Origin: Spirochaetota bacterium
GTDB taxonomy: Bacteria > Spirochaetota > Spirochaetia > Treponematales > Rectinemataceae
NCBI GenBank assembly: GCA_029265615.1
Contig: JAJUIB010000015.1
Location: 1 to 64,000, forward strand
Direction: 5' to 3'
Length of the DNA stretch: 64,000 bases
The translations under genes and the position numbers were made by a program. The number at the start of each line of letters is the position of its first letter. Positions within the stretch are counted from its first letter, which is position 1. The notes under the pieces were generated by a model. That model was not told where the DNA came from. It saw only the letters and a program-made list of their open reading frames with translations, and did not search any database. Shown piece after piece: positions 1 to 64,000 of the stretch.

Positions 1-256
1 CATCCGCCTGCCCGCGGCGGCTCCCCACCTCGTTTCAGGAGCGCACAATGCGCTCGGACTTGCGTGGAAGGTCGTCGTAGCGGGCGAGGTCCTCGCCCTG
101 CCGCGCCGCGGTCTTGGAACAGGACTCCAGGGCGCGCGAGCCGTCATCGAAACCCAGGCCGTTCTTGCCTGGGCGCTCGCGACGGTGCTCCTCTGTGGGC
201 TCTCCGAATGGCTGTTCGACATCGTTACCAGAAAGGCACTTCGCCATGTCCTATAG
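1..256 (+). CDS. ABC transporter permease, C-terminal part (partial)
   Basis: Only the last 84 codons are in the window; the reading frame begins at base 2 and stops with TAG at 254-256. The visible part begins with IRLPAAAPHLVSGAHNALG, which fits the end of the EAA loop of a BPD-type permease (the loop contacting the ATPase), then a helix with AWKVVVAGEVLA, and a last hydrophobic segment (LAWALATVLLCGL) before a short charged tail. This is the layout of SsuC/TauC-type inner-membrane permeases for sulfonate, taurine, nitrate or thiamine-precursor uptake. The ATPase gene overlaps its end by 11 bases, so the two are translationally coupled. The substrate cannot be told from this part. Confidence 0.85.
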   Translation, partial: IRLPAAAPHLVSGAHNALGLAWKVVVAGEVLALPRRGLGTGLQGARAVIETQAVLAWALATVLLCGLSEWLFDIVTRKALRHVL

Positions 257-974
257 TCTCCACGGCGCACGGAAATCCTACGACGGGAAACCCGTCCTTG
301 ACGGCATCGATCTCACCATCGAACCGGGGAGCATCACCGTCGTCCTCGGCCCCTCCGGCTGCGGCAAGACAACGCTCCTCAATGCGCTCGCCGGACTCTG
401 CCCCCTTGATGAAGGTCGCCGAAGCGGCCTCGAGGGACTCCGCTTTTCGTATGCGTTCCAGGAACCACGGCTTCTCCCCTCGGTATCGGCGCGAGAGAAC
501 GCGGCATTCGCGCTTTCCGGCGCGCTCCGCCGCGACGAGGCTCTCTCTCGGATCGATGGCTTTCTCGCCGCGGCCGGACTTTCTGAGGCGGCAAACCTCC
601 TTCCTTCCCAGCTCTCAGGCGGCATGCGGCAGCGGCTCTCGCTGGTGCGCGCCTTTGCCTACCCCGCCGACATGCTCCTCCTCGACGAGGCATTCCAGGC
701 GGTCGATCTGCGGATGAAAATAGAGCTCATGGATGTGTTTCTGGATCTCTGGCGCCGCGAACGCCCCGCGACGGTCTGCGTCACGCATGACGTCGAGGAG
801 GCCGTCTATCTTGCCGACCGTGTCATCGTCCTTTCGGCGCGCCCCGCCCGGGTTATCGAGGATTTCCCCATAACCGTGCCCCGGGAAGAGCGATCGCTCG
901 GCTCGCGCGCCACGATGGATGCAGAAGCTCGTCTCTATCGCATTGTCCTTGGGAGCCCGCCCGAGCCGCGTTAG
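246..974 (+). CDS. ABC transporter ATP-binding protein (SsuB/TauB type)
   Basis: 242 residues; ATG at 246 inside the end of the permease gene. It is the cytoplasmic ATPase that powers the importer. Visible in order: Walker A GPSGCGKTT (about residues 35-43), Q-loop AFQEPRLLP, signature LSGGMRQRLSL, Walker B MLLLDEAF, D-loop QAVD and switch histidine in VTHDVEEA. The segment between Walker A and the Q-loop is shorter than usual, a trait of the nitrate/sulfonate/taurine subfamily. A longer in-frame start at 114 exists but would lie deep within the permease gene, so it was not used. The gene ends 22 bases before the convergent kinase gene. Substrate unknown. Confidence 0.9.
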   Translation: MSYSLHGARKSYDGKPVLDGIDLTIEPGSITVVLGPSGCGKTTLLNALAGLCPLDEGRRSGLEGLRFSYAFQEPRLLPSVSARENAAFALSGALRRDEALSRIDGFLAAAGLSEAANLLPSQLSGGMRQRLSLVRAFAYPADMLLLDEAFQAVDLRMKIELMDVFLDLWRRERPATVCVTHDVEEAVYLADRVIVLSARPARVIEDFPITVPREERSLGSRATMDAEARLYRIVLGSPPEPR

Positions 975-985
975 GCATCGCCTAA
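971..985. terminator. Small hairpin between convergent genes
   Basis: TTAGGC-atc-GCCTAA is a perfect six-base inverted repeat with a three-base loop that includes the stop codon of the ABC ATPase gene and lies in the 22-base gap before the convergent kinase gene. It could serve as a weak bidirectional end signal; there is no U-tract. Confidence 0.3.
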
Positions 986-996
986 AGACGCCGCCT

Positions 997-2892
997 TTAA
1001 GCGCCGCAGAGGCTCTGATCCACGGCGCGCGCTAGCTCGGCTTCGGTGAAGGGCTTGGCGAGAAAGCGGCCTCCTTCGACGCCTTCCGCGATCCGCTCCG
1101 GGTACCCCGACATGTAGACCACGGCGAGCGCGGGAAGCATCCTGCGCAGGCGGCGGACGAGGTTCGGACCGTCCATGAACGGCATGACAAGATCGGTCAC
1201 AAGGACGTCGAGAGAGGGGCCAAGGCTTTCCGCAAGGAGAATCGCCTCGCCCGCGTTTGCGGCTACACAGACACGATGCCCGCGTCGGGTAAGGAGGCGC
1301 TCGGCGAGCGTCCGTAGTTCCTCGTCGTCATCGACAAAAAGTACCGTCCCGCGCCGCGCAGTGGACGCCGATTCCTTCTCGTGCGGGCTGGGCGCCTGCG
1401 AAACCTGGAAGGAGTCCGCTCCTTCCGTCATAGCCGGAAGGTAGACCGAAAACGTCGAGCCCCGGCCCGGGGAAGATTCCACGCCAACACCGCCCCCCGC
1501 CTGCTTGGCGATGCCATAGACGGTGGAAAGCCCGAGCCCCGTGCCCTGTTGCGGGGGCTTGGTCGTGAAAAAGGGCTCGAAAATACGCTCAAGCAGCGCC
1601 TCGTCCATGCCAGATCCGGAATCTGCGACACCGAGCCGCAGGTACGTCCCGGGAGCTATGCTGTCCGGTCCCAGAGCGAGGGGAGCTACGAAAGAACACA
1701 GTTCGGTCGAAATAGCGATACGCCCGCCTTGGGGCATCGCATCGCGTGCGTTCACGACGAGGTTGACGAGCATCTGTTCAATCTGCGTGGGATCAACGTA
1801 GACGGGAGGAAGCCCTCCGACTCGGGCGTAGGAAAGTGTCACATGTTCCGGCAGAAGGCGCCTGAGCATGGGTTCGGTGTCGGCGACAAGTGCGTCCATA
1901 TCGACCGCACGGGGGGTGGCGGGTTGACGACGAGAAAAGGCAAGGAGCTGCCGCGTAAGACCTGTCGCCTTCGCCGCAGCCTTGCGAATGCCCACGATGT
2001 CTTCGATTATCCCGGGGCATTCGGGGGCCGCATCGGACAACAGGTTCGCATACCCGAGGATAGCGGTAAGGATATTGTTGAAATCGTGGGCCATCCCGCC
2101 TGCGAGCCGACCGATCGCCTCCATTTTCTGGGCCTGAGCAAGCCGCTCCTCGAGCCATCGCCGCTCCGTCACATCGGAGAGTTCGCCTTGGAATCCTGAG
2201 ACGTTGCCGTCGGAATCGCTCACGAGAGCGGCGTTGGCAAGGACGAGAAGCTGTTTGCCGTCGGGCCGTTTGAGCGAGAGTTCTGCAAGCTCGACGCGCC
2301 GCCGCGCAGCAAGGCCGGTCTTAAAGGATTCCCAGCCCGCCGTATCGGGGAAAAGTTCGGGGAGGAAGGGAAGAGCATCCTCAGGGCCGAGGCCGAGGAT
2401 GCGGCGGAAAGAGGCGTTCGCTTCCAGCACGCGGCCCCCCACATCGGCTAAGAAGTTGCCCGAAATGCCGTCGTGAAAGAGGCGTCGATAGCGCTCCTCG
2501 CTCTCGCGGAGTTTCCGCTCCATGCCCGCGCGATACAGGGCAATCTCGATCGCCGTCTTAAGTTCTCGCTCCTCGAAGGGCTTGAGAATATAGCCGAAGG
2601 GCTCGGAGATCTTCGCCCGTGCGATCGTCTCCTCGTCCGCGTAGGCCGTAAGCAGGATAACCGGCGTCCGCCACTGTTCATGGACGCGTTGTGCGGTTTC
2701 AACGCCGTCGATCGCGCCGCGGATCTTGATGTCCATGAGCACGAGCTCGGGCGCAATATCGTCCATCTGAGCGAGGAGTTCCTCGCCCGAGGGGAAGAGG
2801 CCGACGACACGATAGCCCGAGCGTTCGAGGAAACTCCGGATATCGAGGGCGACTATGTACTCGTCCTCAACGATGGCGATAGCAGGCGGCAT
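997..2892 (-). CDS. Hybrid sensor histidine kinase with N- and C-terminal receiver domains
   Basis: 631 residues, cytoplasmic, no membrane segment. Order: receiver domain (residues 1-120, phospho-acceptor Asp54 in LVLMDIKIRG), PAS-like domain (about 130-250), dimerisation/phospho-acceptor domain with the His of GGMAHDFNN, HATPase with G-boxes (DSGSGMDE, GTGLGLSTVYG) and a second receiver (about 520-631, Asp in LVTDLVMPFMDG). The H-box form (MAHDFNNIL) is that of the NtrB/HPK4-like group. It is the last gene of the chemotaxis operon, 22 bases after a lone receiver gene. A receiver-first kinase can be switched by another kinase, so it may relay or branch chemotaxis signals; this role is inferred. 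No clear ribosome site precedes the ATG. Confidence 0.88.
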   Translation of the reverse strand: MPPAIAIVEDEYIVALDIRSFLERSGYRVVGLFPSGEELLAQMDDIAPELVLMDIKIRGAIDGVETAQRVHEQWRTPVILLTAYADEETIARAKISEPFGYILKPFEERELKTAIEIALYRAGMERKLRESEERYRRLFHDGISGNFLADVGGRVLEANASFRRILGLGPEDALPFLPELFPDTAGWESFKTGLAARRRVELAELSLKRPDGKQLLVLANAALVSDSDGNVSGFQGELSDVTERRWLEERLAQAQKMEAIGRLAGGMAHDFNNILTAILGYANLLSDAAPECPGIIEDIVGIRKAAAKATGLTRQLLAFSRRQPATPRAVDMDALVADTEPMLRRLLPEHVTLSYARVGGLPPVYVDPTQIEQMLVNLVVNARDAMPQGGRIAISTELCSFVAPLALGPDSIAPGTYLRLGVADSGSGMDEALLERIFEPFFTTKPPQQGTGLGLSTVYGIAKQAGGGVGVESSPGRGSTFSVYLPAMTEGADSFQVSQAPSPHEKESASTARRGTVLFVDDDEELRTLAERLLTRRGHRVCVAANAGEAILLAESLGPSLDVLVTDLVMPFMDGPNLVRRLRRMLPALAVVYMSGYPERIAEGVEGGRFLAKPFTEAELARAVDQSLCGA

Positions 2893-2914
2893 CGTCGCTT
2901 TGGTCGCGGCCCCT

Positions 2915-3334
2915 TTAGGCTTCGCCTGAAGCGGCCCCCGGGGCGAAGCCGAGCCGCGCGAGCTCGGTCTTGAGCTGTTCGCGATCGATCGGCTTCACGA
3001 GGTAGCTCGTGGCACCACCCTGATAGTAGGCTTCTATGACGTTACGCGGATCCTCAAGGACGCTCGTCATGACGATCTTCGCCTCCTCTGATGGCTTGAC
3101 GCCGAGTTCCCGTTCAAGCTCGCGCACGCGCTTAAGGGCCTCGTGGCCGTCCATCTTTGGCATCATAATGTCCATACATACGAGGGCGTAGGGCTTGTAT
3201 TCCTCCCAGGCCATCCTGAAAGCCTGCACAGCCTCCTCGCCATCGACGACGACATCGACCTCTCCATAAGGCGCAAGAAGCTTTCGCATCATTCGGCGAC
3301 TGCCGAAATCGTCTTCGACGACCAGAATGCGCAT
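2915..3334 (-). CDS. Single-domain response regulator (CheY-like)
   Basis: 139 residues. The ATG at 3334 is preferred over the in-frame upstream start at 3379 because AGGAGG lies about seven bases before it and the receiver fold (MRILVVEDD) starts there. Acidic pocket Glu7/Asp8/Asp9, phospho-acceptor Asp55 (VCMDIMMPKMDG), Thr/Ser switch in VMTSVLE and Lys in YLVKPID are all present. There is no output domain. It sits between two receiver-first hybrid kinases at the end of the chemotaxis operon, which makes it a likely phosphate carrier between them or a second CheY; the sequence alone cannot decide. Confidence 0.88.
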   Translation of the reverse strand: MRILVVEDDFGSRRMMRKLLAPYGEVDVVVDGEEAVQAFRMAWEEYKPYALVCMDIMMPKMDGHEALKRVRELERELGVKPSEEAKIVMTSVLEDPRNVIEAYYQGGATSYLVKPIDREQLKTELARLGFAPGAASGEA

Positions 3335-3378
3335 GATCGATCCTCCTATATAGGGCGCGCAGTTTTCGCGCGCGAGCA

Positions 3379-5322
3379 TTAGGCCTTGAAGACCGCCGCA
3401 ACGGCCTTGGCCCGCGCGGCAAGCTCGCCGAGCCCCTGTGCGTCCTCGCGCCGCGCGCAGAGCATCGCGGAAAACGCAAGCCGCTCGCAGGTCTCGTCCC
3501 CGCGCTCAAGACTTTGTTCACGGAATTTCTTGGCAAGCTTCTCGGCGAGCAAAAAGTCACCTTGTCCGCCAGCGCGCGAAAGTTCATGGGCAAACCGCAC
3601 AAGCGCAGAACGCGCCTCTCCATCCACGTCGATCTGTAGGCCGGAAGGAGCTTTGGAAGGGGACACAGCGCCACCATCGGCCGCGCGCGCATGAGAAGAG
3701 CCTTGCTCCCGTAGAGGCACTGCGACACTTGCAATGCTTGCGGCAATGTCTGCGGCACCGTTTGCAGCGCCGCTTGATGCACCGCTTAGGCCCCGGCGCT
3801 CGAGGGCGGCAAAGGCATCGAAAAGCGGAGTTGCGCGCACCGGAAGCGCAATGCGCGCGCAAGGGGGGAGGTCGGCGCGTCCTCCGCCGCCATAGCGGAG
3901 GGCCGCTATGAGCCGCGGCGCAATCGCGTAGGCCTCATCGTGTTCGCGAACGATCACGCTCTCTTCGGCAAGGATCACCGCATCGTCAGCCGCGCGCGCC
4001 TCGGCAAGCGAGGCACGGAAGACAAGCGCTCCTTCCAAACTCGCAACAAGCTCCTCGAGGTCGGCTCGATGCGAGACGGGAAATCCGACGGCGGCAATCG
4101 CCCTGCCCCCAAGAGACCGATGCGGCGATTGCGCAGACTCATGAACACCGAGGGGGAGAAGCAGTTCGAAGGCGGTCCCTTCGCCGGGCCGGCTCCACAC
4201 CGAAAGCGACGCGCCGAGGAGCTCGATGCTCTTGTCGACGATGGCAAGCCCGAGTCCGGTCCCGCCCGCAGTCCGTGTGCGCGAACCGTCAAGCTGCCTA
4301 AAGCGCTCGAAGGCCGTCGAAATGCGTTCTGGCGGCATGCCCGCACCCGTATCGCGTAGCATGAAGCGTAGCACAATGCCGCGAGGGGGCGCGGCGACCG
4401 CGGAGGCCCCGCGGACATGATCGGGCGCCCCGGGAAGGCGCTCGCGCTCGGCTTTCCCGCCTAAACACTCCACGGCGAGCCTGATCGAGCCGCGATCGGT
4501 GAACTTCACCGCATTGTCGATGAGGTTGCGAAAAAGCTGCCTGAGCCTTCCCTCGTCGCCCTCGAGTGCATCGGGTATGGATGGGTCGCGGCGGAAGCCA
4601 ACCTCAAGACCCTTTGAATGCGCGCCAACCGCGAGAAGCTCCGCACATTCGGCAAGAAGTTCGTCAAGCGAGAAAGGGCGGGGTGAAAAAGCCATCCTGC
4701 CGCTTTCAAGGCGGGCAAAATCGAGAATTGAGTCGATGAGCGTGGCGAGCGACTTAGCACTCCGTATGGCGCTTGCGATATACTCCCTTTGTTCCTCACA
4801 CGAGGCAAGATCGAGGGCGAGCTCCGAAAAACCGATGACGCTGTTGAGCGGCGTCTTGAGCTCGTGACTCACGTTCGCAAGAAACTCACCCTTGAGGCGG
4901 CTCGTTTCCTCGGCGATTTCCTTGGCACGGCGGATCGATTGTTCGTACTGGAATTTGTAAAGCGCAAGTTCGATCGCGATGCGGAGTTCGCGCTCGTGAA
5001 AGGGTTTAACGACGTATCCGTAAGGGCTCGCGTGCTTCGCGCGTTCAAGCGTCCGTTCGTCGGTAAAGGCGGTGACAAAAACAACCGGCACTTCGGCGCT
5101 CTCGCGAGCACGCCGCGCGGTCTCGATGCCGTCGACCTCGCCCCTAATCTTGATGTCCATGAGGACGAGATCCGGCCGGGGCTCAACAACGATGCGCTCG
5201 ATCGCCGCGGCGCCCGAATCGACAACACCAATGACCTCGTATCCAAGAGCTTCGAGGCGCATTCTCATGTCAAGGGCGACAATGTTCTCGTCTTCGACAA
5301 TGAGAATGCGCTTGGAGGTCAT
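3379..5322 (-). CDS. Hybrid histidine kinase: receiver-HisKA-HATPase with degenerate C-terminal module
   Basis: 647 residues, soluble. A receiver (1-125, Asp56 in LVLMDIKIRG, closely resembling the receiver of the kinase at 997-2892) is followed by a helix, HisKA with His153 in NVSHELKTPLNSVIG, and an HATPase with N-box LIDNAVKF and G-boxes DTGAGMPP and GTGLGLAIVDK. From about residue 410 the protein looks like a receiver-type fold without the phospho-acceptor Asp, then a low-complexity Ala/Ser linker and a helical tail. ATG overlaps the cheW stop (ATGA), so it is coupled to the chemotaxis genes. The input signal is unknown; no sensor domain other than the receiver is visible. Confidence 0.87.
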   Translation of the reverse strand: MTSKRILIVEDENIVALDMRMRLEALGYEVIGVVDSGAAAIERIVVEPRPDLVLMDIKIRGEVDGIETARRARESAEVPVVFVTAFTDERTLERAKHASPYGYVVKPFHERELRIAIELALYKFQYEQSIRRAKEIAEETSRLKGEFLANVSHELKTPLNSVIGFSELALDLASCEEQREYIASAIRSAKSLATLIDSILDFARLESGRMAFSPRPFSLDELLAECAELLAVGAHSKGLEVGFRRDPSIPDALEGDEGRLRQLFRNLIDNAVKFTDRGSIRLAVECLGGKAERERLPGAPDHVRGASAVAAPPRGIVLRFMLRDTGAGMPPERISTAFERFRQLDGSRTRTAGGTGLGLAIVDKSIELLGASLSVWSRPGEGTAFELLLPLGVHESAQSPHRSLGGRAIAAVGFPVSHRADLEELVASLEGALVFRASLAEARAADDAVILAEESVIVREHDEAYAIAPRLIAALRYGGGGRADLPPCARIALPVRATPLFDAFAALERRGLSGASSGAANGAADIAASIASVAVPLREQGSSHARAADGGAVSPSKAPSGLQIDVDGEARSALVRFAHELSRAGGQGDFLLAEKLAKKFREQSLERGDETCERLAFSAMLCARREDAQGLGELAARAKAVAAVFKA

Positions 5323-5876
5323 GCGCCTTCTCCGGTGGGACGCGGACGTTCATCGGCACGACGCTCGTCGGCACGACGCTCGCCTGAAAAGGCGGCCCCC
5401 TCCTCCGCAAATGCGGCGTCAAGATCGAGGATGACAATGAAGCGTCCATCCTTCTCGCCTATGCCCGCGATAAGGTTCGAACCGCCACGCTCGCCAAGGC
5501 GCGGCGCACGCTCGATCTTTCCAGGGTCAAGGTCGACCACCTCGCGCACAGCGTCGGCGACCACGCCGACGACGAGGTCACCCCCGGCGTAATCGATGTG
5601 GAGCACGATGATGTGGGAAGCCGCGGCGGAAGCCCCAATCTCCGCACCGCTCGTCTCGCTAAAACGAGAACGGAGATCCGCGACAGGAATGACCGAGCCG
5701 CGGTAATTGATAACACCGCAAAGATGAGAAGCCGCCTTGGGGACACGCGTGATGGGCACCGTCTCAAGAACGACCTCGACCCGTTCGACCTCGACAGCAT
5801 ACTGCCCACCACCGAGCTCGAAGGACAGGTAGCGAGCGCTTCCTCCCGCGACTATGGCGCCGTCCACAAAAATCAC
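5319..5876 (-). CDS. cheW: Chemotaxis adaptor protein CheW
   Basis: 185 residues. CheW couples receptors to the kinase CheA in polar arrays. The CheW fold is visible: ARYLSFELGGGQYAVEVERVEVVLET, in which the first strands are typical, then GVINYRGSVIPVADLR, VVGVVADAVREVVDL and a last strand FIVILDLDAAF. Starts with GTG, which overlaps the cheY stop codon (GTGA), and its own stop overlaps the next kinase gene. The C-terminal tail contains a repeated ERRAD unit encoded by a 15-base tandem repeat (5353-5382), an unusual extension beyond the CheW fold. Coupled to cheY and cheB upstream, supporting an active chemotaxis role. Confidence 0.93.
   Translation of the reverse strand: MIFVDGAIVAGGSARYLSFELGGGQYAVEVERVEVVLETVPITRVPKAASHLCGVINYRGSVIPVADLRSRFSETSGAEIGASAAASHIIVLHIDYAGGDLVVGVVADAVREVVDLDPGKIERAPRLGERGGSNLIAGIGEKDGRFIVILDLDAAFAEEGAAFSGERRADERRADERPRPTGEGA
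5353..5382. repeat. 15-base tandem repeat in the cheW tail
   Basis: Two perfect copies of TCGGCACGACGCTCG in frame, giving the repeated charged pentapeptide at the CheW C-terminus. Probably a slippage product. Confidence 0.7.
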
Positions 5877-6241
5877 CCCGCCACTTTCTTCACAATACCA
5901 ATAAGCTTGTCGGCATTGAAGGGTTTCACGATCCAGCCGGTCGCTCCCGCCTCCTTGCCTTCGTTCATCTTCGATCCCTGTGACTCGGTGGTAAGAACGA
6001 GGATGGGCGTAAATTTGAAGGCAGCTAACTCCCGCGCTTTTCGTATAAAGCCGATGCCATCGAGGTTCGGCATATTGACGTCGGTGATGATAAGATCGAG
6101 ACTCTCAAGCGAAGCGAGCATGTTGAGCGCTTCAAGGCCGTCCTGGGCTTCGATGGTCTCGTAGCCTTCCTGGTGCAGGATGAACGAGATGCTCTGCCTT
6201 ATAGCCGCCGAATCGTCAATGATGAGTATCTTCTTGGGCAT
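5873..6241 (-). CDS. cheY: Chemotaxis response regulator CheY
   Basis: 122 residues from MPKK. Phosphorylated by CheA, it binds the flagellar switch (FliM/FliG) and changes rotation. Shows the acidic pocket (IIDDS, Asp9/Asp10), phospho-acceptor Asp54 in LIITDVNMPNLDG, Thr in LVLTTES and Lys in GWIVKPF, all as in true CheY. The start is ambiguous: ATGATG at 6244-6239 follows a run of seven G that can act as ribosome site; a GTG at 6259 has no such site. The downstream cheW start overlaps its stop by four bases. It lies after cheB with an 88-base gap that holds a tandem repeat. Confidence 0.93.
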   Translation of the reverse strand: MPKKILIIDDSAAIRQSISFILHQEGYETIEAQDGLEALNMLASLESLDLIITDVNMPNLDGIGFIRKARELAAFKFTPILVLTTESQGSKMNEGKEAGATGWIVKPFNADKLIGIVKKVAG

Positions 6242-6296
6242 CATCCCCCCCTTGTTCACTAAAAATAGCGCGGTTCAATGTTCCGCACCAAGCGAC

Positions 6297-6332
6297 ACGC
6301 ACACTCGCGCGCTAACGCACACTCGCGCGCTA
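6297..6332. repeat. 18-base tandem duplication at the cheB stop codon
   Basis: Two perfect copies of ACGCACACTCGCGCGCTA (6297-6314 and 6315-6332) followed by a partial third (ACGCGCGCG). The complement of the last three bases of the second copy is the cheB stop codon (TAG), so the duplicated unit repeats the end of cheB. The rest of the 6242-6329 gap carries only the cheY ribosome site. Confidence 0.85.
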
Positions 6333-7424
6333 ACGCGCGCGACGCTGCACCTCCTGAGCGATTCCGCTGAGCGGCAGGACGACGTCGACACCGCCGAGCT
6401 TTATGGCCTCGTTCGGCATGCCGAAGACGACGCAGGAAGCCTCGTCCTGAGCTATTGTCTGAGCTCCGGCATCGTGCAGTTCCTTCATGCCGCGCGCGCC
6501 ATCGTCGCCCATGCCAGTCATGATGACGCCGATTGCGTTCTTCGCCGCGTAGCGCGCCGCAGAACGAAACAACACGTCGACGCTCGGGCGGTGGCGGCAG
6601 ACGAGCGGCCCATCCTTCACTTCGACATAGTAGCGGGCACCTGAGCGCTTTAAGAGCGTGTGGCGGTTACCCGGCGCGATGAGCGCTCTACCGCGGATTA
6701 CCGTATCGTTGTCCTCGGCCTCCTTCACCGTGATTCGGCACAGACCGTCAAGGCGCTTGGCGAAAGCCGCCGTGAAATGCTCCGGCATGTGTTGGACGAT
6801 GACGATGCCTGGCGCGTCCTCAGGGAACTCTTCAAGGAATTCGCGCAAGGCCTCGGTCCCGCCCGTCGATGCACCGACGACGATGACCTTCTCGGTCGTC
6901 TCGACGAAGACATGCCCCTGGTCGGGCTTCGGGAGCATAACGTCTGCCGTCAGCTTGGGCGCAACCTCACGTTCCATCCCCCGCCCAAGCCCCGCGGACG
7001 GACGCACCGCGGGGAGCTTGTGACGCGTCAGGTAGGCCGCACGAACAGAATCGCAGATGCGAACCTTCGACTCTTCGAGGAATTGCTTCGTACCCAGTTT
7101 CGGCTTTTGGATGATCTCGACCGCCCCGTACTCAAGGGCCTTTATCGCATTCTCGGAGCCCTCTTCCGTTTTCGACGAACATACGACCACGGGGAGGGGC
7201 GTCTTTTCCATGATGCCCTTCAGAAAGGTGAGCCCGTCCATACGCGGCATCTCGACATCGGTGACGATGACGTCGGGCTTCGTGATCGCAAGATGTTTCT
7301 GGGCAAAAATCGGATCCGCCGAAACGTTGACTACCTCGATCTGGGGGTCCGATTCAAGCACCTCTTTGAGGGTCTGCCTGACTACCGCCGAGTCGTCCAC
7401 GATCATCACCTTGATGCGGGCCAT
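6330..7424 (-). CDS. cheB: Chemotaxis protein-glutamate methylesterase CheB
   Basis: 364 residues from ATG 7424 ([12 protein letters not shown]). It demethylates or deamidates receptors when phosphorylated by CheA. The receiver domain (1-120, Asp56 in [13 protein letters not shown]) is followed by the methylesterase domain with the catalytic Ser in [10 protein letters not shown], His in [16 protein letters not shown] and Asp in [15 protein letters not shown]. The start overlaps the cheR stop (TGATG) and GGAGGG lies just upstream; a second ATG three bases earlier is possible, while the longer frame to 7556 only reads into cheR. Ends within an 18-base tandem duplication. Confidence 0.95.
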
Positions 7425-8308
7425 CATCCCTCCGCTTCGCGCCGCTCCACGCGGGCGTAGATGGTCGGAGCCACGCCCTTGAGCGGCAAGTTCATACCGG
7501 TCAGGGTCTCCGAGTGTCCGAGAATGAGCCAGCCGCCCGGCCGTACATGACGGCACAGCTTGCCGAGTATCTCCTCTTGCACCTTCCTCTCGAAGTAAAT
7601 GATCACATTCCGGCAGAACACGACATCGAAAACCTCGTCGATGGGATAGCGGTCATCCATAAAGTTGATGCGCATAAAGCTCACCTTGGCGCGGAGTTCG
7701 GGCTTTATGCGCACCAGGGCCGCAGAAGGATCCTTGCTCCTGAGGAGGTACTTCTTCTTGTAGCTCATTGGAATTGGCGCGGCTTTTTCTTCATCGTAAA
7801 CCGCCGCCTTCGCCTTCTCAAGAACCTGCGTCGAAAGGTCGCTTGCGAGAATGCGATAGGAAAACCGCGGATTGGCGGCGCGAAATTCCTCAAGCACCAT
7901 GGCAAGGGTGTAGGGTTCTTCGCCTGTCGAGCAACCCGCCGACCAGAAGCTCATGCTCCACCCGCGGGAAGCAGCCTCGGGAAGTATGCGCTCGAGCAGG
8001 TAGTCGAAATGGTCAGCCTCGCGGAAAAAATCCGTCTTGTTGGTCGTCACCGCGTCGATCATGTTGATGAGCTCGGACTCACGGCCCTTGTCGGAAAACA
8101 CAAAATCGACGTACTCCTCGAAACTTACCATGCCGAAATGCCTAAGCCGCTTTTGGAGCCGCGACTCGAGCATCACGCGTTTTGAGTCGGGCATGCGGAT
8201 ACCGAGCTCGCCCTCGATGTAGCGGGCGAGCCGCCTGAAATCCGCATCTCCCAAGGTGGCGGCGCCCGGCACAACGGGCAGGCGGCTCTCGGGAATGTCG
8301 GGGTTCAT
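7424..8308 (-). CDS. cheR: Chemotaxis protein methyltransferase CheR
   Basis: 294 residues. It methylates receptor glutamates using S-adenosylmethionine. N-terminal helical domain (residues 20-85, with [13 protein letters not shown]), then the methyltransferase domain with the SAM loop [17 protein letters not shown], an acidic strand end in ILASDLS and [13 protein letters not shown]. Starts at ATG 8308, whose ATGA overlaps the cheA stop; the in-frame extension to 8674 is a shadow of cheA. The presence of both CheR and CheB shows that receptor adaptation operates, although no receptor gene is present in the window. Confidence 0.95.
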
Positions 8309-10485
8309 CGCTCGCCACCCCTTGCGGCGCGCTTTGCGCCGTCGCGCTGGGCGGCAAGTGCAAGGCGATTGACGTCGAGGATAAGGGCGACCGTTCCATC
8401 TCCTAGAATGGTCGCACCGGAAACGCCCTCGACATCCTTGAACATGCGGCCAAGCGGCTTGATGACCGTCTGATAGTCGCCGACCACCTGATCGACGACA
8501 AAGCCGACCCGGCATTCCTGCGAATTTGCGATGACGATCTGTTCGATCTCCGGCTCCTCGCCCGCCGTCTCGAAGGATTCGCGCAGCGAGACAAAGGGCA
8601 CAAGCTCGTCGCGGTACGAAAGGATGCGGCGTTCGCCGTAGGACGCAAGCTCGGAGCGCCGGATCTCGATACACCCATCCACCGAGGAGAGGGGGATCAC
8701 GTAGAACTCCTCGGCGATGCGGACAAGGAGCCCCTCGATGATCGCGAGTGTAAGGGGTATCTTGAGCGTGATCGTCGTCCCCCTCCCCGGTTCCGAGGAA
8801 AGACTAACCGAACCGCCAAGCGAATCGATCTCGCGCTTGACGACGTCCATGCCAACGCCGCGCCCCGACACCGCGCTCACCACCTTTGCGGTCGAAAAGC
8901 CGGGCGCGAAAATGAGGAGGAAGAGCTCATCGTCAGCGACTTCCTGGCCAGGGGCAAGGAGGCCGCGCTCGACCGCCTTTTGGTAGATCGCATCCCGATC
9001 GAGCCCTCTGCCATCGTCGGCCACCTGGATGAGCACATAGGCACCCGAATGCCGCGCGGAAAGCAGAATGCGCCCCTTGGGGGCCTTGCCCGCGGCCTCA
9101 CGGGCCGAGGGTTTCTCTATCCCGTGATCGAGCGAGTTGCGGATGATGTGCACAAGCGGGTCGCCTAGCTTTTCAATGACCGTCTTGTCGAGCTCGGTCT
9201 CCGCGCCCTCAGTGACAAGCTCAGCCTCTTTACCGAGCTCGAGCGAGAGATCGCGCACAACACGCCTAAACTTGTTGAAGGTGCTTCCGATCGGGAGCAT
9301 GCGGATAGACATGGTGTTGTCGCGTAGCTGCGATATGAGCCGTTCGAACTGCTCGGAAATCGACGCGAGGGGGCCATCCTGCAGATCGAACGAAGTACGC
9401 GAAAGCCGCGCCTGAAGCGTGACGAGCTCGCCCACGAGATCAACGAGAGCGTCAAGCTTTTCGCTTGCGACGCGAATGGAGCCGGCGGCGGGATCACTCC
9501 GCTCCTGAACCTTTTTAAGATGTTCCTGTTCGACGAGCGCGGAATCGATCTCTGCCTTCGAGGCGACGCGTTTTTCCACGAGCACCTCGCCGAGCCGCTT
9601 CTGGCTGCCGAGCGCCTCGCGGAGCGACTCGGGACTGACAACGCCCCGCTCGACGAGTATTTCGCCAAGCCGCTTGGCGCGGCCCTCTTCGTCGAGGAAG
9701 GCCTCAGCAAGTCGCTCGATGCGGAGTTCGGAGCGATCCTCGACGAAAATGAACACGTCGCGGATGTCGTTCTCCGTTTTCTGCGTCGTAAGCACGACAT
9801 CCCAGAAACAGTAACAGCGTTCCGGATCGATCGCCTCGAGAGGGGGTATGTCCTCGGTATGAGGATAGACGGCCGCCTCGCCCAGACCGACAAGCTCCTC
9901 GACAAGGCTGAGCACGCGGGTCCCGTCCAGGAATATTTCGGGCTTCGGCTTCCAGAACACTCGATAGGTGGAAAGTCCGGACTCGTGTGCGGCCGGACCT
10001 GGGCCGGATGGCCCCTCCTGCGCCTGAAGGGTCGATTCGGGGGCGGTAGCGCCCTCCCCTGTAACGGCCGCGTCTTGGACCTTCGGTGCTGGCTTGAGGC
10101 CCGCGCCCGTCGCCACGTAGTCGCGGTACCGCGCAAGAATGGTTTCGCCATCGGCAACCACCTCGCGGGGGGGCGGCTCTTCGAACTCAAGGAGCCTGCG
10201 GAGGTGGTCGCGGGCCTTGAGCGTGAGGCCGATAAAATCCTTGGTAATGGGGAGGGTTCCCGCTCTGCATTGATCGAGGACGGTCTCCACTTCGTGTGTA
10301 AATTTGGAGATGGTCTCGAAGCCGAACATCGCGGACGAGCCCTTCACCGTATGCATCGCGCGAAACGCCGCGTTGATGAGTTCACCGTTCCGCGGCTGGG
10401 ACTCAAGCTCGAGGAGGGTGTCTTCGAGCTGCGACAGGAGTTCGTAGGATTCTTCGCGGAAAGCCGCCTTGAATTTGTCGATCAC
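8305..10485 (-). CDS. cheA: Chemotaxis sensor histidine kinase CheA
   Basis: 726 residues from GTG 10485, chosen because GGGAG lies six to seven bases upstream and the Hpt domain begins there (an ORF start at 10611 reads into the STAS gene). Order: Hpt with phosphorylated His45 (AMHTVKGSS); linker; a domain (about 150-245) containing WDVVLTT and RDVFIFVEDRSELRIERL; a repeated two-helix segment (RLGEILVERGVV and RLGEVLVEKRVA) resembling the N-terminal MshEN/GspE motif; dimerisation helices; HATPase with HIIRNSLDHGIE, DDGRGLD and GRGVGMDVVK; C-terminal CheW-like domain. A canonical P2 (CheY/CheB docking) domain is not obvious. It is the core kinase of the operon. Confidence 0.95.
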   Translation of the reverse strand: MIDKFKAAFREESYELLSQLEDTLLELESQPRNGELINAAFRAMHTVKGSSAMFGFETISKFTHEVETVLDQCRAGTLPITKDFIGLTLKARDHLRRLLEFEEPPPREVVADGETILARYRDYVATGAGLKPAPKVQDAAVTGEGATAPESTLQAQEGPSGPGPAAHESGLSTYRVFWKPKPEIFLDGTRVLSLVEELVGLGEAAVYPHTEDIPPLEAIDPERCYCFWDVVLTTQKTENDIRDVFIFVEDRSELRIERLAEAFLDEEGRAKRLGEILVERGVVSPESLREALGSQKRLGEVLVEKRVASKAEIDSALVEQEHLKKVQERSDPAAGSIRVASEKLDALVDLVGELVTLQARLSRTSFDLQDGPLASISEQFERLISQLRDNTMSIRMLPIGSTFNKFRRVVRDLSLELGKEAELVTEGAETELDKTVIEKLGDPLVHIIRNSLDHGIEKPSAREAAGKAPKGRILLSARHSGAYVLIQVADDGRGLDRDAIYQKAVERGLLAPGQEVADDELFLLIFAPGFSTAKVVSAVSGRGVGMDVVKREIDSLGGSVSLSSEPGRGTTITLKIPLTLAIIEGLLVRIAEEFYVIPLSSVDGCIEIRRSELASYGERRILSYRDELVPFVSLRESFETAGEEPEIEQIVIANSQECRVGFVVDQVVGDYQTVIKPLGRMFKDVEGVSGATILGDGTVALILDVNRLALAAQRDGAKRAARGGER

Positions 10486-10501
10486 CGTGGCGCTCCCTTT
10501 T

Positions 10502-10831
10502 TTAGAATTCAACAAGGCCGGCTTCGATATCCTCCGTCCTTTCGGGATGGCCGCGGAGGAAGCCTGCGGCGCACAGCCGCTTGCAAAGGCGTGACGGGAT
10601 AGAGCCGACAAAGTGGAACTCGCGGCCTAAAGCCTTCGCGGAGCGCCGCGCCGCGTAGAGGACCTGGAGACAGGCGAGATCGATATCCTCGACAAGCGAA
10701 AGGCTCACCAAAACAGGCCCCGAGCCCGCAAGCGCCTCTTCAAGCTCCTTTTTCAGGGCGGCGGCGCGATCGGTATAGAGAACACCGCTTAGGTTCACAA
10801 TCCCCTGGGTCTCGGCTTTCGACGTCGGCAT
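10502..10831 (-). CDS. STAS-domain protein
   Basis: 109 residues; ATG 10831 follows GGGAG by six bases. The whole protein is one STAS (anti-sigma-factor-antagonist-like) domain: IVNLSGVLYTDRAAALKKEL, then VLVSLSLVEDIDLACLQVL and LGREFHFVG. In SpoIIAA-type proteins a Ser follows the Asp of the D-(S/T) pair; here the region reads VEDIDLACLQ, with no clear phosphorylatable Ser in that place. It is the first gene of the chemotaxis operon, 16 bases before cheA, so a regulatory or scaffold role in the array is likely but inferred. Confidence 0.82.
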   Translation of the reverse strand: MPTSKAETQGIVNLSGVLYTDRAAALKKELEEALAGSGPVLVSLSLVEDIDLACLQVLYAARRSAKALGREFHFVGSIPSRLCKRLCAAGFLRGHPERTEDIEAGLVEF

Positions 10832-10849
10832 CGGATACTCCCGACACCT

Positions 10850-10877
10850 ACTATAGGCGGAATCGGGCAAAATTCAA
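10850..10877 (-). promoter_or_regulatory. Sigma70-type promoter of the chemotaxis operon
   Basis: On the minus strand TTGAAT (10877-10872), a 16-base spacer and TATAGT (10855-10850). The predicted start near 10843 gives a leader of about 12 bases that carries the GGGAG ribosome site of the STAS gene. No flagellar sigma28-type box was seen. The rest of 10878-10931 holds only a weak imperfect hairpin after the HtrA-like gene. Confidence 0.65.
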
Positions 10878-10931
10878 GTAGCGAAGGGCGGCAAACCATG
10901 CCAGGCGCGAAGCCGGGCTCAGGCCAAAACG

Positions 10932-12887
10932 TTAGATGAAATCAGGAACGTCGAGCGGGGCCGGGATTTGGATTATGCTCTCGAGAAATCCGGCTTTGCG
11001 TTTCTTTACGTGAATCTGGATGACCGCCGCGCGCCGTTCCTTGTCGATGACGAAGCGGCGGAGCGCAAAGGGGTCGTTCTCCGAAAGGCCGCTTTCATCG
11101 GCGATCGATCCGGGGTATATTCGCGTGACGGTATAGGTCTCGGGTTCAAGGAGGCTGCCCGGCACCGCGCGCACGCTCATGCCGAAAAGTGCGGGGAAAA
11201 GACGTTCGCGCCGATCAGCTGTAGCTGCCGTCTCGAGCGGGGCGAAGGGTCGGCGGGTAAGCGCGCGAAGCGCCTCGCCGCCCCCCGCAAGGCCGACGAG
11301 GCACAGCTCGCCTGGCTCACGCGCAAGGAGCGCAGCCTGAACCTGCGCTATCGAATAGACGTGGGCGCCGTCAATCGAGACGAGCCGAGAACCCGCCTCG
11401 ATGCCCCTGCCCGTGCCAGGGTGACGGTAACTCACCTCAAGCGCATTCGCGCGCCCACCGCCCGCCTCGCGTGTCTCGCGCGCCTCAAGAGGATCGAGCG
11501 GGAGCTCGGCGATGGCAAGCCCGAGCCAGGCCCGCTCAACCTCACCCCCACGGAAAAGCGCGGGAAGCACACGGGCCACCCAGGAAGTGGGTATGGCGAA
11601 ATTGAGTCCTTGGAACTGCGGAAGACCTGCAAAGACCACCCCGACCACGCGGCCCTGATCGTCAACGAGCGGACCACCCGAATTGCCCGGGTTAAGAGCC
11701 GCGTCAACCTGGAGCGCTTCGCCCGACTGAAGTAGCCTGCGGCCAGTTGCGGAAACGATGCCCGCCGTGATCGTGTTTTCAAGTCCGACCGGAGAGCCGA
11801 TCGCGTAGATGCGGTCGCCCGGCGCGGGTTCGATGCCAGCGCCGAGCGGAAAGACGTAGTCGGGCTTCGCCTCGACCTTGAGGAGCGCAAGGTCGAGCAG
11901 GCGGTCCCAGCCTACGACCTTTGCGGGAATCCTGAGCTCGGGTGCATCCGCAAGACGCACGGTGAGGCGTGAAAACCCCTCATAGGTGGGGTCGACTTCG
12001 CTCTCGATGACGTGATAATTCGTAAGCACATAGCCTTTTGCGTCGATGTAGAACCCGGTGCCAAGAACGCGATCGGGCAAGCCAACGCCCTGTTCGATCT
12101 TTATGCCGCGGTCGACCCGTATGGTGACGACGCCCTTCCGCATCTCGGCCATCGTGTCACGGGAAGCGAGAAGAGCTTCAGCCGCAGGACCGAAGGCTCG
12201 GGCGCCTTGCGGGAGGTAGTTTGCAAGTGCGGCGAGGAAGGGGCGGTCGCGAGCCGCAAGAGCGGCGGTAGCCCATGGCATAAGCTCGCCGAGGGAAGGC
12301 GCATCCCCGCCGTCCCGCCGCGCTTCAAGACTGGCCTCGTACAGCCGAAAGGCGGGCGCAAAAAGCCCCATGGCAAGAAATGCCTCGGCCTCGCGGGCGA
12401 GAAGCTCGGCCTCTCCCGCCGTACTGAGCTCGGAGCCGAACTCGCCCTGTGCGCGCAAAGCGGCGGGCACAAGCGGCCCAAGCTCCCTCGAACGCGACAT
12501 CGCCGCGAGACTCCGAAGGGCGGCGCGGGCGGCGCGATAATCCGCGGCTGCGAGTGCCTCTGCGTGGCGGCGATCAAAGGCCTGCGCAGCTTCCGCGGCG
12601 ATCTCGCGAAGCCCCAGGAGGAAGGCATCGTCCGCATCACCACGGCGCCCGGAAATAAGGTAGGCGACGGCCTCGGCGGCGAGTTCGGGCTTCGTGGAGA
12701 CGAGGGCGCGGATTTCGGCAAGTTTTGCCTGGTCGTAGTCCTGCGCCGGCGCGGTAGCGGGCGTGCGCGGAAGCGCCGCACAAGCAGAAATGCCCACGAC
12801 GGCGAGTAGCACGAGGCACCGCCTGAGCACGGATAACGCAGCAGCGGTAGGGCACCACGATGCGCATGATGGGCGGAAGGGCCTCAC
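10932..12887 (-). CDS. HtrA/Deg-like serine protease, probable lipoprotein, with C-terminal PDZ region
   Basis: 651 residues; GTG 12887 overlaps the stop of the upstream gene (GTGA) and has GGAG eight bases before it. Signal sequence with lipobox ending VGISAC (Cys36), so probably anchored to a membrane facing the periplasm. Residues 50-240 are an Ala-rich helical region of unknown role. The trypsin-like domain shows the triad His292 (TNYHVIESE), Asp332 (LLDLALLKVEA) and Ser403 (NPGNSGGPL). A PDZ-like region follows (about 440-530), with a possible second one to the C-terminus. It is likely an envelope protease for damaged or misfolded proteins, matching its place behind ftsH. The long helical insert before the protease domain is atypical. 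Confidence 0.88.
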   Translation of the reverse strand: MRPFRPSCASWCPTAAALSVLRRCLVLLAVVGISACAALPRTPATAPAQDYDQAKLAEIRALVSTKPELAAEAVAYLISGRRGDADDAFLLGLREIAAEAAQAFDRRHAEALAAADYRAARAALRSLAAMSRSRELGPLVPAALRAQGEFGSELSTAGEAELLAREAEAFLAMGLFAPAFRLYEASLEARRDGGDAPSLGELMPWATAALAARDRPFLAALANYLPQGARAFGPAAEALLASRDTMAEMRKGVVTIRVDRGIKIEQGVGLPDRVLGTGFYIDAKGYVLTNYHVIESEVDPTYEGFSRLTVRLADAPELRIPAKVVGWDRLLDLALLKVEAKPDYVFPLGAGIEPAPGDRIYAIGSPVGLENTITAGIVSATGRRLLQSGEALQVDAALNPGNSGGPLVDDQGRVVGVVFAGLPQFQGLNFAIPTSWVARVLPALFRGGEVERAWLGLAIAELPLDPLEARETREAGGGRANALEVSYRHPGTGRGIEAGSRLVSIDGAHVYSIAQVQAALLAREPGELCLVGLAGGGEALRALTRRPFAPLETAATADRRERLFPALFGMSVRAVPGSLLEPETYTVTRIYPGSIADESGLSENDPFALRRFVIDKERRAAVIQIHVKKRKAGFLESIIQIPAPLDVPDFI

Positions 12888-15028
12888 GGAAGAAGCTCCG
12901 CGAAAGCCTCGTCGCCGAAGTATACAAGCATATAGCGTCGATTCATATGGCGATAAACGCCGCTCCGGGGCGGAAGGTTACCGCCGAGATCGAAGGGCTT
13001 TTCGCCGATCCAAAAAAGACGCGGATGGGAATCCGCATGAAGCGGAAGGTCGCGTCCTGCGCGGCTTGTGGCGCGGATCTTGCCGTCGGGGCCGACCTTG
13101 AGCGTCTGGTCGAAGCGGCCATCGAGACGGGTCGAAAACTCGCGCACCTGCAGATTCCCTTCCTCGCGATACGAAGCGACATCGGGCACGCCGTCGGCGT
13201 TGAGATCCCACTCCTTGCGGAATGGCGGACGGAAGGACTCGCGGTATTCAAAAATGCCGTCGCCGTCTGCGTCGCGCCGCGCCCAAAGGAGAGCATCGAG
13301 CGTTGCCGCCTCAGGTCCTGCGGCCGGATCAAGGCCGCGCTCGGTCTCATAGCGGCCGTCGCCATCCTCGTCGATGCGCTCGAGAACGGCTACTCCCCGT
13401 TCAAAGGCTATCACCGAATAAAGGCGTCCATCCTTTCGCCGCTCGCCCGCGACGGCAAGGCCGCCCTCAAGCCGAAACTCCTCCTCGATGTCCTCACGTT
13501 GCCGCGTAAATACGTAAGCATGAGAAAGAGCCAGAGCTTCGGTAGGAGCGGAAATGGGCGCCGGAACGGCAAGATAGAGGGCATCGACGCTCCTGCTCGG
13601 AAAAGGCTCAAAATGCACAAGCGCACAGGGTAAGGCGCCGGGGGCGAAGCGGAATTCCGTGCGCGATGAAGTGACCGCGACATTCCCGGTGGCGCCGAGA
13701 ACGAGAGCCTCGGGTGCAGTATCGCCGCGCATGAAGGCAAGGCGCTCAAGATAGGGATACAGGCCATAGCGCAGTTCAAGAATCTGTCCCTCGCGCGAAA
13801 GGCGCCCACCTGCAGGAAGTCCGTCCTCACAGCTCAGCTCGAGTTCAAAACGGCCATCTTGGTCATCATCGAGCCTGAAGGCGGTAAGCCGCCCCCGTTC
13901 ATAGACCGCTACGCGCTCAGGATAGCCGTCTGCATCACGATCGCCGACAAGCGTCCCCGAAAACAAGCGGAGGCAGGCGGCAAAGGCATCAAAATCCTCG
14001 GCGGAGCCCAGAAGCGTGGGAAGTTGCCGCATGAGCCTTTCGTCGATCCGCGCCGCAGCGCCGAAAAACTCATTTATCGCCGCGGCGGCAGGGATGAGCC
14101 CGTATTCGAGCGCGGCGAGCGTGGCAAGGGGCGAACGGAAGCCCGTCGCACGGTAGGCGAGGAGTGCATCGCGGCGGTCGGACTCGCCGAGCATGGCGGG
14201 AAGGGCAAGGATGCGAAGCTCGGGATCGGCCGCAAGGAGACCGCCTCCTCCCTTCCTGTCGACGAAGCGGTCCATGAAGACAGCCGCAAGTCGGCGTTCA
14301 GCGGTGGAAAACGGCGAGGGGCCTAATGTCTCAAAAAAAAGCCGCGCGAAGCGCGCATCGTCGGGGAAAAGGCGAGCGCTCCGCTCAAGGACCGAAAGCA
14401 TCTCGTCGCGGCGGCCGAGCGTCCGCAATGCGCACGCTCGCTCATAGAGTGCCCCCGCGGCACGGCTCTCGCGCAACGAAAGCGCCGCGGGCGCGGGCGC
14501 GTCGAGAAACGCAAGCGAGGCAAGGGCCCGCTCGGGTTGCCGTAAACGGTTGAAGAGGCGGGCGCGCAGGAGCTCCGCATCGGCGCGCTCGTAGCTGAAA
14601 AACCGCCCGGAGGCGAGCGCCGCGTCAAGCTCCGCCAGCGCGGCGCGGACGTCATCGCGGAGCGCAAGATCGACAAGCGCCGCAAGATAGCGCGCGTCCG
14701 CATTTTGGCCGTCAAGGGAAAGCGCCTCGGCAAGGAGCTCCTCGGCGCCCGCCCAAGCTCCGGCGCGGACACGGCTATGCGCCGCCTCCACGAGAGCGGC
14801 TGCGGGTGCCTCTTCGCCCCCAGAATCACCGCCCGGCTCGCCCCGGGCGGCGCGCCAAGCCGTCTCGGCGAGCGCGCGAAGGTCCGTAGCGAAGGGCGAA
14901 GGGGGAGGGACAGTCGCGTTTGGCGCGGGGAAGGCTTTCGCCCCGCTCAGGCACCCAAGGGCCGCCACCCACAAAACGGCGACACAGGGCGAGGCAGGCC
15001 CACGACGACGAGCGGCCGCCCGGCGCAC
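12884..15028 (-). CDS. Secreted TPR-like protein with Asp-rich calcium-loop-like repeats
   Basis: 714 residues; GTG 15028 lies one base after the ftsH stop with GGAGG six bases upstream, so the much longer frame to 15793 is rejected. N-terminal signal segment (VAVLWVAALGCLSGAKA) that could be cut after AKA or lipidated at the Cys. Residues 90-330 are TPR-like helices (ARYLAALVDLAL, LLRARLFNRLRQPERALASL). Residues 430-660 contain at least five D-x-D-x-D-G loops: DRDADGYPE, DDDQDGRFE, DEDGDGRYE, RDADGDGIFE, DLNADGVPD, each followed by a strand, as in EF-hand-like or dockerin/thrombospondin-type calcium loops. Function unknown; calcium binding in the periplasm is inferred. It lies between ftsH and the HtrA-like gene. 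Confidence 0.8.
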   Translation of the reverse strand: MRRAAARRRGPASPCVAVLWVAALGCLSGAKAFPAPNATVPPPSPFATDLRALAETAWRAARGEPGGDSGGEEAPAAALVEAAHSRVRAGAWAGAEELLAEALSLDGQNADARYLAALVDLALRDDVRAALAELDAALASGRFFSYERADAELLRARLFNRLRQPERALASLAFLDAPAPAALSLRESRAAGALYERACALRTLGRRDEMLSVLERSARLFPDDARFARLFFETLGPSPFSTAERRLAAVFMDRFVDRKGGGGLLAADPELRILALPAMLGESDRRDALLAYRATGFRSPLATLAALEYGLIPAAAAINEFFGAAARIDERLMRQLPTLLGSAEDFDAFAACLRLFSGTLVGDRDADGYPERVAVYERGRLTAFRLDDDQDGRFELELSCEDGLPAGGRLSREGQILELRYGLYPYLERLAFMRGDTAPEALVLGATGNVAVTSSRTEFRFAPGALPCALVHFEPFPSRSVDALYLAVPAPISAPTEALALSHAYVFTRQREDIEEEFRLEGGLAVAGERRKDGRLYSVIAFERGVAVLERIDEDGDGRYETERGLDPAAGPEAATLDALLWARRDADGDGIFEYRESFRPPFRKEWDLNADGVPDVASYREEGNLQVREFSTRLDGRFDQTLKVGPDGKIRATSRAGRDLPLHADSHPRLFWIGEKPFDLGGNLPPRSGVYRHMNRRYMLVYFGDEAFAELLP

Positions 15029-15029
15029 C

Positions 15030-16922
15030 CTAGGCCTCCGCCGCCTTTCGCGGAGGAAAGCCAAACAGCGCGCGGATATCCTCGTCGAGGAGCGTCTCCC
15101 TCGCAATGAGCTCCTCGGCAAGGCGCTCAAGTTGGTCCCGATGTTCGGAAAGAATGGCGACCGCGCGTCCCGAGGCCTTTTCGAGGAACTCGCGTATCGA
15201 GCGATCGATACGCATCGCCGTATCCTCGGAGTAGTCCTTGTGGCGGGCGATCTCCTTGCCGATGAAGATCGGCTCATCCTCCTGACCGTAGGCGACGGGC
15301 CCCATCGCCTCGGACATACCCCACTCGCAGACCATTTTGCGCGCAAAATCGGTCGCCTGGCGTATATCCTGGGCGGTGCCCGTAGTCGTTTCGCCGTAGA
15401 CGATCTTTTCCGCAGCGTATCCGCCAAAGGCAAAGACCATGTAATCCTCGAGCCAGCTTTTTGTATGGGAGTAGGCGTCCTTTTCCGGCAAGGCGAGCGC
15501 AAGGCCGAGCGCCCTTCCGCGCGGTATGACGGTGACTTTGTGTAGCGGATCCGCATGCGCAAGGTAGTAGAGGGTGAGCGCGTGGCCCGCCTCATGCACA
15601 GCCGTTGCCCGTTTCTCGGCATCGGTGATGACAAGGCTCTTCCGGGCAGCGCCCATGAGGATCTTGTCCCGCGCCTCCTCGAAATCCTCCATAAGAACGG
15701 TCGTCCGATCCTTGCGGATGGCGAAGAGGGCGGCCTCGTTGACGAGGTTGGCAAGATCGGCGCCGCTTGTGCCGGGAGTGGCGCGCGCGACAAGACGGGC
15801 GTCGACCGAAGGATCGACGGGGATCTTCTTCATGTGGATGCTGAGGATCGCCTCCCGCTCGACGACGTCGGGCATCGCAACGACAACCTGGCGGTCAAAA
15901 CGGCCGGGCCTGAGTAGCGCGGGATCGAGCACATCGGGACGGTTCGTCGCAGCGAGGATGATGACGCCGTCCTTTGTGTCGAACCCGTCCATCTCGACGA
16001 GCATCTGGTTGAGCGTCTGCTCACGTTCATCGTGGCCGCCGCCGTAACCCGCTCCGCGGGTGCGGCCAACCGCGTCGAGCTCGTCGATGAAGATGATGCA
16101 GGGGGCGCTTCGCCTGCCTTGGTCGAACAGGTCTCGAACACGGCTTGCGCCGACGCCAACGAACATCTCGACGAAGTCGGAGCCGGACATGTGGAAGAAG
16201 GGCACATTCGCCTCGCCCGCGACCGCCTTTGCAAGAAGGGTCTTGCCGGTGCCCGGCATGCCCACGAGGAGCACGCCCTTGGGGATGCGGGCACCCATTT
16301 TCACAAACTTCTGCGGGTTGCGGAGGTAGTCGACCACCTCCTGCAGTTCGTATTTGGCTTCCTTCTGCCCCGCCACATCGGCGAAGGTGATCTTCTTCGC
16401 AGGCTCGACATAGCGCTTGGCGCGGCTTTTGCCGAAGCTGAAGGCCTTGTTGTTGCCCTGAACCTGGCGGAACATCATCCACAGGATGAAAAATCCGAAC
16501 AGCCACGGCACGAACTCAATGAGCACCTGCCAGCCCGAAACGCCCTTCACGCCGCCAGAAACCTTGACACCCTTTTCGCGAAGGCTCCCAAGGAGTTCAG
16601 GATCGACGTAGGGGATGTTCGTCTTGAAGAGAGCAGTGTTGCCGCTCCTCCCTTTGAGCGTCCCCTGTATCTCGAACTGGTCGACGATTTTTACGGCATC
16701 GACTTCACCCTGTTCAAGGTAGGATAGGAAGGCAGAATAGGGAATTTCGGGAGCGGAAGAGCGGTCGTTGGTCAAAAAGAGCGCCGAGAAAAGGACGCCG
16801 AGGGAAAGGAAGACCGCAAGCGCGGCCCGGCTCCCCCGGTTCGGCCCTTCGGAACGGCCGTTTTCGGGTCGATTCCCTTCAGGGCGACGGGGCGGCTGGG
16901 GGTTCTGATCGTCAAACTCCAT
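15030..16922 (-). CDS. ftsH: ATP-dependent zinc metalloprotease FtsH
   Basis: 630 residues. Membrane-bound AAA+ protease degrading misfolded membrane proteins and regulators. Basic/Pro-rich N-terminus, first membrane helix 32-51, periplasmic part, second helix about 130-152, Walker A GMPGTGKT (221-228), Walker B IIFIDELD (276-283), SRH with [19 protein letters not shown] and zinc motif HEAGH (443-447). All catalytic parts are present and the length is normal. The ATG at 16922 is two bases after the tilS stop; AAAGGAG lies 13 bases upstream, inside tilS. The same tilS-ftsH order is known from many bacteria. Confidence 0.97.
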
Positions 16923-16924
16923 CG

Positions 16925-18349
16925 TTAGGACATGGCTCCTTTCACCTCGATCATGAGCGTCCTCCCCTCCTCTACCCCTTCGGCGCGATAGCGATAGCGG
17001 TTGCGTCCGCCAAAATTCGCACCAAGGACGGCAACAAGGCCCTCACGGTCTTCGAGGACGGGGACGAGCGCGCGCGCTGCGACGGGAACGCGCCACTCCG
17101 CAAGGAGCTCGTCGACCGCCTTGCCGCCACGCGGCATAGCAAGCGCATCGCCCGAACGGCGCGAACGGATAATGAGCGGAAAGCTAAAACTCCCCTCCCG
17201 CGGGCCGGCGGCGCTCGACGCAGGCACCCATCGCACTTCGACACGGAGGAGCCCCGCGCGGATACGGAGGCCTTTTGTGCCAAGGCGATCGATCTGTACA
17301 AAATATCCGTAGCGTTCCGGAAAATCAAGGGCGCGGCTCAGCACAAAAAGCGTGCCTTCGCGCCGAAGTTCAATGCCGCCGCCGCGATAACGGCCGCCGC
17401 GCGATGCGGCCGCAAGCGCGGCCGCGGCAAGGCGCGAGGAAATGCGCGAGCCGTCTTTTCGGGGATCCGCCTTAAGCGCGGCCATGGCTTCAAGCAGAGC
17501 GCGGCGCTGTACAGCGGGCGGCGCCGCCAAAAACGCGGAGACGGGAGTAGCAAAGGACGGCGCGCCGTCAGCCTGCGTGTGGACGCGAAAAGCGTAGCCG
17601 CGGGCGAGGGAGGCAAGTGCCTCGTCGTCTTCTGCGGCAAAGACCGCGGTGCGGAGTAGCCCCGCATCCCAGCCGGGGAAATGAGCGTAGAGCGCGGGAA
17701 CAAGGTGCGCACGGATGCGGTTGCGCGCATATGCGTCGGAGGAGTTGGTCGAATCGACCGAATAGGCAAGGCCGCGCACCGTAAGATAGTCGAATAGCTC
17801 TGCCTTGGAAAACTCAAGGAGGGGGCGCACATAGAGCCCGTTCAGCGCAGGAATGCCGCGCAGCCCCGCGCTCCCCGACCCGGTGAGCGCACGCATGAGG
17901 AGCGTCTCAAGCTGGTCATCGCGCGTGTGCGCAAGGTAGACGCGGGCGATGCCCCAGCGCCGAGCTGTTCGCCGGAAGGCGGCGTAACGGAAATGGCGCG
18001 CGGCCGCCTCAATTCCCTCCCCCGAGGCCGCGGCAAGGCGCGCGATCGCACCGCGCTCAGCGCGGCTCACGCTCAAGGGTATGCCAAGATTACGCGCAAG
18101 CTCGCGAACAAGCGCAAGCTCGCGCGCAAGTTCTTCCGCGGGCCGGAGCCCGTGGTCCACATGGATCGCACGGAGGGGCCCCGCGCCGATCGCCGAAAGC
18201 CCGGCGAGCAAGGCGACGGAGTCAGGCCCCCCCGAAAGCGCAACCAGGGCGGGCGTGCGCCACGAGAGGCCGAGCGCATCGAACGACGCCCGAAGCCGCC
18301 GCTCGAAAGTAGCGGCGGTAACATGCCGCTCCGTATTCACTCCCTTCAC
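16925..18349 (-). CDS. tilS: tRNA(Ile)-lysidine synthetase TilS
   Basis: 474 residues. It modifies C34 of the tRNA-Ile that reads AUA to lysidine with ATP and lysine. PP-loop ALSGGPDS (residues 37-44), adenylation domain with HVDHGLRP and AHTRDDQLETLLMR, then linker and C-terminal domains of usual total length. Start GTG 18349; a second in-frame GTG lies nine bases on. Neither has a strong ribosome site. An intrinsic terminator (18355-18389) ends only six bases before this start, an odd position that suggests read-through or attenuation. Forms an operon with ftsH. Confidence 0.94.
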   Translation of the reverse strand: MKGVNTERHVTAATFERRLRASFDALGLSWRTPALVALSGGPDSVALLAGLSAIGAGPLRAIHVDHGLRPAEELARELALVRELARNLGIPLSVSRAERGAIARLAAASGEGIEAAARHFRYAAFRRTARRWGIARVYLAHTRDDQLETLLMRALTGSGSAGLRGIPALNGLYVRPLLEFSKAELFDYLTVRGLAYSVDSTNSSDAYARNRIRAHLVPALYAHFPGWDAGLLRTAVFAAEDDEALASLARGYAFRVHTQADGAPSFATPVSAFLAAPPAVQRRALLEAMAALKADPRKDGSRISSRLAAAALAAASRGGRYRGGGIELRREGTLFVLSRALDFPERYGYFVQIDRLGTKGLRIRAGLLRVEVRWVPASSAAGPREGSFSFPLIIRSRRSGDALAMPRGGKAVDELLAEWRVPVAARALVPVLEDREGLVAVLGANFGGRNRYRYRAEGVEEGRTLMIEVKGAMS

Positions 18350-18354
18350 TGCCT

Positions 18355-18389
18355 AAAAAAGACAAGGAGAGGGAACACATCCCCTCTCC
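18355..18389 (-). terminator. Intrinsic terminator of the ispE-spoVG-rplY operon
   Basis: Minus-strand stem GGAGAGGG/CCCTCTCC with a loop of about eight bases, followed by TTGTC and a run of six T (plus-strand A at 18355-18360). This is the only clear hairpin-plus-U-tract signal in this part. A second hairpin GCGGGC/GCCCGC lies at 18423-18440, just after rplY. The U-tract ends six bases before the tilS start codon. Confidence 0.8.
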
Positions 18390-18447
18390 CCTCGCGCTGG
18401 GCCGCGCCCCGCCGGCGCTACAGCGGGCGGAAGTGCCCGCGCCACAG

Positions 18448-19092
18448 TTACTTTTTCTCTTCCTTCTTTTCGGCGCTCGGTGCGGCGGGTGCCGCAGCGG
18501 CCGCGGCGGGTGCCGCAGTGGCCGCCGCTGGCGCAGCCTCGGCCTTCGCGAACTTCACGAGGGCGACGACGAGATCGCTGTTCGTGAGTATTTTCACACC
18601 TTTGGGCGCAACAATGTCGCGGACGTGGATAGAGTGGTTCGCACCGAGGGATTCGACGTTGAGCTCGATGGATTCAGGAAGGTCCTTGGGAAGGCACTCG
18701 ACTTCGATTTCGTGCGCCGGCGTCTCAAGAATTCCGCCCTCGCGGACGCCCACCGGGGTGCCCACGAGTCGCAGGGGGACCTTTGCGTGAAGGCTGCGGC
18801 CCTTCACGACCTCGAGGAAGTCGACGTGGATGACCTCGTTCGTAAGCGCGTCACGCTGGCGCTCCTTCACGAAGGCGTCCTTTTTCTGACCGGCGATATC
18901 AATGGTGATAATCGTGGACTCGGTGATGCCCGCTGTGGCCTTCTTAAACTCAACGGCGTCAAGGACGATCTGCATGGCGGCCTGGCCGCCGCCGTACACC
19001 ACGGCGGGGATTTTTCCCGCGCGGCGAAGCCCGCGGAGCTCGCCTTTTGTCGTCGCCTCGCGGGCGACGGCGCTCAGAACGGGATGACTCAT
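18448..19092 (-). CDS. rplY: 50S ribosomal protein L25/general stress protein Ctc
   Basis: 214 residues. Binds 5S rRNA in the large subunit. N-terminal L25 domain (VLSAVAREATTKGELRGLR, KIPAVVYGGG) and C-terminal TL5/Ctc beta domain (about 95-180), then an Ala-rich tail (many A/P/E) ending in lysines, common in long L25 proteins. ATG 19092 follows AAGGAG by eight bases. Transcribed with the tRNA-Gln gene 53 bases upstream and followed by two hairpins. Confidence 0.95.
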   Translation of the reverse strand: MSHPVLSAVAREATTKGELRGLRRAGKIPAVVYGGGQAAMQIVLDAVEFKKATAGITESTIITIDIAGQKKDAFVKERQRDALTNEVIHVDFLEVVKGRSLHAKVPLRLVGTPVGVREGGILETPAHEIEVECLPKDLPESIELNVESLGANHSIHVRDIVAPKGVKILTNSDLVVALVKFAKAEAAPAAATAAPAAAAAAPAAPSAEKKEEKK

Positions 19093-19144
19093 GATAAAGA
19101 CTCCTTACTTGCGAAAACTGGCTCTTCACTCGTAACTATCGACA

Positions 19145-19216
19145 TTGGGACGGCAGGATTCGAACCTGCGAATGCCGGGACCAAAACCCGGAGGCTTACC
19201 GCTTGCCGACGTCCCA
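19145..19216 (-). tRNA. tRNA-Gln (anticodon TTG)
   Basis: 72 bases on the minus strand. Acceptor stem TGGGACG/CGTCCCA with discriminator A, D-arm GGCAAGCGGTAAGCC, anticodon stem CCGGG/CCCGG with loop TTTTGGT (anticodon TTG, reads CAA), T-arm with GGTTCGAATCC. CCA is not encoded. It lies between spoVG (29 bases) and rplY (52 bases) in the same direction, so it is probably cut out of a longer mRNA. Confidence 0.95.
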
Positions 19217-19245
19217 ATTATGGACACATCATGCGAAACCGGACG

Positions 19246-19533
19246 TCAATCGAAATCGGCCCCCTGGGCGTCCGCAGTGAGCGGCGCCTTCTCAAAGGCC
19301 TCGAGGATGAGCTCCTGGAGGTGGGCACGGAAGTCAGGGTTGATCGGGTGGGCGATGTCCTTGTACTCGCCATTGCGCGTCTTCCGACTTGGCATGGCGA
19401 TAAACACGCCGCTTTTGCCCTCGATGATCTTCACATTGTGAACCACAAAGCAGTTGTCGAAGGTCACCGTCACGTACGCCTTGAGTTTGCCTTCAGTCGT
19501 GACCCTGCGGATCCGGATGTCCGTAATCTCCAT
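19246..19533 (-). CDS. spoVG: SpoVG family RNA/DNA-binding regulator
   Basis: 95 residues. Small regulator that binds nucleic acids; named from Bacillus sporulation but present in non-sporulating spirochaetes such as Borrelia. Typical sequence: MEITDIRIRRVTTEGKLKAY, DNCFVVHNVKIIEG, the conserved FIAMPSRKT and DIAHPINPDFR; the acidic C-terminus is normal. Lies 36 bases after ispE and before tRNA-Gln, an arrangement I recall from other spirochaetes. Confidence 0.96.
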   Translation of the reverse strand: MEITDIRIRRVTTEGKLKAYVTVTFDNCFVVHNVKIIEGKSGVFIAMPSRKTRNGEYKDIAHPINPDFRAHLQELILEAFEKAPLTADAQGADFD

Positions 19534-19569
19534 GCTGCGACTCTCCTTGCCGGGCTCGGATACTGCGGC

Positions 19570-20475
19570 TTAAGTGTAGTGCAGCCCCGGGATGAGCGCA
19601 AGCGGCGCCGCCGGCGCGACGAAAGATGCAAAGGGCGCGCGGGAGAAAAGGCGCTTTGCCGCGAAGGCGGCCCGATCGGGATCGGGGAAAACACCATAGA
19701 CCGCCGATCCAGAGCCGCTCATCCGTGTGAATCGGGCCCCTTCGGATGCGAATAGGCCAATCAGCGTGGCAATGGCCGGATGTGCGGCGGCGACCGGCGT
19801 CTCGAAGGAATTAGCAAAACGCCATGCTTCAGGCGGCTTTGACGCGTAGCTTGCAAGGAGCTCCTCGACGGAGAGGTCGGGTTCATCTGCATCACTCGGG
19901 CGCAAGCGGTCCAGAAGCGAGTACGCGGCCGCAGTGCTGACGGGAAAGTCGGGAAAGGCGACGACGAGGGCGTAATCGGCGCGCGCAGGAATGGGCGACA
20001 CCACTTCACCACGCCCTTCCACGAGCGCCGCGGCGCCGCGCACAAAAAACGGCACATCGCTTCCGACCGAGGCCCCGAGCTCCGCAAGCTCCTCTTCGCC
20101 GAGGAATCCGGCACGATCGCCAAGAAGCAGATTGAGCGCCCTGAGCAGTGCCGCGGCATCGCTCGACCCACCGCCAAGCCCCGCGCCTGCGGGAATCGCC
20201 TTTTTGACCCGAATTGACAGACCACATCGCTCGCCGGTCCGCCGCCTGTACGCGATTACCGCTTTGTAAAGCGTTGTAGCCTCGGGGGGGCAGTCAAAGG
20301 AGCCTTCGATTTCGATTGAATCGGTCTCTTTCAAAGAACCGACGACAAGTTCGTCGGCGAGGGAGATGGCCTGAAATATGCTACGGATGTCGTGAAAACC
20401 GTCTTCGCGCCTCCCGTACACGCGGAGGTGGAGGTTGATTTTCGCCGGCGCCGAAACGATGACGGCCTTCTCCAT
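19570..20475 (-). CDS. ispE: 4-diphosphocytidyl-2-C-methyl-D-erythritol kinase IspE
   Basis: 301 residues. GHMP kinase of the MEP isoprenoid pathway, phosphorylating CDP-methylerythritol. Motif 1 PAKINLHLRV, glycine-rich ATP loop PAGAGLGGGSSDAA and the third GHMP motif MSGSGSAVYGVF are present. Normal length. The ATG is only nine bases after a consensus -10 box and has no ribosome site, so the mRNA is probably leaderless. A second MEP gene, ispG, lies at 52487-53548. Confidence 0.95.
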   Translation of the reverse strand: MEKAVIVSAPAKINLHLRVYGRREDGFHDIRSIFQAISLADELVVGSLKETDSIEIEGSFDCPPEATTLYKAVIAYRRRTGERCGLSIRVKKAIPAGAGLGGGSSDAAALLRALNLLLGDRAGFLGEEELAELGASVGSDVPFFVRGAAALVEGRGEVVSPIPARADYALVVAFPDFPVSTAAAYSLLDRLRPSDADEPDLSVEELLASYASKPPEAWRFANSFETPVAAAHPAIATLIGLFASEGARFTRMSGSGSAVYGVFPDPDRAAFAAKRLFSRAPFASFVAPAAPLALIPGLHYT

Positions 20476-20484
20476 CGCGGCGTT

Positions 20485-20512
20485 ATTATACCTATTCGCC
20501 GGGGATTGTCAA
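20485..20512 (-). promoter_or_regulatory. Near-consensus sigma70 promoter of ispE (leaderless start)
   Basis: Minus-strand TTGACA (20512-20507), 16-base spacer, TATAAT (20490-20485): both hexamers are perfect. The start codon at 20475 is nine bases past the -10 box, leaving a leader of about three bases and no space for a Shine-Dalgarno site. Confidence 0.8.
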
Positions 20513-20538
20513 ACCCTCGCGGAAAGCAGGAATCGTAG

Positions 20539-20567
20539 TTGACAGAACCGCATATGCTCTTTTAGAT
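20539..20567 (+). promoter_or_regulatory. Sigma70-type promoter of the acidic protein gene
   Basis: TTGACA (20539-20544), 17 bases, TTAGAT (20562-20567). Divergent from the ispE promoter 26 bases away. The transcript would have a leader of about 95 bases (20574-20668) with a GGATC/GATCC inverted repeat and ending in GGGAGG before the ATG. Confidence 0.7.
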
Positions 20568-20668
20568 TTTCTCGTGGATCGGCCCTGGTTAAGGGAAGCG
20601 CGATCCGGATGCGTCGGCGGCCTTTCGTCGGTCGGGAGGCGCCATCATGCAGCTGGGAGGAATAGAAT

Positions 20669-20977
20669 ATGGTCCCTACCTACGGAGAGAGCGCGCTGGA
20701 CGCAGCCCCCGAGCTTGCGCTCATGCCCGCGGCGGGAAGCGCGTCCGCCTTCCCTTTCATGCGCTTCGATGACGGCTACGACGAATACGAGGACGACGAT
20801 TTCGAAGAGGACGAGGATTACGATGACCTCGATGACGAGGATCTCGACGAGGACGAGGACTTCGACGACGACGAGGACTTCGACGATGACGAGGACTTCG
20901 ACGATGAGGACGAAGGCGACGAAGACGAGGACTTCGACTACGAGGACGACGTCGACTACGACGACTTCGACGAGTAA
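20669..20977 (+). CDS. Hyperacidic Asp/Glu-rich small protein of unknown function
   Basis: 102 residues; ATG 20669 is preceded by GGGAGG at a good distance and by a promoter. Residues 1-31 are ordinary (MVPTYGESALDAAPELALM..); residues 32-102 are almost only D, E, F and Y, with repeated units such as EDFDDD. There are no cysteines and almost no basic residues, so the pI must be very low and the tail is probably disordered. An 18-base tandem repeat (20852-20905) encodes the central part. I recognise no family. Roles such as nucleic-acid mimicry, a histone- or RNA-polymerase delta-like tail, or cation binding are possible but unproven. Single-gene transcript ended by a strong hairpin. Confidence 0.8.
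   Translation: MVPTYGESALDAAPELALMPAAGSASAFPFMRFDDGYDEYEDDDFEEDEDYDDLDDEDLDEDEDFDDDEDFDDDEDFDDEDEGDEDEDFDYEDDVDYDDFDE
20852..20905 (+). repeat. Three 18-base tandem repeats in the acidic gene
   Basis: GACGAGGACTTCGACGAC at 20852-20869, then GACGAGGACTTCGACGAT at 20870-20887 and 20888-20905; each encodes DEDFDD. Flanking codons show decayed copies, so the acidic tail grew by in-frame duplication. Confidence 0.9.
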
Positions 20978-21009
20978 GTCCCTCGCTTCGGGGCCTTCCG
21001 CCATATAAG

Positions 21010-21051
21010 GGGGCCGCTTCGTGTGCCTCAAGGGGCACACGGGGCGGCCCC
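21010..21051. terminator. Long GC-rich hairpin between convergent genes
   Basis: GGGGCCGC..CGTGTGCC / GGCACACG..GCGGCCCC with a short loop forms a stem of about 16 pairs interrupted by two mismatches. It sits between the end of the acidic gene (+) and the end of rsfS (-), with no U-tract on either side. Probably a bidirectional terminator or mRNA end-stabiliser. Confidence 0.7.
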
Positions 21052-21094
21052 GTGAACTATGAAGGAGAGCATGCCGGTCGACGCTCCGACCCCG

Positions 21095-21493
21095 CTATGC
21101 GCCCTCCCTGGGGGCTCCCCCGGATAAACCACCCGGGGGAAGCGGCGCCTCGACCCTAATCGATTGCGCCTTGAACCAAAGCTTTTCGAGCTCGTAAAAG
21201 GCACGGGCGCGTTCCGTCATGAGATGAACGACCACGTCGCCCAGATCAATGAGCACCCATTCCTCGTCATCGGCGATGCGCGGCGCGTTGAGCCGTTGCA
21301 CCTTGTTTGTCACGGCCCACTCATCGGCGTAGCGAGCAAGGCCCCGCAGATGCGCGCTACTCGTCGCCGTAGCAAGCACAGAAAAATCGGTCCAGCCCGA
21401 CTCGGCCGCAAGGTCGAGCACGAGAACATCGCCGCCCTTGTGGTCGGCGAAGAGGCGGGCGAGGGACATCGCTGCATCTCGGCTATTTTGCAC
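21095..21493 (-). CDS. rsfS: Ribosomal silencing factor RsfS
   Basis: 132 residues from GTG 21493, chosen because GGGAGG lies four to five bases upstream; it overlaps the end of lytR by 11 bases. RsfS (YbeB/Iojap) binds L14 and blocks subunit joining during starvation. Typical elements: DHKGGDVLVLDLAAESGWTD, then FSVLATATSSAHLRGLA, and DDEEWVLIDLGDVVVHLM, with RAFYELEKLW at the end, followed by a Gly/Pro tail. Last gene of the rplU operon, in line with the frequent nadD-yqeK-rsfS order. Confidence 0.95.
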   Translation of the reverse strand: MQNSRDAAMSLARLFADHKGGDVLVLDLAAESGWTDFSVLATATSSAHLRGLARYADEWAVTNKVQRLNAPRIADDEEWVLIDLGDVVVHLMTERARAFYELEKLWFKAQSIRVEAPLPPGGLSGGAPREGA

Positions 21494-22658
21494 AATACCT
21501 CCCATTAAAGTCGGTGCCCAAGATGATCGTGAAATCGGCCGTTGACTCACCCTCGCCCGAGGGGCGAGTAGTGATGTTGCGGCATCGTATGACTTCGGCG
21601 ACGCTCTTCGCAGCCTCCGCATTGTTGAAACGGTCGATAACGAGGGTGGCGGCGTAATCCTCGCGGTCGGCGTTGCCCACCGCGATGACATCGTATCCGA
21701 AGCTTTGGAATATATCGGCTGTCCTCTTGGCAAGGCCTTTGGATGCGGTGCCGTTGAGCACCTCGAGCGTGACGATTTTGTCGGCGGCCACCGCCGTTCC
21801 CGCGCTCGACAGCGCATTAAGGGTCTGCTTCATGATATCGCGTACGAGTTCTCCATCGTAATGAGGGAACAAAAGGCGCTTGCCATCCACCTGTCGATAG
21901 AGACCGGTAACGCGCTGAAACACGAGCCGGTCGACATCGAGGCGCGCAAATTCAAGGAAGAATTTTTTTAGCGCCTCCTCAGGCATATTCGTCCTGACTA
22001 CGCGCCGAAATGCCGGAAACACCTCCTTGCGCGCAAGATTCGCCTGCTGTTCGCCGAGCCGTCTAAAAAGCGCTTGAATCAATCGCTGCCGCCTGAGCGC
22101 GGCATCGCCTTCCCCCTCGTCAGGATCGCGGTATGAGGCATACTGGACAACCTTGTCGCCATCGAGCGTCCGGGCGCCCGAGGCGAGACGGACCGCCTGA
22201 GGCCCCTGTGTTTCGATCGGCTGCGACACAAAGAGCTCTATTCCCTCGAGGAGATCGACGGTCGCCGCAAGCCCTGCCGCATTGAGCACCAGCCAGGAGG
22301 GTATCTCGGCCGCAAGGAGCGAGGCCACTTCGTCAACATAGCGCATGGGGCGCCGCGGGTCGTAGAGTGCATCGATGCGGTCCACGCGGTTGAGACTCTT
22401 GATGATGAGGCCGGTCTCGCCCGGGACGTCGAGAAGCGCGCCCTTACCGGTCGCAGGATAAAAGAGAAACAACTCCGAGGCCGCAGGCTTGCCCTCGATT
22501 TCGAGGATAATAAGCACGTTGCGGATGCGGTCATCCTTCCCCGATGCCGTCGCCGAATCAGCGCTGAGGGCAAATCCGATGAATAGAGCTGTGCCGAGCG
22601 TGAGACCGATGATCACGAAGAGAAGAATCGAACTTTTATCGAAAGAGAGCCGTTTCAT
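21483..22658 (-). CDS. LytR-CpsA-Psr-like protein with LytR C-terminal domain
   Basis: 391 residues. N-terminal membrane anchor (SSILLFVIIGLTLGTALFIGFAL, in which about residues 10-32 are hydrophobic), then a periplasmic LCP-like domain (about 45-290; conserved-like parts GKGALLDVPGETGL, ALYDPRRPMRYVDEV, DGDKVVQYASYR) and a LytR_C domain (about 295-391, VTLEVLNGTASKGLAKRTADIF). In Gram-positives LCP enzymes attach glycopolymers to peptidoglycan; spirochaetes lack teichoic acids, so the substrate here is unknown. Overlaps yqeK by 23 bases and rsfS by 11. Confidence 0.85.
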   Translation of the reverse strand: MKRLSFDKSSILLFVIIGLTLGTALFIGFALSADSATASGKDDRIRNVLIILEIEGKPAASELFLFYPATGKGALLDVPGETGLIIKSLNRVDRIDALYDPRRPMRYVDEVASLLAAEIPSWLVLNAAGLAATVDLLEGIELFVSQPIETQGPQAVRLASGARTLDGDKVVQYASYRDPDEGEGDAALRRQRLIQALFRRLGEQQANLARKEVFPAFRRVVRTNMPEEALKKFFLEFARLDVDRLVFQRVTGLYRQVDGKRLLFPHYDGELVRDIMKQTLNALSSAGTAVAADKIVTLEVLNGTASKGLAKRTADIFQSFGYDVIAVGNADREDYAATLVIDRFNNAEAAKSVAEVIRCRNITTRPSGEGESTADFTIILGTDFNGRYCAK

Positions 22659-23250
22659 CGCATTGACACCGATTTTCAGGGGCTATCGCCCGCAGTTCAT
22701 TGTAGAGAAGGAGGGTTTCGGGCGCAATCTCCCGGCCCTTCTCGCGCAGGTACGCCATCGTGCTTTCCATCACGGCAAGGAGCATCGCTCGAGGCTCGAG
22801 CGAAAGGCAGCGATCGCGAAACGCCTGTGTCACCTCGTGCCGTCCCGGCTCGATCTTATCAGCGCAGTAAACAAAAATCTCGAGCCTTCCCATGCCAGGA
22901 CGTCCGACCGTGTGATACGCAACGGCGGCAAGGAGCTCGTCATCGGCGACGCCGTAGTCACGCATGAGGAGCGCCGCGGCGGCGGGGCCGTGCACAACTT
23001 TGTCAGCGAGAAAGCTTGAAGGGGAAAGGAACCCCGATGATGCGGCAAGGTCTCGTTGCGTCGCGACGGGGAGCTCCTTGCACAGGTCGTGGGCGAGCCC
23101 CGCGGCAAAGCCGCGCGCAGGATCGACGGCATGCCGACTACACAGCTCGGCGGCAAGCGCGGCGACAGCGCGCGAGTGCGCCGCCCGGGAGGGTGAAAGT
23201 TCGCGCACAAGGCGAATATCCAGAGCTTCCGCGAGCTCAGCGGGCTCCAT
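22636..23250 (-). CDS. yqeK: YqeK family HD-domain hydrolase
   Basis: 204 residues from ATG 23250, which overlaps nadD by 14 bases and has GGAG about ten bases upstream; the frame to 23643 is a nadD shadow. HD-domain metal site: His in RAAHSRAVAALAAEL, HD pair in GLAHDLCKE, later AYHTVGRPGM and VYCADKIEPGR. YqeK proteins hydrolyse diadenosine tetraphosphate, a stress alarmone, and are usually encoded next to nadD as here. Confidence 0.93.
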   Translation of the reverse strand: MEPAELAEALDIRLVRELSPSRAAHSRAVAALAAELCSRHAVDPARGFAAGLAHDLCKELPVATQRDLAASSGFLSPSSFLADKVVHGPAAAALLMRDYGVADDELLAAVAYHTVGRPGMGRLEIFVYCADKIEPGRHEVTQAFRDRCLSLEPRAMLLAVMESTMAYLREKGREIAPETLLLYNELRAIAPENRCQCDETALFR

Positions 23251-23809
23251 ACAGACCATGCTCCTCGATGTAGGCAAGGACTGCGTCGGGAACAAGATAG
23301 TGCACGCTCCGACCCGCCGCAATCCTCTCGCGCACTTCCGTGCTCGAAAGCGGGATGAGGCGATTTGACGCCCGCCTATGGGGATAGGGAAAATCGAAGG
23401 GCTGGCCAGTTCGCCGCGCGACGATGAGATCAGCCTCACGGGCGAGCGCCCCGGCTTCGCGCCATGAAGAGAAGCCCGCGACAAGATCGTCACCGATCGC
23501 CAGGCCGGGCTTGTCCGCAAGCTCATAGCGGGCGTATAAACCGCGCACAGTGTCGATCGTGTAGGACGCCCCCGACCGCTCAAGCTCGCAGGCATCGATC
23601 GCAAGCCGCGGGTTGCCGGATATCGCAAGCCGGAGCATCGCAAGCCTCGCCTCGGGGCCGGGATCGGCTTCCGTCACCTTGTGCGGCGGGCGCGCTGCAG
23701 GCACAAAAAGCGCAAGGTCGTAGTCGAATTCCTCGCGAAGTTCTTCGGCAAGGAGGAGGTGCCCCCAGTGCACCGGATTAAAGGTGCCGCCGACGAGAAG
23801 TATCCTCAC
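23237..23809 (-). CDS. nadD: Nicotinate-nucleotide adenylyltransferase NadD
   Basis: 190 residues. Transfers AMP from ATP to nicotinate mononucleotide in NAD synthesis. The nucleotidyltransferase motif GGTFNPVHWGH is at residues 7-17 and the second motif ISST-type (LSSTEVRERIAAG) is near the C-terminus. ATG 23809 overlaps the obg stop (ATGA). Confidence 0.95.
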   Translation of the reverse strand: MRILLVGGTFNPVHWGHLLLAEELREEFDYDLALFVPAARPPHKVTEADPGPEARLAMLRLAISGNPRLAIDACELERSGASYTIDTVRGLYARYELADKPGLAIGDDLVAGFSSWREAGALAREADLIVARRTGQPFDFPYPHRRASNRLIPLSSTEVRERIAAGRSVHYLVPDAVLAYIEEHGLYGAR

Positions 23810-24990
23810 GCCGTGCCACCCTCGCCGTCCGCAAAAAGGTCGTCATCGCTCAGCGTTTCAAGGCTTTCGGCCCCTTCAGAGGGCGGAGCCTCGGACGAAA
23901 AGAGGCTTGAGGCGGCACGTGCCCGTGCCTCGGCCTCAGCCTCATGTTCAAGCACGAGCGCGAGGAAGCGTTCCCTGAGCTCGGCAAGCCCCCGGCCGGA
24001 AAAAACAGAGATGCCGAGCACTTCCTCGTCAGGATAGGCCGCGGCGAATTCGGCAAAGCGCTCTTCCGCCTCGGGGAGGTCGAGCTTGGTTGCGACGAGA
24101 ATGCGCCGCTTTTGGGCGAGTTCGGGCGAAAAAGCGGCAAGCTCGTCAAGAAGCACTCTAAACGCGCCGCGCCAGCCCTCATCGGAAAGGTCAATGAGAA
24201 ACGCAAGCGCCTCAGTGCGGGCGATGTGCTTGAGAAAGCGAATCCCGAGGCCGGCCCCCTCGCTCGCTCCTTCGATGATGCCCGGAATGTCGGCAAGCAC
24301 GATGTCGCGGTCGTGAACCGAAAGCATGCCAAGATTGGGGATTTTTGTCGTAAAGGGGTAGGGAGCGATCTTGGGTCGGGCATTGGTGAAATAATCGAGG
24401 AGCGAAGATTTGCCGGCATTCGGAAAACCGACAAAGCCGATGTCAGCGATCAGCTGGAGCTCGATCCGGAGTTTACGCGTCTCGCCCGGCTTACCGGGGA
24501 GAAACTGGCGCGGAGCTTGATTGACACTCGTTGCAAAGTGCGTGTTTCCCCAGCCGCCGTTGCCACCGCGCAAAAACACCCAACGACCCGGCGTCTCGCC
24601 GCGTCGCGCCGCGGTTTTGGCGCCGCCGACGCGCCCGCCCCCCGCGACACCCTGAGCCTCGGCGAAATCCTTAAGAATTTCGCCGGTCTCTGCGTCTTTG
24701 ATCACCGTGCCGGGCGGCACGGGAATGACGACGTCATCGCCGTTGCGGCCGTGCATGTTCTTGCCCATGCCCGGCTGCCCGTTCTGCGCCTTGAAGTGCT
24801 GCTGGTAGCGGAGATGCGCAAGTGTGCGCAGATTCCTGCGCACCTCGAACACGACATCGCCGCCTCGCCCACCGTCACCGCCTGCAGGCCCGCCCATTGG
24901 GACGAATTTTTCTCGGCGAAAGGCGACGCACCCATCACCACCCTTGCCCGAGGATACAAAAATGACGGCCTCATCGGCGAATTTTATCAC
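23806..24990 (-). CDS. obg: GTPase Obg
   Basis: 394 residues from GTG 24990 (VIKFADEAVIFVSSGKGGDG); a GGTGGGG ribosome-like site precedes it, and the frame to 25017 adds nine residues of no family match. Obg binds the 50S subunit and acts in ribosome assembly and stress control. Glycine-rich Obg fold (1-160), GTPase domain with G1 GFPNAGKSSLLD (about 190), switch region APYPFTTKIPN, G3 DIPG, G4 ATKLD. Ends with an acidic tail instead of an OCT domain. A hairpin with a short T-run lies between rpmA and this gene. Confidence 0.95.
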   Translation of the reverse strand: MIKFADEAVIFVSSGKGGDGCVAFRREKFVPMGGPAGGDGGRGGDVVFEVRRNLRTLAHLRYQQHFKAQNGQPGMGKNMHGRNGDDVVIPVPPGTVIKDAETGEILKDFAEAQGVAGGGRVGGAKTAARRGETPGRWVFLRGGNGGWGNTHFATSVNQAPRQFLPGKPGETRKLRIELQLIADIGFVGFPNAGKSSLLDYFTNARPKIAPYPFTTKIPNLGMLSVHDRDIVLADIPGIIEGASEGAGLGIRFLKHIARTEALAFLIDLSDEGWRGAFRVLLDELAAFSPELAQKRRILVATKLDLPEAEERFAEFAAAYPDEEVLGISVFSGRGLAELRERFLALVLEHEAEAEARARAASSLFSSEAPPSEGAESLETLSDDDLFADGEGGTA

Positions 24991-25049
24991 AATGCCCCAC
25001 CAGGTCCGCGATGACACAATCCGTCGGCGCGGAATCGACGTTCAATGAA

Positions 25050-25088
25050 AACGCCGCCATGAACGCAATGAGCGCCCAGGGCGGCGTT
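25050..25088 (-). terminator. Hairpin between rpmA and obg, partial terminator
   Basis: Nine-base perfect stem AACGCCGCC/GGCGGCGTT with a 21-base loop; on the minus strand it is followed by TTTTCATT. Because obg lies further downstream in the same operon, it may reduce rather than end transcription, lowering obg relative to ribosomal protein genes. Confidence 0.5.
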
Positions 25089-25108
25089 GCTTAAGCGGCG
25101 CGCTTTTC

Positions 25109-25372
25109 CTAGGCTTGTGCGGGAGCCTCGGCGGTCTCGAGCGCCTCGACGCCCGCATACTTGCGGCCCTTGTACTCTTTGAAGAAAACGCGGCCATCGA
25201 CGAGTGCGAAGAGCGTGTCATCCTTCCCAATGCCAACATTGAGCCCGGGATGAATCTTCGTGCCACGCTGGCGGACGATGATGGAACCGGCGGTGACAAC
25301 CTGATTGCCGTAGGCCTTCACGCCAAGATGTTGCGGGTTGGAATCGCGACCGTTTACGCCTTTGTGCGGCAT
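25109..25372 (-). CDS. rpmA: 50S ribosomal protein L27
   Basis: 87 residues. L27 lies near the peptidyl-transferase centre. Starts [19 protein letters not shown]; the family usually reads M-A-H-K-K-x-G-G-S-x-x-N-G-R-D-S, so the N-terminal arm is about five residues short. The ATG at 25372 is firm: GGAGG lies seven bases upstream and an in-frame TAG lies eight codons upstream, so no cleavable N-terminal extension exists. The rest ([34 protein letters not shown]) is typical. One base after prp. Confidence 0.96.
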
Positions 25373-25373
25373 A

Positions 25374-25715
25374 TCATTCCCTCCAATATCGTTCTATCGT
25401 AAGCCCTACCTCGCCGGGGTACTCCCGCTCAAGGCTCGAAATGCCCGCAAGGAGAAAGTCGGCAATACCCGCCGCCCTCCCCTCACTTTCCGGATCGAGC
25501 CTTCTTACGCGAAAGCTCAGAGATCCGGGTTTCGGCGCCGAGCCTTCGAGGTCGGCACCAGGAAGCGCGGCGAGACTCTCGTACGCGCTTCGCGCGAGGA
25601 CGGAAAAGGCGGCACAGACGATATCGCCACCCTTGGGCCGATGCCCGGCATGCCCTTCCGCCTCGAAGCGGACAAGCCGCCCCTCGGCGTCAAGGAGGAC
25701 CTTCGCCGTTATCAC
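25374..25715 (-). CDS. prp: Ribosomal-processing cysteine protease Prp
   Basis: 113 residues from GTG 25715, with AAGGCGG about five bases upstream; the frame to 25841 is an rplU shadow. Catalytic His in FEAEGHAGH and Cys in [13 protein letters not shown] match the Prp (DUF464) family, which in Firmicutes removes an N-terminal extension from L27. The usual rplU-prp-rpmA order is kept. Since L27 here has no extension, its substrate is an open point. Confidence 0.93.
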
Positions 25716-25743
25716 GGCCGCCGCCTTAAGCCCCCGCGACGCC

Positions 25744-26052
25744 TTAGCCGACGATCTCCTCGACCTTGAGGAGGGTGTAGGGCTGCCTATGTCCCTGCTT
25801 GCGGCGATAGTCCTTCTTCGGCTTGTACTTGAAGACGACAACTTTGTCGCCCTTCACCTCGTCCTGAACGACGGCCTTAACGACGGCGCCAGCCACATAG
25901 GGCGATCCGACCTTTACGGCATCTCCGGAGAGGAGGAGGACCTTATCAAGGGAGAGGGATGCGCCCTTCTCCGCCTCGAGCCGGTCGACCCTGATGGTGG
26001 CGCCCTTTTCGGCGCGGTACTGCTTGCCGGCGATCTCAACGACTGCGTACAT
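25744..26052 (-). CDS. rplU: 50S ribosomal protein L21
   Basis: 102 residues from ATG 26052 (MYAVVEIAGKQYRAEKG), with GAGG eight bases upstream; the frame start at 26103 would lie between the promoter and this site. L21 signature elements GKQYR, VGSPYVAGAVVKAVV and YKPKKDYRRKQGHRQPYTLLKV are present. First gene of the eight-gene operon ending with rsfS. Confidence 0.97.
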   Translation of the reverse strand: MYAVVEIAGKQYRAEKGATIRVDRLEAEKGASLSLDKVLLLSGDAVKVGSPYVAGAVVKAVVQDEVKGDKVVVFKYKPKKDYRRKQGHRQPYTLLKVEEIVG

Positions 26053-26089
26053 ACAGCTAACCTCGATCAATTCGATACTTGGGCGTAAA

Positions 26090-26119
26090 CTTATACACCG
26101 CAACGGATGTCACTGTCAA
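26090..26119 (-). promoter_or_regulatory. Sigma70 promoter of the rplU operon
   Basis: Minus-strand TTGACA (26119-26114), 18-base spacer, TATAAG (26095-26090). Leader of about 30 bases to the L21 start, with a normal ribosome site. Confidence 0.8.
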
Positions 26120-26128
26120 TCGGCACTC

Positions 26129-26154
26129 GCCCTGCGCTTTTTAGAGCGCAGGGC
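26129..26154 (-). terminator. Terminator hairpin after argS
   Basis: Perfect ten-base stem (core CCCTGCGCT/AGCGCAGGG) with a six-base loop TTTTAG, in the 127-base gap between argS and the rplU promoter. No U-tract follows. It separates argS from the ribosomal operon. Confidence 0.6.
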
Positions 26155-26179
26155 ACAGGAATAAAGCACAGGTCACGCG

Positions 26180-27943
26180 TCACATGGACTCAAGAACAGG
26201 GATGCACACAAGCTGAGAGGCGAGCTCGAGATTTCTTCTAACCGCACGGACAAGCTCGAGACGGGTAGCCGCGAGGTTGGGATCCGGGCAGTTCAGGACG
26301 GGGTTGTCGCGGTACCACGCGGAAAAGGCCGCGGCAAGATCATGGGCGTAGCCCGCCATCACCGAGGGTTCCATGGAAGCCGCCGCCTGGTCGATGCGTT
26401 CGGGAAGCTCGGCGATGAGCTTGACGAGCCCCCACTCGGCGTCGCCCTCGAGGAGCGCAGGATCAGCCCGTCCCTTCACGGCATTGCCCTCGCCCGCAGC
26501 ATGTTTTCGAAGAATCGATGCGGCACGGGCCCCCATGTACTGGATATAAGGCCCGGTGTCGCCCGTAAATGAAAGCGATGCCGCAGGATCGTAGAGGATG
26601 TCCTTCACCGGAGCGACATGGAGCAGGAAATAATGGAGCGCGCCGAGCGCGATCTTCTCGGCAATCTCCTTGACGGAGCCCGCCGACTCCTCGCGCCCCT
26701 TGGCTTCGATCTCCGCGGCGGCCATTGCGGCCACCTCGTCAACAAGGTCGTCGGCATCGACAATGGTCCCCTCGCGGGTCTTCATGCGCCCCGAGGGCAG
26801 GTTGACCATGCCGTATGAGAGGTGGTGAAGGTCGCGCGCCCAGTCGAAGCCGAGGCGCTTTAAGACTTCGAAGAGCACCTTAAAGTGGTACTGCTGTTCA
26901 TTGCCGACAACGTAGACCACCCGGTCATAGGGCCAGCTCTCGTGGCGGCGGATCGCGGTGCCGATGTCCTGAGTGATGTAGATGCTCGTGCCGTCCTTGC
27001 GGAGCAGCACCTTTTTATCAAGTCCCACATCCTCAAGATCAATCTGGATCGAGCCGTCCCCCTCGCGGTAGAATACGCCGCGCGCAAGCCCCTTAAGAAC
27101 CTCCTCGCGGCCGATCTCGTAGGTCTCCGTCTCGAAATCGTAGGCGTCGAACGATATACCGGTGCGCGCATAGGTCGCCTTGAGCCCCTCGAAGGTCCAG
27201 GCGTTCATGCGCTCCTGGAGCGCGCGAATCTCAGGATCGCCCGACTCCCAGCGGCGGACGAGTTCCTGGGCCGCTACCTCGGCGGTGGGATCTTCCGCCT
27301 TAAGCTTGTTGAACAGAACGTAATACTTCCCAACAAAGTGGTCGCCCTTGAGGCCCTCGTCCTCCGGGCTCCGTCCCTCGCCATAGCGGAGATAGGCGAG
27401 CATGGAACGGCAGATATTTATGCCGCGATCGTTGAGGTGGTTGACCTTGCGCACCTCGGCGCCGGCGGCGCGGAGAATGCGGGAAAGGGATTCTCCGAGC
27501 GCGTTGTTGCGGAGGTGGCCGAGATGGAGGGGTTTGTTCGTGTTCGGACTCGAGAACTCGATAAGCACCTTGTGTCCCGCCTGGCTCGTGGTGCGGCCCC
27601 ATGTCGGATCCGCGACGGCGGCAAGAACGCGCGCGGACTCGGCGGCGCGGGCGACGCGCACGTTGAGGTAGGGACCTTCGGCCCTCGCTTCGCCGCGGCC
27701 ATGGCTCTCGGGATCGCGGGCGATTATGGCGGCGAGCGCCGTAGCCACAGCCTGCGGCGAGGCGCGAAGAAGCCGGGCATAGGGGAACATGGGAAAGCCG
27801 AAATCGCCGAGCTCGGGCTTAGGAGGCCGCTCGAGGACCACTGATTCAGGATCGGGCGGCGCGCAGTCCTGGCCTTTTTCGGCGATGTATGCGGCAAGCG
27901 CGCGCGCTACTATGCGCTTCCACGCGGTCTTGGATTCGACCAT
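26180..27943 (-). CDS. argS: Arginyl-tRNA synthetase
   Basis: 587 residues from ATG 27943 (MVESKTAWKRIV), with GGGAG nine bases upstream; the frame to 27988 overlaps the -10 box. Class I enzyme. HIGH-type motif PLHLGHLRNN (about residue 145), the ArgRS region HLNDRGINICRSM, GMVNLPSGRMKTREG in the KMSK-equivalent place and the DALR-type anticodon-binding domain at the C-terminus. Single-gene unit with its own promoter and terminator. Confidence 0.96.
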   Translation of the reverse strand: MVESKTAWKRIVARALAAYIAEKGQDCAPPDPESVVLERPPKPELGDFGFPMFPYARLLRASPQAVATALAAIIARDPESHGRGEARAEGPYLNVRVARAAESARVLAAVADPTWGRTTSQAGHKVLIEFSSPNTNKPLHLGHLRNNALGESLSRILRAAGAEVRKVNHLNDRGINICRSMLAYLRYGEGRSPEDEGLKGDHFVGKYYVLFNKLKAEDPTAEVAAQELVRRWESGDPEIRALQERMNAWTFEGLKATYARTGISFDAYDFETETYEIGREEVLKGLARGVFYREGDGSIQIDLEDVGLDKKVLLRKDGTSIYITQDIGTAIRRHESWPYDRVVYVVGNEQQYHFKVLFEVLKRLGFDWARDLHHLSYGMVNLPSGRMKTREGTIVDADDLVDEVAAMAAAEIEAKGREESAGSVKEIAEKIALGALHYFLLHVAPVKDILYDPAASLSFTGDTGPYIQYMGARAASILRKHAAGEGNAVKGRADPALLEGDAEWGLVKLIAELPERIDQAAASMEPSVMAGYAHDLAAAFSAWYRDNPVLNCPDPNLAATRLELVRAVRRNLELASQLVCIPVLESM

Positions 27944-27983
27944 CGGAGGTGGCTCCCTGCGATAATGAGGTGTATGCAGACCG

Positions 27984-28013
27984 AGCATAGCCCGAGCGCG
28001 GCCGGAGGTTCAA
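27984..28013 (-). promoter_or_regulatory. Promoter of argS
   Basis: Minus-strand TTGAAC (28013-28008), 18-base spacer, TATGCT (27989-27984). Start about 35 bases before the ATG. The remaining gap to 28056 shows no other signal except a weak five-base hairpin. Confidence 0.55.
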
Positions 28014-28056
28014 GCGCCAGGAGTGCGGAAGCTCGGGGCTTCCTAAGGATTAGGGC

Positions 28057-28965
28057 TCAAAAAACCCGGTCGTCCTTAATGGTGATGCCACCAGTCGCCT
28101 CCACCCAGATCGTGAAGCGTTCGCCCGGCCGCGCGGGACGATGCACCGCTACCCCTTGCAAGCTCCGCACGACCCCTGCGGCGCGAGCCGCCGCCTCATC
28201 CCGGAGAAAAGCCGCGACATCCTGAAGCCGCGCGGCGAATTTGCCCGGAGCGATGCCATAGAGCTCCGCATCGGGCAGGCGGTACATGCGCGGCACGCCT
28301 AGCTCGTCGAGGAGGGCAAGAGATTCGCCCTCGGCGGCGGGCACCTCATCGCTAAAGGCGCGGTACGGCAGGGCGAGGTTGCTCTCCCTGCCCGAGGCAA
28401 TTTCCGAATAGGCGAAGGAGCAGACAACCGCATCCACATAGAGTTCGCGCCCACGAAGCTCGACCCGTTGCGCCTGGGGGATCCGTGTGCCATCACCAGC
28501 ATAGTAGGTGAATTCGGCGACAAAGCGTCCGCCTGAGGATGCGAGAACCGACACGTCGGCAACGCGCCGCCGCCGCTCGAGGTTGCGTACCGTCGCAGTG
28601 AGCTCGGCTATGCGTTCGCGGTTTGCCACATATTCATCGAGGCGGCGGAGCGAATCGGCTGCCGCAATCGTCGCCACAAGCGCAAGCGCAAGACCGGCAA
28701 GGAGCGAAAGTCGCGTCGCGAAGGAAAGCGCAAGAGAACCAAGTCGGGCAAGCGCGACGCCGAAGGCCTCGGCGGGTTTGCAGGGCCTGCCGGCCGCCTC
28801 GGCAAGGAGGCGGCGTTCGCGGAGGGCGCCCGCAACGGCCGTGGCCGCCGCGACAAGGACGAGGGCGAGGAGCACAAGAAGCCCTGACGCAGTGGTGAAC
28901 AGGAAGGAAGCCCCATCCGCCAAGGCGTACAAAAGGGGCTTCCAGGCGGCAAGACGCTCGCTCAT
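28057..28965 (-). CDS. Membrane protein of unknown function, paralogue of the next upstream gene
   Basis: 302 residues. Two hydrophobic segments (about 22-45 and 78-102), then a soluble part. From the second segment on it resembles the product of 28966-29682: both have a helix with RERIAxLT, then a strand domain and end in a GGI strand near the C-terminus. The region between the two membrane segments (RRLLAEAAGRPCKPAEAF) is absent from the paralogue. The soluble part probably faces the periplasm. No known domain recognised. Starts one base after the stop of the upstream gene; last gene of the ligA operon. Confidence 0.7.
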   Translation of the reverse strand: MSERLAAWKPLLYALADGASFLFTTASGLLVLLALVLVAAATAVAGALRERRLLAEAAGRPCKPAEAFGVALARLGSLALSFATRLSLLAGLALALVATIAAADSLRRLDEYVANRERIAELTATVRNLERRRRVADVSVLASSGGRFVAEFTYYAGDGTRIPQAQRVELRGRELYVDAVVCSFAYSEIASGRESNLALPYRAFSDEVPAAEGESLALLDELGVPRMYRLPDAELYGIAPGKFAARLQDVAAFLRDEAAARAAGVVRSLQGVAVHRPARPGERFTIWVEATGGITIKDDRVF

Positions 28966-29682
28966 CTAGTCCTCCAGAATTTCGATACCGCCCTTAAGGC
29001 GGCAAACGACCTTGTAAACGAGGCCTGGTTCAAAACGCGCAAGTCCCGCTACCTCATGCACGGCCGAACCAAAAACGCCGCCGAGATCTTTTGGACCGCG
29101 GGTTCCGGGGCTGCCGACCTCTCCGCCCCTTAGGTCTGACGAAGGAGCAGGTGCAAGGCCGAAGTCCGCAAGCGCTCCGCGATAGACCGCGCGGATGGCC
29201 GCGCGTTCGCCCGCCGAGAGCGATGCGGATCCAAAAACCAAGGGTAGGCCTTCAGTGTCCGTGGGGCCTATATCGAAGCCTGCATTTGCGGGAAGCCGAT
29301 CGGTGAACACGACGCGGGGGAACGCAAGCCATGTGCCTGCAAGGCTACGGCCAAGATCGCCTTCTGCGGCCGCGGCGCCAAGCGGGCTTACCAGGAAGTC
29401 GAAAAAGAGCTCGGTGCCCGGAAGATCCGCCTCGGCCTCACGAACCATGCGGCCATCGAGGTCGTACAACTTTATCTTGACGCGGACCATCCCGCCCTCG
29501 CGAGCCAGAATAGAAAACCGAAGGGGCACGCGCTCTAAGGTAAGCCGCGCGGCCAGGGACGTAAGGGCGGCGATGCGCTCCCGCTGCCGCAGTATGCCGC
29601 CGCGGAGCAGCGCAAGCCAGAGCGCGGTCGCGACCGCGGCGATACAGACAAGAAAGAAGCCGAGCTTAGTCGCCTTGCGCAC
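28966..29682 (-). CDS. Membrane-anchored protein of unknown function
   Basis: 238 residues from GTG 29682, which overlaps ligA by 17 bases and has GGAG eight bases upstream; the longer frame to 29796 is inside ligA. One N-terminal membrane helix (LGFFLVCIAAVATALWLALL), a short helix RERIAALTSLAARL, then a beta-rich domain containing VRVKIKLYDLDGRMVREAE and ending GGIEILED. It resembles the following gene in order and in several motifs, so the two look like an old tandem duplication. Function unknown. Confidence 0.72.
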   Translation of the reverse strand: MRKATKLGFFLVCIAAVATALWLALLRGGILRQRERIAALTSLAARLTLERVPLRFSILAREGGMVRVKIKLYDLDGRMVREAEADLPGTELFFDFLVSPLGAAAAEGDLGRSLAGTWLAFPRVVFTDRLPANAGFDIGPTDTEGLPLVFGSASLSAGERAAIRAVYRGALADFGLAPAPSSDLRGGEVGSPGTRGPKDLGGVFGSAVHEVAGLARFEPGLVYKVVCRLKGGIEILED

Positions 29683-31630
29683 TCGCTGAACTCCCGCCAG
29701 CGAGGGCGAGAAAGGCGTCCTCATCGATGATGGCGACGCCGTACGCCTCTGCCTTGCGATTTTTCTCCGAGCCTGAGCCGGGATCGTTCGTGACAAGGTA
29801 ATGAAGCCCCTTTGTGACGGAACTTTTTGCTTCGCCGCCCAAGGACTTGACGAGGGCCTCTGCCTCGGCGCGCTTCATCGAGCGCAGTTCGCCCGTGAAG
29901 CAAAAGCTCTTTCCGGCGAGGCGACCGCCCGAACGAGGTGGCGCGATGCGAACCTCACCCGTCGCAAGGAGGCGATCCATTTCGGAAGCGAGGGCAGCAA
30001 GACCGTCGCGGAGGGCGCGGGCGGTGATTTCAGCGAAGCCCTCGACCGCATCGAGCTCCTCGACGCTCGCCGCCCGTAGCCGGGGAAGCGTGTCAAAGCC
30101 CGCCTTGACCGCTTTGTCGGCGAGGAGTTCGCCGATGCCTTCGATGTCGAAGCCCGCCACGAATTCGGCAAGTCCGAGGACCGTCCGTGCGCGCAGGTTT
30201 TTGAGTATTTTGCGCGCAAGCGTGTCTCCCATGCGGTCGTACTCCGCAAGCTCCTCGGGCGTAAGACTATATAGATCGGCGATCTCGCGAACACGCCCCG
30301 ATGCGTGGAGCCTGCCGAGGATCGTCGTACCGAAGGAGCGCGCCCCCACAACGTCGAGCCACTTTTCGAGGCGGTGAAGTCCGCGCTTCGGACATTCGGG
30401 ATTCGGGCAGTAGAGCCGCGTCCCCTCGTCAACGAGGAAGGCGCCGCAGCTACATCGCGACGGCGCCTCGATGGGACGGGCATCGGGCGGATTTTCGACG
30501 AGAGCCTCAATCTTGGGGATGATTTCGCCACGTTTGGTGATAACGACGCGGCTACCGAGCCTGAGACCGAGGGATGAGATGATGTTCGTGTTGCAGAGGT
30601 TGGCCCGCTGAACGGTCGTACCGGCAAGCCGCACGGGCTCAACGATGCCGATGGGTGTGTAATTTGCGCCCGATTCGCTCCACTCGACCGCAATGAGCGT
30701 GGTGACCGCCTCCTCTAGGCTGAATTTGAAGGCAATCTGGCCCTCAGGACGGGCGCGGGCGAGGTCGGCTTCGTCAATCGTGCGTCCCTTCACGACAAGG
30801 CCGTCGATGTCGAAGGGGAGCGAGGCCCTGAGGTCCATGACCCGCGCGCGATGGGCGATCACCGCTTCGGGCGTCGCGCAACGCGCAAGCGGCACAGTCT
30901 CGAAGCCCATGCGCGAAAGCCAGGTGAGCTTCTCAAGTTCGTCGCGGAATGGCGGCTGGCGGCGCAAGGCAGCCTCATCGCGGGCGAACAGCTCGCCCGA
31001 GGCGGGAGTCGTATCCAGAGGCACTGTGCCTGCGGCGTCATAGCACACAAAGTCAAGATCCTCCGCCCCTTGGCCATCCTTCCGCTTCATAAGGCCGTTC
31101 GCGGCATTGCGGCAATTCGCCTTGTCCGCGTACTTCTGGGCATGGATCTCGTGGCGCATGAGAACCTCGCCCCGCACGCCGCCTGAAAAGGCCTCGGGAA
31201 GGCGTAGGAGGACGCCGCGCATTTTGCAGGCATTGGGCGTGATGTCATCGCCGATCTCGCCGTCGCCCCGGGTCACGGCGCGCACAAGCCTCCCCTCCTC
31301 GTACTGGAGCTCAAGGCTTGCGCCGTCGAGTTTGTACTGCACGAGGTACTCGGGGTAGGCGACCTTGGCGCACCAGGCGAGGAAGGACTCGGGATCGGAG
31401 GCCTTGTCCTGGCTACCCATCGGGATAAGGTGCCGCGCCTTGGGCCAGCCGTCCGCCGCATCGGCGCCGATGCGGGCAAGAAGCGGATTCTTGGGGTCGA
31501 GGGCGGAAAGTTCGTCCCACAGCGCATCGAACTCGGCGTCGGAGATCTCCGGTTGGCCGTTGTAGTAGAGGTCCTGGTGACGCGCAATGAGGGCTTCAAG
31601 TTCAGCGACGCGGGGTAGCTTCTTCGGCAT
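29666..31630 (-). CDS. ligA: NAD-dependent DNA ligase LigA
   Basis: 654 residues from ATG 31630 (MPKKLPRVAELEAL), with GGAG seven bases upstream; an ATG at 31648 overlaps the -10 box and is rejected. Seals nicks in replication and repair. Ia domain YYNGQPEISDAEFD, AMP-accepting Lys in YKLDGAS (about residue 100), OB fold, zinc finger with CSC.. and CPNPECP, HhH region (DIEGIGELLADKAVKAGF) and C-terminal BRCT domain (GKSFCFTGELRSMKRAEAEA). Slightly shorter than average. Confidence 0.96.
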   Translation of the reverse strand: MPKKLPRVAELEALIARHQDLYYNGQPEISDAEFDALWDELSALDPKNPLLARIGADAADGWPKARHLIPMGSQDKASDPESFLAWCAKVAYPEYLVQYKLDGASLELQYEEGRLVRAVTRGDGEIGDDITPNACKMRGVLLRLPEAFSGGVRGEVLMRHEIHAQKYADKANCRNAANGLMKRKDGQGAEDLDFVCYDAAGTVPLDTTPASGELFARDEAALRRQPPFRDELEKLTWLSRMGFETVPLARCATPEAVIAHRARVMDLRASLPFDIDGLVVKGRTIDEADLARARPEGQIAFKFSLEEAVTTLIAVEWSESGANYTPIGIVEPVRLAGTTVQRANLCNTNIISSLGLRLGSRVVITKRGEIIPKIEALVENPPDARPIEAPSRCSCGAFLVDEGTRLYCPNPECPKRGLHRLEKWLDVVGARSFGTTILGRLHASGRVREIADLYSLTPEELAEYDRMGDTLARKILKNLRARTVLGLAEFVAGFDIEGIGELLADKAVKAGFDTLPRLRAASVEELDAVEGFAEITARALRDGLAALASEMDRLLATGEVRIAPPRSGGRLAGKSFCFTGELRSMKRAEAEALVKSLGGEAKSSVTKGLHYLVTNDPGSGSEKNRKAEAYGVAIIDEDAFLALAGGSSASAQGD

Positions 31631-31646
31631 CGATAGCTCCGCGCCC

Positions 31647-31676
31647 ATTGTAGGCGCGCGTAGCGTTCCCTGTCAA
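31647..31676 (-). promoter_or_regulatory. Strong sigma70 promoter of the ligA operon
   Basis: Minus-strand TTGACA (31676-31671), 18-base spacer, TACAAT (31652-31647). Leader of about ten bases containing the GGAG site. Confidence 0.8.
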
Positions 31677-31710
31677 AGGGCACAGACGAGACGCTGTGTG
31701 CTAAACGCCG

Positions 31711-31784
31711 GACTAGACCCGCGGACTTCCTTCAGGCTAGTCTGTCGCGCGGGACCTGAGCGCGCGAACCTCTGTCGCGCGGGA
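31711..31784. repeat. Dyad and direct repeat upstream of the MFS gene
   Basis: GACTAG (31711-31716) and CTAGTC (31737-31742) form an inverted repeat; TCTGTCGCGCGGGA occurs twice, at 31741-31754 and 31771-31784. They lie in the 255-base gap between ligA and the MFS gene, in which I see no clear plus-strand promoter. They could be operator sites. Confidence 0.5.
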
Positions 31785-31885
31785 TGCAGGCCCCCCGCCC
31801 GCCGCGCCGGTACTCGCGGCGCCCGCCCCGCATGGCACACGCGCAGCGCCGCGGGTCGGCACAGCACGCGCGCAAGGCTTTTCTC

Positions 31886-33067
31886 GTGAGTAGCCATTCC
31901 AAGGACCGCCGCCTTGCGGTCCTCCTCCCCAGCGCCTTCCTCACCTCGCTCGGAATCGGCGTCATCAACCTCGGTATGCTCTTCCTCGTCAAGGGGAGCT
32001 ACCGCGCAAATCCCTCGACGGTCGGCGCCTTCGCCGCGCTCTGGACCATCGCCTACTTCGCAGGCTGCATTGTCCTGCGCCCCCTCCAAAGACTCATCCC
32101 CGCGCGCGCCTCGATGGCCGCGATGAATCTGGGCTCGGCCGCGGTACTCGCGGCGCAACTCATAAAGCCGGGACTCGTTTCCGCCTTTCTCGCCTGCGGC
32201 GCTTATGGCTTCCTCACCGCGCTTTTCTGGCCGCGGCTCATGGGCTGGCTTTCCGCGGGACTCGAAGGAGCCCAGCTCAGCGCAGCGACCAATGCCTTCA
32301 GTTTCGCCTGGAGCGCAGGCGGCATCATCTCCCCCTATCTTGCGGGCCTGCTCGCCGAGCGCGGCCCGTTTTATCCTGTCTATGCCACAGTCGGCATCTT
32401 CGGCCTCACCGGCGTGTTTATCGCGGCGAGTGGAAGACTCGCCGCCTCCCCACCTCTTCCTGTTCGGGCTGAGGTGGACGCTCCGGACAAAGCCGCCGCA
32501 GACAGCGGGGCCGTCGACCGCTCGAGCCTACTCCGCTACCCCGCGTGGATCGGCGTCTTTCTCGTGTATGCGCTCATCGCCGTCTTTCTTAACATTTTCC
32601 CGCTTTTCGCCAAGGATGAGCTTGGACTCTCCGAATCGCGCATAGGGCTTATCCTCCTTGTCCGTTCGCTCACGACGACGGCGGGCTTTGTGCTCCTTGG
32701 CCGAAGCGAAGCCTGGCACTTCAGGCGGAGCTTCATTCTCGCGCCTCTCCTTGTCTTTCTCGCACTCGATCTCGCCTTCGCCCTTCTTCGTGCACCCATC
32801 GCCTTCGTGATCCTCCTCGCAATTGCGGGACTTTTCCAGGCGCTCGCCTATAACAACTCCATGTTTTACGGGGCCTCGGGCGCCCTCGACCGCGAAAAGC
32901 GCATGACGATTCACGAAGCGCTCCTCACCGCGGGACAGATACTCGGCTCCGTCGCAGGCGGGCTGCTTTACCAGGCCGGCTCGTGGTCCATGATCTTCAT
33001 CGTGCTTTCCGGGCTCTTTGTCGTCGGAATCTTCGTGATGGCGCGCTCGCTGGCACAGAGGAGCTAA
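31886..33067 (+). CDS. Major facilitator superfamily transporter
   Basis: 393 residues from GTG 31886 (VSSHSKDRRLAVLLPS), with AAGG eight bases upstream; the frame to 31784 adds an Arg/Pro-rich stretch without a ribosome site. About 11-12 hydrophobic helices, with a central cytoplasmic loop (about 195-220) between two bundles. Inner-membrane permease of unknown substrate. Four bases before a CapA-like gene, so probably co-transcribed and possibly concerned with envelope glycopolymer or sugar export; this is inferred. Confidence 0.85.
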   Translation: MSSHSKDRRLAVLLPSAFLTSLGIGVINLGMLFLVKGSYRANPSTVGAFAALWTIAYFAGCIVLRPLQRLIPARASMAAMNLGSAAVLAAQLIKPGLVSAFLACGAYGFLTALFWPRLMGWLSAGLEGAQLSAATNAFSFAWSAGGIISPYLAGLLAERGPFYPVYATVGIFGLTGVFIAASGRLAASPPLPVRAEVDAPDKAAADSGAVDRSSLLRYPAWIGVFLVYALIAVFLNIFPLFAKDELGLSESRIGLILLVRSLTTTAGFVLLGRSEAWHFRRSFILAPLLVFLALDLAFALLRAPIAFVILLAIAGLFQALAYNNSMFYGASGALDREKRMTIHEALLTAGQILGSVAGGLLYQAGSWSMIFIVLSGLFVVGIFVMARSLAQRS

Positions 33068-33071
33068 AACG

Positions 33072-34646
33072 ATGGGCAGGGTGGCGGCTCTGCGAAAGCC
33101 CTTGTGTAGAGGCGTTCTCGGTGCCGTCCTCGCCGGCACGGCGTTCGCTGTGACGGCGAACGCCTGCCGCCTCCGCCCTGTCGAGGTGACGCTCGTTGCC
33201 GCAGCGGGCGAGGAAGCGACGCTCAGACGGCTTGTCGCCGCCGTGCCGCTCCCCAGGGGCTATGCGCCCTGCGAGACTCAGCCACCTCGGGGCGGAAGCG
33301 GAGACGGTGCGCCGTACACGCTCCGCCTTGACATCCGTCCCCTCTTTGAGACCGATCACGCGGCGTCGAGGGATGCGTCTCCGGCAAGTAGCGGCGGGGA
33401 TTCGCTCACCGCGGGACGGCGCTTTCTCGCGGCGACCGCCCGATTTGCCGAACCGGTGTATTCGGTCTCCCGCACAGAGGCTCTGCGGCGCGGACTTGTC
33501 CGCCTTGAAGACATCCGCCTTCCCGATCGCGCCCTCGCGGTCGAGGAGCTGTGGCCCGGGGAGGAGGGGTATCCCTTTGTCGAGGAACTCGTCCTCAGTC
33601 TCAATGCGGGCCGCGACGGCGCGCAAGGCACGCTCCCCGCGGTCCTCCGCCGCTGGCAGGAACAAGCGATCGCGGCGCTCCGGGCGGCCGAGGAGGCTCT
33701 TGCGCCGCCGCGCACAGTCGCTGCGGTGGGCGACATTGCCCTAGGCGCAGCCGACTCCCGCGCCCTTGCGGAAGGTGGCGCTGCCGCGCTCGAGCGACTC
33801 CTCGACGGGCTCGTCCCCACACTCCACCGCCCCATCATCCTCGCCGCAAACCTTGAGGGGGTCGTCTCGGCGCGTGGCGCAGACAACCCGCGTAAACGTT
33901 TCCGCTTTCGCTTTCCCGAATCGGCGCCGCACGCGCTTCGCTCCTTAGGCTTCGACCTCGTTCTCTATGCCAACAACCACGGCTTCGACTTTGGCCCCGA
34001 AGCGTTTCTCGACACGCTCGAGGCGCTCGAGCGCGCGGAACTCCCCTATGTTGGCGCAGGCCGCGAGCTCGCCGCGGCGGCGCGCGCTGTCCGCTTTCCG
34101 CAACGCGGAGGCGGAGGCCTCGCATGGGTGGGCTTTGCCGATTTTCCCGACGAGCGCTTCGGCTTCACAAGCGCCGAGGCCGCCGCGAAAGACTGCGAGC
34201 CCGGCATCCTTACGGACGAATCCCGCACCCTCGCCACCATACGCGAAGCGGCGGAGCGCGGCGACTTTGTCGTTGTCCTCGCCCACGGCGGAGCCGAATA
34301 CCAGACCGATCCGCTTCCCGAGATCCGAGCGCGATATCGGCGCTTTGTCGACGCGGGGGCCGGCATCGTCTTCGGTTCCCATCCGCATGTGCTCCAGGGA
34401 GCAGAAGCCTACAAGGGCGCGCTGATCGCCTACTCGCTTGGAAATTTCCTGTTCACCGCGGATCTCGAGCCGCCTGAATCAGCGCCCAGCGCACTCCTCG
34501 AAGTCCTCGTGTCTGGCGGCACCGTTCGCGGCCTGCGCATCACACCCCTTCTAGCCCTCGCTGACAAGACCATCGCTGATCCCGATAGGACTTCCGGCGA
34601 GGCGCGCTTCGCGAGGCTTTGCAGCGCACTCGAAGGGGCGAAATAG
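33072..34646 (+). CDS. CapA-family (poly-gamma-glutamate synthesis type) metallophosphatase-like lipoprotein
   Basis: 524 residues. Signal segment (about 14-30) with Cys32 in a relaxed lipobox (TANAC). Residues 35-195 form a domain I do not recognise. From about 215 the CapA fold follows: AAVGDIALG, ILAANLEGVV, LVLYANNHGFDFG, VVLAHGGAEYQ, GIVFGSHPHVLQ and AYSLGNFLF, i.e. the conserved Asp, Asn, NNH, HGG and SHPH positions of this metallophosphatase-like family. CapA in Bacillus takes part in poly-gamma-glutamate export; there are no capBC genes here, so the actual role is open. Likely in the periplasm or surface-bound. Confidence 0.85.
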   Translation: MGRVAALRKPLCRGVLGAVLAGTAFAVTANACRLRPVEVTLVAAAGEEATLRRLVAAVPLPRGYAPCETQPPRGGSGDGAPYTLRLDIRPLFETDHAASRDASPASSGGDSLTAGRRFLAATARFAEPVYSVSRTEALRRGLVRLEDIRLPDRALAVEELWPGEEGYPFVEELVLSLNAGRDGAQGTLPAVLRRWQEQAIAALRAAEEALAPPRTVAAVGDIALGAADSRALAEGGAAALERLLDGLVPTLHRPIILAANLEGVVSARGADNPRKRFRFRFPESAPHALRSLGFDLVLYANNHGFDFGPEAFLDTLEALERAELPYVGAGRELAAAARAVRFPQRGGGGLAWVGFADFPDERFGFTSAEAAAKDCEPGILTDESRTLATIREAAERGDFVVVLAHGGAEYQTDPLPEIRARYRRFVDAGAGIVFGSHPHVLQGAEAYKGALIAYSLGNFLFTADLEPPESAPSALLEVLVSGGTVRGLRITPLLALADKTIADPDRTSGEARFARLCSALEGAK

Positions 34647-34675
34647 CACGGGAGCCGGGGATACGCTTGAACGCC

Positions 34676-36445
34676 CTAACTCCCCTGCCGTAAAAAAGCG
34701 TCCTTGTAGCCTGCGGCTTTGACGCGAATGAGGACGACACCACCTTCGTCGCTCGACAGTGGCCCGACATAGAGCCGGAGGCGCGGGGCGGCGTCCGGGG
34801 AGGTCGTTTCTTCTACGGCAAGCGGATAAAGCCCGGAAAGCCCCTGGGTCGCAGCAGCAAGCGCCTCCCCCGTCGCATAGACGCCAAGCTGTACATAATA
34901 GGATCCCTTCGCAAGGCGCTCAAGCCGCACAACCCCAGGCGGTAGCGCAAACGCCTTCCCGGAACCAGGCTCGGAGCCGGCCCCGGTTCCGGGCGCGACA
35001 GCAGGAAGATCTGCCGCCGCGACAGAAGAGGCCGGCGCCGGCGAACTCTGGATCCCGAGGCTCGCGGGGGGCGAAGGCGGCTCACCCGGCGTCGACGAAG
35101 GCGGCCGTGCCGTAGTGGGCTCAAGTGTGATAGCGACATCGACCTCGGGTGTCTCTGCTGCGTCCTTATCACGCTGTGCGACTGCTTCGGGTTCGCTAAC
35201 CTGCTGCGCCGGTTCCGACTGCGCCAGTGCGGGCATTGACGCGTCCGGTTCCACCGACAGCTTTTCTGAATCTGATTCGGAAAACGCGGGGCTCTCCTGC
35301 GCCACCGCAAGGTTCTCAACCTCCGCCTCAGCCTCCGCAAGCGGCGCATCGGCATACGACGATGTGGGTGCACTCCGCGCGACCGCCGAGGCTTCGGGCA
35401 TTTCCGCGGGCATTTTCGCGGGAATTTCCGCAGGGCTTTCCGCCACACCGAGGTTTATCTCGCCCTCTGAAAGTGCAAAATCAGGACGTGCCGCGGGGGG
35501 GGCGCTTACGAGGCCGCCACTCAATTCGGGAAGCTCGTCGGGTCTGGGGAGCGGTTCGGAAAGCGGCACCCGGGGCGTCGAGGCAGCGGGAGGGGGCACA
35601 TCAATGCCTACGAGGAGCGGCGCCTCGGCGGGCGACGCCTGAGCTCGTGGAAGCTCAGGCTCTGGTAGCATAAGGGCCGTCCCGGTCACCGAGGGACGGA
35701 CTTGGGGCTTTCGCACGAGCTCTGGCGAGATTTCAGAAAGCAAGGTCGGCTCGGGGCGCGGTAGGGGGCTGGATGCCACAGGCGGAGTGCTTGCGCCTGG
35801 AAGCTCAGGCGCAGGCTCCGTGGGTTTTGGCGCGCTACGGTCGGCCGCGGGGAGACTGGCCGCGGACGGAGGCGTTTGCGTGCGTTCTGCGGGCGCAAGG
35901 AGCGCGACAGCCTCCTGAGCCGAAGCGTCGGATACTGCACCTGGAGTGGCGGCCGCATCGCCGGACGGCGCTCGCGGAATGGATGACGCAGATTGAGCGG
36001 CAGTGGGAGCTGTCGTGGCGGCGGTCGTCGCCTTAAGTTCGCGAAGCGCAAGAAGCTTCGGGTTGAAATCGGGATCCGCCGACTCACCGGGCCGCGGTTG
36101 CATGCCGGGGGCGAGGGTCGCGGCGGGAGTTCCGGCAAGGACGCGCACCCGTGCGGCATTTCCCTGACGCATGCCGAGCGCCGCAGAAGCCGCCGGGGAG
36201 AGCGCGATAAAAACACCGGGATTGTCCACGTTGCGCGTGATTGTCACAAGCGCCTTTTTGCCGTTTTCAAGATTTTCCACCTCAACCTTGCTGTTGAGAG
36301 GAAACGAGTTGCAGGCGCCATACAGACCTTCCGCAGGAAAGTCGAGCGGGCCCGCGGCAACGGCATTTCCCTCCCAAATCGAAGCGGCAAAAAGCGTAAA
36401 CGCGGCAAAGACCCCTAAAGCCGCGGCACAACAGGCGCGTTTCAT
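34676..36445 (-). CDS. Exported RlpA-like/SPOR-domain protein with long disordered linker
   Basis: 589 residues. Signal peptide with hydrophobic core and AVAAG cut region (about 1-32). Residues 35-115 resemble the double-psi beta-barrel of RlpA (EGLYGACNSFPLNSKVEVEN, VFIALSPAASAALGM), but the segment reads ITRNVDNPGVFIA where RlpA has its DRGPF-type motif with the catalytic Asp. Then about 390 residues rich in P, A, S, E, probably disordered, and a C-terminal SPOR domain (about 510-585, YYVQLGVYATGEALAAAT, then LRLYVGPL) that binds denuded septal glycans. Probable septum or wall protein. Starts by ATGA overlap with the upstream small gene; ends 29 bases from the convergent CapA gene. Confidence 0.8.
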   Translation of the reverse strand: MKRACCAAALGVFAAFTLFAASIWEGNAVAAGPLDFPAEGLYGACNSFPLNSKVEVENLENGKKALVTITRNVDNPGVFIALSPAASAALGMRQGNAARVRVLAGTPAATLAPGMQPRPGESADPDFNPKLLALRELKATTAATTAPTAAQSASSIPRAPSGDAAATPGAVSDASAQEAVALLAPAERTQTPPSAASLPAADRSAPKPTEPAPELPGASTPPVASSPLPRPEPTLLSEISPELVRKPQVRPSVTGTALMLPEPELPRAQASPAEAPLLVGIDVPPPAASTPRVPLSEPLPRPDELPELSGGLVSAPPAARPDFALSEGEINLGVAESPAEIPAKMPAEMPEASAVARSAPTSSYADAPLAEAEAEVENLAVAQESPAFSESDSEKLSVEPDASMPALAQSEPAQQVSEPEAVAQRDKDAAETPEVDVAITLEPTTARPPSSTPGEPPSPPASLGIQSSPAPASSVAAADLPAVAPGTGAGSEPGSGKAFALPPGVVRLERLAKGSYYVQLGVYATGEALAAATQGLSGLYPLAVEETTSPDAAPRLRLYVGPLSSDEGGVVLIRVKAAGYKDAFLRQGS

Positions 36446-36969
36446 TGCGAACCTCCAAAGCCGCGCGGGCGACTCTTGAGCAGGCTGGTAAAGGCGGCGG
36501 TGGCGGTCTCTCTCCCGAGAAGGCGCATCGCACGCCCCAGGCTTTCTACGGTTTCCTCCCGAGAAGGCGGAGCCGCTATGGAGCCTTCGACAAGCCGCGC
36601 TCCGTCGCGCGCATCGTAGATTCGGTACTCGATAAGACGCGGACGATCGAGGCCAGGTTTGAGCGTGGAGCGTTCAAGCTGCACGTACAAGAGGGCAAGG
36701 TACTCCACCCGCCCTTCTTGCGCCTCGCGAAGATCGCGAGGATCGAGCTCCCAGCTTTCTCGGACAACCTCGAAGGCCGTGCCGTTTGTGACGATGCGGC
36801 CTGCGTCAAAAAGGGCGTCCATCGCCCCGGAAAGGATGCCCTCGACCACGGGGCCAGAGCTCCGTCCCGGAGGCGTGGCAACCATAACCGAAACGGTCTG
36901 GGCCGCCACCCTGCCGACAAGCGTGAGCGCCAGACCTGAAAAGAGGGCGAGTCGTGCCACTCGTGTCAT
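36442..36969 (-). CDS. Small exported protein of unknown function
   Basis: 175 residues with signal peptide ending VGRVAAQ (about residue 24). ATG 36969 follows GGAAGG. Mature part has alternating strands (VEYLALLYVQLERS, LIEYRIYDARDGARLVEG) and no motif I can name. The stop overlaps the RlpA/SPOR gene start by four bases, so both are co-expressed and may act together at the cell wall. The 225-base gap on the upstream side, to the divergent NusG-paralogue gene, shows no clear minus-strand promoter. Confidence 0.78.
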   Translation of the reverse strand: MTRVARLALFSGLALTLVGRVAAQTVSVMVATPPGRSSGPVVEGILSGAMDALFDAGRIVTNGTAFEVVRESWELDPRDLREAQEGRVEYLALLYVQLERSTLKPGLDRPRLIEYRIYDARDGARLVEGSIAAPPSREETVESLGRAMRLLGRETATAAFTSLLKSRPRGFGGSQ

Positions 36970-37093
36970 GCTGACCTTCCCATACCTTTTGTCTATCGGC
37001 TCGCCGGTCGGGGGGCTTTACCGCCTGAGGCAATTCACGCACTGGGAAGTCATCAGGCAGTAATCGGACGCGCGTGGGTCGCGAACAGCGCGA

Positions 37094-37122
37094 TTGTGCC
37101 ACGTTCGTCTTTGTGTTATCTT
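37094..37122 (+). promoter_or_regulatory. Possible promoter of the NusG-paralogue operon
   Basis: TTGTGC (37094-37099), 17 bases, TATCTT (37117-37122); moderate match. The leader of about 66 bases contains the hairpin at 37142-37157. Confidence 0.4.
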
Positions 37123-37141
37123 CTCGTTTCGGCGCGAGGAT

Positions 37142-37157
37142 GGCGCGACGAAGCGCC
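37142..37157 (+). promoter_or_regulatory. Leader hairpin upstream of the NusG paralogue
   Basis: GGCGC-GACGAA-GCGCC: five-base stem, six-base loop, about 40 bases before the start codon. LoaP-type NusG paralogues are known to recognise an RNA hairpin in the leaders of their target operons; whether this one is such a target is inference. Confidence 0.35.
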
Positions 37158-37194
37158 GGGATACTCTGTTTTCGGGCGCCGACTGCGGAAGGAT

Positions 37195-37743
37195 ATGGAT
37201 TACTACGTGCTACAAGTGCGCACCGGCGGCGAGGACGACTTTATCCAGCGCTACGAACGGTCCTGCTTCGCCCCAAAAGGACGCCTTTTTCTTCCAAAGC
37301 GGGCGCTTCTCGTCCGCCGTGCCGGCAAGGTGAGCCGCAAAGAGCTCCCGGTGTTCCCTGGCTACGTCTTTCTCGAAACAGAGCGCGTCGACGAGGAAAC
37401 ACGCTGGCAGATCAGGCATATCGAGGGATTCTACCGCTTTCTTAAAAATTCGGGGAATAATCCCACCCCCCTCTCGGACAAGGATCGCGCACTGCTCCAC
37501 CACTTCATTTCCTTTGGGAAACGCGCCGATATATCGAAGGTGACCTTCGACGAAAACGACCGCATCGTCGTTCTCGAGGGGCCGCTCAAGGGCTTGGAGG
37601 GCAAGATCATCAAGGTCGACCGCCGTAAGAGCCGCGCCAAGGTGATCCTCGACCTCTACGAGAAGAGCTTCCCCATCGATTTCGGCTTTGAGGAGGTCAA
37701 GAAGGTCGGCCAAGGAGGCGGCGCTTCCCATGTCGTCACATGA
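37195..37743 (+). CDS. NusG-paralogue antiterminator (LoaP/UpxY/RfaH class)
   Basis: 182 residues from ATG 37195 (MDYYVLQVRTGGEDDF), just after GGAAGG. NGN domain (about 1-105; VLQVRTGGED, VFPGYVFLET, GFYRFLKNSG) and C-terminal KOW domain (about 120-160; DRIVVLEGPLKGLEGKIIKV). Housekeeping NusG is normally next to secE/rplK, which are absent here; this one stands at the head of a sugar-modification operon, as do LoaP and UpxY paralogues, which bind RNA polymerase and let it read long operons. Its stop overlaps the next gene by 14 bases. Target operon and RNA signal are inferred. Confidence 0.88.
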   Translation: MDYYVLQVRTGGEDDFIQRYERSCFAPKGRLFLPKRALLVRRAGKVSRKELPVFPGYVFLETERVDEETRWQIRHIEGFYRFLKNSGNNPTPLSDKDRALLHHFISFGKRADISKVTFDENDRIVVLEGPLKGLEGKIIKVDRRKSRAKVILDLYEKSFPIDFGFEEVKKVGQGGGASHVVT

Positions 37744-39220
37744 GCGCGAAAGCGCGCGGTTCTATATCATCGGAGCAGGCTTCGCGGGGCGGGCCGTCGC
37801 GCGGGAGATTGTCGCGAAGGGCGTGATCGGCGAGGTTGTCGCATTTCTTGACGATGATCCTGCAAAAATCGGCTCGCGCATCGAGGGCGTTCCCGTTCTT
37901 GGCCCCATTCGCGATGTGGTGAATCTCCTTGCGCGGACCCCCGCCGACGAGGCGATCATCGCAATTCCGAGCGCCTCCCGCGAGGAGCTACGGGAGCTGT
38001 ACTTCCTTTTGAAGCGGGCAGGCTTCCAAAGGATCCGCATCGTGCCCGGTATCGCCCAGATCGTCGAGGGGGACGCGCACTTCATCCAAGCGCGTGAGAT
38101 CGACCCCCAGGACCTCCTCGGACGCACCCCCGTGTCGATCGGCCTCAAGGAAAGCCTTGCCTACCTCCGCGGAAAGCGCGTCCTCATCACGGGCGCAGGA
38201 GGCTCTATTGGCTCCGAGCTCGCGCGCCAGCTTTTGTCGGCCGGCGTTGCGCGCCTCTACCTATTCGGACACGGCGAAAACTCGATCTATCAGATTGACC
38301 GAGAACTCCGCCTGCTCCAAGCCGAGGGGGTCGGCGAGCGAACTGCGATTGTTCCCGTCATTGGCGAGCTCAAGGATCCTGCGTACGTCCGGTTCATCCT
38401 TGGGCGGCTCAAAGCGGACGCCGTCTTCCACGCTGCAGCCTACAAACACGTCCCGATGATGGAGGAAAACCCCGTCGCCGCAGTGGAAAACAACGTTCTA
38501 GGCACGCAGAATCTCGTCGAAGCCGCCATCGAGACGGATGTGCGGAAATTCGTCCTTATCTCCACCGACAAGGCCGTGGAACCCGTTTCCGTCTACGGCG
38601 TTTCCAAGTTCCTTGCCGAGCGGATCGTTGAAGAGGCCGCCTCTCGCGCCGCGGCTGGGCAGGAGTTCATGGTCGTCCGCTTCGGTAACGTCCTCGGTTC
38701 CCGCGGTTCCATCGTGCCGCTTTTCAAAAAGCAGATCGAGCAGGGCGGCCCCGTGACCGTAACGCATCCTGAGACAAGCCGCTACTTCATGACCATCCCC
38801 GAAGCCTGCTCGCTCGTGCTCAAAACGGGCGGCGTCGGAAAATCCGGGGAACTGTACCTCCTCGACATGGGCGAACCGGTTCGCATCCGGGATCTTGCCG
38901 AACAGATGATCCGTTTCTACGGCTACGAACCGGGGAAGGACATACGCATCGAATACGTGGGCCTGCGCCCCGGCGAGAAGGTCGAAGAACACCTCCATGC
39001 CGCCGATGAGCGTCTTGTGCCCACCGCCTACCCGCGCGTCAATCGCCTTGAACGCATCGGACCCGCCTTTCCCCTCCGAGAAGTGCTTGCTGAACTCGAG
39101 CCGGTCACCCGGCTCACCCAAGGAGCCGAAAAAGACTATAGGAACCGCCGGAAGCTCCGGGCGGTCTTGAAAAAATTCGTTTCCACCCTTAAGGTGCCCG
39201 AACATGAGCCAGAATACTGA
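37730..39220 (+). CDS. Soluble CapD/FlaA1-like nucleotide-sugar dehydratase/epimerase
   Basis: 496 residues from ATG 37730 (MSSHERES); GGAGG lies eleven bases upstream inside the NusG-paralogue gene. N-terminal Rossmann region (FYIIGAGFAGRAVAREI, residues 11-140) as in PglF/WbpM, but without the four membrane helices these usually carry. The catalytic SDR domain follows: NAD motif LITGAGGSIGSEL (about 153), STDKAVEP, and YGVSK (about 288) with catalytic Tyr and Lys, then FMTIPEAC and GEKVEEHLH. Such enzymes make 4-keto-6-deoxy sugars from UDP-GlcNAc. With the adjacent aminotransferase this gives a route to UDP-4-amino sugars. Confidence 0.9.
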   Translation: MSSHERESARFYIIGAGFAGRAVAREIVAKGVIGEVVAFLDDDPAKIGSRIEGVPVLGPIRDVVNLLARTPADEAIIAIPSASREELRELYFLLKRAGFQRIRIVPGIAQIVEGDAHFIQAREIDPQDLLGRTPVSIGLKESLAYLRGKRVLITGAGGSIGSELARQLLSAGVARLYLFGHGENSIYQIDRELRLLQAEGVGERTAIVPVIGELKDPAYVRFILGRLKADAVFHAAAYKHVPMMEENPVAAVENNVLGTQNLVEAAIETDVRKFVLISTDKAVEPVSVYGVSKFLAERIVEEAASRAAAGQEFMVVRFGNVLGSRGSIVPLFKKQIEQGGPVTVTHPETSRYFMTIPEACSLVLKTGGVGKSGELYLLDMGEPVRIRDLAEQMIRFYGYEPGKDIRIEYVGLRPGEKVEEHLHAADERLVPTAYPRVNRLERIGPAFPLREVLAELEPVTRLTQGAEKDYRNRRKLRAVLKKFVSTLKVPEHEPEY

Positions 39221-40484
39221 TTTTGTCCCCTTCGCGAAGCCTTCCCTCGGGCTCGAGGAGGAGAATGCCGTCCTCGAGGTGCTCCGCTCGGGCTGGCTCA
39301 CGACCGGCAAGATCGCCAAGGCATTTGAAGAGGAATTCGCCGCCTTTGTCGGTGCCCGGGCCGCGCTCGCCGTAAACTCGGCGACGAGCGGTCTTCACCT
39401 CGCCCTTGAGGCGCTTGGTGTTGGGCCGGGCGACCTTGTCGTCACGAGTCCCTATACATTCACCTCCACGGCTTCGGTTGCCCGGCACCTCGGCGCCGAG
39501 GTCGCCTTTTGCGACATCGGTGCGGACGATTACAACATCGACCCCGACAAGCTCGAAGCGCTCCTTGAACGCTCGCCGCAGGTCAAGGCGGTTATTGCGG
39601 TCCATGTGGGCGGCCTTCCCTGCCGCATGGCGGAACTCATCGCGATATGCACAAGGCGGGGCATAGCCCTCGTCGAGGATGCGGCGCACGCCTTCCCTTC
39701 GAAAATCCCCGCTCCGGTCCTGGCTTCCGTAGGAAAGGCGGAGGCGGATGGCACCTTTGCGGGGACGCTTGGCGCGATCGGTGTCTATTCCTTTTATGCG
39801 ACCAAAACCATCACGACCGGCGAAGGTGGCATGATCGTCTGCGAGGACGAAAAACTCGTGCGGCGCATGGCGATGATGCGCTCGCACGGCTTCGATCGCG
39901 ACGCCTTCGACCGCTACACCTCGAAGACCGCCTCCTGGTACTATGAGGTGGCCGAGGCGGGCTTCAAGTACAACCTTCCCGACCTCCTCGCTGCGATCGG
40001 ACGGGAACAACTTAAAAAAGCTTCCCGTTTTCTCGAGGAACGCCGAAACATCGCCCGCGCCTATGACGAGGCATTTGGGCCGGGATCGCCCGCCGAGGAG
40101 CTCCTCGAGTTGCCGCCCCACGGTGCAGGCCCCTTTAGGGCCGCACACTCCTGGCACCTCTACAGCCTCCGCCTCCGCGGTCCCATCGCGGGGCGCCGCG
40201 ACGAGTTCTTCGAGCGACTCATGCAGAAAGGTGTCGGCGCCTCGGTGCATTTCATCCCCTTGCACATCATGCCCTATTTTTCGCGAAGGTATGGGCTTGC
40301 GCCCTCGTCCTTCCCGGAGGCCTACGGCAAATATCTCCGCACAATCTCGCTCCCCATCTGGCACGGCATGAGCGACACGGAGGTGGAGCGGGTGCGCCTT
40401 GCCGTTCTCGAAACCGCCGCGGAGCTCGCCGCCTGTACCCCACGGCCACGAACCCGTAGCGGGTTTGGCGGTGGCGAGGCCTAG
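39204..40484 (+). CDS. DegT/DnrJ/EryC1/StrS-family sugar aminotransferase
   Basis: 426 residues. PLP enzyme transferring an amino group from glutamate to a keto sugar. N-terminal FVPFAKPSLGLEEENAV.. and WLTTG start, PLP-binding VEDAAHAF, Schiff-base Lys201 in FYATKTITTGEGG, and C-terminal SVHFIPLHIMPYF, all typical. ATG overlaps the CapD-like gene by 17 bases, and the product is expected to use the 4-keto sugar made by that enzyme. The C-terminus has an Arg/Gly-rich tail. Confidence 0.93.
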   Translation: MSQNTDFVPFAKPSLGLEEENAVLEVLRSGWLTTGKIAKAFEEEFAAFVGARAALAVNSATSGLHLALEALGVGPGDLVVTSPYTFTSTASVARHLGAEVAFCDIGADDYNIDPDKLEALLERSPQVKAVIAVHVGGLPCRMAELIAICTRRGIALVEDAAHAFPSKIPAPVLASVGKAEADGTFAGTLGAIGVYSFYATKTITTGEGGMIVCEDEKLVRRMAMMRSHGFDRDAFDRYTSKTASWYYEVAEAGFKYNLPDLLAAIGREQLKKASRFLEERRNIARAYDEAFGPGSPAEELLELPPHGAGPFRAAHSWHLYSLRLRGPIAGRRDEFFERLMQKGVGASVHFIPLHIMPYFSRRYGLAPSSFPEAYGKYLRTISLPIWHGMSDTEVERVRLAVLETAAELAACTPRPRTRSGFGGGEA

Positions 40485-40487
40485 GCG

Positions 40488-42581
40488 ATGCCCGAAGGCG
40501 AAAATCCACGCGCCGCGCAGGCAGAGCCGCGCCTGTCCGATCTTCTCCCCGCAGGGGGGCTACAGGTGGTGACAATCCGCTCGCCCTCGCCACGCGGTCG
40601 GCTCCTCGGGGTCGAGGCACCACACCTGCCCAAGGGCTATCTTCTGATAGAGGCACGCGATCTACCCGGCGCCAACCGGATATCCTGCTTCGGGTCGGAA
40701 CTGCCTATTCTCGCGGAGGGGCGCATTGCATTCTCAGGCGAGCCGGTTGCCCTTCTTGCGGGACCGGACACTGCGGTGCTCGCGGACATTGTAGCCAAAG
40801 TGAAGGTCCGCGTCGAAGAGGAAGAGCCCTTGGTTAATTGGGAAAGCTTTTCGTCTGAACAGGTTGCCGCAAAACGCGTTGCATCCTTAGGCGATCCTGA
40901 ACTCGCCTTCTCCATCGCAGACAAGGTCGTTGAACGGAGCTACCGCGCTGAAGCCCTCGAGCATTGGTACAGCGAACCGCAGGGGGCCCTTGCCTCATTC
41001 GACTACGACAAGCTCGAGATACGTTGCGCGACCCAGTGGCCCTACCACGTCCGGGACTCAGTCGCCCGCGCCCTCGGAACGAAGCCGGAAGACGTCGTCG
41101 TCAGGCCGACGCGCCTTGGCGCCCATCTCGACGGGAAGCTCTGGTACCCCTCCCTCCTTGCCTGTCATGCCGCGCTCGCCGCTTTTCTCGGCAAGCGCTC
41201 CGCCCGGCTCCTTCTTTCGCGCGAAGAGGACTTCCTCTATAGTCCTAAGCGCGCGCCTGAAGCGGTGGCCCTCCGCGCGGCGCTCGACAAGAGCGGCAAC
41301 CTTTCGGCCCTCGATGTGCGGATGTCGATCCACGTGGGGGCGCAGGCGCCGCTTGCGGAAGAGCTTTTGTCTCAAGCCTGTCTTGCGGTGCAAGGCGCCT
41401 ATGTCTGTCCCAACCTCCGCCTTGAGGGCTACGCGGTAACGACGAACAGCCCTCCGCTGGGCGCATTCGGCGGGCTCGGCGCCGCGCCCGCCTTTCTCGC
41501 TATCGAATCACTGTCCACTGAACTCGCCGAGGCCGCGGGCATGGATCCAATTGAGTGGAAATCGCGCAATCTCCTGAGAAAGGGGTCGCGGCTCCTCGCC
41601 GGCGATCCCCTCAAGGAGGACACGCCCTTCGACGCAATCGCCGAACAACTCTGCCGCGCAAGCGACTTTAGGCGGAAGTGGGCCGCATATGAACTTGTGC
41701 GGAAACGCCGCTCATGCCGCTCCGAGGGGCCGATGCGCGGCATCGGCCTCGCTTTCGCCCATCAGACGGGCGTCTTTCTCTCGGGAAGCGGTCCGAACTC
41801 CTACACCGTCGAAGCATGCCTTGACAAGGATCTCAGGCTACTCCTCAAAACGAGCGCCGCGATCTGCAAAGGCGGGATCGCCGACATCTGGCGCCAAAGC
41901 GCGGCCGAAATTCTTGGCATCCCGGCCGATAAGGTGAGCATCGCGCCGCCCGACACCGACGGTTCGCCGAATTCTGGACCGGTTACGCTTTCGCGCGGCC
42001 TTTCGGTTGTCAATCGGCTCGTCGAACGGGCCTGCACCGCGATCCAAAAGCGCCGCTTCCGGGACCCCCTCCCCATTTCGGCGAAGGCGATCCACCGTCT
42101 CCCCTCGTCCTCAGCCTGGGAACCAAACCGCGTCGCAGGTTCGCCGCTTGAATCCGCCGCCTGGGGTGGAGCCGTCGTCGAGGTGGAGCTCGATTCCTGG
42201 ACGCTTGAGCCACGCACCTTGGGCCTCTGGCTCTGCGTCGAAGGTGGACGGATTGTATCGCATGCGCGGGCCGCATCGGCGCTCCGTGCCGCTGCGAGCG
42301 CCGCACTCAGCTCCTGCATGCGGGAACGCCTTGCCTTTGAGCGCGGCGCCATCTCCCGGGAGGCATTTCTCAGCTACGAGACCCTTCCGCTCGCCGAGGT
42401 GCCGCCCATCCTCGTGGAATTCCTCGAGGCTGAGCGCCGCTCCCCGGCAAAGGGCCTCGGCGAACTCCCCTTCGACACCGTGCCCGCCGCCTTCCTTAGC
42501 GCTGTTTCGCAGGCGGCGGGCATACACTTCACGACCCTGCCCCTCGGTCCCGACGCCCTTTCCGCCTTGGAGGATGCATGA
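40488..42581 (+). CDS. Xanthine dehydrogenase-family large (molybdopterin-binding type) subunit, divergent
   Basis: 697 residues, a little shorter than typical (about 750). The family layout is visible: SGEPVALLAGPD near 85, RSYRAEALEHWYSEPQGALA near 150, SREEDFLYSPKRAP near 245, and the C-terminal GLGELP with the probable catalytic Glu near 660 (family GVGEPP). But the GGGFGGK motif of Moco enzymes reads LGAHLDGK, and the RAPGAPQ region reads LGAFGGLGAAP. So cofactor binding may be altered. Three bases after degT; the stop overlaps the Fe-S subunit gene. Substrate unknown. Confidence 0.85.
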   Translation: MPEGENPRAAQAEPRLSDLLPAGGLQVVTIRSPSPRGRLLGVEAPHLPKGYLLIEARDLPGANRISCFGSELPILAEGRIAFSGEPVALLAGPDTAVLADIVAKVKVRVEEEEPLVNWESFSSEQVAAKRVASLGDPELAFSIADKVVERSYRAEALEHWYSEPQGALASFDYDKLEIRCATQWPYHVRDSVARALGTKPEDVVVRPTRLGAHLDGKLWYPSLLACHAALAAFLGKRSARLLLSREEDFLYSPKRAPEAVALRAALDKSGNLSALDVRMSIHVGAQAPLAEELLSQACLAVQGAYVCPNLRLEGYAVTTNSPPLGAFGGLGAAPAFLAIESLSTELAEAAGMDPIEWKSRNLLRKGSRLLAGDPLKEDTPFDAIAEQLCRASDFRRKWAAYELVRKRRSCRSEGPMRGIGLAFAHQTGVFLSGSGPNSYTVEACLDKDLRLLLKTSAAICKGGIADIWRQSAAEILGIPADKVSIAPPDTDGSPNSGPVTLSRGLSVVNRLVERACTAIQKRRFRDPLPISAKAIHRLPSSSAWEPNRVAGSPLESAAWGGAVVEVELDSWTLEPRTLGLWLCVEGGRIVSHARAASALRAAASAALSSCMRERLAFERGAISREAFLSYETLPLAEVPPILVEFLEAERRSPAKGLGELPFDTVPAAFLSAVSQAAGIHFTTLPLGPDALSALEDA

Positions 42582-43066
42582 CCTTCAGCTTCATTCTGAA
42601 CGGTGAGGACGTCCTTGTGAAAGCTCGCTCCGCAGACCGCCTTGTCGACCTTCTCCGCGAACGCTTTGGCCTTCTTGGTCCCCTTGCTGATTGCCGTCAT
42701 GGAGCCTGTGGCAAGTGCCTCATCCTTCTTGACGGAAGGCTTGCACCGTCCTGTATGCTCCCTGCGTTCAAGGTCCGCGGCAGGGAGGTCATCACCCTCG
42801 AGGGATTTTCGCAAACCGACGAATATGCGGACATCAAGGGCGGCTTCGAGGAGGCGGGCCTCGAACTGTGCGGCTTTTGCGACAATGGCCGCATACTCGC
42901 GGTCGCGGCGCTCCTTGAGCGAAACGCGCGCCCTTCGCGCGACGAGATTCTCGGAGAACTGTCCGCCGTTCCCTGCCGTTGCGCCGATCCGGAAACACTT
43001 ACGCAGGCGGTGGCGGCGGCGGCCGAGCGCCGGGCAAGGAGGCTCTACCACCGTGCTCGTCAGTGA
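42578..43066 (+). CDS. [2Fe-2S] subunit of xanthine dehydrogenase-type oxidoreductase
   Basis: 162 residues. Plant-ferredoxin-like cluster site with Cys39, 44, 47 and 59 (DCRHGACGKC..SC) and the second, helical cluster site with Cys98, 101, 133 and 135 (CGFC..PCRC). All eight cluster cysteines are present, so electron transfer should work. ATG overlaps the large-subunit stop (ATGA) and the end overlaps the FAD-subunit gene by 14 bases. Confidence 0.95.
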   Translation: MTFSFILNGEDVLVKARSADRLVDLLRERFGLLGPLADCRHGACGKCLILLDGRLAPSCMLPAFKVRGREVITLEGFSQTDEYADIKGGFEEAGLELCGFCDNGRILAVAALLERNARPSRDEILGELSAVPCRCADPETLTQAVAAAAERRARRLYHRARQ

Positions 43067-43880
43067 GGTCCACCAGCCCCGTGATCTATCGGAACTTCTT
43101 TCGCTCATGCGGCGCCTTCCCGGCGCGACGCTCTACGCAGGAGGCACGGAGCTCCTCCGCGAACAAGCATCGCGGTATGTCACTTTGCCGCCTGAGCTCG
43201 TATCGATCGCCTCTCTGCTCGAGCTCAGGCAAGTTTCGCTTACCGAGCGCTTTGTCGAACTCGGCGCCTGCCTCACCCTCACCGAGGTGCTCGAGCTCAA
43301 GGAAAGCGCCCTGCCCGAACTCCTTGCGCTTGCGCTCCGCGGTGTCGCGACGGCACCAATCCGCAACCTCGCGACGATCGGCGGGAATCTTGCAACCCGT
43401 TCTCGCTTTATGGACGTCTGGCCCGCACTCGCCTGCCTCGATGCCCTGGTCGAACTCCGCGACGGCTCAGGCGCGCGCTGGATCAATCTGAATCGTCTTG
43501 CCGACGATGATGGGCGACCGGCCTTCCCCGCGGGCGTACTGCTATCGCGCATCCGCATACCGCTTGAACGATGGGACGCCGTCGCGCTTCGCAAGGTCGG
43601 CCGCTGCGGCTATCCCTCGCGAGACAGCGCCGTTTTCGCCCTCGCCGCTCGCGCAGAGAAAGGCATACTCGCCGAATTCCGGCTTGCCTTCGCAGGCGAA
43701 CGAGCGCTACGCCTCCGCGACGTGGAGAGCCGCATTCTGGGACGGCGCCTCCCTTTGAGCGCCAAAGAGCGCTCCGCCTTTGCTGTCGAGTACCGCGAGG
43801 CTGCGACCGTCCTTTCACCGGAGCTCGCACTCCGATTCGGGACCCTCGTGGACGGGGCCCTCGATCTCCTTTCGAGGTGA
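43053..43880 (+). CDS. FAD-binding subunit of xanthine dehydrogenase-type oxidoreductase
   Basis: 275 residues from GTG 43053 with AAGGAGG ten bases upstream; the longer frame to 42642 is a shadow. FAD motifs LYAGGTELL and TIGGNLATRSRF, the pair typical of molybdenum-hydroxylase FAD subunits, plus a C-terminal CO-dehydrogenase-flavoprotein-like domain. Third part of the complex with the two upstream products. Confidence 0.93.
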   Translation: MLVSEVHQPRDLSELLSLMRRLPGATLYAGGTELLREQASRYVTLPPELVSIASLLELRQVSLTERFVELGACLTLTEVLELKESALPELLALALRGVATAPIRNLATIGGNLATRSRFMDVWPALACLDALVELRDGSGARWINLNRLADDDGRPAFPAGVLLSRIRIPLERWDAVALRKVGRCGYPSRDSAVFALAARAEKGILAEFRLAFAGERALRLRDVESRILGRRLPLSAKERSAFAVEYREAATVLSPELALRFGTLVDGALDLLSR

Positions 43881-43883
43881 AAC

Positions 43884-44705
43884 ATGGAAGGACACAAGGG
43901 TGTTCTGTACCTCCTCCCAAACTTGCTCTACCCCGCGAGCGAGGGTGGGCCGCCGCCTGCGTCTTTATTGCCCGAGCCGGCCATCGAGCGAATCAAGGAG
44001 ATTAGGCATTTCATTGTCGAAGGGGACAAGGCGGCATGGCGCCTCTTTTCGTCGGTTCTAGACCGCGAGGGCCTTGCACAGATCAGCCTTGCACGGCTCG
44101 ACGAACACAGCAGGGAGGAGGAGCTCCCGGCCCTGCTTGAACCCGCGCTCGCGGGTGAAGACATCGGGCTCCTTTCCGATGCGGGAATCCCCTGTGTCGC
44201 CGACCCGGGCGGAGCGCTCACAGCGCTCGCACACGACCACGGCATACGTGTCGTCCCCCTTGGCGGGCCTTCGTCGCTCATGCTCGCACTCTCCGCTTCG
44301 GGGCTTGACGGGCAGCGCTTCAACTTCCTCGGTTACTTGCCGCAGGATGCCAGCTCACGGAAGGCCGCACTCAAGGCAATCGACCATGGCGTCCGGGTCG
44401 ATGGCGCAACGCGTATGTTCATCGAAACCCCCTATCGCAACGAGCGTCTCCTCGCCGACTGTCTCGAATGCATAGGTCCCGACCTCAGACTCTGCGTTGC
44501 ATCAGCGCTTACAACGCCCGCGGAAATGATACGATCCATGCCGATCGCTTCATGGCGTACGCTTGCCGGTATGAGTCTCCGCGCGCCGCTTATCGGCAAA
44601 GAACCGGCCGTCTTCCTTGTGGGCCGGGTCCCCGGAACGCGGCTTGACCACGCGCACGGCATCCGTCATAGTGCGAACCGGCCATGCAGAAAACCGCGCC
44701 GATGA
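43884..44705 (+). CDS. Tetrapyrrole-methylase-fold SAM methyltransferase, RsmI-like
   Basis: 273 residues. Begins GVLYLLPNLLYPAS, followed by IVEGDKAAWRLFSSV, LSDAGIPCVADPGG and VVPLGGPSSLMLALSASGL, then FLGYLPQDASSRKAAL and FIETPYRNERLL. These match the RsmI family (2'-O-methylation of 16S rRNA C1402), but the N-terminal part differs from classical RsmI (usual LYVVATPIGNL). It is thus an RsmI paralogue; the substrate may be another nucleotide or sugar-like ring. C-terminal basic tail. Three bases after the FAD subunit. Confidence 0.85.
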   Translation: MEGHKGVLYLLPNLLYPASEGGPPPASLLPEPAIERIKEIRHFIVEGDKAAWRLFSSVLDREGLAQISLARLDEHSREEELPALLEPALAGEDIGLLSDAGIPCVADPGGALTALAHDHGIRVVPLGGPSSLMLALSASGLDGQRFNFLGYLPQDASSRKAALKAIDHGVRVDGATRMFIETPYRNERLLADCLECIGPDLRLCVASALTTPAEMIRSMPIASWRTLAGMSLRAPLIGKEPAVFLVGRVPGTRLDHAHGIRHSANRPCRKPRR

Positions 44706-45463
44706 ACTACGAGGAGCGCTATGCCGATGCGCTCGTCCAGTGGAATCCCTTTGCGATCCAGAGCACGGGCCTTGTCCAGGGCGGAACCGTGCTCAAAATC
44801 GACACCTACAACCTGGTCTGTGTGCCGTACCAGTTCTCCATGAAGCGGGCCGTCCTCGCAGGTTATTTTTCAAAGGACGAGATTGCCTTCTTCCAGCGGT
44901 TCAAGGGAAATATCGCCGCACTCGCCCTCTCGTTTCAACGGCCCGATCAACGTGAGCCTTTGAAGATATTCTGCCGTTGCCAGGTCGCGGCCATCGGTGC
45001 GATGAAGGAGCGTGATACTGTCGCGCTTATTGTCCTCGACTGGAAGCCCATCCCGCGTGATCTTGCAGAGCTACTTGGCGAGCACCTGTGGCTCCTTGAA
45101 AGGCTCAAGCTCGAATTCGAAACCTTCAAGAACAAGCGCATAGCGCTGAGCCCCGCGAGCGCGCGAAGCCTGGGTTTCAACAACTACGCTGTAATGAGCG
45201 TAGAAGGCGTTCAAACAAAACTCGCCCTTTTCGCGCTCGCCGCAAACTACCTCGAATTCCTCGTGCCGATGCGCGCTACGGACTTAAGCCTCGGCCTTGA
45301 GGCCACCTTCTCGCTCTATTTCCTGTCCTACCGCTTCACCGTACGCGGGACAATCGAAAGCGCAGAGCGGCTTCCAACGGGCGTGCAGCGCGTCAAGGCG
45401 GCAATAGGCTATTCGCCCGAGCTTGTGCACATCCTTGAGGGATATTTCAACGCGCGCGCGTAG
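44702..45463 (+). CDS. PilZN3/PilZ-like spirochaetal protein
   Basis: 253 residues from ATG 44702, whose ATGA overlaps the preceding stop; ATG 44684 is an alternative. No ribosome site in either case. Two beta-rich halves: 10-115 (GTVLKIDTYNLVCVPYQFSM, LKIFCRCQVAAIGAM) and 150-250 (VQTKLALFALAANYLEFLVP, YFLSYRFTVRGTIESAERL). The layout resembles PlzA-type c-di-GMP receptors of spirochaetes, but no RxxxR plus [DN]xSxxG pair is visible, so c-di-GMP binding is doubtful. Last gene of the operon, ten bases from the end of mfd. Confidence 0.65.
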   Translation: MNYEERYADALVQWNPFAIQSTGLVQGGTVLKIDTYNLVCVPYQFSMKRAVLAGYFSKDEIAFFQRFKGNIAALALSFQRPDQREPLKIFCRCQVAAIGAMKERDTVALIVLDWKPIPRDLAELLGEHLWLLERLKLEFETFKNKRIALSPASARSLGFNNYAVMSVEGVQTKLALFALAANYLEFLVPMRATDLSLGLEATFSLYFLSYRFTVRGTIESAERLPTGVQRVKAAIGYSPELVHILEGYFNARA

Positions 45464-45473
45464 AAGCCCACAA

Positions 45474-48400
45474 TCAGGCAAGGAGGGATGCGAGTTTTTC
45501 CCGCAGAAATTCGCTTTTCTCCTTGAGTCCGATGGAGCCTGTCTTGATGATGAGCACATTCGGCCGATGAGGATCGAGTTTGATACGGCCGCCAGATTCT
45601 CGGATGAGACGGAGGACCCGTTCCACCGAGACCTTTGCAACCTTGGAGAATTCGATGACGACGACGCCGCCCCGCTCCCGGAGGCTTGAAACGGAGAGCT
45701 TACGGCAGATAACGCGTATTTCGGCGAGAGAGAGCAGGCTTTCAGCCTCCTCGGGAAGGGGGCCGAAACGATCGATGAGTTCCGCACGGAGGGCCTCGAG
45801 ATCCTCATCGGTGAAAATCGAGGCTATTTTCTTATAGACCTCCATCTTCACAGTTGGCATCGAAATGTACTCGTCGGGAATGTAGCCGCGATACTCAAGT
45901 TCGAGGTAGGTCTCCTCCTCCGGCTGCCATTTCTCGTCGGAGAGCCGGGCGACCGCCTCGTCGAGTAGCTTGAGATAGAGGTCGAATCCCACCGAATAGA
46001 TGTCGCCCGACTGCTCGCGGCCAAGAAGATTGCCCGCGCCACGGACCTCGAGATCCTTCATCGCGACCTTGAAGCCCGAGCCGAGTTCGGTAAAGTCGGA
46101 AATGACCTGAAGACGCTTCATGGCGAGCTCAGACAGGGCGCGGCGGTCGGGATAGAGGAGATAGGCGTAGGCGAGCCGGTCGGAGCGGCCAACGCGGCCG
46201 CGGAGCTGGTAGAGCTGGGAAATGCCGTACATGTCGGCGCGGTCGATGATGATCGTGTTGACGTTGGGGATGTCGATGCCGTTCTCGATGATGGTCGTCG
46301 AAACGAGGACCTGGAAGCCACCATGGACAAAGCGGTGCATGATGTCCTCGAGCTCAGTCGACTCCATCTGGCCGTGCGCGGTTTCCACAAGCACTTCAGG
46401 GACAAGCTGCGTAAGGAATGTGCACACCTCGTCGAGACTCTCGATGCGGTTATGGAGATAAAAAACCTGCCCGCCGCGCGCGACCTCGCGCCTAATCGCC
46501 TCGGCGACGATGTCGGGACTAAATTCCTCGACGACGGTTTCGATGGGTAGCCGGGTCGAGGGCGGCGTTTGAAGGACCGACATGTCGCGGATTTTGAGGA
46601 GCGACATGTGGAGCGTACGCGGGATGGGCGTCGCGGTGAGCGTGAGGGAGTCGACGGCCGCGCGCATCTCCTTGAGCCGCTCCTTGTCCTTCACGCCGAA
46701 GCGTTGCTCCTCGTCGACAACGAGGAGCCCCAAGTCCTTCCACTCAACATCCTTCTGGAGCAGTCTGTGTGTCCCGACGACGAGATCGACCTTGCCTTCA
46801 CGAATGCCCGCAAGGATCCTGCGCTGCTCCCTCTTGTCGACAAGGCGCGAAAGCATGGCGATATTGACCGGAAAGCCCTCAAGCCGCTCTTTGAAATTCT
46901 CGTAGTGCTGCTCGGCCAGAATGGTAGTCGGTGCGAGAAAGGCGACCTGTTTGCCTGCCACTGCGGCCTTAAAGCAGGCGCGCATCGCAATTTCGGTTTT
47001 GCCGTAACCGACATCGCCGCAAATGAGGCGGTCCATGGGCTTTCTGCTTTCCATGTCGGCCTTCACCTCGTCGATGCAGCGGAGCTGGTCCTGCGTCTCC
47101 TCGTAGGGGAAAGCCGCCTCGAACGCGAGCTGCCAGTCTGAATCGGGGGGGAAGGCGTAGCCCTGGGCGGCCTTGCGCCGCGCGTAAATGCGGATGAGGC
47201 GCTCGGCGAGCTCCTCGACCGATTTTCGCACCTTGCTCTTGCGGTTCTCCCAGGATTTCGAGCCAAGGCGGTCAAGCCGCGGCGCCTCACCCTCGTTCCC
47301 GATGTACCGTTGCACGAGGTTGACCTGTTCAATTGGTACAAAGACGTTCTCCTCGTCGGCGTACTCTATTTTTACATAATCGCGTTCGTTGCCGAGAACG
47401 CGCATCCGCTCGATGGCGACAAACCGGCCGATGCCGTAATTGACATGGACGACGTAGTCTCCAGGATTGAGCTCGACAAAGGTGTCGATGACCGAACTAC
47501 GCGCGCTCTTCACCGATTTAGGCACGCGCTTGCGCCTGCCAAATATCTCCCCTTCCTGCACGACGAGAAGTTTGCGCGCGGGGATCGAAAAACCTGCGGA
47601 AAGCCCTGCGGCCGCTACCTCGATCGCATAGTCCTTAAGCAGGGCGCGTATTCGCTCCGCCTGTGGTTCGGTCTCGGCGAAGACGAGTACCTCGTACCCA
47701 GCCTTGAGGAGCGAAGCGAGCTCTTCCTTAAAATACTGGACATTGCCGAAAAAAGAACGCGGCGGTTCAGCGCCGAGGCGGAGCCGTTCCGAAGCATCCT
47801 CGGAGCGGAGCGCATAATCGCGGATGACGCGAAGCGGGGGGAGACATTGCGACGCCTTTTCTGGGAACACGTCTGGGAACGCGGATGCCCGTGACGGGAT
47901 TGCCTGAGCTTCCAGCGCACGCATCTCGATCGCGGCGAAGGAATGGAGAAGGCGGTCGGGCGGCGGCACAGGCGCTTCCTTGAGTGCGCCGCGATAGAGC
48001 CCCGCGTACTCTTTCCGCGCCGCTTCCTCCTGCGCCTCAAGCCGCTCACGATCGAGGAGCATAAGAATCGAACCGGGGCTGAGATAGTCGAGTATAGACC
48101 CTGCCTCGCCCGCTTCCGCGGCGAAGGCCACGGGATACCACAGTTCCTCGCCTTTTGCCTCGCCTCTTTCAGCGAGCGATTCAAGGAGCGGTCCGAGCCT
48201 TCCCGCGCAATTCGGGAAGGCTGCAGCCGCATCCTCGAGCGCGGCGACGCGATCGGGGCTCCATATCCACTCCTTCATCGGTCTGAGCGCCGCGCGGCCT
48301 AAGTCGCGGAGTCCCGTCTGCCCCGCCGGATCAAAAGCCGCGACACGTTCGATACGCTCATACTCGAACACAATGCGGAGAGCAAGTTCATCGCCCGGCA

Positions 48401-48968
48401 TAAAGACGTCGAGCACCTCACCGCGCAGGGCGAATTCCCCCGGCAGGGACACGCGCGGAACGCGGAGGTAGCCGTAGGTGACGAGGCGTTTGCCGAGGGC
48501 CGTCGGATCAATCTCGCCGCCTTTTTCGACGGTGAACACGAGGGAGGAGAAACTTGGGCGCGGCGGAAGAGGCGTCACAAAGGCACGCTGACTTGCGATG
48601 AGCACACGCGCCTCGCCTGAGACCAGCGCGGCAAGGACGGCCGCACGATCGCCAAAAACGTGCGCGCGCGGCGAGGCAGGACGGTAGGCCGCCGTCTTCC
48701 ACCAGGGCAAAAGGAGCGCATCGACGCCGAGCGCCGCAAGATCGTTTGCGAAGGTTTCCGCCTCCTGATCGGAGGGGAGCACGACGAGGAGTGTTCCGCC
48801 TTCGCCCCGCTCTTCGAGCGCCGTCGCGGCGAGGACGGCCGCGAAGGAGCCCTCGGCCTCGGCAACATCGATGGGGAAGGTGCCGCCGCATAGGCGGGCG
48901 CGAAATTCCGAAAGCGGCGCGTGACCGGCGAGCCGGGCGGGGATATCGTGTGGCAGTAAGGTTTTCAT
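45474..48968 (-). CDS. mfd: Transcription-repair coupling factor Mfd
   Basis: 1164 residues from ATG 48968 (MKTLLPHDIPARL); the frame to 49019 has no ribosome site, and the chosen ATG has only a weak GGA. Mfd displaces stalled RNA polymerase at lesions and recruits UvrA. UvrB-like N-terminal region, RNA-polymerase-interaction domain (NPGDYVVHVNYGIGRFVAIE, about 490-560), helicase motifs GDVGYGKTEIAMR (about 655) and DEEQRFGV (about 756), TRG region QLRGRVGRSDRLAYAYLLY and C-terminal UvrA-binding domain. Complete. Confidence 0.96.
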   Translation of the reverse strand: MKTLLPHDIPARLAGHAPLSEFRARLCGGTFPIDVAEAEGSFAAVLAATALEERGEGGTLLVVLPSDQEAETFANDLAALGVDALLLPWWKTAAYRPASPRAHVFGDRAAVLAALVSGEARVLIASQRAFVTPLPPRPSFSSLVFTVEKGGEIDPTALGKRLVTYGYLRVPRVSLPGEFALRGEVLDVFMPGDELALRIVFEYERIERVAAFDPAGQTGLRDLGRAALRPMKEWIWSPDRVAALEDAAAAFPNCAGRLGPLLESLAERGEAKGEELWYPVAFAAEAGEAGSILDYLSPGSILMLLDRERLEAQEEAARKEYAGLYRGALKEAPVPPPDRLLHSFAAIEMRALEAQAIPSRASAFPDVFPEKASQCLPPLRVIRDYALRSEDASERLRLGAEPPRSFFGNVQYFKEELASLLKAGYEVLVFAETEPQAERIRALLKDYAIEVAAAGLSAGFSIPARKLLVVQEGEIFGRRKRVPKSVKSARSSVIDTFVELNPGDYVVHVNYGIGRFVAIERMRVLGNERDYVKIEYADEENVFVPIEQVNLVQRYIGNEGEAPRLDRLGSKSWENRKSKVRKSVEELAERLIRIYARRKAAQGYAFPPDSDWQLAFEAAFPYEETQDQLRCIDEVKADMESRKPMDRLICGDVGYGKTEIAMRACFKAAVAGKQVAFLAPTTILAEQHYENFKERLEGFPVNIAMLSRLVDKREQRRILAGIREGKVDLVVGTHRLLQKDVEWKDLGLLVVDEEQRFGVKDKERLKEMRAAVDSLTLTATPIPRTLHMSLLKIRDMSVLQTPPSTRLPIETVVEEFSPDIVAEAIRREVARGGQVFYLHNRIESLDEVCTFLTQLVPEVLVETAHGQMESTELEDIMHRFVHGGFQVLVSTTIIENGIDIPNVNTIIIDRADMYGISQLYQLRGRVGRSDRLAYAYLLYPDRRALSELAMKRLQVISDFTELGSGFKVAMKDLEVRGAGNLLGREQSGDIYSVGFDLYLKLLDEAVARLSDEKWQPEEETYLELEYRGYIPDEYISMPTVKMEVYKKIASIFTDEDLEALRAELIDRFGPLPEEAESLLSLAEIRVICRKLSVSSLRERGGVVVIEFSKVAKVSVERVLRLIRESGGRIKLDPHRPNVLIIKTGSIGLKEKSEFLREKLASLLA

Positions 48969-49061
48969 CGCAGCATTCCGACAATCAAGGGTGGATAGAC
49001 GTCGCGCGGCATCATACACCCGATCCGCCGACCGTTTCCATATCGAAGGAGAGCTAGGGCA

Positions 49062-50084
49062 GTGCTTCGCCGATCCATATCGCCCGCAACCATAGTCCTC
49101 GCCGCCGTCATTGCGGCGGCTTTCCCTTGCCCCGCACGCGCCGCAGAGGCTGCGCCATCTTCGCCCGCGCCGGGAGTCACGGTGTCGATACGCTTTTTCG
49201 ACAAAAGAGTGTACTACCCCGAAAGTGAAATTCCTCTTAAAATTACCATCACCAACGGTTCTGCGGCGACCTATCGTTTCAAACTCGCCGAGGATCGCGC
49301 CTACAGCCTAAGCTTCGAGGTGCGAACGCTCTCGAATCGCGCCCTGGACAGCTCTGACGAGCTAAAGCGCCTGCTTTCTTCGACGCGGCCCGTGTTCTAC
49401 CGTGAAGTCGCCGTTGAACCCGGCGAGGAATACTCCTTTGTGGAACGGCTTGAACGCTTCGTCCGCATCGACGACGCAGGCTCCTTTTCGATCCGTGCGA
49501 CGTTCTGGCCGGAACTCGCCCAGACGGGCTCGCCGCTCACCGCCCGGCCGGGAACGGAGGGACGTGGTTTGGGCCTGCCCCTTTCCTCCAACGTGCTCCT
49601 CCTCTCGGTTCGTCCCTCGCCGGGCATTCCTCCAGCATCGGAGGCGATTCGCCCCGAAACGGGTGAGATTCTTAAGCCCCAGTCGCTCCCCCCCGACGAG
49701 GTGGTGCGACGCACTATCGTCGCGCGGCAACGCTCGCGCTGGAACGAGTTCTTTCTCTATCTTGATCTCGAAGCGCTCCTTTCGCGCAACGAGGACCGCA
49801 AGCGCATGTATGATCGAGAGTCAGACGAAGGCCGAAGGCGCATGCTCGAAAAATACAGGAACGATCTCCGCGAAAGCGTCGTCGACGGCGACATCGTCGT
49901 CATCCCAGCGAGTTTCGATATCATCGAAACACGATACGCGGGCAACTCAGGCAACGTACGCGTCCTTTCCAAGTTCGACTACCGTGAGTTCCGTATGCTC
50001 AAAGAGTACGTATTCGAGCTTAAGCGTCGCGACGATATTTGGTACATAACCGGCTACTCCGTCACCAATAAAGGCACCGAATGA
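49062..50084 (+). CDS. Exported protein of unknown function
   Basis: 340 residues from GTG 49062, with AAGGAGA nine bases upstream. Signal peptide ending ARAAEA (about residue 30). Beta-rich mature part: VTVSIRFFDKRVYYPESEIP, then KITITNGSAATYRFKL and a helical middle with EALLSRNEDRKRMYDRES, a charged segment near 240-270. The first half resembles an Ig-like/BsuPI-type intracellular-proteinase-inhibitor fold, but the match is weak. Last strand segment DDIWYITGYSV. Overlaps the next gene by four bases. The 93-base gap to mfd has no clear promoter for either side. Confidence 0.75.
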   Translation: MLRRSISPATIVLAAVIAAAFPCPARAAEAAPSSPAPGVTVSIRFFDKRVYYPESEIPLKITITNGSAATYRFKLAEDRAYSLSFEVRTLSNRALDSSDELKRLLSSTRPVFYREVAVEPGEEYSFVERLERFVRIDDAGSFSIRATFWPELAQTGSPLTARPGTEGRGLGLPLSSNVLLLSVRPSPGIPPASEAIRPETGEILKPQSLPPDEVVRRTIVARQRSRWNEFFLYLDLEALLSRNEDRKRMYDRESDEGRRRMLEKYRNDLRESVVDGDIVVIPASFDIIETRYAGNSGNVRVLSKFDYREFRMLKEYVFELKRRDDIWYITGYSVTNKGTE

Positions 50085-50818
50085 AAGCCCTGCTCCTCGT
50101 GGAAAGCGACGCGGTCGCGGACTTAGCGCGCTTCTACCTGAAGCCGCTCGGTTTCGAAGCAGTGCGCTATCGGAACCCCCTCAAGGCGCTCGACAACCTC
50201 GAAGAGGTGGCGCCCGATGCGGTGATCCTCTCGGCGCGGGACTACCCCCGGCACTGGAAGGTGATCGCCGCCGCAATACGCGCCGAACGTCCCAAGGAGT
50301 CCTGTGTGCTGATTCTCCTCCGCGGGGACAATTTCACCTTCGAAGAGGCCGCAAAGGCGGTGGCCATCGGCGTGAATGGCGTCTTGCGCGAGGATCTCGG
50401 CGACCGGCATGAACAGACACGCTTCCAGAGGCTCTTAAAACGCTACATCGCCGTCGAAGAATCGCGAGCCTCAGAACGTCTTGCGCCCGCCGAGTGGGAT
50501 CGGCTTGCGCTTATGTTTTCCCACCCCACGAGCCTCGCTCCGATCGCAGGCCGCCTCGAAACCGTCTCGAAAAACGGCTTTTCCTTCATTCCTGACAGCC
50601 TGGCCGCCGTCGCCGACCTTGCCGTAGGCGACATCCTCGAGGACTGTTCGCTACGCGCCGGGGATCGGATCCTTTCACTCTCGCTCGAAATTGTGCGGAT
50701 GGACCGGGCGCTCGGCCTTTCCATACGGCACATGACCGACGAAGAGCATACCTATTTCGAGGCATATCTCGAAGCAAGTCCCGAGCGCGAAATGCGGGCC
50801 CTGTTGAAAAAAACCTGA
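50081..50818 (+). CDS. Degenerate receiver-PilZ protein
   Basis: 245 residues. Residues 1-125 have a receiver-like fold (ALLLVESDAVADLARFYLKP, CVLILLRGDNFTFEEAAKAV) but the phospho-acceptor position reads VILSARD instead of a D-x-x-M-P form, so it is a pseudo-receiver. Residues 145-245 look PilZ-like (HPTSLAPIAGRLETVSKNGFS, with SKNG near the [DN]xSxxG place but without the acidic/Asn residue). Neither phosphorylation nor c-di-GMP binding is assured. Overlaps the exported protein gene by four bases (ATGA). Confidence 0.7.
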   Translation: MKALLLVESDAVADLARFYLKPLGFEAVRYRNPLKALDNLEEVAPDAVILSARDYPRHWKVIAAAIRAERPKESCVLILLRGDNFTFEEAAKAVAIGVNGVLREDLGDRHEQTRFQRLLKRYIAVEESRASERLAPAEWDRLALMFSHPTSLAPIAGRLETVSKNGFSFIPDSLAAVADLAVGDILEDCSLRAGDRILSLSLEIVRMDRALGLSIRHMTDEEHTYFEAYLEASPEREMRALLKKT

Positions 50819-50832
50819 CCTGCCGCTATACT
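50804..50832 (+). promoter_or_regulatory. Promoter of the ArsR-family gene (leaderless start)
   Basis: TTGAAA (50804-50809), 17 bases, TATACT (50827-50832), inside and after the end of the receiver-PilZ gene. The ATG at 50839 is six bases beyond the -10 box, exactly where transcription should start. Confidence 0.75.
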
Positions 50833-50838
50833 GGCCCA

Positions 50839-51237
50839 ATGCCAGAAGACCGAAATCCCTGCGCGGGGAAATCCGTCATGGAGTACGCGCGGAAACTCAA
50901 GGCGATTGGCCATCCCATACGACTCCGCCTACTCTGCCTCATCGCGCGTGAAGAGGATCCCTGCGTCACCGACCTCTGGAAGTGTCTCAAGCAACCCCAG
51001 CCCGTCATCTCGCAGCATCTTGCGATTCTCAAAGAGACGGGCATCGTCAGTGCCGAAGTCCAAAAGACGCGCCGTGTCTACTCCATCGTCGATCCCTTTA
51101 TCGCCTGCATCGTGAAAGCGATTCTCGCGGACCATGATGTGCTCGACCAGCTTTCGGGGCCCCGCGAAGAAGCTGCGCCCCAGATCGAAGGCGGCGGACA
51201 CGAAAAACTGACGCTCGAAAAACTCAAGAAAAGCTAG
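50839..51237 (+). CDS. ArsR-family winged-helix regulator
   Basis: 132 residues from ATG 50839; an alternative ATG at 50878 (MEYARKLKAIGHP) has a weak GGGGA site. ArsR fold: KAIGHPIRLRLLCLIARE, then CVTDLWKCLKQPQPVISQHLAILKETGIV with the recognition helix, and the wing QKTRRVYSIVDP. Cys in DPCVTDLWKC is at the place of the metal site of ArsR/SmtB proteins, with a second Cys five residues later, so metal or redox sensing is possible. Tail-to-tail overlap of four bases (CTAG) with the next, convergent gene. Target unknown. Confidence 0.88.
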   Translation: MPEDRNPCAGKSVMEYARKLKAIGHPIRLRLLCLIAREEDPCVTDLWKCLKQPQPVISQHLAILKETGIVSAEVQKTRRVYSIVDPFIACIVKAILADHDVLDQLSGPREEAAPQIEGGGHEKLTLEKLKKS

Positions 51238-52490
51238 CGGAAACTCCTCGCAAGTGCCATGGCTGCACGCGAGCCCCATGGCCCGGCACGCTTATTTGCG
51301 GCGATCGAACGCCACAGCCCCCGTGCGGAATCGCGATGACCCTGGACCCAGAGCGCCTCGCCGAGCTCGTACAGGGTGCGGTAGAGATTCGCCTCCTCCG
51401 CGTAGCGCGACAGATCCCGGTGTGCGTCAATCCGGGAAAGCGTTTCTGCCAGGCTCAAAAATGCATAGGACGGCTCTGCTTCGCGGAGGCGCTCGATGAC
51501 GCGCGCAACGAGCGCGTTAGCCGCCACCGAAAGATAGGTCAAAGCCTGGGGCCGTCCATTTGCAAGGTAGAAGGAGCCGAGTTCTGCCTGCGCCTCGGTC
51601 CAGGGGCCGCCTTTTGCGCGGTAGAGCGTGAGGAATTTGTCGATGCCGTCGCGCGCGACGCTCCGCTCCATCGCCTCCCTAAGGAAGCGCTGCCCTTCGC
51701 CGAATTCGGGGCCTGAGTCCGCCGCCTCCTTGAGGCGCGCTTCGTACGAATTCCATTCGCCTAGATCGCGGTACACAGACGACAGAGCCATGAGTATGCG
51801 GAAGCGGTCCTCGGGAATTTCGAGCGAGGCTCGCATCTCGTAGGCGCGGCGGAATTGCGGTTCGGCGAGCCGCGTTTCGCCTTCGACCAGGTAGACGCGT
51901 CCGATCCAGTACTCCGCTTCGGGATAGTCCGCAAGCTCGCGAACCGCGAGGCGGAGACGAGAAAGCGAATCGCCGAGGGACGAAGCCGAACGGTGATCAA
52001 GCACAAGAATGAGGGCATCGAGAAAGCCCGCAAAACTGTCCGAAAGCCGCCGTTCCCGCAACAGTTCCGCCATCGTACGAAGCGAATCTCCGGCTGATGC
52101 GCGGAGTGCTGCGTATTCCCGCTCGCTCAGGTCGCGCTTGGCGAAGCGGTCGATGAGGGCCGGGAGCGAGTCGCCTGCCAAAGCCGCCTCGCGATCGGAA
52201 AGCGCCGCGGAAAGGCGCGTCTCGGCTCCGGCGAAGCGCTGCCGCCGGATCGCCGCGGCATCCTGGAATGCAATGAGCGCCTCGCCGAAGCGGCGCTCTT
52301 CGAAGAGCCGCTTGCCGGACTGGAAGCGAAGCCAGGACTCGTCAGCGCCCGCCGCGGCACGGCCGACAACGCCCAAAGCGGGAGAGCGCGGTTCCGAGGC
52401 CGGGGCGTCCAGCGCAAAACCGGCTCTACCCCCAATAAGGAGCGCAGCGAGTGCGACCCCCAGGGAAATTCCGTGATACTGTGCCTTCAT
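51234..52490 (-). CDS. Exported TPR-like protein
   Basis: 418 residues; signal segment (GISLGVALAALLIGGRAGFA, about 7-26). Mature part mostly helical repeats typical of TPR (LRFQSGKRLFEERRFGEAL, YPEAEYWIGRVYLVEGETRL, LMALSSVYRDLGEW). No catalytic motif. ATG overlaps the ispG stop (ATGA). Probably periplasmic scaffold; function unknown. Confidence 0.75.
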   Translation of the reverse strand: MKAQYHGISLGVALAALLIGGRAGFALDAPASEPRSPALGVVGRAAAGADESWLRFQSGKRLFEERRFGEALIAFQDAAAIRRQRFAGAETRLSAALSDREAALAGDSLPALIDRFAKRDLSEREYAALRASAGDSLRTMAELLRERRLSDSFAGFLDALILVLDHRSASSLGDSLSRLRLAVRELADYPEAEYWIGRVYLVEGETRLAEPQFRRAYEMRASLEIPEDRFRILMALSSVYRDLGEWNSYEARLKEAADSGPEFGEGQRFLREAMERSVARDGIDKFLTLYRAKGGPWTEAQAELGSFYLANGRPQALTYLSVAANALVARVIERLREAEPSYAFLSLAETLSRIDAHRDLSRYAEEANLYRTLYELGEALWVQGHRDSARGLWRSIAANKRAGPWGSRAAMALARSFR

Positions 52491-53548
52491 TCGAGCGCGC
52501 GAAGCTCCTCTTCGAATACAATATCGGCGTCTTCGCGCCGTATCGTGCGCGCTATCTTTCCTTTCCGGAAGATGACCACTTTGTCGCCTGCGCCGGTGAT
52601 GCCAAGGTCGGCATGCCGCGCCTCGCCGGGACCGTTCACGACACAGCCCATGACCGCAATCGTCACGCGCGTGGCGAGGGCGTAGAGTCGGGGAGCCCAG
52701 CGTGCCGTGAATGCGTGCGTATCAAATCCCGCGCGGGCACAGCGCGGGCAGGAAACGAGCGTAACGCCTGTCCGTCCGAGTCCGGCAGCCGCAAGAATTT
52801 CACGGCCGGCGACGATCTCGGACTCCATGCTGTCCGAGAGGGAGACGCGAATCGTATCGCCGATCCCCTCCTTGAGAAGCGGTACCAGAGCCGCGGTATT
52901 GCGCACGACACCCGGCACAAGGGGACCGGCCTCCGTCACGCCGAGGTGAAGCGGATAATCGCGCTCACGGGCGAAGCGGCGATTCACCTCCAGGGTCTCT
53001 TCGACGGAGCTCGCCTTCATCGACACCACGATCGCGCGAAATCCGATTGCCTCGAAGGCCTCCACCTCGCGGAGCGCGGCCTCGACAAGGGCCTCAGCAC
53101 GAAGAAGGGAGCCAGAGTCCACGTGCTCGCGAAGATCCTGCGGGAGGGATCCGCCATTTACGCCGATTCTGATGGGGACGCCCTTGTCCGCAGCCTTACG
53201 CGCAACCTCCTCGACCTTCCACCGCGCGCCAATGTTTCCTGGGTTGATGCGGATCTTAGCGATCGGAAAGTCGAGGCAGCGGAGGGCGATGCGCCAATCG
53301 AAGTGGATGTCGGCGACAAGGGGGAGCTCCACCATTGCGGCAAGCCGGCCCAGAGTCTCGGCCGCATCGAGATCGGGAACTGCGAAACGCAGGACATCGC
53401 AGCCGAGTCCGGCAAGGCCGCGGATGCGGGCCGCAGCAGCCTCGAGCGCCTGCGACGCAAGCGGCTCCTTCCACATGGTTTGGATGGAAACGGGGAAACC
53501 TCCCCCGATGATGAGGCCCTTGGCCTTGACGGAAAGTGTGCTTGCCAT
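52487..53548 (-). CDS. ispG: 4-hydroxy-3-methylbut-2-enyl diphosphate synthase IspG (GcpE)
   Basis: 353 residues from ATG 53548. Iron-sulfur enzyme of the MEP pathway converting MEcPP to HMBPP. TIM-barrel part with LPLVADIHFDWRIAL and KIRINPGNIG; cluster-binding Cys in SCPRCARAG (about 266) and in VMGCVVNGPGE (about 303). Normal short bacterial form. A -10 box lies seven bases before the ATG, so the mRNA may be leaderless. Pairs with ispE in this window. Confidence 0.95.
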   Translation of the reverse strand: MASTLSVKAKGLIIGGGFPVSIQTMWKEPLASQALEAAAARIRGLAGLGCDVLRFAVPDLDAAETLGRLAAMVELPLVADIHFDWRIALRCLDFPIAKIRINPGNIGARWKVEEVARKAADKGVPIRIGVNGGSLPQDLREHVDSGSLLRAEALVEAALREVEAFEAIGFRAIVVSMKASSVEETLEVNRRFARERDYPLHLGVTEAGPLVPGVVRNTAALVPLLKEGIGDTIRVSLSDSMESEIVAGREILAAAGLGRTGVTLVSCPRCARAGFDTHAFTARWAPRLYALATRVTIAVMGCVVNGPGEARHADLGITGAGDKVVIFRKGKIARTIRREDADIVFEEELRALE

Positions 53549-53555
53549 GGGCAAG

Positions 53556-53584
53556 AGTGTAGCGCGAGGAGCCAGACTTGCGAA
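53556..53584 (-). promoter_or_regulatory. Probable promoter of ispG
   Basis: Minus-strand TTCGCA (53584-53579), 17 bases, TACACT (53561-53556); four of six matches in each. The start codon follows after seven bases and no ribosome site is present. Confidence 0.5.
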
Positions 53585-53603
53585 AGCGGTTCGGCCCTCT
53601 CTA

Positions 53604-53635
53604 CAAGGAGGCCGCCTTCACAGGCGGCCTCCTTG
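53604..53635 (-). terminator. Perfect hairpin ending the V-ATPase operon
   Basis: CAAGGAGGCCGCC / GGCGGCCTCCTTG: a perfect 13-base stem with a six-base loop, 19 bases after ntpK. No U-tract on the minus strand. Confidence 0.75.
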
Positions 53636-53654
53636 CTGTGCACGGAAGGGGAAC

Positions 53655-54077
53655 TTAGATGGCGCCGAAGGTGAAGGCCATCACGAAGAGGGCAACCGTC
53701 TCACAGAGGCCAACAACGGTGATGTACTGGCCGAAGCCCTTGCCCGTCTCGCCGAAGGCGTCGCAGCTCGCGGCAGAAGCCTTGCCCTGTGCGATGGCGG
53801 ACATGCCCATCGCCGCGCCGCCAATGATCCCTGCGCCGAAGAGAAGGAGCGGGTCCTTCGTCGAAGCAAGCATCCTCTGGAGGAGGATGAAGCCGTAGAT
53901 GGTCTGCGTGAGCGGAGCGCCCGCGAACACAACGAGGAGGAAGGACGCGGGCTTGTTCGCCATGTAGTTCCGCTTCCACGCCCCGATGGCCGCCTGGCCC
54001 GCGATGCCCGCACCGATGGCGGAGCCGATGGCCGCGAGGCCGAGGACCGCAGCGACGCCGATCATGCCGATATTCAT
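53655..54077 (-). CDS. ntpK: V-type ATPase subunit K (proteolipid ring)
   Basis: 140 residues, four membrane helices in two hairpins. The first hairpin has GSAIGAGIAGQAAIGAW and TQTIYGFILL, with Gln where the ion carboxylate would be; the second has VVGLCETVALFVMAF with the ion-binding Glu. So one carboxylate per two hairpins, as in V-type rings. ATG has GGAG seven bases upstream. Last gene of the operon. Confidence 0.95.
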   Translation of the reverse strand: MNIGMIGVAAVLGLAAIGSAIGAGIAGQAAIGAWKRNYMANKPASFLLVVFAGAPLTQTIYGFILLQRMLASTKDPLLLFGAGIIGGAAMGMSAIAQGKASAASCDAFGETGKGFGQYITVVGLCETVALFVMAFTFGAI

Positions 54078-54099
54078 GCTTGGTCTCCTTTCGATTCCC

Positions 54100-55989
54100 T
54101 TACTGTCGTTCTTCGGGCGCCGTGGCCCTGAAAGGTTCGTACTTGTAACCCGACCACTCCATACCGAGGTGGCCGGAAAATTCGAGCATGTTGAGGCGGA
54201 CGCCGTGCACGATGACCGAGAGCACGCTCATCATGATGTTGAGGCCATGCCCGAAGAGCAGCAGGGCCGCACCCGCCGCGAACATGAAAAGGCTTCCGAG
54301 CATCGGACCCGCCATGTTGTTGACGGTCTGGCTGATCGCGACCCCCGCAAGACCGACCGCCCATAGGCGGATGTAGGACACGATATCCGCGAACACGTTG
54401 ACCACGCCGAGAAAGACCGAAACGATGTTTGCAAGGCTCGCGAGAACCCCTCTCACAAGGCCTTTTACCAGGCCCTGCGATCCGTCGTAGTTCGCAAAGA
54501 CGAAGTTGAGGAGGAATCCGCCACCGATGAGTCCCAAGGCCCAGCCGGGCAGAGGGAAGCGGTCGGGGCTGATAACCAGGTTGAGGACGAGGAACAACAT
54601 GCCCGCAACCATCGCAAGCTGGCCAACCTGGGCGAGCACCCTGAGCGAACCCATGTCGCGTTTTATGTTCTTGAGGTGCGCGACGACGAGCTGGATCGTT
54701 CCGAGCAGGAAGCAGAGGGTCTTCACATTGTCCCCCGAGGCGGGGTTCTCGTTCGAGATCCAGTAGACCGTGGCGCGTTTGAGCAGGGCGGGCAGTTTTT
54801 CAGGCGGAAGCCCGAACCAGCTCGCGGTGAGCACACCCCAGAGGACGGTGCCCGCCGAAAGGAGAAGTAGGAGGCGGACGGGATCGGGGATGCGTCCACT
54901 CGCCTTTTTCGCCTTGACCGCTGCAAAAACGCCACCGAGGAGGAGGAGCGATCCATAGCCGCCATCGCCGAAGATCATCGCGAAAAAGAAACAGAAGAAA
55001 AAGAGAAATAACCCCGAGATGTCATATTCCCGATAGTTCGGCACCGTGCCGAGAAAATCGAAGACCGGCGCGATGATCCTCACGAGGGGGCCGTTCTCAA
55101 CCTTGCTCGGCGGAAGCTCATCCGCGGCGGGTTCGTCGGCAAGAAGCCCCCAGGAGTGTCGAGCAGCAGCCGCTTTGAGGGCGGGAATGGCGGCTACGGG
55201 CGCGAAGCCGGACAAATAGGCGAGCCCATCCTCGACCTCCATGCCGGAACGCACCCGTTCAAACAGCTCCGCCTCCGCAAGGAAGCCATGCGCCGCCTTG
55301 AGCGCGGGCATCGCTTCAGCGGCCAGCGCCGAGAGCTCGGCCTCTGCGGTAGACCGTCGCGCCTCGGCGGCGGCAAGCGCCTCGCGAAGGGCGGCGGGCG
55401 AGCGCTCGGGCAGGCTGAATTCGACGAACTCGGCGGGGAGATCGGCCAGCGATTCTGCGGAAAGGACCGCGATCCGCGCGCGAGACCGCGGCGCGGATAG
55501 CCTTATGAAATCGAGCGACGCGGGGATGTCCGCAAGCCGCGCGACGGGCCCCTCGTAGAAGCGCAGCACAAGGCCGCTTGTGGCAAGCTCTCGGGCAAGA
55601 TGTGGCTCGAATTCGCCCCAGGACCTAACGCGCTCAAGTTCGCGCGCAAGGACAACCGCCTCTTCGAAGGCGCGCTTTGCTTCCTCGGCATGTTCAAGGC
55701 AGCGTTTGGCGGCCTCCATGCCCACCTCGCGGCGCTCACGTTCCGGAAGCGCCGCCACAGCGGCCTGCGGGTCGGGCGCGCCCTTCGGGGCTGCGGGTAC
55801 CTTTATCCCCGCGAGAATGCCGATAGCCCGTTCGACCTCCGCACGTCGGCGCCCGGCATCCTCGAACTCCGCGCCTCGGCCCTGGAGCGCCTCAAGGTGC
55901 ACAAGGCCGAGCCTACCGAGCTCCGAAAGGGCGCGCACTCGATCCTTTTCGAGGACGACGAGGTGCACCTTTTTCATGGGCGCAATCAC
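54100..55989 (-). CDS. ntpI: V-type ATPase subunit I (stator, a-subunit-like)
   Basis: 629 residues. Cytoplasmic N-half (about 1-310) with helical arms (VHLVVLEKDRVRALSELGRL), then seven to eight membrane helices (LFLFFFCFFFAMIFGDGGYG, etc.) forming the half-channels for ion flow, and a cytoplasmic C-terminal end. Start overlaps subunit D stop. Confidence 0.95.
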   Translation of the reverse strand: MIAPMKKVHLVVLEKDRVRALSELGRLGLVHLEALQGRGAEFEDAGRRRAEVERAIGILAGIKVPAAPKGAPDPQAAVAALPERERREVGMEAAKRCLEHAEEAKRAFEEAVVLARELERVRSWGEFEPHLARELATSGLVLRFYEGPVARLADIPASLDFIRLSAPRSRARIAVLSAESLADLPAEFVEFSLPERSPAALREALAAAEARRSTAEAELSALAAEAMPALKAAHGFLAEAELFERVRSGMEVEDGLAYLSGFAPVAAIPALKAAAARHSWGLLADEPAADELPPSKVENGPLVRIIAPVFDFLGTVPNYREYDISGLFLFFFCFFFAMIFGDGGYGSLLLLGGVFAAVKAKKASGRIPDPVRLLLLLSAGTVLWGVLTASWFGLPPEKLPALLKRATVYWISNENPASGDNVKTLCFLLGTIQLVVAHLKNIKRDMGSLRVLAQVGQLAMVAGMLFLVLNLVISPDRFPLPGWALGLIGGGFLLNFVFANYDGSQGLVKGLVRGVLASLANIVSVFLGVVNVFADIVSYIRLWAVGLAGVAISQTVNNMAGPMLGSLFMFAAGAALLLFGHGLNIMMSVLSVIVHGVRLNMLEFSGHLGMEWSGYKYEPFRATAPEERQ

Positions 55990-56615
55990 GATTCCCTCCT
56001 TGCGCCGGCGACCGCGACCACCTTGCGCTTCGCAATCTTGCCGCGAACGACCTGCGCGGTCTGCTGGTCGCCCAGGTAAATGCGGATGCGCTTGATGTTC
56101 TCGTTCGTCTCGGGAATCTTCACCTTTTCGAACAGGTTGACGCGCTGGGTGGTCGTGCGAAGCTCTGCGGAAAGGCGCTCGATCTGCACGTCGAGCACAC
56201 GAGCCTCGAGATCGAGGAGGAGGGCCGTCTTGAGGCGTTCGAGCGCCGTATCAACCCAGAGGGGCGTTACAAAGAGGTCGTAGTCGGAAAACTCGAAATC
56301 CGCGCCCTCGAAAACAGGTATCTCGACGCCCGCGATATTGCCTTCGGCAGTCCTCACCCGCGCCACCCGCATGAGCGGAAGGCCGTCGGGGCCATAGGCC
56401 GCGGAGGCCTCGCCGAATACGCCAATCCATGCACGGAAGCCGCGATCGAGCTCGGCGCGCGCCTCCTCGAGCCCGCGGCGCCGCGCCTCGATACCGCGTA
56501 TTTCCATCTGGAGCTGCTGCTTTTTGAGCTGGAGCGTCGGAAGGTAGCGCTTATACATCTTAAGCGCATCCTTCTGCTTCTTAAGCTCATTCTTGGTCAG
56601 CTTGATCTTGGCCAT
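55986..56615 (-). CDS. ntpD: V-type ATPase subunit D (central stalk)
   Basis: 209 residues. Long coiled-coil rotor shaft: N-terminal KIKLTKNELKKQKDALKMYK, then LPTLQLKKQQLQMEIRG, and C-terminal RRTTQRVNLFEKVKIPETNENIKRI region typical of the D subunit. Lies 21 bases after ntpB. Confidence 0.96.
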   Translation of the reverse strand: MAKIKLTKNELKKQKDALKMYKRYLPTLQLKKQQLQMEIRGIEARRRGLEEARAELDRGFRAWIGVFGEASAAYGPDGLPLMRVARVRTAEGNIAGVEIPVFEGADFEFSDYDLFVTPLWVDTALERLKTALLLDLEARVLDVQIERLSAELRTTTQRVNLFEKVKIPETNENIKRIRIYLGDQQTAQVVRGKIAKRKVVAVAGARRES

Positions 56616-56636
56616 AGGGTTAGCCTTCGCCGCTCC

Positions 56637-57938
56637 TTACGCCGTCTTCTTCGGCCAGAACTTCTCAATAAGCTCCGTTCGAAGACCCGTTTCCTGAGGC
56701 TCAAAGCAGGAAGCAAGTATCTCCCAGCCCTTGTCGAGCGCCGCCTCGAGGGGGATGTTGACCGACAGGTCCATCATCTCGCGTTCGAAGGCCTCGCCGT
56801 AGCGGAGGAGCTTCTTGTCCCATGCCGACATTTGGAAGCCCATCGACTTCTTTTCAAGCGTATCCTTGTAGGCCGCGTAGAGCTTGATCATGCCGTCCAT
56901 AATGGAGCGGTGGTCGGCGCGGGTTTTCCCGTTCACCTGCTGCTTGAGCCGCGAGAGGGAGCCAAAAGGCTCGATGCGACCGCCCTTGAGGTAATACTGC
57001 CCTTCGGTGATGTAGCCCGTGTTGTCCGGCACCGGATGGGTAACATCGTCGCCAGGCATCGTCGTGACCGCGAGGATCGTGATGGAGCCTGCGTCGGAGA
57101 AATCGACCGCCTTCTCGTAGCGCGAGGCGAGCTGGGAATACAGGTCGCCCGGATAGCCGCGGTTCGAGGGAACCTGCTCCTGGGTAATCGCTATCTCCTT
57201 CATCGCGTCGGCAAAATTCGTCATATCGGTGAGAAGCACGAGGACGTTCTTACCCTTGAGCGCAAAACGCTCCGCCACGGCGAGTGAGATGTCCGGCACC
57301 ATGAGACACTCGACGACGGGATCGGCGGCGGTGTGGACGAACATGATCGCCTTTTGGAGCGCACCGCCCTCCTCGAGGGTGTCCTTGAAAAACAGGTAGT
57401 CGTCGTATTTGAGGCCCATGCCGCCTAAGATGATGATGTCGACCTCGGCCTGCATCGCGATGCGCGCAAGAAGCTGATTGTACGGCTCGCCGGAAACGGA
57501 AAAGATCGGCAGCTTCTGGCTTTTAACGAGCGTGTTGAAAAGGTCGATCATCGGGACGCCCGTGCGGATCATTTCGCGGGGGATGATGCGCTTCGAGGGA
57601 TTGACCGAGGGGCCCGCGATGGTGATGAGATTTTCCGAAAGCGTAGGCCCCCCGTCGCGGGGCTCGCCCGCACCATCGAAGATGCGGCCCAAGAGATCGT
57701 CGGAAAAACTCACGCGCATGGGATGTCCGAGGAAGCGCACCTCGTCGCCCGTCGAGACGCCGCGGCCGCCTGCGAAGACCTGGAGGGAGACGAGGCCCTC
57801 GTCAAGGCGGATAACCTCGGCGAGCGATGCACCGAAGCGCGTCTTGACCTCGGCGAGCTCGCCGTAGCGGACGCCCTCGGCCTTAACCGTGATGACGTTG
57901 CCCGTAATGGACTCGATGCGGGAATATACCTTGTTCAT
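56637..57938 (-). CDS. ntpB: V-type ATPase subunit B (non-catalytic)
   Basis: 433 residues. Shows typical B-subunit blocks ([43 protein letters not shown]-like [20 protein letters not shown]) and no Walker A motif, as expected for the non-catalytic subunit. Start follows GGAG in the end of ntpA. Confidence 0.97.
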
Positions 57939-57941
57939 CGC

Positions 57942-59711
57942 TTACTCCAGGCGTTCGATGAGGCGGGCGCCGCGCGGATCCACGCCCTTTTTTCGGCCCG
58001 CAACGAGGGCCCGTATCTCGGCTTCGAGCGCAGCATAGCGCTCGCTCTTGTACTCGGCGCCGTTGAGGTCAAGGAACTTCTGGCGAAGCGCGTAGAAGAA
58101 CTGCCGCGCGTCTTCCTTGTCCTTCGCGGCGATCTCCGCCGAAAGGACGTCGAGGACGAGGGCATAGCTCCGCTTCTGCCGCTCGGGGGCGACCGCCGCG
58201 TCGATTGGATCGAAGGAGTTCTGCTGGAGGTACACGGCATCGAGAAACTCGCCCTTCTGATACACGATGTAGTCATCGAGCGAGGTACCCTCTTCACCAA
58301 CAACCTTCATCATCGCGCCGACCTCGGCCGAGCGGAAGAGGAATTCGCGACCGTACTCGACGACCGGTGCCTCGATAATTCCCTTGTACTTCGACCAGGA
58401 ATCGAGCGGGTGAATCGCAGGATACTTGCGCGCATCAGAGCGCTCACGGGAAAGACCGTGGAAGGCGCCGACAACCTTGAGGGTCGCCTGAGTGACCGGC
58501 TCCTCGAAGTTGCCGCCCGCAGGGGAAACGGTGCCACCGATCGTGACGGAGCCGGTTTTCCCGTCACGGAGTCGGACAATGCCCGCCCGTTCGTAGAAGC
58601 TCGCGATAACCGATTCAAGATACGCGGGAAAGGCCTCCTCGCCGGGGATCTCCTCCAGGCGGCCGGACATCTCGCGCATAGCCTGGGCCCAGCGCGAGGT
58701 CGAGTCGGCAAGAAGCAGGACATCGAGACCCATCTGACGATAGTATTCGGCGAGGGTCACAGCCGTATACACCGAGGCCTCGCGCGCCGCGACGGGCATG
58801 GAGGAGGTGTTGCAGATGATGATCGTGCGCTCCATGAGCGAACGCCCGGTGCGAGGGTCGACGAGCTCGGGAAACTCCTTGAGCGTCTCAACGACTTCAC
58901 CGGCGCGTTCGCCGCAGGCGGCGATGATGACGATATCGACATCGGCATTGCGGCTCGTCACCTGCTGAAGCACGGTTTTGCCGGCGCCGAAGGGGCCGGG
59001 GATGCAGTAGGTACCGCCCTTCGCGACGGGGAAAAAGGTATCGATGATGCGGTTCTTCGTCACCATGGGCTGGACGGGGCGAAGTCGCTCGGCATAGCAG
59101 TCGATGGCGCGCTTAACCGGCCAGCGGAAGACCATGGAAACGGGCACGAGGTTGCCCCGCTCGTCCTCGAGCTCGACGAGCGGCTCGTCGATGCGGTAGG
59201 CCCCGGCGGGTCGCACGCTTCGCACCGTATAGGCGCCATAGAGGCCGAAAGGCACCATGATCCTGTGAGAAAAAGCGCCCTCGGGCACAGTCCCGAGGAG
59301 GTCTCCCCGCTGCACCCGGTCGCCGACCTTCGCAACCGGGCTGAAGTCCCAGGTCTTGTTCCGCGGCAGGGAATCGAGGTAGACGCCCGGCTCGAGGAAA
59401 TTACCCGCCTTTTCGGCAACCTCCGGAAGCGGGTTCTGGAGGCCGTCATAGATCTGGCCAAGTAGGCCCGGTCCGAGTTCGACGGAGAGCATCTCGCCCG
59501 TGAACTCCACGGGATCGCCCACCTTGATACCCTTGGTGATCTCGAACACCTGCACCTGGACAAGGTCGCCGCGCACGCGGATGACCTCGCTCTTAAGCCG
59601 CTTCTCGTCGACGCGGATGTAGGCGACTTCGTTCATGGACACGGCGCCCTGGACGCGGACGCCGACCATGTTGCCGTTGACGCCGGTCACCGTTCCCGTG
59701 GTCTTCGTCAT
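57942..59711 (-). CDS. ntpA: V-type ATPase subunit A (catalytic)
   Basis: 589 residues. P-loop GPFGAGKT (239-246), the non-homologous insert region (about 110-200), GERAGEV and arginine-finger-bearing ADSTSRWAQAMREMSGRLEE. Drives ion pumping or, if the ion gradient allows, ATP synthesis. ATG overlaps the DUF2764 stop. Confidence 0.97.
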   Translation of the reverse strand: MTKTTGTVTGVNGNMVGVRVQGAVSMNEVAYIRVDEKRLKSEVIRVRGDLVQVQVFEITKGIKVGDPVEFTGEMLSVELGPGLLGQIYDGLQNPLPEVAEKAGNFLEPGVYLDSLPRNKTWDFSPVAKVGDRVQRGDLLGTVPEGAFSHRIMVPFGLYGAYTVRSVRPAGAYRIDEPLVELEDERGNLVPVSMVFRWPVKRAIDCYAERLRPVQPMVTKNRIIDTFFPVAKGGTYCIPGPFGAGKTVLQQVTSRNADVDIVIIAACGERAGEVVETLKEFPELVDPRTGRSLMERTIIICNTSSMPVAAREASVYTAVTLAEYYRQMGLDVLLLADSTSRWAQAMREMSGRLEEIPGEEAFPAYLESVIASFYERAGIVRLRDGKTGSVTIGGTVSPAGGNFEEPVTQATLKVVGAFHGLSRERSDARKYPAIHPLDSWSKYKGIIEAPVVEYGREFLFRSAEVGAMMKVVGEEGTSLDDYIVYQKGEFLDAVYLQQNSFDPIDAAVAPERQKRSYALVLDVLSAEIAAKDKEDARQFFYALRQKFLDLNGAEYKSERYAALEAEIRALVAGRKKGVDPRGARLIERLE

Positions 59712-60310
59712 CGTGAAACTCCGGTCTCTTCGGTAGATTGCGCCTGCCCGAGGATGGCGGCGTAGGTTGCGCGATATCCCGCTTCGCCCCGCTCGGCCTT
59801 GAGCCCAGCAAGACGCTCGAGTATCTGGAGCTCGAGGCGGTAGGCCGCGAGCCGGGAAAGATCGAAGGGTGAAAGTCCCGCGTGCGCTTCAAGAAAGGCC
59901 CAGCGCTCGCGTTCGAGCGCAAGCTCACCCTCAAGGGGGGTCGCCGCCTCGAAGGCCGCACGCGCTGCACGAGCGGCGGAAAAGTCGCCGCCTGCATCGC
60001 CACTGCCCGGACGCACGGGGCGTTCGTAAGCCTCGGCTGGCCGCCCGAGGCGGCGCGCCCGCAGCCGTACAAGCTCGTTGCGAAGAGCGCGCTCCCAGGC
60101 GTAATACGCGTCGAGGAGCGGCTCGCCAGAGCGGGCGAGCGGCGGAGCGCCCTCGCTGGCCGACACCAGCACCGCGGCCTCAAGCGTCGCATAATCCGCG
60201 GCGGAAAGCTGCTCCCGGGCCCGGGCGAGAAACTCCTCGCTCGAAAGAGGCGCCTCGGCGCCGAACTGGAGCGAAGGGAGCGTCGCCGCGAAATAGTAGT
60301 AGCGGCTCAC
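59708..60310 (-). CDS. DUF2764-type V-ATPase-associated protein (C/d-like)
   Basis: 200 residues from GTG 60310 (VSRYYYFAATLPSLQFG), four bases after the ntpE stop; the frame to 60580 is a shadow of ntpE. The N-terminal YYYFAATLPSL is the hallmark of DUF2764 proteins encoded at this place in spirochaete, Bacteroides-group and Chlamydia V-ATPase operons, which lack a normal C subunit. Mostly helical. It probably replaces the C (d) subunit on the rotor; inferred from position. Confidence 0.85.
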   Translation of the reverse strand: MSRYYYFAATLPSLQFGAEAPLSSEEFLARAREQLSAADYATLEAAVLVSASEGAPPLARSGEPLLDAYYAWERALRNELVRLRARRLGRPAEAYERPVRPGSGDAGGDFSAARAARAAFEAATPLEGELALERERWAFLEAHAGLSPFDLSRLAAYRLELQILERLAGLKAERGEAGYRATYAAILGQAQSTEETGVSR

Positions 60311-60314
60311 AGCC

Positions 60315-60923
60315 TCACATCCCCTTCGCGGCACTCCGCAGGGTCTCGGCAAGCCGGGCGTTAAGGTGCCGCGCAAGGAGCTCCGCGAGCGCCTCGGCCG
60401 AGAAATCGTAGTAGACGGCGCCGCCTTTCTCCGCGATTCGGAAACCCGCATCGAGATCGGCGTAGGGCTTGAGCTCGACCCCCTTGCCAAGCTCCGCGGC
60501 GAGCGCCTGCGCATACTTCCCTTCGAGTTTGCGGATATCCTGGGGCGAAAGAAGGACGGAAAGCTCGCCACCTGATGCAAGTGCCTTGACCGCCGCCGGG
60601 ATCGCCGCGGCGAGGGCCTCGGGTCCGAGAGCCTCTTTGACCTCCGACCTCACCGCGGCGGCGAGGAGGGATTCGAGGCTGGCGCGGAAGGAAAGAAGAA
60701 GATCGCGGGAAGCCTGGGCGAGCGCGGCGCGGCCGGATTCCTCGGCCCGGGCGGCGTCGGCCCGAGCCTTTTCAACAATGGCCTTCGCCTCGCGCTCCGC
60801 CTCTTCAAGCCGGGCCTGTTTCGCAGCCTCGGCCTCGGCAAGGACGCGGGCCGCCTCGGCGCGGGCGGCCTCGACCCCCTCGCGCTTGATCTTCTCAAGC
60901 AATTCCTGGAGCTGGATATCCAT
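60315..60923 (-). CDS. ntpE: V-type ATPase subunit E (peripheral stalk)
   Basis: 202 residues. N-terminal long Ala/Glu-rich coiled coil (about 5-80; EEAEREAKAIVEKARADAAR) and a globular C-terminal domain (FRIAEKGGAVYYDFSAEAL), the family form. ATG 60923 follows the head gene by 38 bases. Confidence 0.95.
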   Translation of the reverse strand: MDIQLQELLEKIKREGVEAARAEAARVLAEAEAAKQARLEEAEREAKAIVEKARADAARAEESGRAALAQASRDLLLSFRASLESLLAAAVRSEVKEALGPEALAAAIPAAVKALASGGELSVLLSPQDIRKLEGKYAQALAAELGKGVELKPYADLDAGFRIAEKGGAVYYDFSAEALAELLARHLNARLAETLRSAAKGM

Positions 60924-60961
60924 GGCTTCCCCTCAACAACTCGCTACGATTAGGGCCGGCG

Positions 60962-61321
60962 CTACTCGTCGGCCTCGATATAGGCGCGAACCTTGGCGAT
61001 TTTGCGGCGAACGAAGGCGAAGATAGCCTCGGGTTCGGCGCGGTCGCGCAGCGCCTCACGGACGCGCGTCTCCACGGCCTCCACCAAGGAATCCAAGTTT
61101 GTATATAACGAAAGGTCGATCGCGTCAATGATGGAAAGAAGCTCGCGGACCGCCTCGGCCTCCAGCCGGAAGAGCGCTTCATTTTCCTTAAAAACGTATT
61201 CCGTGATCTCGCCGCGTTGGTGCCGCTCACCGCTCCTCCTCTGGACGAGGCCGATATCCTCGATGAGGTCCTCGAGCTCGGCTTTCAGCACCTTGAGGAA
61301 CTTGGCGTTGGGATCGGCCAT
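60962..61321 (-). CDS. Head gene of V-ATPase operon, helical protein of unknown function
   Basis: 119 residues from ATG 61321 (MADPNAKFLKVLKAEL), with GGAGG five bases upstream. All-helical, charged (LRDRAEPEAIFAFVRRKIAKV). No G (H)-like subunit motif could be assigned, but its place before subunit E and its helical nature allow a stalk or assembly role. The frame to 61471 lies in the intergenic region and is rejected. Confidence 0.75.
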   Translation of the reverse strand: MADPNAKFLKVLKAELEDLIEDIGLVQRRSGERHQRGEITEYVFKENEALFRLEAEAVRELLSIIDAIDLSLYTNLDSLVEAVETRVREALRDRAEPEAIFAFVRRKIAKVRAYIEADE

Positions 61322-61363
61322 GGACACCTCCGCAAAAATCCGGACTTGCGACACGCGAGATAG

Positions 61364-61392
61364 AGTATCGGGCATCGAAAGGCGGTGTGCAA
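61364..61392 (-). promoter_or_regulatory. Weak candidate promoter of the V-ATPase operon
   Basis: Minus-strand TTGCAC (61392-61387), 17 bases, GATACT (61369-61364). Three and four matches to consensus; would leave a leader of about 36 bases. Confidence 0.35.
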
Positions 61393-61419
61393 GAGTCGGA
61401 AAAGAGCTTTGTGCGCGGA

Positions 61420-61450
61420 CCGCCTTACGGGGTCTACCCCGATAAGGCGG
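61420..61450. promoter_or_regulatory. Large palindrome between the V-ATPase operon and the phospholipase gene
   Basis: CCGCCTTA-CGGGG-tcta-CCCCG-a-TAAGGCGG: a perfect 13-pair inverted repeat with a four-base loop and one bulged base. It ends nine bases before TATGAT (61459-61464), a -10-like box five bases before the ATG of the plus-strand gene, and so covers the -35 region. Operator or transcript hairpin. Confidence 0.6.
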
Positions 61451-61469
61451 AAAGCGGGTATGATGCGTC

Positions 61470-62642
61470 ATGCCCGCGCAAATCGCCCATATTCTCGCCG
61501 GGGAGGAGGCGATGCGGATCGCCGCCCCGGAGCTCGCCGCACGACTCGGTCTCAGCGAAACGCCAACACCGCGCGGGAACGAAGATGCGACATCAGCCGC
61601 GCGCTGGTTTAGGCTCGGATGTCAGGGTCCTGACATTTTTTACCATAATCAGCGCACCAAGCCTTCGGGCCTCCACTACGGCTCGCTCGCGCATCGGCGG
61701 AACTACGGGCTTCTCGTCGAGGGCGCCCTGTGCGCCTATCTTGGTGCACGGATCACGGGAATGGCTGTAGAGCAGGATGGAGAGCTCCCCGAACCCGCGT
61801 TCGCCTATCTTCTTGGATTTGCCACCCATGCCGCGCTCGACCGCGCAGCCCACCCATTTATCGTTTTTTTTTCAGGGTGGGCGGGAAAGGGGCCGCAGGC
61901 GGAACGGTTTCGCGGTTGCCACCCCTTTCTTGAACGACTCCTCGATCTTGCGCTTCTGCATGAGCTTCGCGGCTTAGGTCCTGCGGATTTTGACCTCGAA
62001 GCCCTCCTCCCTCTCGATGGGCGGGCGCGGGGCGCAGAGGCACGAACCGAGGAAAGCGTCGTGGCGCTCCTCACTCAGGGCCTTGCGACCGCCTATCCCA
62101 AGGCGGCGGGCACGGACTTCCTCCTTGCACGGAGGCTCGAAAACGCACTTTCGGACGCCCGGTACTTTTTCCGCGCCACAAACCCCGCGCGTACTGCAGG
62201 CGCGCGCGCCGACTATTTCGCCTACCTCGATGACCGCGCCGGACCACGGAGCATTGCGCTTGTCTACCCCGAAGCCCTGCCTTCGGGCATCGACATTCTG
62301 AATCGGAGGCGCCGCGCCTGGCGCCATCCTGCGGACGACGGACGCTTCTCCGACGAGGACTTTTTTGCGCTCTACCTCCGCGGAGTCGCCGAATCCGCGC
62401 GGGTGCTTGAGCGCATGCTCCGCTTGTGGCGCGAGCCGCCTGAGGCAGATGAACCCTGCGGTCTTGCGGGGCTTGTCGGCAACGGTGGTCTTTCAATCAC
62501 GAACGAGGCGGGCATCCCCGTCTCGCCCCAGGTCGCCGAGCCCCTCCCACTCGCCGGGCTTATGGATGAGGAGTATCGCAAGCGCCTCGAACTCGCCCGT
62601 CGCGCCCTCGCCGCAGATCCGTCGATTGACTCCCATCCCTGA
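61470..62642 (+). CDS. Zinc-dependent phospholipase C-like protein
   Basis: 390 residues from ATG 61470. N-terminal AQIAHILAGEEAMRIAAPEL, then LGCQGPDIFYHNQR and GFATHAALDRAAHPFIVF, giving several His/Asp that match the metal ligands of the zinc-dependent PLC family (PF00882). No signal peptide, so intracellular or released unconventionally. Residues 180-390 are variable. The start codon lies five bases past a TATGAT box without a ribosome site. Substrate unknown. Confidence 0.83.
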   Translation: MPAQIAHILAGEEAMRIAAPELAARLGLSETPTPRGNEDATSAARWFRLGCQGPDIFYHNQRTKPSGLHYGSLAHRRNYGLLVEGALCAYLGARITGMAVEQDGELPEPAFAYLLGFATHAALDRAAHPFIVFFSGWAGKGPQAERFRGCHPFLERLLDLALLHELRGLGPADFDLEALLPLDGRARGAEARTEESVVALLTQGLATAYPKAAGTDFLLARRLENALSDARYFFRATNPARTAGARADYFAYLDDRAGPRSIALVYPEALPSGIDILNRRRRAWRHPADDGRFSDEDFFALYLRGVAESARVLERMLRLWREPPEADEPCGLAGLVGNGGLSITNEAGIPVSPQVAEPLPLAGLMDEEYRKRLELARRALAADPSIDSHP

Positions 62643-62654
62643 GCGGGCTAGGAT
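62626..62654 (+). promoter_or_regulatory. Promoter of fliG (leaderless start)
   Basis: TTGACT (62626-62631), 17 bases, TAGGAT (62649-62654); the ATG at 62661 lies where transcription should begin. The AGGA within the -10 box could alternatively serve as a ribosome site if transcription starts further upstream. Confidence 0.65.
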
Positions 62655-62660
62655 GCCTTC

Positions 62661-63881
62661 ATGCGAATGAAGGATCGGATCGAGCAGGCATATAAGGGTA
62701 CGCCGCCGCCTGAGCGCGAAGCCGACCGAGCTTCGGCGCCCCCGCCTAGGCCGCAGAAGAGCGCCACGGCGGCAGCCCTTCAGAGCAGGCCCGCCGTTTC
62801 TCCCGGCGCCGCCGCGCAAGCCGGCTCCGTCGGCTCAACCGACGCAGCCCTGCGCCGGGCCGAGGGAGAGGCAGAACGCCTTCTCAAAACTGGTACAGAG
62901 CGAGGCTTATCCAAAGCGGCAAAATTCCTTCTTCTCCTCGGCGCCGAAGAAGCCGCCAAGGTGCTCTCCCACCTTGGTAGCAAGGAGATCGAAGAGCTTT
63001 CGCGCGAAATCATTTCGATAAAGAGCATCGATGCCGCCGAGGCAAACGAAGTCCTCGCCGAATTCGGGTGGCTCGTCAAAACCAAGGGATTTGCGATCGA
63101 AGGCGGTCCCGAAACCGCGGAAAAAATGCTCGCGCAGGCCTTTGGGCCCGAGCGGGCGCGCGACCTCGTGCGCAAGGCGGCGCCCGCCGCGACCCGCCCC
63201 TTTCGCTTCCTCGACGACTTTGAGCCCCGCGATCTGAAGCTCATTCTTAAAGATGAGTCGCCACAGGTGCTCGCGGTCATCCTCCCCTACCTCGAGCCGA
63301 GGCGCGCCTCCGGCCTTCTCGAACTCCTCCCTGACGAGCTCCGCGTCGAGCTCGTAAAGCGCGTCGCACGCCTCGAAAAGGTGAGTCCTGAGGTCCTCCG
63401 CCGCATCGAAGAGACGCTCAAAGACCGCATCAGGAGGATTGGCACGCCGAATGCCGAGGAAATCGACGGCAAGGCTGCGCTCGCGGGCATTCTCCGCCAT
63501 GTCGATCCGCGTCTTGAGGAGCGGGTGCTGAGCGCGCTGGGCGAAGAAAGTCCCGAACTTTCGCGCGAGGTCAAGGAGCGGCTCTTCACCCTGGATGACG
63601 TGCTCCGCGTGCCAGATCGCGAGCTCCAGAAAGCGCTCCGCGAATTTCAGGACCGCGACATCGCCCTCGTGCTCAAGGGGCGGAGCGAGGCCTTCAAGGC
63701 GAAGCTCCTCGGTTGCGTCTCGGCAGGACGGCGGACGCTCATTCTCGACGAGTATGAACTCCTCGGGCCGGTGCGCCGCGAGGATGCAGCCGAGGCGGTG
63801 CGCGAACTTCTTGCCTACCTCAAGCGTGCGCGCGAAGACGGCGAACTCGTCCTCGAGGGGGAAGACGAGCTCATCGAGTGA
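62661..63881 (+). CDS. fliG: Flagellar motor switch protein FliG (FliG1-like)
   Basis: 406 residues against about 340 for usual FliG, because of a disordered Pro/Ala-rich N-terminal extension of about 80 residues. Then the N-domain (GLSKAAKFLLLLGAEEAAKVL), middle domain with DESPQVLAVILPYLEPRRA (EHPQ-like motif) and C-domain with FTLDDVLRVPDRELQKALREF, containing the torque-helix Asp/Arg, and ALVLKGRSEAFKAKLL, GPVRREDAAEAV. Spirochaetes have two FliG proteins; the extension and lone gene position fit FliG1. Confidence 0.92.
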   Translation: MRMKDRIEQAYKGTPPPEREADRASAPPPRPQKSATAAALQSRPAVSPGAAAQAGSVGSTDAALRRAEGEAERLLKTGTERGLSKAAKFLLLLGAEEAAKVLSHLGSKEIEELSREIISIKSIDAAEANEVLAEFGWLVKTKGFAIEGGPETAEKMLAQAFGPERARDLVRKAAPAATRPFRFLDDFEPRDLKLILKDESPQVLAVILPYLEPRRASGLLELLPDELRVELVKRVARLEKVSPEVLRRIEETLKDRIRRIGTPNAEEIDGKAALAGILRHVDPRLEERVLSALGEESPELSREVKERLFTLDDVLRVPDRELQKALREFQDRDIALVLKGRSEAFKAKLLGCVSAGRRTLILDEYELLGPVRREDAAEAVRELLAYLKRAREDGELVLEGEDELIE

Positions 63882-63908
63882 GAAAGGCCTTCGCGCTCAA
63901 GAGCCAAC

Positions 63909-64000
63909 TTAGACGTAGGTAAGGAGGCCTGCGGACGCTTCCTCACTCCGCGCAAGCATGAATAGGTAGTCGGAAAGGCGGTTGACATACTGCCTAAGCG
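63909..64000 (-). CDS. Cob(I)yrinic acid a,c-diamide adenosyltransferase (PduO type), C-terminal part (partial)
   Basis: Only the last 30 codons are present; stop TAA at 63911-63909. The tail RLRQYVNRLSDYLFMLARSE matches the end of ATP:cob(I)alamin adenosyltransferases of the PduO/MMAB family, where it contributes the corrin-binding helix. The gene starts beyond the window and is convergent with fliG, 27 bases away. Confidence 0.85.
   Translation of the reverse strand, partial: LRQYVNRLSDYLFMLARSEEASAGLLTYV

Follow-up and report, generated by a model that had tools for sequence, protein, structure and literature searches.

The window, i.e., the whole stretch of 64,000 nucleotides that we analysed, carries on its forward strand a short gene encoding a protein made of a non-acidic N-terminal part and a long, extremely acidic tail (Table 1). 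The start, the stop, and the length of this reading frame all match those of the first-pass annotation, and its description as an acidic-aromatic tail protein is confirmed. The whole protein contains 38 Asp and 18 Glu, a single Arg, and neither Lys nor His, giving a calculated charge of around −55 at pH 7. Residues 33 to 102 comprise 37 Asp, 16 Glu, 7 Phe, 5 Tyr, 2 Leu, 2 Gly, and 1 Val (i.e., 12 aromatic residues); the tail had been said to contain only Asp, Glu, Phe, and Tyr, which holds for 65 of its 70 residues and is therefore slightly too strong. The gene is present in one copy in the window's genome and lies between rsfS and ispE, within a gene order, obgE-nadD-yqeK-lytR-rsfS-[hyperacidic gene]-ispE-spoVG-rplY, that is kept across families. 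Near this locus, we also observed rplY (L25/CTC) proteins with Glu-rich C-terminal tails (L237, L244, L250, L254, L267–L269, and L316).

The first-pass annotation was right in taking the DNA for that of a spirochaete. Its proposal of a single-gene unit, with a good ribosome site and a TTGACA promoter, was likewise borne out: GGGAGG is located 8 nt ahead of the ATG and the promoter matches the consensus at 10 of 12 positions. Two promoter-like sites were found between 20400 and 21200, for 0.1 expected, the second one being the divergent ispE promoter. The −10 hexamer of the latter ends around 10 nt before the ispE ATG (20475), which suggests that the ispE mRNA is nearly leaderless. The hairpin terminator that had been proposed for the hyperacidic gene is only partly right. 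A strong hairpin of 19 pairs, including three G-U, is present (the folded stretch has a z of −5.7), but it lacks a run of T on its 3' side and is not among the sites listed by the terminator scan.

Table 1. Features of the hyperacidic gene, its surroundings, and related acidic proteins at other loci.
Feature	Position	Strand	Remarks
CDS of the hyperacidic protein	20669..20977	+	102 aa and stop; single copy, homologues, dN/dS
N-terminal 32 residues	20669..20764	+	non-acidic, Leu/Pro/Ala-rich, variable; weakly conserved ELAL segment (alignment)
Acidic tail, residues 33–102	20765..20974	+	53/70 D+E; F/Y regularly spaced; predicted disordered
C-terminal motif DYDDFDE and stop	20954..20977	+	conserved; pattern match, alignment of relatives
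Ribosome-binding site GGGAGG	20655..20660	+	similar sites in relatives
Promoter TTGACA-N18-TAGATT	20539..20568	+	TTGACA at 20539, TAGATT at 20563–20568; conserved along with the gene
Leader, ~94 nt	20575..20668	+	putative start site placed from the promoter position
3' hairpin	21010..21051	+	no U-tract; between the convergent acidic gene and rsfS
rsfS	21095..21466	-	convergent neighbour; RsfS Pfam match
ispE	19570..20475	-	divergent neighbour; GHMP kinase domains
ispE promoter	20485–20512	-	perfect sigma-70 consensus TTGACA-16-TATAAT
Minus-strand open frame	20645–21040	-	Val/Leu/Glu repeats mirroring the acidic repeat; no support as a gene
Member beside ispE in G039 (1,139,633 bp)	L194 1099–1314; L236	- (L194)	72 aa
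Zn_ribbon_9 (CT398-like) with hyperacidic tail	L203 544–1566; L315 1937–2956; L330 1848–2882; L361 1709–2722		beside rpoD; families without the stand-alone gene
CarD with acidic C-terminal tail	L199 964–1623; L333 1462–2220		in G034 and G216

Conservation of the gene in the class Spirochaetia

The search beside ispE and rsfS in relatives, which the first-pass annotation had proposed, was strongly positive. A lack of homologues in related genomes, named there as the observation that would speak against the gene, is clearly contradicted by its presence in 57 of the order's 58 genomes, among which that of the window is counted (G049 and G052, assigned on composition alone, being less certain), and in 34 of the 41 families sampled from the class. 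A protein search matched 28 of the 58 genomes; the matched proteins align over their full length with a common C-terminus, and their loci all adjoin rsfS, except one at a contig end which adjoins ispE. Among the 30 genomes lacking such a match, rsfS was located in 29, and a hyperacidic frame was found at the same place and in the same orientation in 20, beside ispE in four (G019, G025, G039, and G047), and elsewhere in five (G031, G034, G049, G051, where it is close to spoVG, and G052). The single miss, G028, is an assembly that is 71% complete, in which rsfS was likewise not found. We also fetched 80 loci by LytR alignment, a set which overlaps the genome set and where L119 and L121 cover the same contig twice. 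In 74 of these loci, a frame with 60% D+E or more over 40 aa is present, always convergent with rsfS, and no further such frame was found in these loci outside this position; the six loci without it include L108 and L122, which end 181 and 456 bases past rsfS. A profile search of 24 genomes with the alignment of 58 members returned a single match, CarD, and missed members known to be present, so that its result was dropped as evidence of absence; composition filters probably suppress the family in such searches.

The class survey covered at least one locus per sampled family beyond the order and retained frames with at least 50% D+E over 30 aa; the window gene is itself a short open reading frame of this composition, convergent with rsfS. 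The 34 positive families (the five of the order counted) all carry the stand-alone gene beside rsfS, with the exception of f43, where it was found only at other places (L314, L342). Members from f39, f51, f58, f70, and one f6 genome are weak (only 0.53–0.60), and one of the two f47 genomes is positive (L313 and not L246). The stand-alone gene was not found in f7 (Borrelia-like), f9, f44, f49, f54, f62, and f65, its absence from f54 and f65 being provisional, as judged from the rsfS neighbourhood and a few pattern matches. Outside the class, none of 36 loci (35 genomes) has a hyperacidic frame in the stretch around rsfS. In G177, an assembly with 7% contamination, there are two rsfS matches (L249, L316), with a matching acidic C-terminal motif after both; this could reflect a duplication or a mixed assembly.

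The part of the protein expected to be conserved, its N-terminal 30 residues, is not the one that alignments mainly point to: conservation is stronger at the start of the acidic part and at the C-terminus. We searched the C-terminal pattern GAYTWYRANGANYTNGANGANTRR (i.e., [D][YF]xx[FL][DE][DE]-stop) independently of position and obtained 39 matches in 36 of 128 class genomes, versus one for the reversed control. Most of them (33 of 39) are located within around 200 bp of rsfS and convergent to it, and two more are the relocated genes of G031 and G034. The pattern shortened by one residue, which serves as a negative control, gave five matches in the 128 genomes. Among 100 distinct proteins, the last residue is Glu in 85, the third from the end Phe in 77, and the fourth from the end Asp in 90; L168, L171, and several f3 genomes depart from the motif. 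The dN/dS ratio (NG86, 12 close pairs) ranges from 0.052 to 0.295 in 10 pairs, dS being saturated in the two others. The 6760 tail residues of the 100 proteins consist of 51.0% Asp, 20.2% Glu, 12.0% Phe, and 4.8% Tyr, and contain only 0.09% Lys, 0.18% Arg, and 0.10% His, although Lys is one transition away from Glu. Adjacent aromatic pairs are also strongly avoided (14 versus 178 ± 12 in shuffles), and the gaps between aromatics vary less than in shuffled tails (coefficient of variation 0.54 versus 0.79 ± 0.02). The low dN/dS, the rarity of Lys, Arg, and His, and the even aromatic spacing thus indicate that charge and aromatic spacing are both kept by selection.

The promoter follows the gene. 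Of 97 distinct genes of the family, 91 have a perfect TTGACA at most 200 nt upstream, versus a background of 4.6% (660 of 14502 windows of the same loci). On the opposite strand of these upstream stretches, TTGACA occurs in 25, which may reflect the divergent neighbour. The genes without it are L112, L132, L051, L056, L168, and L176; for L112, TTGACA is present upstream of a different start, and the choice of start may matter for these exceptions. The element is extended to CTCTTTTAGATT in f1 and f4 and to CTC..TTATGTT in f5, several other families of the class show a related TTGACA-TTAGATT element, and TTGACA is accompanied by CTCTCATCTATTATAAT at the relocated genes of G031, G034, and G147. 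In the window's genome, TTGACA-N12-CTCTTTTA occurs a single time. The wider form, TTGACA-N10-12-CTCTTTTA, was found once each in six of the nine genomes searched, every time at the hyperacidic gene; in the three others, the promoter spacing is shorter by one base. A promoter shared with rRNA or other genes was thus ruled out, the element being found only at this gene in these six genomes.

The single copy, the class-wide homologues, the low dN/dS, and the aromatic spacing place this reading frame beyond chance, and we regard it as practically certain that it is a protein-coding gene conserved in single copy within the class. With its repeats, and with frames open in both directions, as the minus-strand frame illustrates, the sequence could be read as a chance open frame in a simple repeat or as the mirror of a minus-strand gene. 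Such an origin has virtually no chance of being correct: it is refuted by the class-wide conservation of synteny, frame, promoter, ribosome site, C-terminal motif, and dN/dS.

Acidic tails beside rpoD and the possible clients of the protein

In some of the families where the stand-alone gene was not found, another hyperacidic tail is present. In f9, f62, and f49 (four genomes in which no stand-alone gene was found), the Zn_ribbon_9 protein encoded beside rpoD carries a tail of 100–108 aa with 58–70 D+E; in four of five genomes with the stand-alone gene, the tail of this protein has 41–45 aa with 15–18 D+E. G053 breaks the pattern, with both a stand-alone gene and a 74-aa Zn_ribbon_9 tail containing 42 D+E, and the Borrelia-sized genomes G133 and G129, as well as G171 (f44), have neither the gene nor an acidic Zn_ribbon_9 tail; moreover, f9 and f62 are possibly related families. 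Relatives of Zn_ribbon_9 proteins bind sigma factors. According to PMC5947703, HP0958 and CT398 bind RpoN, and CT398, RpoN, and the core RNA polymerase form one complex. PMC6426960 describes a pull-down of RpoD by another relative, Wcw_1456, for which the authors obtained no confirmation with a second method. The acidic Zn_ribbon_9 tails beside rpoD in genomes where the stand-alone gene was not found are the single pointer that leads us to favour RNA polymerase as the client.

The first-pass annotation had mentioned nucleic-acid mimics and RNA-polymerase-associated proteins, a suggestion that is plausible. We tentatively propose, as one possibility, that the protein is a free-standing polyanionic nucleic-acid mimic whose client is most likely RNA polymerase or a sigma factor. 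It would be cytosolic, made in quantity, and would act in trans as a flexible mimic: through electrostatics, the acidic chain would compete with RNA or DNA for a channel bearing positive charge, with grip and specificity provided by the aromatic residues and the C-terminal motif. RNA polymerase would in this way be helped to release non-productive nucleic acid, a role comparable to the one that the Firmicute delta subunit owes to its acidic tail, but exerted without the folded domain of delta. A fuller version, which we consider doubtful, would make it a near-universal RNA polymerase accessory factor of the Spirochaetia and an analogue of the delta tail, the DYDDFDE end docking while the chain strips off stray nucleic acid, and the job passing to the Zn_ribbon_9 tail beside rpoD where the gene was lost; its small size, disorder, and low complexity could explain why such a factor has escaped notice. 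Several points weigh against RNA polymerase as client. The exchange of tails is seen in few genomes and has exceptions (G053; G133 and G129; G171), acidic tails are easily gained and are found on other proteins (CarD in G034 and G216), the neighbours rsfS, obgE, and rplY point equally to ribosomes and to transcription, and no sequence relation to delta is seen.

This neighbourhood, conserved across families, is an argument for a polyanionic chaperone of ribosomal proteins or assembly intermediates, whose acidic chain would shield newly made, very basic ribosomal proteins; a place among ribosome-maturation genes would fit such a role, and acidic disordered escorts of basic ribosomal proteins exist in eukaryotes. 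We nevertheless hold it to be rather unlikely. The hyperacidic gene shares a transcription unit with none of these neighbours and, where the gene order broke, it was kept with ispE (G039) or left both (G031, G034, and G147), so that the linkage may be simple inheritance. Composition, predicted disorder, and the wide distribution in the class would also suit a role on basic nucleoid proteins (HU-like), as their chaperone or antagonist, in which the protein would resemble, in free-standing form, the acidic parts of histone chaperones. We consider this role unlikely; in the loci examined, we noticed no nucleoid protein gene linked to the hyperacidic gene. The even spacing of the aromatics by acidic residues could instead belong to a condensate scaffold or a counter-ion buffer, where aromatics would act as stickers and let the chain coacervate with polyamines or basic proteins, or where the chain would bind divalent cations, in both cases with no single specific client. 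This would leave the C-terminal motif and the conserved start of the acidic part unexplained, and its chances appear slim.

The function could also reside in the nascent chain, the D/E-rich stretch destabilising the translating ribosome and thereby sensing magnesium or the state of the ribosome. In E. coli, nascent D/E-runs destabilise ribosomes and Mg2+ counteracts this effect, as stated in PMC9718836; an acidic run of at least eight residues is found in 41 of the 100 proteins, and the neighbour is rsfS. On the other hand, there is no same-strand downstream gene to regulate (rsfS being convergent), around 30 non-acidic residues, which protect, usually precede the run, and the last seven residues are under selection, yet leave the ribosome only at termination. 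We thus judge this reading very improbable.

Whatever its client, the gene is kept in nearly every genome of the order, including the 1.14-Mb reduced genome G039, and is traceable in most of the class. Being near-universal in the order and retained in a reduced genome, it likely does something basic, and no family model or PDB entry matched it despite this wide conservation. It is also a simple model in which to study how specificity can arise in a disordered chain built almost entirely from four types of residue. If it acts on RNA polymerase, a delta-like function would have evolved separately as a free protein; action on ribosomes or on the nucleoid would instead give bacteria a counterpart of the eukaryotic acidic escorts.

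Comparison with known acidic proteins

No known family had been recognised for this protein, and the libraries agree: none of the 58 members has a match in Pfam or NCBIfam, three proteins gave no match in PHROGs, and none was found among PDB sequences. Similarly, no description of the family was found in the open-licence literature of PubMed Central. AlphaFold2, run on the 58-row alignment, predicts an intrinsically disordered protein (pLDDT 58.9, pTM 0.16, no regular elements). The lack of a library match and of a predicted fold thus indicates that it is neither the delta subunit nor another named acidic family of these libraries.

FYDLN_acid proteins, which occur in bacteria, are short, of unknown function, and carry a long Asp/Glu-rich part preceded by a FYDLN motif, often with CXXC pairs. 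The window protein is likewise short with a long Asp/Glu-rich part, but it has neither the FYDLN motif nor CXXC pairs, and the 58 members match no such Pfam or NCBIfam model. The Zn_ribbon_9 proteins (CT398, HP0958) are closer in one respect, since their rpoD-adjacent members in f9, f62, and f49 bear a similar hyperacidic tail. However, these tails end without DYDDFDE, and the window protein has no coiled coil, no C4 zinc ribbon, no cysteine, and no Pfam match. In SSB-type acidic tails, a C-terminal hydrophobic tip such as IPF ends an OB-fold protein; the C-terminus of the hyperacidic family is mostly DFDE (last residue Glu in 85 of 100) and no Pfam match was obtained. Ocr, ArdA, and DMP12 are folded DNA mimics, whose high negative charge is thought to imitate nucleic acid. 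The hyperacidic protein resembles them in charge and differs from them by its predicted disorder.

Low-complexity acidic regions that stimulate RNA polymerase I are also known in Net1 (its CTR) and UBF, according to PMC6415870. Unlike the hyperacidic protein, these regions are attached to larger proteins and are Ser/Asp-rich, and we claim no homology with them.

The nearest functional model is the Firmicute delta subunit (RpoE), whose acidic C-terminal region resembles the hyperacidic protein in length, charge, and disorder. PMC7749165 reports that delta takes part in RNA polymerase recycling and that its C-terminal region has a net charge of −47 over residues 91–173, to be compared with around −55 over 102 aa here. 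Pfam gave no sequence relation to delta among the 58 members. Unlike delta, whose folded N-terminal domain docks on RNA polymerase, the hyperacidic protein has no folded domain predicted by AlphaFold2, and no HARE-HTH or sigma1.1-like domain of the delta type was matched by Pfam in any of the 58 members. What it has in common with delta is the long disordered polyanionic region, an extremely acidic chain of similar length and charge.

Follow-up and report, generated by a model that had tools for sequence, protein, structure and literature searches.

Gene organization and LoaP

Eight open reading frames lie head to tail on the plus strand between positions 37195 and 45463 of the window (the whole stretch of 64,000 nucleotides that was analysed). 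Their coordinates and domain matches confirm the eight closely packed genes of the original prediction, and the Pfam and NCBIfam assignments agree with the names given earlier. The first gene, loaP (37195..37743), encodes a NusG-paralogue antiterminator with NGN and KOW domains. It is followed by a capD-like gene (37730..39220) for a UDP-HexNAc 4,6-dehydratase of the soluble long form (Polysacc_synt_2, 370 bits; CoA_binding_3) and by a gene for a DegT/DnrJ sugar-nucleotide aminotransferase (39204..40484; DegT, 354 bits). The next three genes are of the xanthine dehydrogenase (XDH) type: xdhA (40488..42581; MoCoBD_1/2), coding for a large subunit without the molybdopterin loops, xdhC (42578..43066; Fer2_2 and Fer2), for the subunit with two [2Fe-2S] clusters, and xdhB (43053..43880, GTG start; FAD_binding_5, 124.6 bits), for the FAD subunit. 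Two accessory genes complete the block, an RsmI-like paralogue of the tetrapyrrole/rRNA methylases (43884..44705; TP_methylase, 41 bits) and a PilZN3 protein (44684..45463, or from the ATG at 44702; PilZN3, 42 bits). From loaP to PilZN3 the junctions are -14, -17, +3, -4, -14, +3 and -22 bases, the last being -4 with the later PilZ start, and the convergent mfd gene on the minus strand (45474-49019) sets the downstream limit.

A single transcript had been proposed, open to division by internal promoters or terminators. Terminator-like sites in the block were no commoner than in shuffled sequence (16 versus 13.0 ± 3.7). One sigma-70-like plus-strand match was seen inside it, at 44644-44672, ahead of PilZN3. 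No Rfam families were found within the block.

The assignment of the first gene to the LoaP-type NusG paralogues is upheld, its product scoring 149.8 bits on the NCBIfam LoaP model NF033641 (cut-off 125) and only 64.9 bits on the NusG equivalog (cut-off 135.7). Nor is it the sole housekeeping NusG of the genome, since a separate NusG is encoded beside rplK on contig C26 (199.8 bits; 85.3 on the LoaP model). LoaP genes have been described near biosynthetic operons in Spirochaetota (PMC12691694). By analogy with LoaP of Bacillus, the protein would bind the elongating polymerase early and block premature termination over the operon. The difficidin and macrolactin operons of Bacillus velezensis are likewise biosynthetic operons headed by a LoaP paralogue; unlike these, the spirochaete operon is short and no UNCG leader hairpin was found. 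A search confined to UNCG-type hairpins gave 4 in 79 leaders, where mononucleotide shuffles predict 1.15, and none in 45 loaP-capD gaps, which is no convincing excess.

Conservation of gene order in Spirochaetia

The order loaP-capD-degT-xdhA-xdhC-xdhB is found unchanged at 36 spirochaete loci, far beyond chance. When only loci with room downstream are counted, the neighbouring pairs from loaP-capD to xdhC-xdhB are kept in 63 of 73, 53 of 61, 40 of 45, 39 of 41 and 38 of 38 cases. The six-gene set from loaP to xdhB is an ancient conserved operon of the class Spirochaetia, and the proposed joining of sugar-amination genes with XDH-type genes is borne out as one inherited unit. Nearly all Treponema-type spirochaetes covered, apparently with the agent of syphilis among them, have the three-subunit XDH-type set next to the two sugar-amination genes.

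The fixed co-occurrence of all eight genes did not hold. The stable core comprises six genes, or five without loaP, and an RsmI-like gene directly follows xdhB at only 10 of 38 loci, with PilZN3 next to it in 8 of 9. Both genes lie outside the conserved core and are present downstream only in nearer relatives, where they would have joined the transcript with no part in the core reaction. The methylation step suggested earlier is not supported: the RsmI-like gene, a member of the rRNA/tetrapyrrole methylase family, follows only in these relatives and the housekeeping RsmI is encoded elsewhere. We also considered whether the RsmI-like gene could itself be the housekeeping RsmI and rejected this, its product reaching 85 bits on an equivalog (cut-off 167.9) on which the true RsmI, from contig C42, scores 196.8.

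Some arrangements would suit a different reading of the core, in which one LoaP-controlled transcript serves both amino-sugar synthesis and a metabolic oxidoreductase whose function is unrelated to it. At two loci (L034 and L037) xdhA directly follows loaP with capD and degT not in reach, which counts against a link to sugar, and in T. vincentii loaP-capD lie at one site and an operon-type XdhA at another. However, in three Treponema genomes (L110, L116 and L117) loaP and capD have moved away, yet degT-xdhA-xdhC-xdhB stay together, and in a strongly reduced T. pallidum-like genome (1.14 Mb) capD-degT-xdhA-xdhC-xdhB are contiguous although loaP is absent. This survival of the degT-xdhA adjacency makes two unrelated functions improbable.

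An XDH-type complex probably without a molybdenum centre

Alignment with orthologues and canonical XdhA shows LGAHLDGKLWYP (41115..41150, plus strand) in place of the molybdopterin loop GGGFGGK(E). At 41463..41483 AFGGLGA replaces AFRGFGA, with loss of the substrate-binding Arg310/Arg880, and at 42450..42470 the protein has KGLGELP, in which the Glu of canonical KxxGEPP (Glu730/Glu1261) is kept. The loop GG-x-[FY]G-x-K is absent from all 61 XdhA proteins of operon loci and present in all 18 others, and a single branch (SH-aLRT 100) parts the two groups in the tree. The catalytic Glu is found in 44 of 73 aligned sequences, a set that includes some canonical ones, and in the window protein; many host-associated Treponema lack it, as does the T. 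pallidum-like genome.

The fold of the large subunit is intact, as judged from an AlphaFold2 model of XdhA (pLDDT 90, pTM 0.90) that matches xanthine oxidase with a Z score of 45 over 681 residues. Decay of xdhA into a pseudogene is ruled out by the intact reading frames and by dN/dS values of 0.04-0.31 in close pairs, which indicate purifying selection.

Cofactor synthesis is likewise at odds with a molybdenum enzyme. An XdhA profile match was obtained in 286 of 294 Treponematales genomes and a MoeA match in 66 of 294. A missing MoeA match does not settle the matter by itself, since T. vincentii (G004) gave none although it carries MoaA, MoaC and canonical XDH genes; MoaC was therefore also checked. 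In 14 complete or near-complete genomes, Breznakiella homolactica and the T. pallidum-like genome among them, the operon XdhA is the sole XdhA match and both MoeA and MoaC are absent. In Breznakiella and eight further genomes without MoeA/MoaA, the operon gene is the only MoCoBD_1 gene. A Brachyspira-like genome (G399) has a canonical free-standing XdhA and MoaC.

The oxidation by a molybdenum hydroxylase that had been predicted is thus not supported, with the cofactor-binding loops gone and most carriers devoid of cofactor synthesis, and on these sequence grounds the label "molybdenum hydroxylase" does not hold for the operon enzyme. One may still argue for a genuine molybdenum hydroxylase with a novel mode of cofactor binding and a supply from synthesis or salvage of another kind, given that the fold is kept, that many members retain the catalytic Glu, and that the window genome makes the cofactor (MoeA and MoaC present) and has three canonical MoCoBD_1 genes. 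Against the 61 missing loops and the 14 genomes without cofactor synthesis this appears very improbable. Moreover, in human aldehyde oxidase AOX1 the exchange of one residue next to the catalytic Glu (G1269R) is enough to yield a cofactor-free protein that is still folded (PMC6487702). That variant and demolybdo XOR (PMC6487702) resemble the operon protein in that the fold stands without cofactor; they are, however, variants or apo forms that still have their pterin-binding residues, whereas in the spirochaetes the loss goes back to the ancestor, extends over the whole family and is under selection. We found no description of such a loss in a selected complex of the xanthine oxidase family in the literature searched.

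The eight Cys of XdhC (39, 44, 47, 59, 98, 101, 133 and 135) are all present in the window protein and are kept in about 58-63 of 67 carriers at each position, and the ATIGGN motif of XdhB is kept nearly everywhere. The [2Fe-2S] Cys of one or both clusters are lost at L106, L114, L116, L020 and L120 (both at L120), which means that not every carrier can have a complete electron relay. That XdhA, XdhC and XdhB assemble into a three-subunit complex that has the fold of xanthine dehydrogenase but no molybdenum centre is strongly supported. Like the three-subunit xanthine oxidase/dehydrogenase types (PucCDE, XdhABC, nicotinate dehydrogenase and 4-hydroxybenzoyl-CoA reductase), it has MoCoBD, two-[2Fe-2S] and FAD subunits. 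It differs from PucCDE/XdhABC-type enzymes in having lost the molybdopterin loops and the equivalents of Gln197 and Arg310, in the lack of cofactor synthesis in most carriers, and in its fixed linkage to capD/degT.

Loss of the molybdenum loops, and then of the catalytic Glu and cluster Cys in several lineages, with fold and selection kept, might suggest a pseudoenzyme, that is, a complex without redox chemistry that serves CapD/DegT, a glycan enzyme or some other partner as a structural platform or as a sensor of a ligand. Since most carriers retain the eight Cys and the FAD motif, features for which a scaffold alone would have no use, we consider such a role rather unlikely.

Predicted amino-sugar synthesis and a possible role of the complex

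The best solved relative of CapD is WlaL (5bjy, 245.5 bits), the bacillosamine dehydratase of C. jejuni, also known as PglF, and the catalytic TDK..YGxSK residues (T, D, K, Y and K) are kept in 80 of 80 sequences. The nearest solved structure to DegT is of the ArnB type. From family membership and these residues, CapD would produce a UDP-4-keto-6-deoxy-HexNAc, which DegT would aminate to UDP-4-amino-4,6-dideoxy-HexNAc. A 4,6-dehydratase followed by a DegT aminotransferase is also the arrangement of PglF/PglE, PseB/PseC and WbpM-type synthesis; here, in contrast, XDH-type genes take the place of an acetyltransferase and nearby glycosyltransferases.

The same kinds of parts, a 4,6-dehydratase, a DegT-family enzyme and [2Fe-2S] and FAD proteins, occur in E1/E3-like deoxygenation, in which a keto-sugar hydroxyl is stripped as in ascarylose synthesis. 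E1-type enzymes have a histidine in place of the PLP lysine. In DegT this lysine (K201, base 39804) is kept in 71 of 71 sequences, and E3 is not of the XDH type; we consider such a reaction hardly probable at all.

With the molybdenum pocket lost and many carriers unable to make the cofactor, the role of the complex must differ from any described. The reading we favor, tentatively, is a LoaP-headed amino-sugar operon, vertically inherited in Spirochaetia, with a molybdenum-free, XDH-derived electron-transfer complex. FAD in XdhB and the two clusters of XdhC are probably retained in most lineages. They would most likely relay electrons, with a pyridine nucleotide or carrier at one end and, at the other, a substrate or partner that occupies the altered cleft of XdhA. 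The fixed linkage suggests that this substrate may be the amino-sugar nucleotide or a derivative of it. The faster evolution of XdhA relative to CapD and DegT, the loss of cluster Cys in several carriers and the failure to find a UNCG-type leader hairpin count against this reading. On a still more doubtful footing, a molybdenum hydroxylase may have been captured early in Spirochaetia by the amino-sugar operon and have lost its molybdenum centre, becoming a novel type of flavin/iron-sulphur sugar-nucleotide oxidoreductase that Treponematales, the syphilis spirochaete among them, keep as a core function.

The annotation of this locus as "xanthine dehydrogenase" across spirochaetes is probably wrong. 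TPASS_0079 and TPASS_0081 of T. pallidum have been tabulated as parts of xanthine dehydrogenase (PMC4403809; corrected in PMC5951579); searches on TP007x locus tags, molybdenum-free XDH and spirochaete molybdenum use gave nothing on point beyond the table in PMC4403809. A molybdenum-free complex would account for an old oddity, namely that T. pallidum has xanthine dehydrogenase genes, yet no genes for cofactor synthesis were seen here, and it points to an amino-sugar pathway still retained by a strongly reduced pathogen genome.

A conserved gene unit headed by a LoaP paralogue

The block occupies 37195-45463, and the positions of the eight ORFs given in the original prediction were confirmed; every ORF is on the plus strand, and neighbours either overlap by 4-22 bases or are 3 bases apart. 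By Pfam and NCBIfam the encoded families are, in order, LoaP/NusG, Polysacc_synt_2 (CapD-like), DegT, MoCoBD_1/MoCoBD_2 (XdhA), Fer2/Fer2_2 (XdhC), FAD_binding_5 (XdhB), TP_methylase (RsmI-like) and PilZN3; convergent mfd marks the end. A promoter scan gave one plus-strand match within the block, immediately 5' of the last gene, and a terminator scan of the block showed no enrichment of terminator-like sites, so nothing clearly splits it. The product of gene 1 scores 149.8 bits against the NCBIfam LoaP cut-off of 125 and falls far under the NusG equivalog cut-off. The single other NusG of this genome (2.70 Mb, 99.88% complete) is encoded on contig C26 next to rplK and, at 199.8 bits, is above the NusG cut-off; gene 1 is therefore not the only housekeeping NusG, and its assignment as a LoaP-type paralogue stands. 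In Bacillus, LoaP binds a UNCG hairpin (PMC12691694). Since a search at these loci found no conserved hairpin of this type, control of the block by LoaP is putative; the protein would stop polymerase from terminating across it. Divergent from loaP and upstream of it (34676-36969, minus strand) are genes for a SPOR-domain protein and a protein of ~175 aa with a signal-peptide-like start, a pair found in the same place in many spirochaetes.

Scanning 84,980 species genomes for LoaP left 80 loci, of which 77 are spirochaetal. The order loaP-capD-degT-xdhA-xdhC-xdhB is the same in 36 loci despite many short contigs, and the successive neighbour pairs, from loaP-capD to xdhC-xdhB, are kept in 63/73, 53/61, 40/45, 39/41 and 38/38 loci. 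The RsmI-like gene follows xdhB in only 10 of 38, so the core is six genes, and the RsmI-like and PilZN3 genes are additions in nearer relatives. The predicted unit is thus right and more general than could be seen from one sequence; the last two genes lie outside its core, and the proposed methylation step is not supported. Variants include loaP running directly into xdhA (L034 and L037) and degT-xdhA-xdhC-xdhB together with capD not adjacent (L110, L116 and L117, from three Treponema genomes). The DegT match of three termite-associated spirochaetes (L040, L054, L058) is in two pieces ~0.5 kb apart, broken near residue 50, with the frame open over about 575-594 aa, which makes this an in-frame insertion. 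In termite-gut treponemes and Breznakiella (L058, L064, L047, L036, L049, L043), a MarR-like regulator, an AroB-like synthase and/or a BamA-like outer-membrane protein, named by sequence inspection, often lie 3' of xdhB.

An XdhA without its molybdenum site

The roles of residues in the XdhA active-site loops are established XDH biochemistry. In the alignment, operon XdhA has LGxHLDGK-LWYP or a more degenerate sequence in place of the molybdopterin loop GGGFGGK(E), has lost the arginine of AFRGFG and lacks the GQG loop; the window protein has also lost the glutamine of GGQEHFYLE (L157). The sole retained item is the glutamate of KGxGELP, and not in every member. Of 79 XdhA sequences compared, none of the 61 from these loci has the molybdopterin loop, whereas each of the other 18 does. 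The two sets fall on either side of a single branch (SH-aLRT 100, in a quick tree with long branches, rooted on the canonical side). Of the spirochaetal relatives, the best ones whose loops are intact (L118, L125, L128-L131, L122) are free-standing, without loaP, capD or degT. Given this and the single branch, the entry of XdhA into the sugar operon coincides with the loss of its molybdenum site, and the sequences would most simply be explained by one event.

Operon XdhA is no fossil. xdhA dN/dS is 0.04-0.31 in ten close pairs, near the capD and degT values. The AlphaFold2 model of the window XdhA (pLDDT 90, pTM 0.90) aligns with xanthine oxidase at Z 45 across 681 residues (VIA-align), and that of an eroded XdhA, L050 (pTM 0.82), matches aldehyde oxidoreductase and xanthine oxidase, its former molybdopterin loop being among the low-confidence segments. 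It is physically plausible for a protein of this fold to stand without the cofactor, since human AOX1 G1269R does so (PMC6487702).

Cofactor synthesis in the carriers

Among 294 genomes of the order Treponematales (>= 85% complete), profiles matched XdhA in 286 and MoeA in 66; the XdhA profile may also catch canonical copies, so that 286 is a maximum for operon-type XdhA. Most best XdhA E-values are <1e-140, far stronger than those of canonical copies (~1e-12 to 1e-63). In 14 complete or near-complete genomes (G034, G064, G027, G065, G081, G085, G099, G154, G191, G176, G196, G175, G287, G181) operon XdhA is the sole profile match, and MoeA and MoaC are missing. Breznakiella homolactica (complete genome) and eight other genomes, in which MoeA and MoaA are likewise missing, each contain a single MoCoBD_1 gene, that of the operon. 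Canonical XDH genes are also present in the MoaC-bearing G000, G140, G204, G004 and G399. The predicted molybdenum-hydroxylase oxidation is thus not borne out, with the loop absent in 61/61 and cofactor synthesis missing in the 14 carriers; this is a molybdenum-free XDH-family variant welded to amino-sugar synthesis throughout Spirochaetia.

Treponema vincentii (G004) has canonical XDH genes, MoaA and MoaC, with MoeA not detected, and its loaP-capD (L014) is separate from operon-type XdhA elsewhere in the genome. Single in-frame stops occur in two operon-type XdhA copies of G470 (C51 and C32; TGA, TAG), in XdhA of G204 (C1, TAA) and in MoaC of G240 (C1, TGA). A cobalamin-cluster fusion protein of G000 (L134, contig C39) has a PPAGA tandem-repeat linker.

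Possible function and cluster erosion

Catalytic residues are kept in 80/80 CapD and 71/71 DegT, and the nearest solved relative of CapD is WlaL. Together the two enzymes would yield UDP-4-amino-4,6-dideoxy-HexNAc. DegT keeps its PLP lysine, which makes E1/E3 deoxygenation of the ascarylose type unlikely. XdhACB may be a flavin/iron-sulphur complex acting on this amino sugar or a descendant. The strongest rival is a scaffold in which XdhACB has no redox role, since the clusters are dispensable in some lineages. In the T. pallidum-like G034 (1,139,633 bp), capD, degT, xdhA, xdhC and xdhB are intact and contiguous at 87 kb, with loaP absent from that stretch; XdhC has lost all four Fer2-cluster cysteines but retains its second cluster, and the FAD subunit is also kept. 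In T. pallidum, a published table names TPASS_0079 and TPASS_0081 as parts of xanthine dehydrogenase (PMC4403809, correction PMC5951579). Fer2 erosion as in G034 is seen in L020, L114 and L116, and in L120 (genome G407; xdhC at ~10329-10781) the cysteines of both [2Fe-2S] clusters are lost within a complete six-gene operon.
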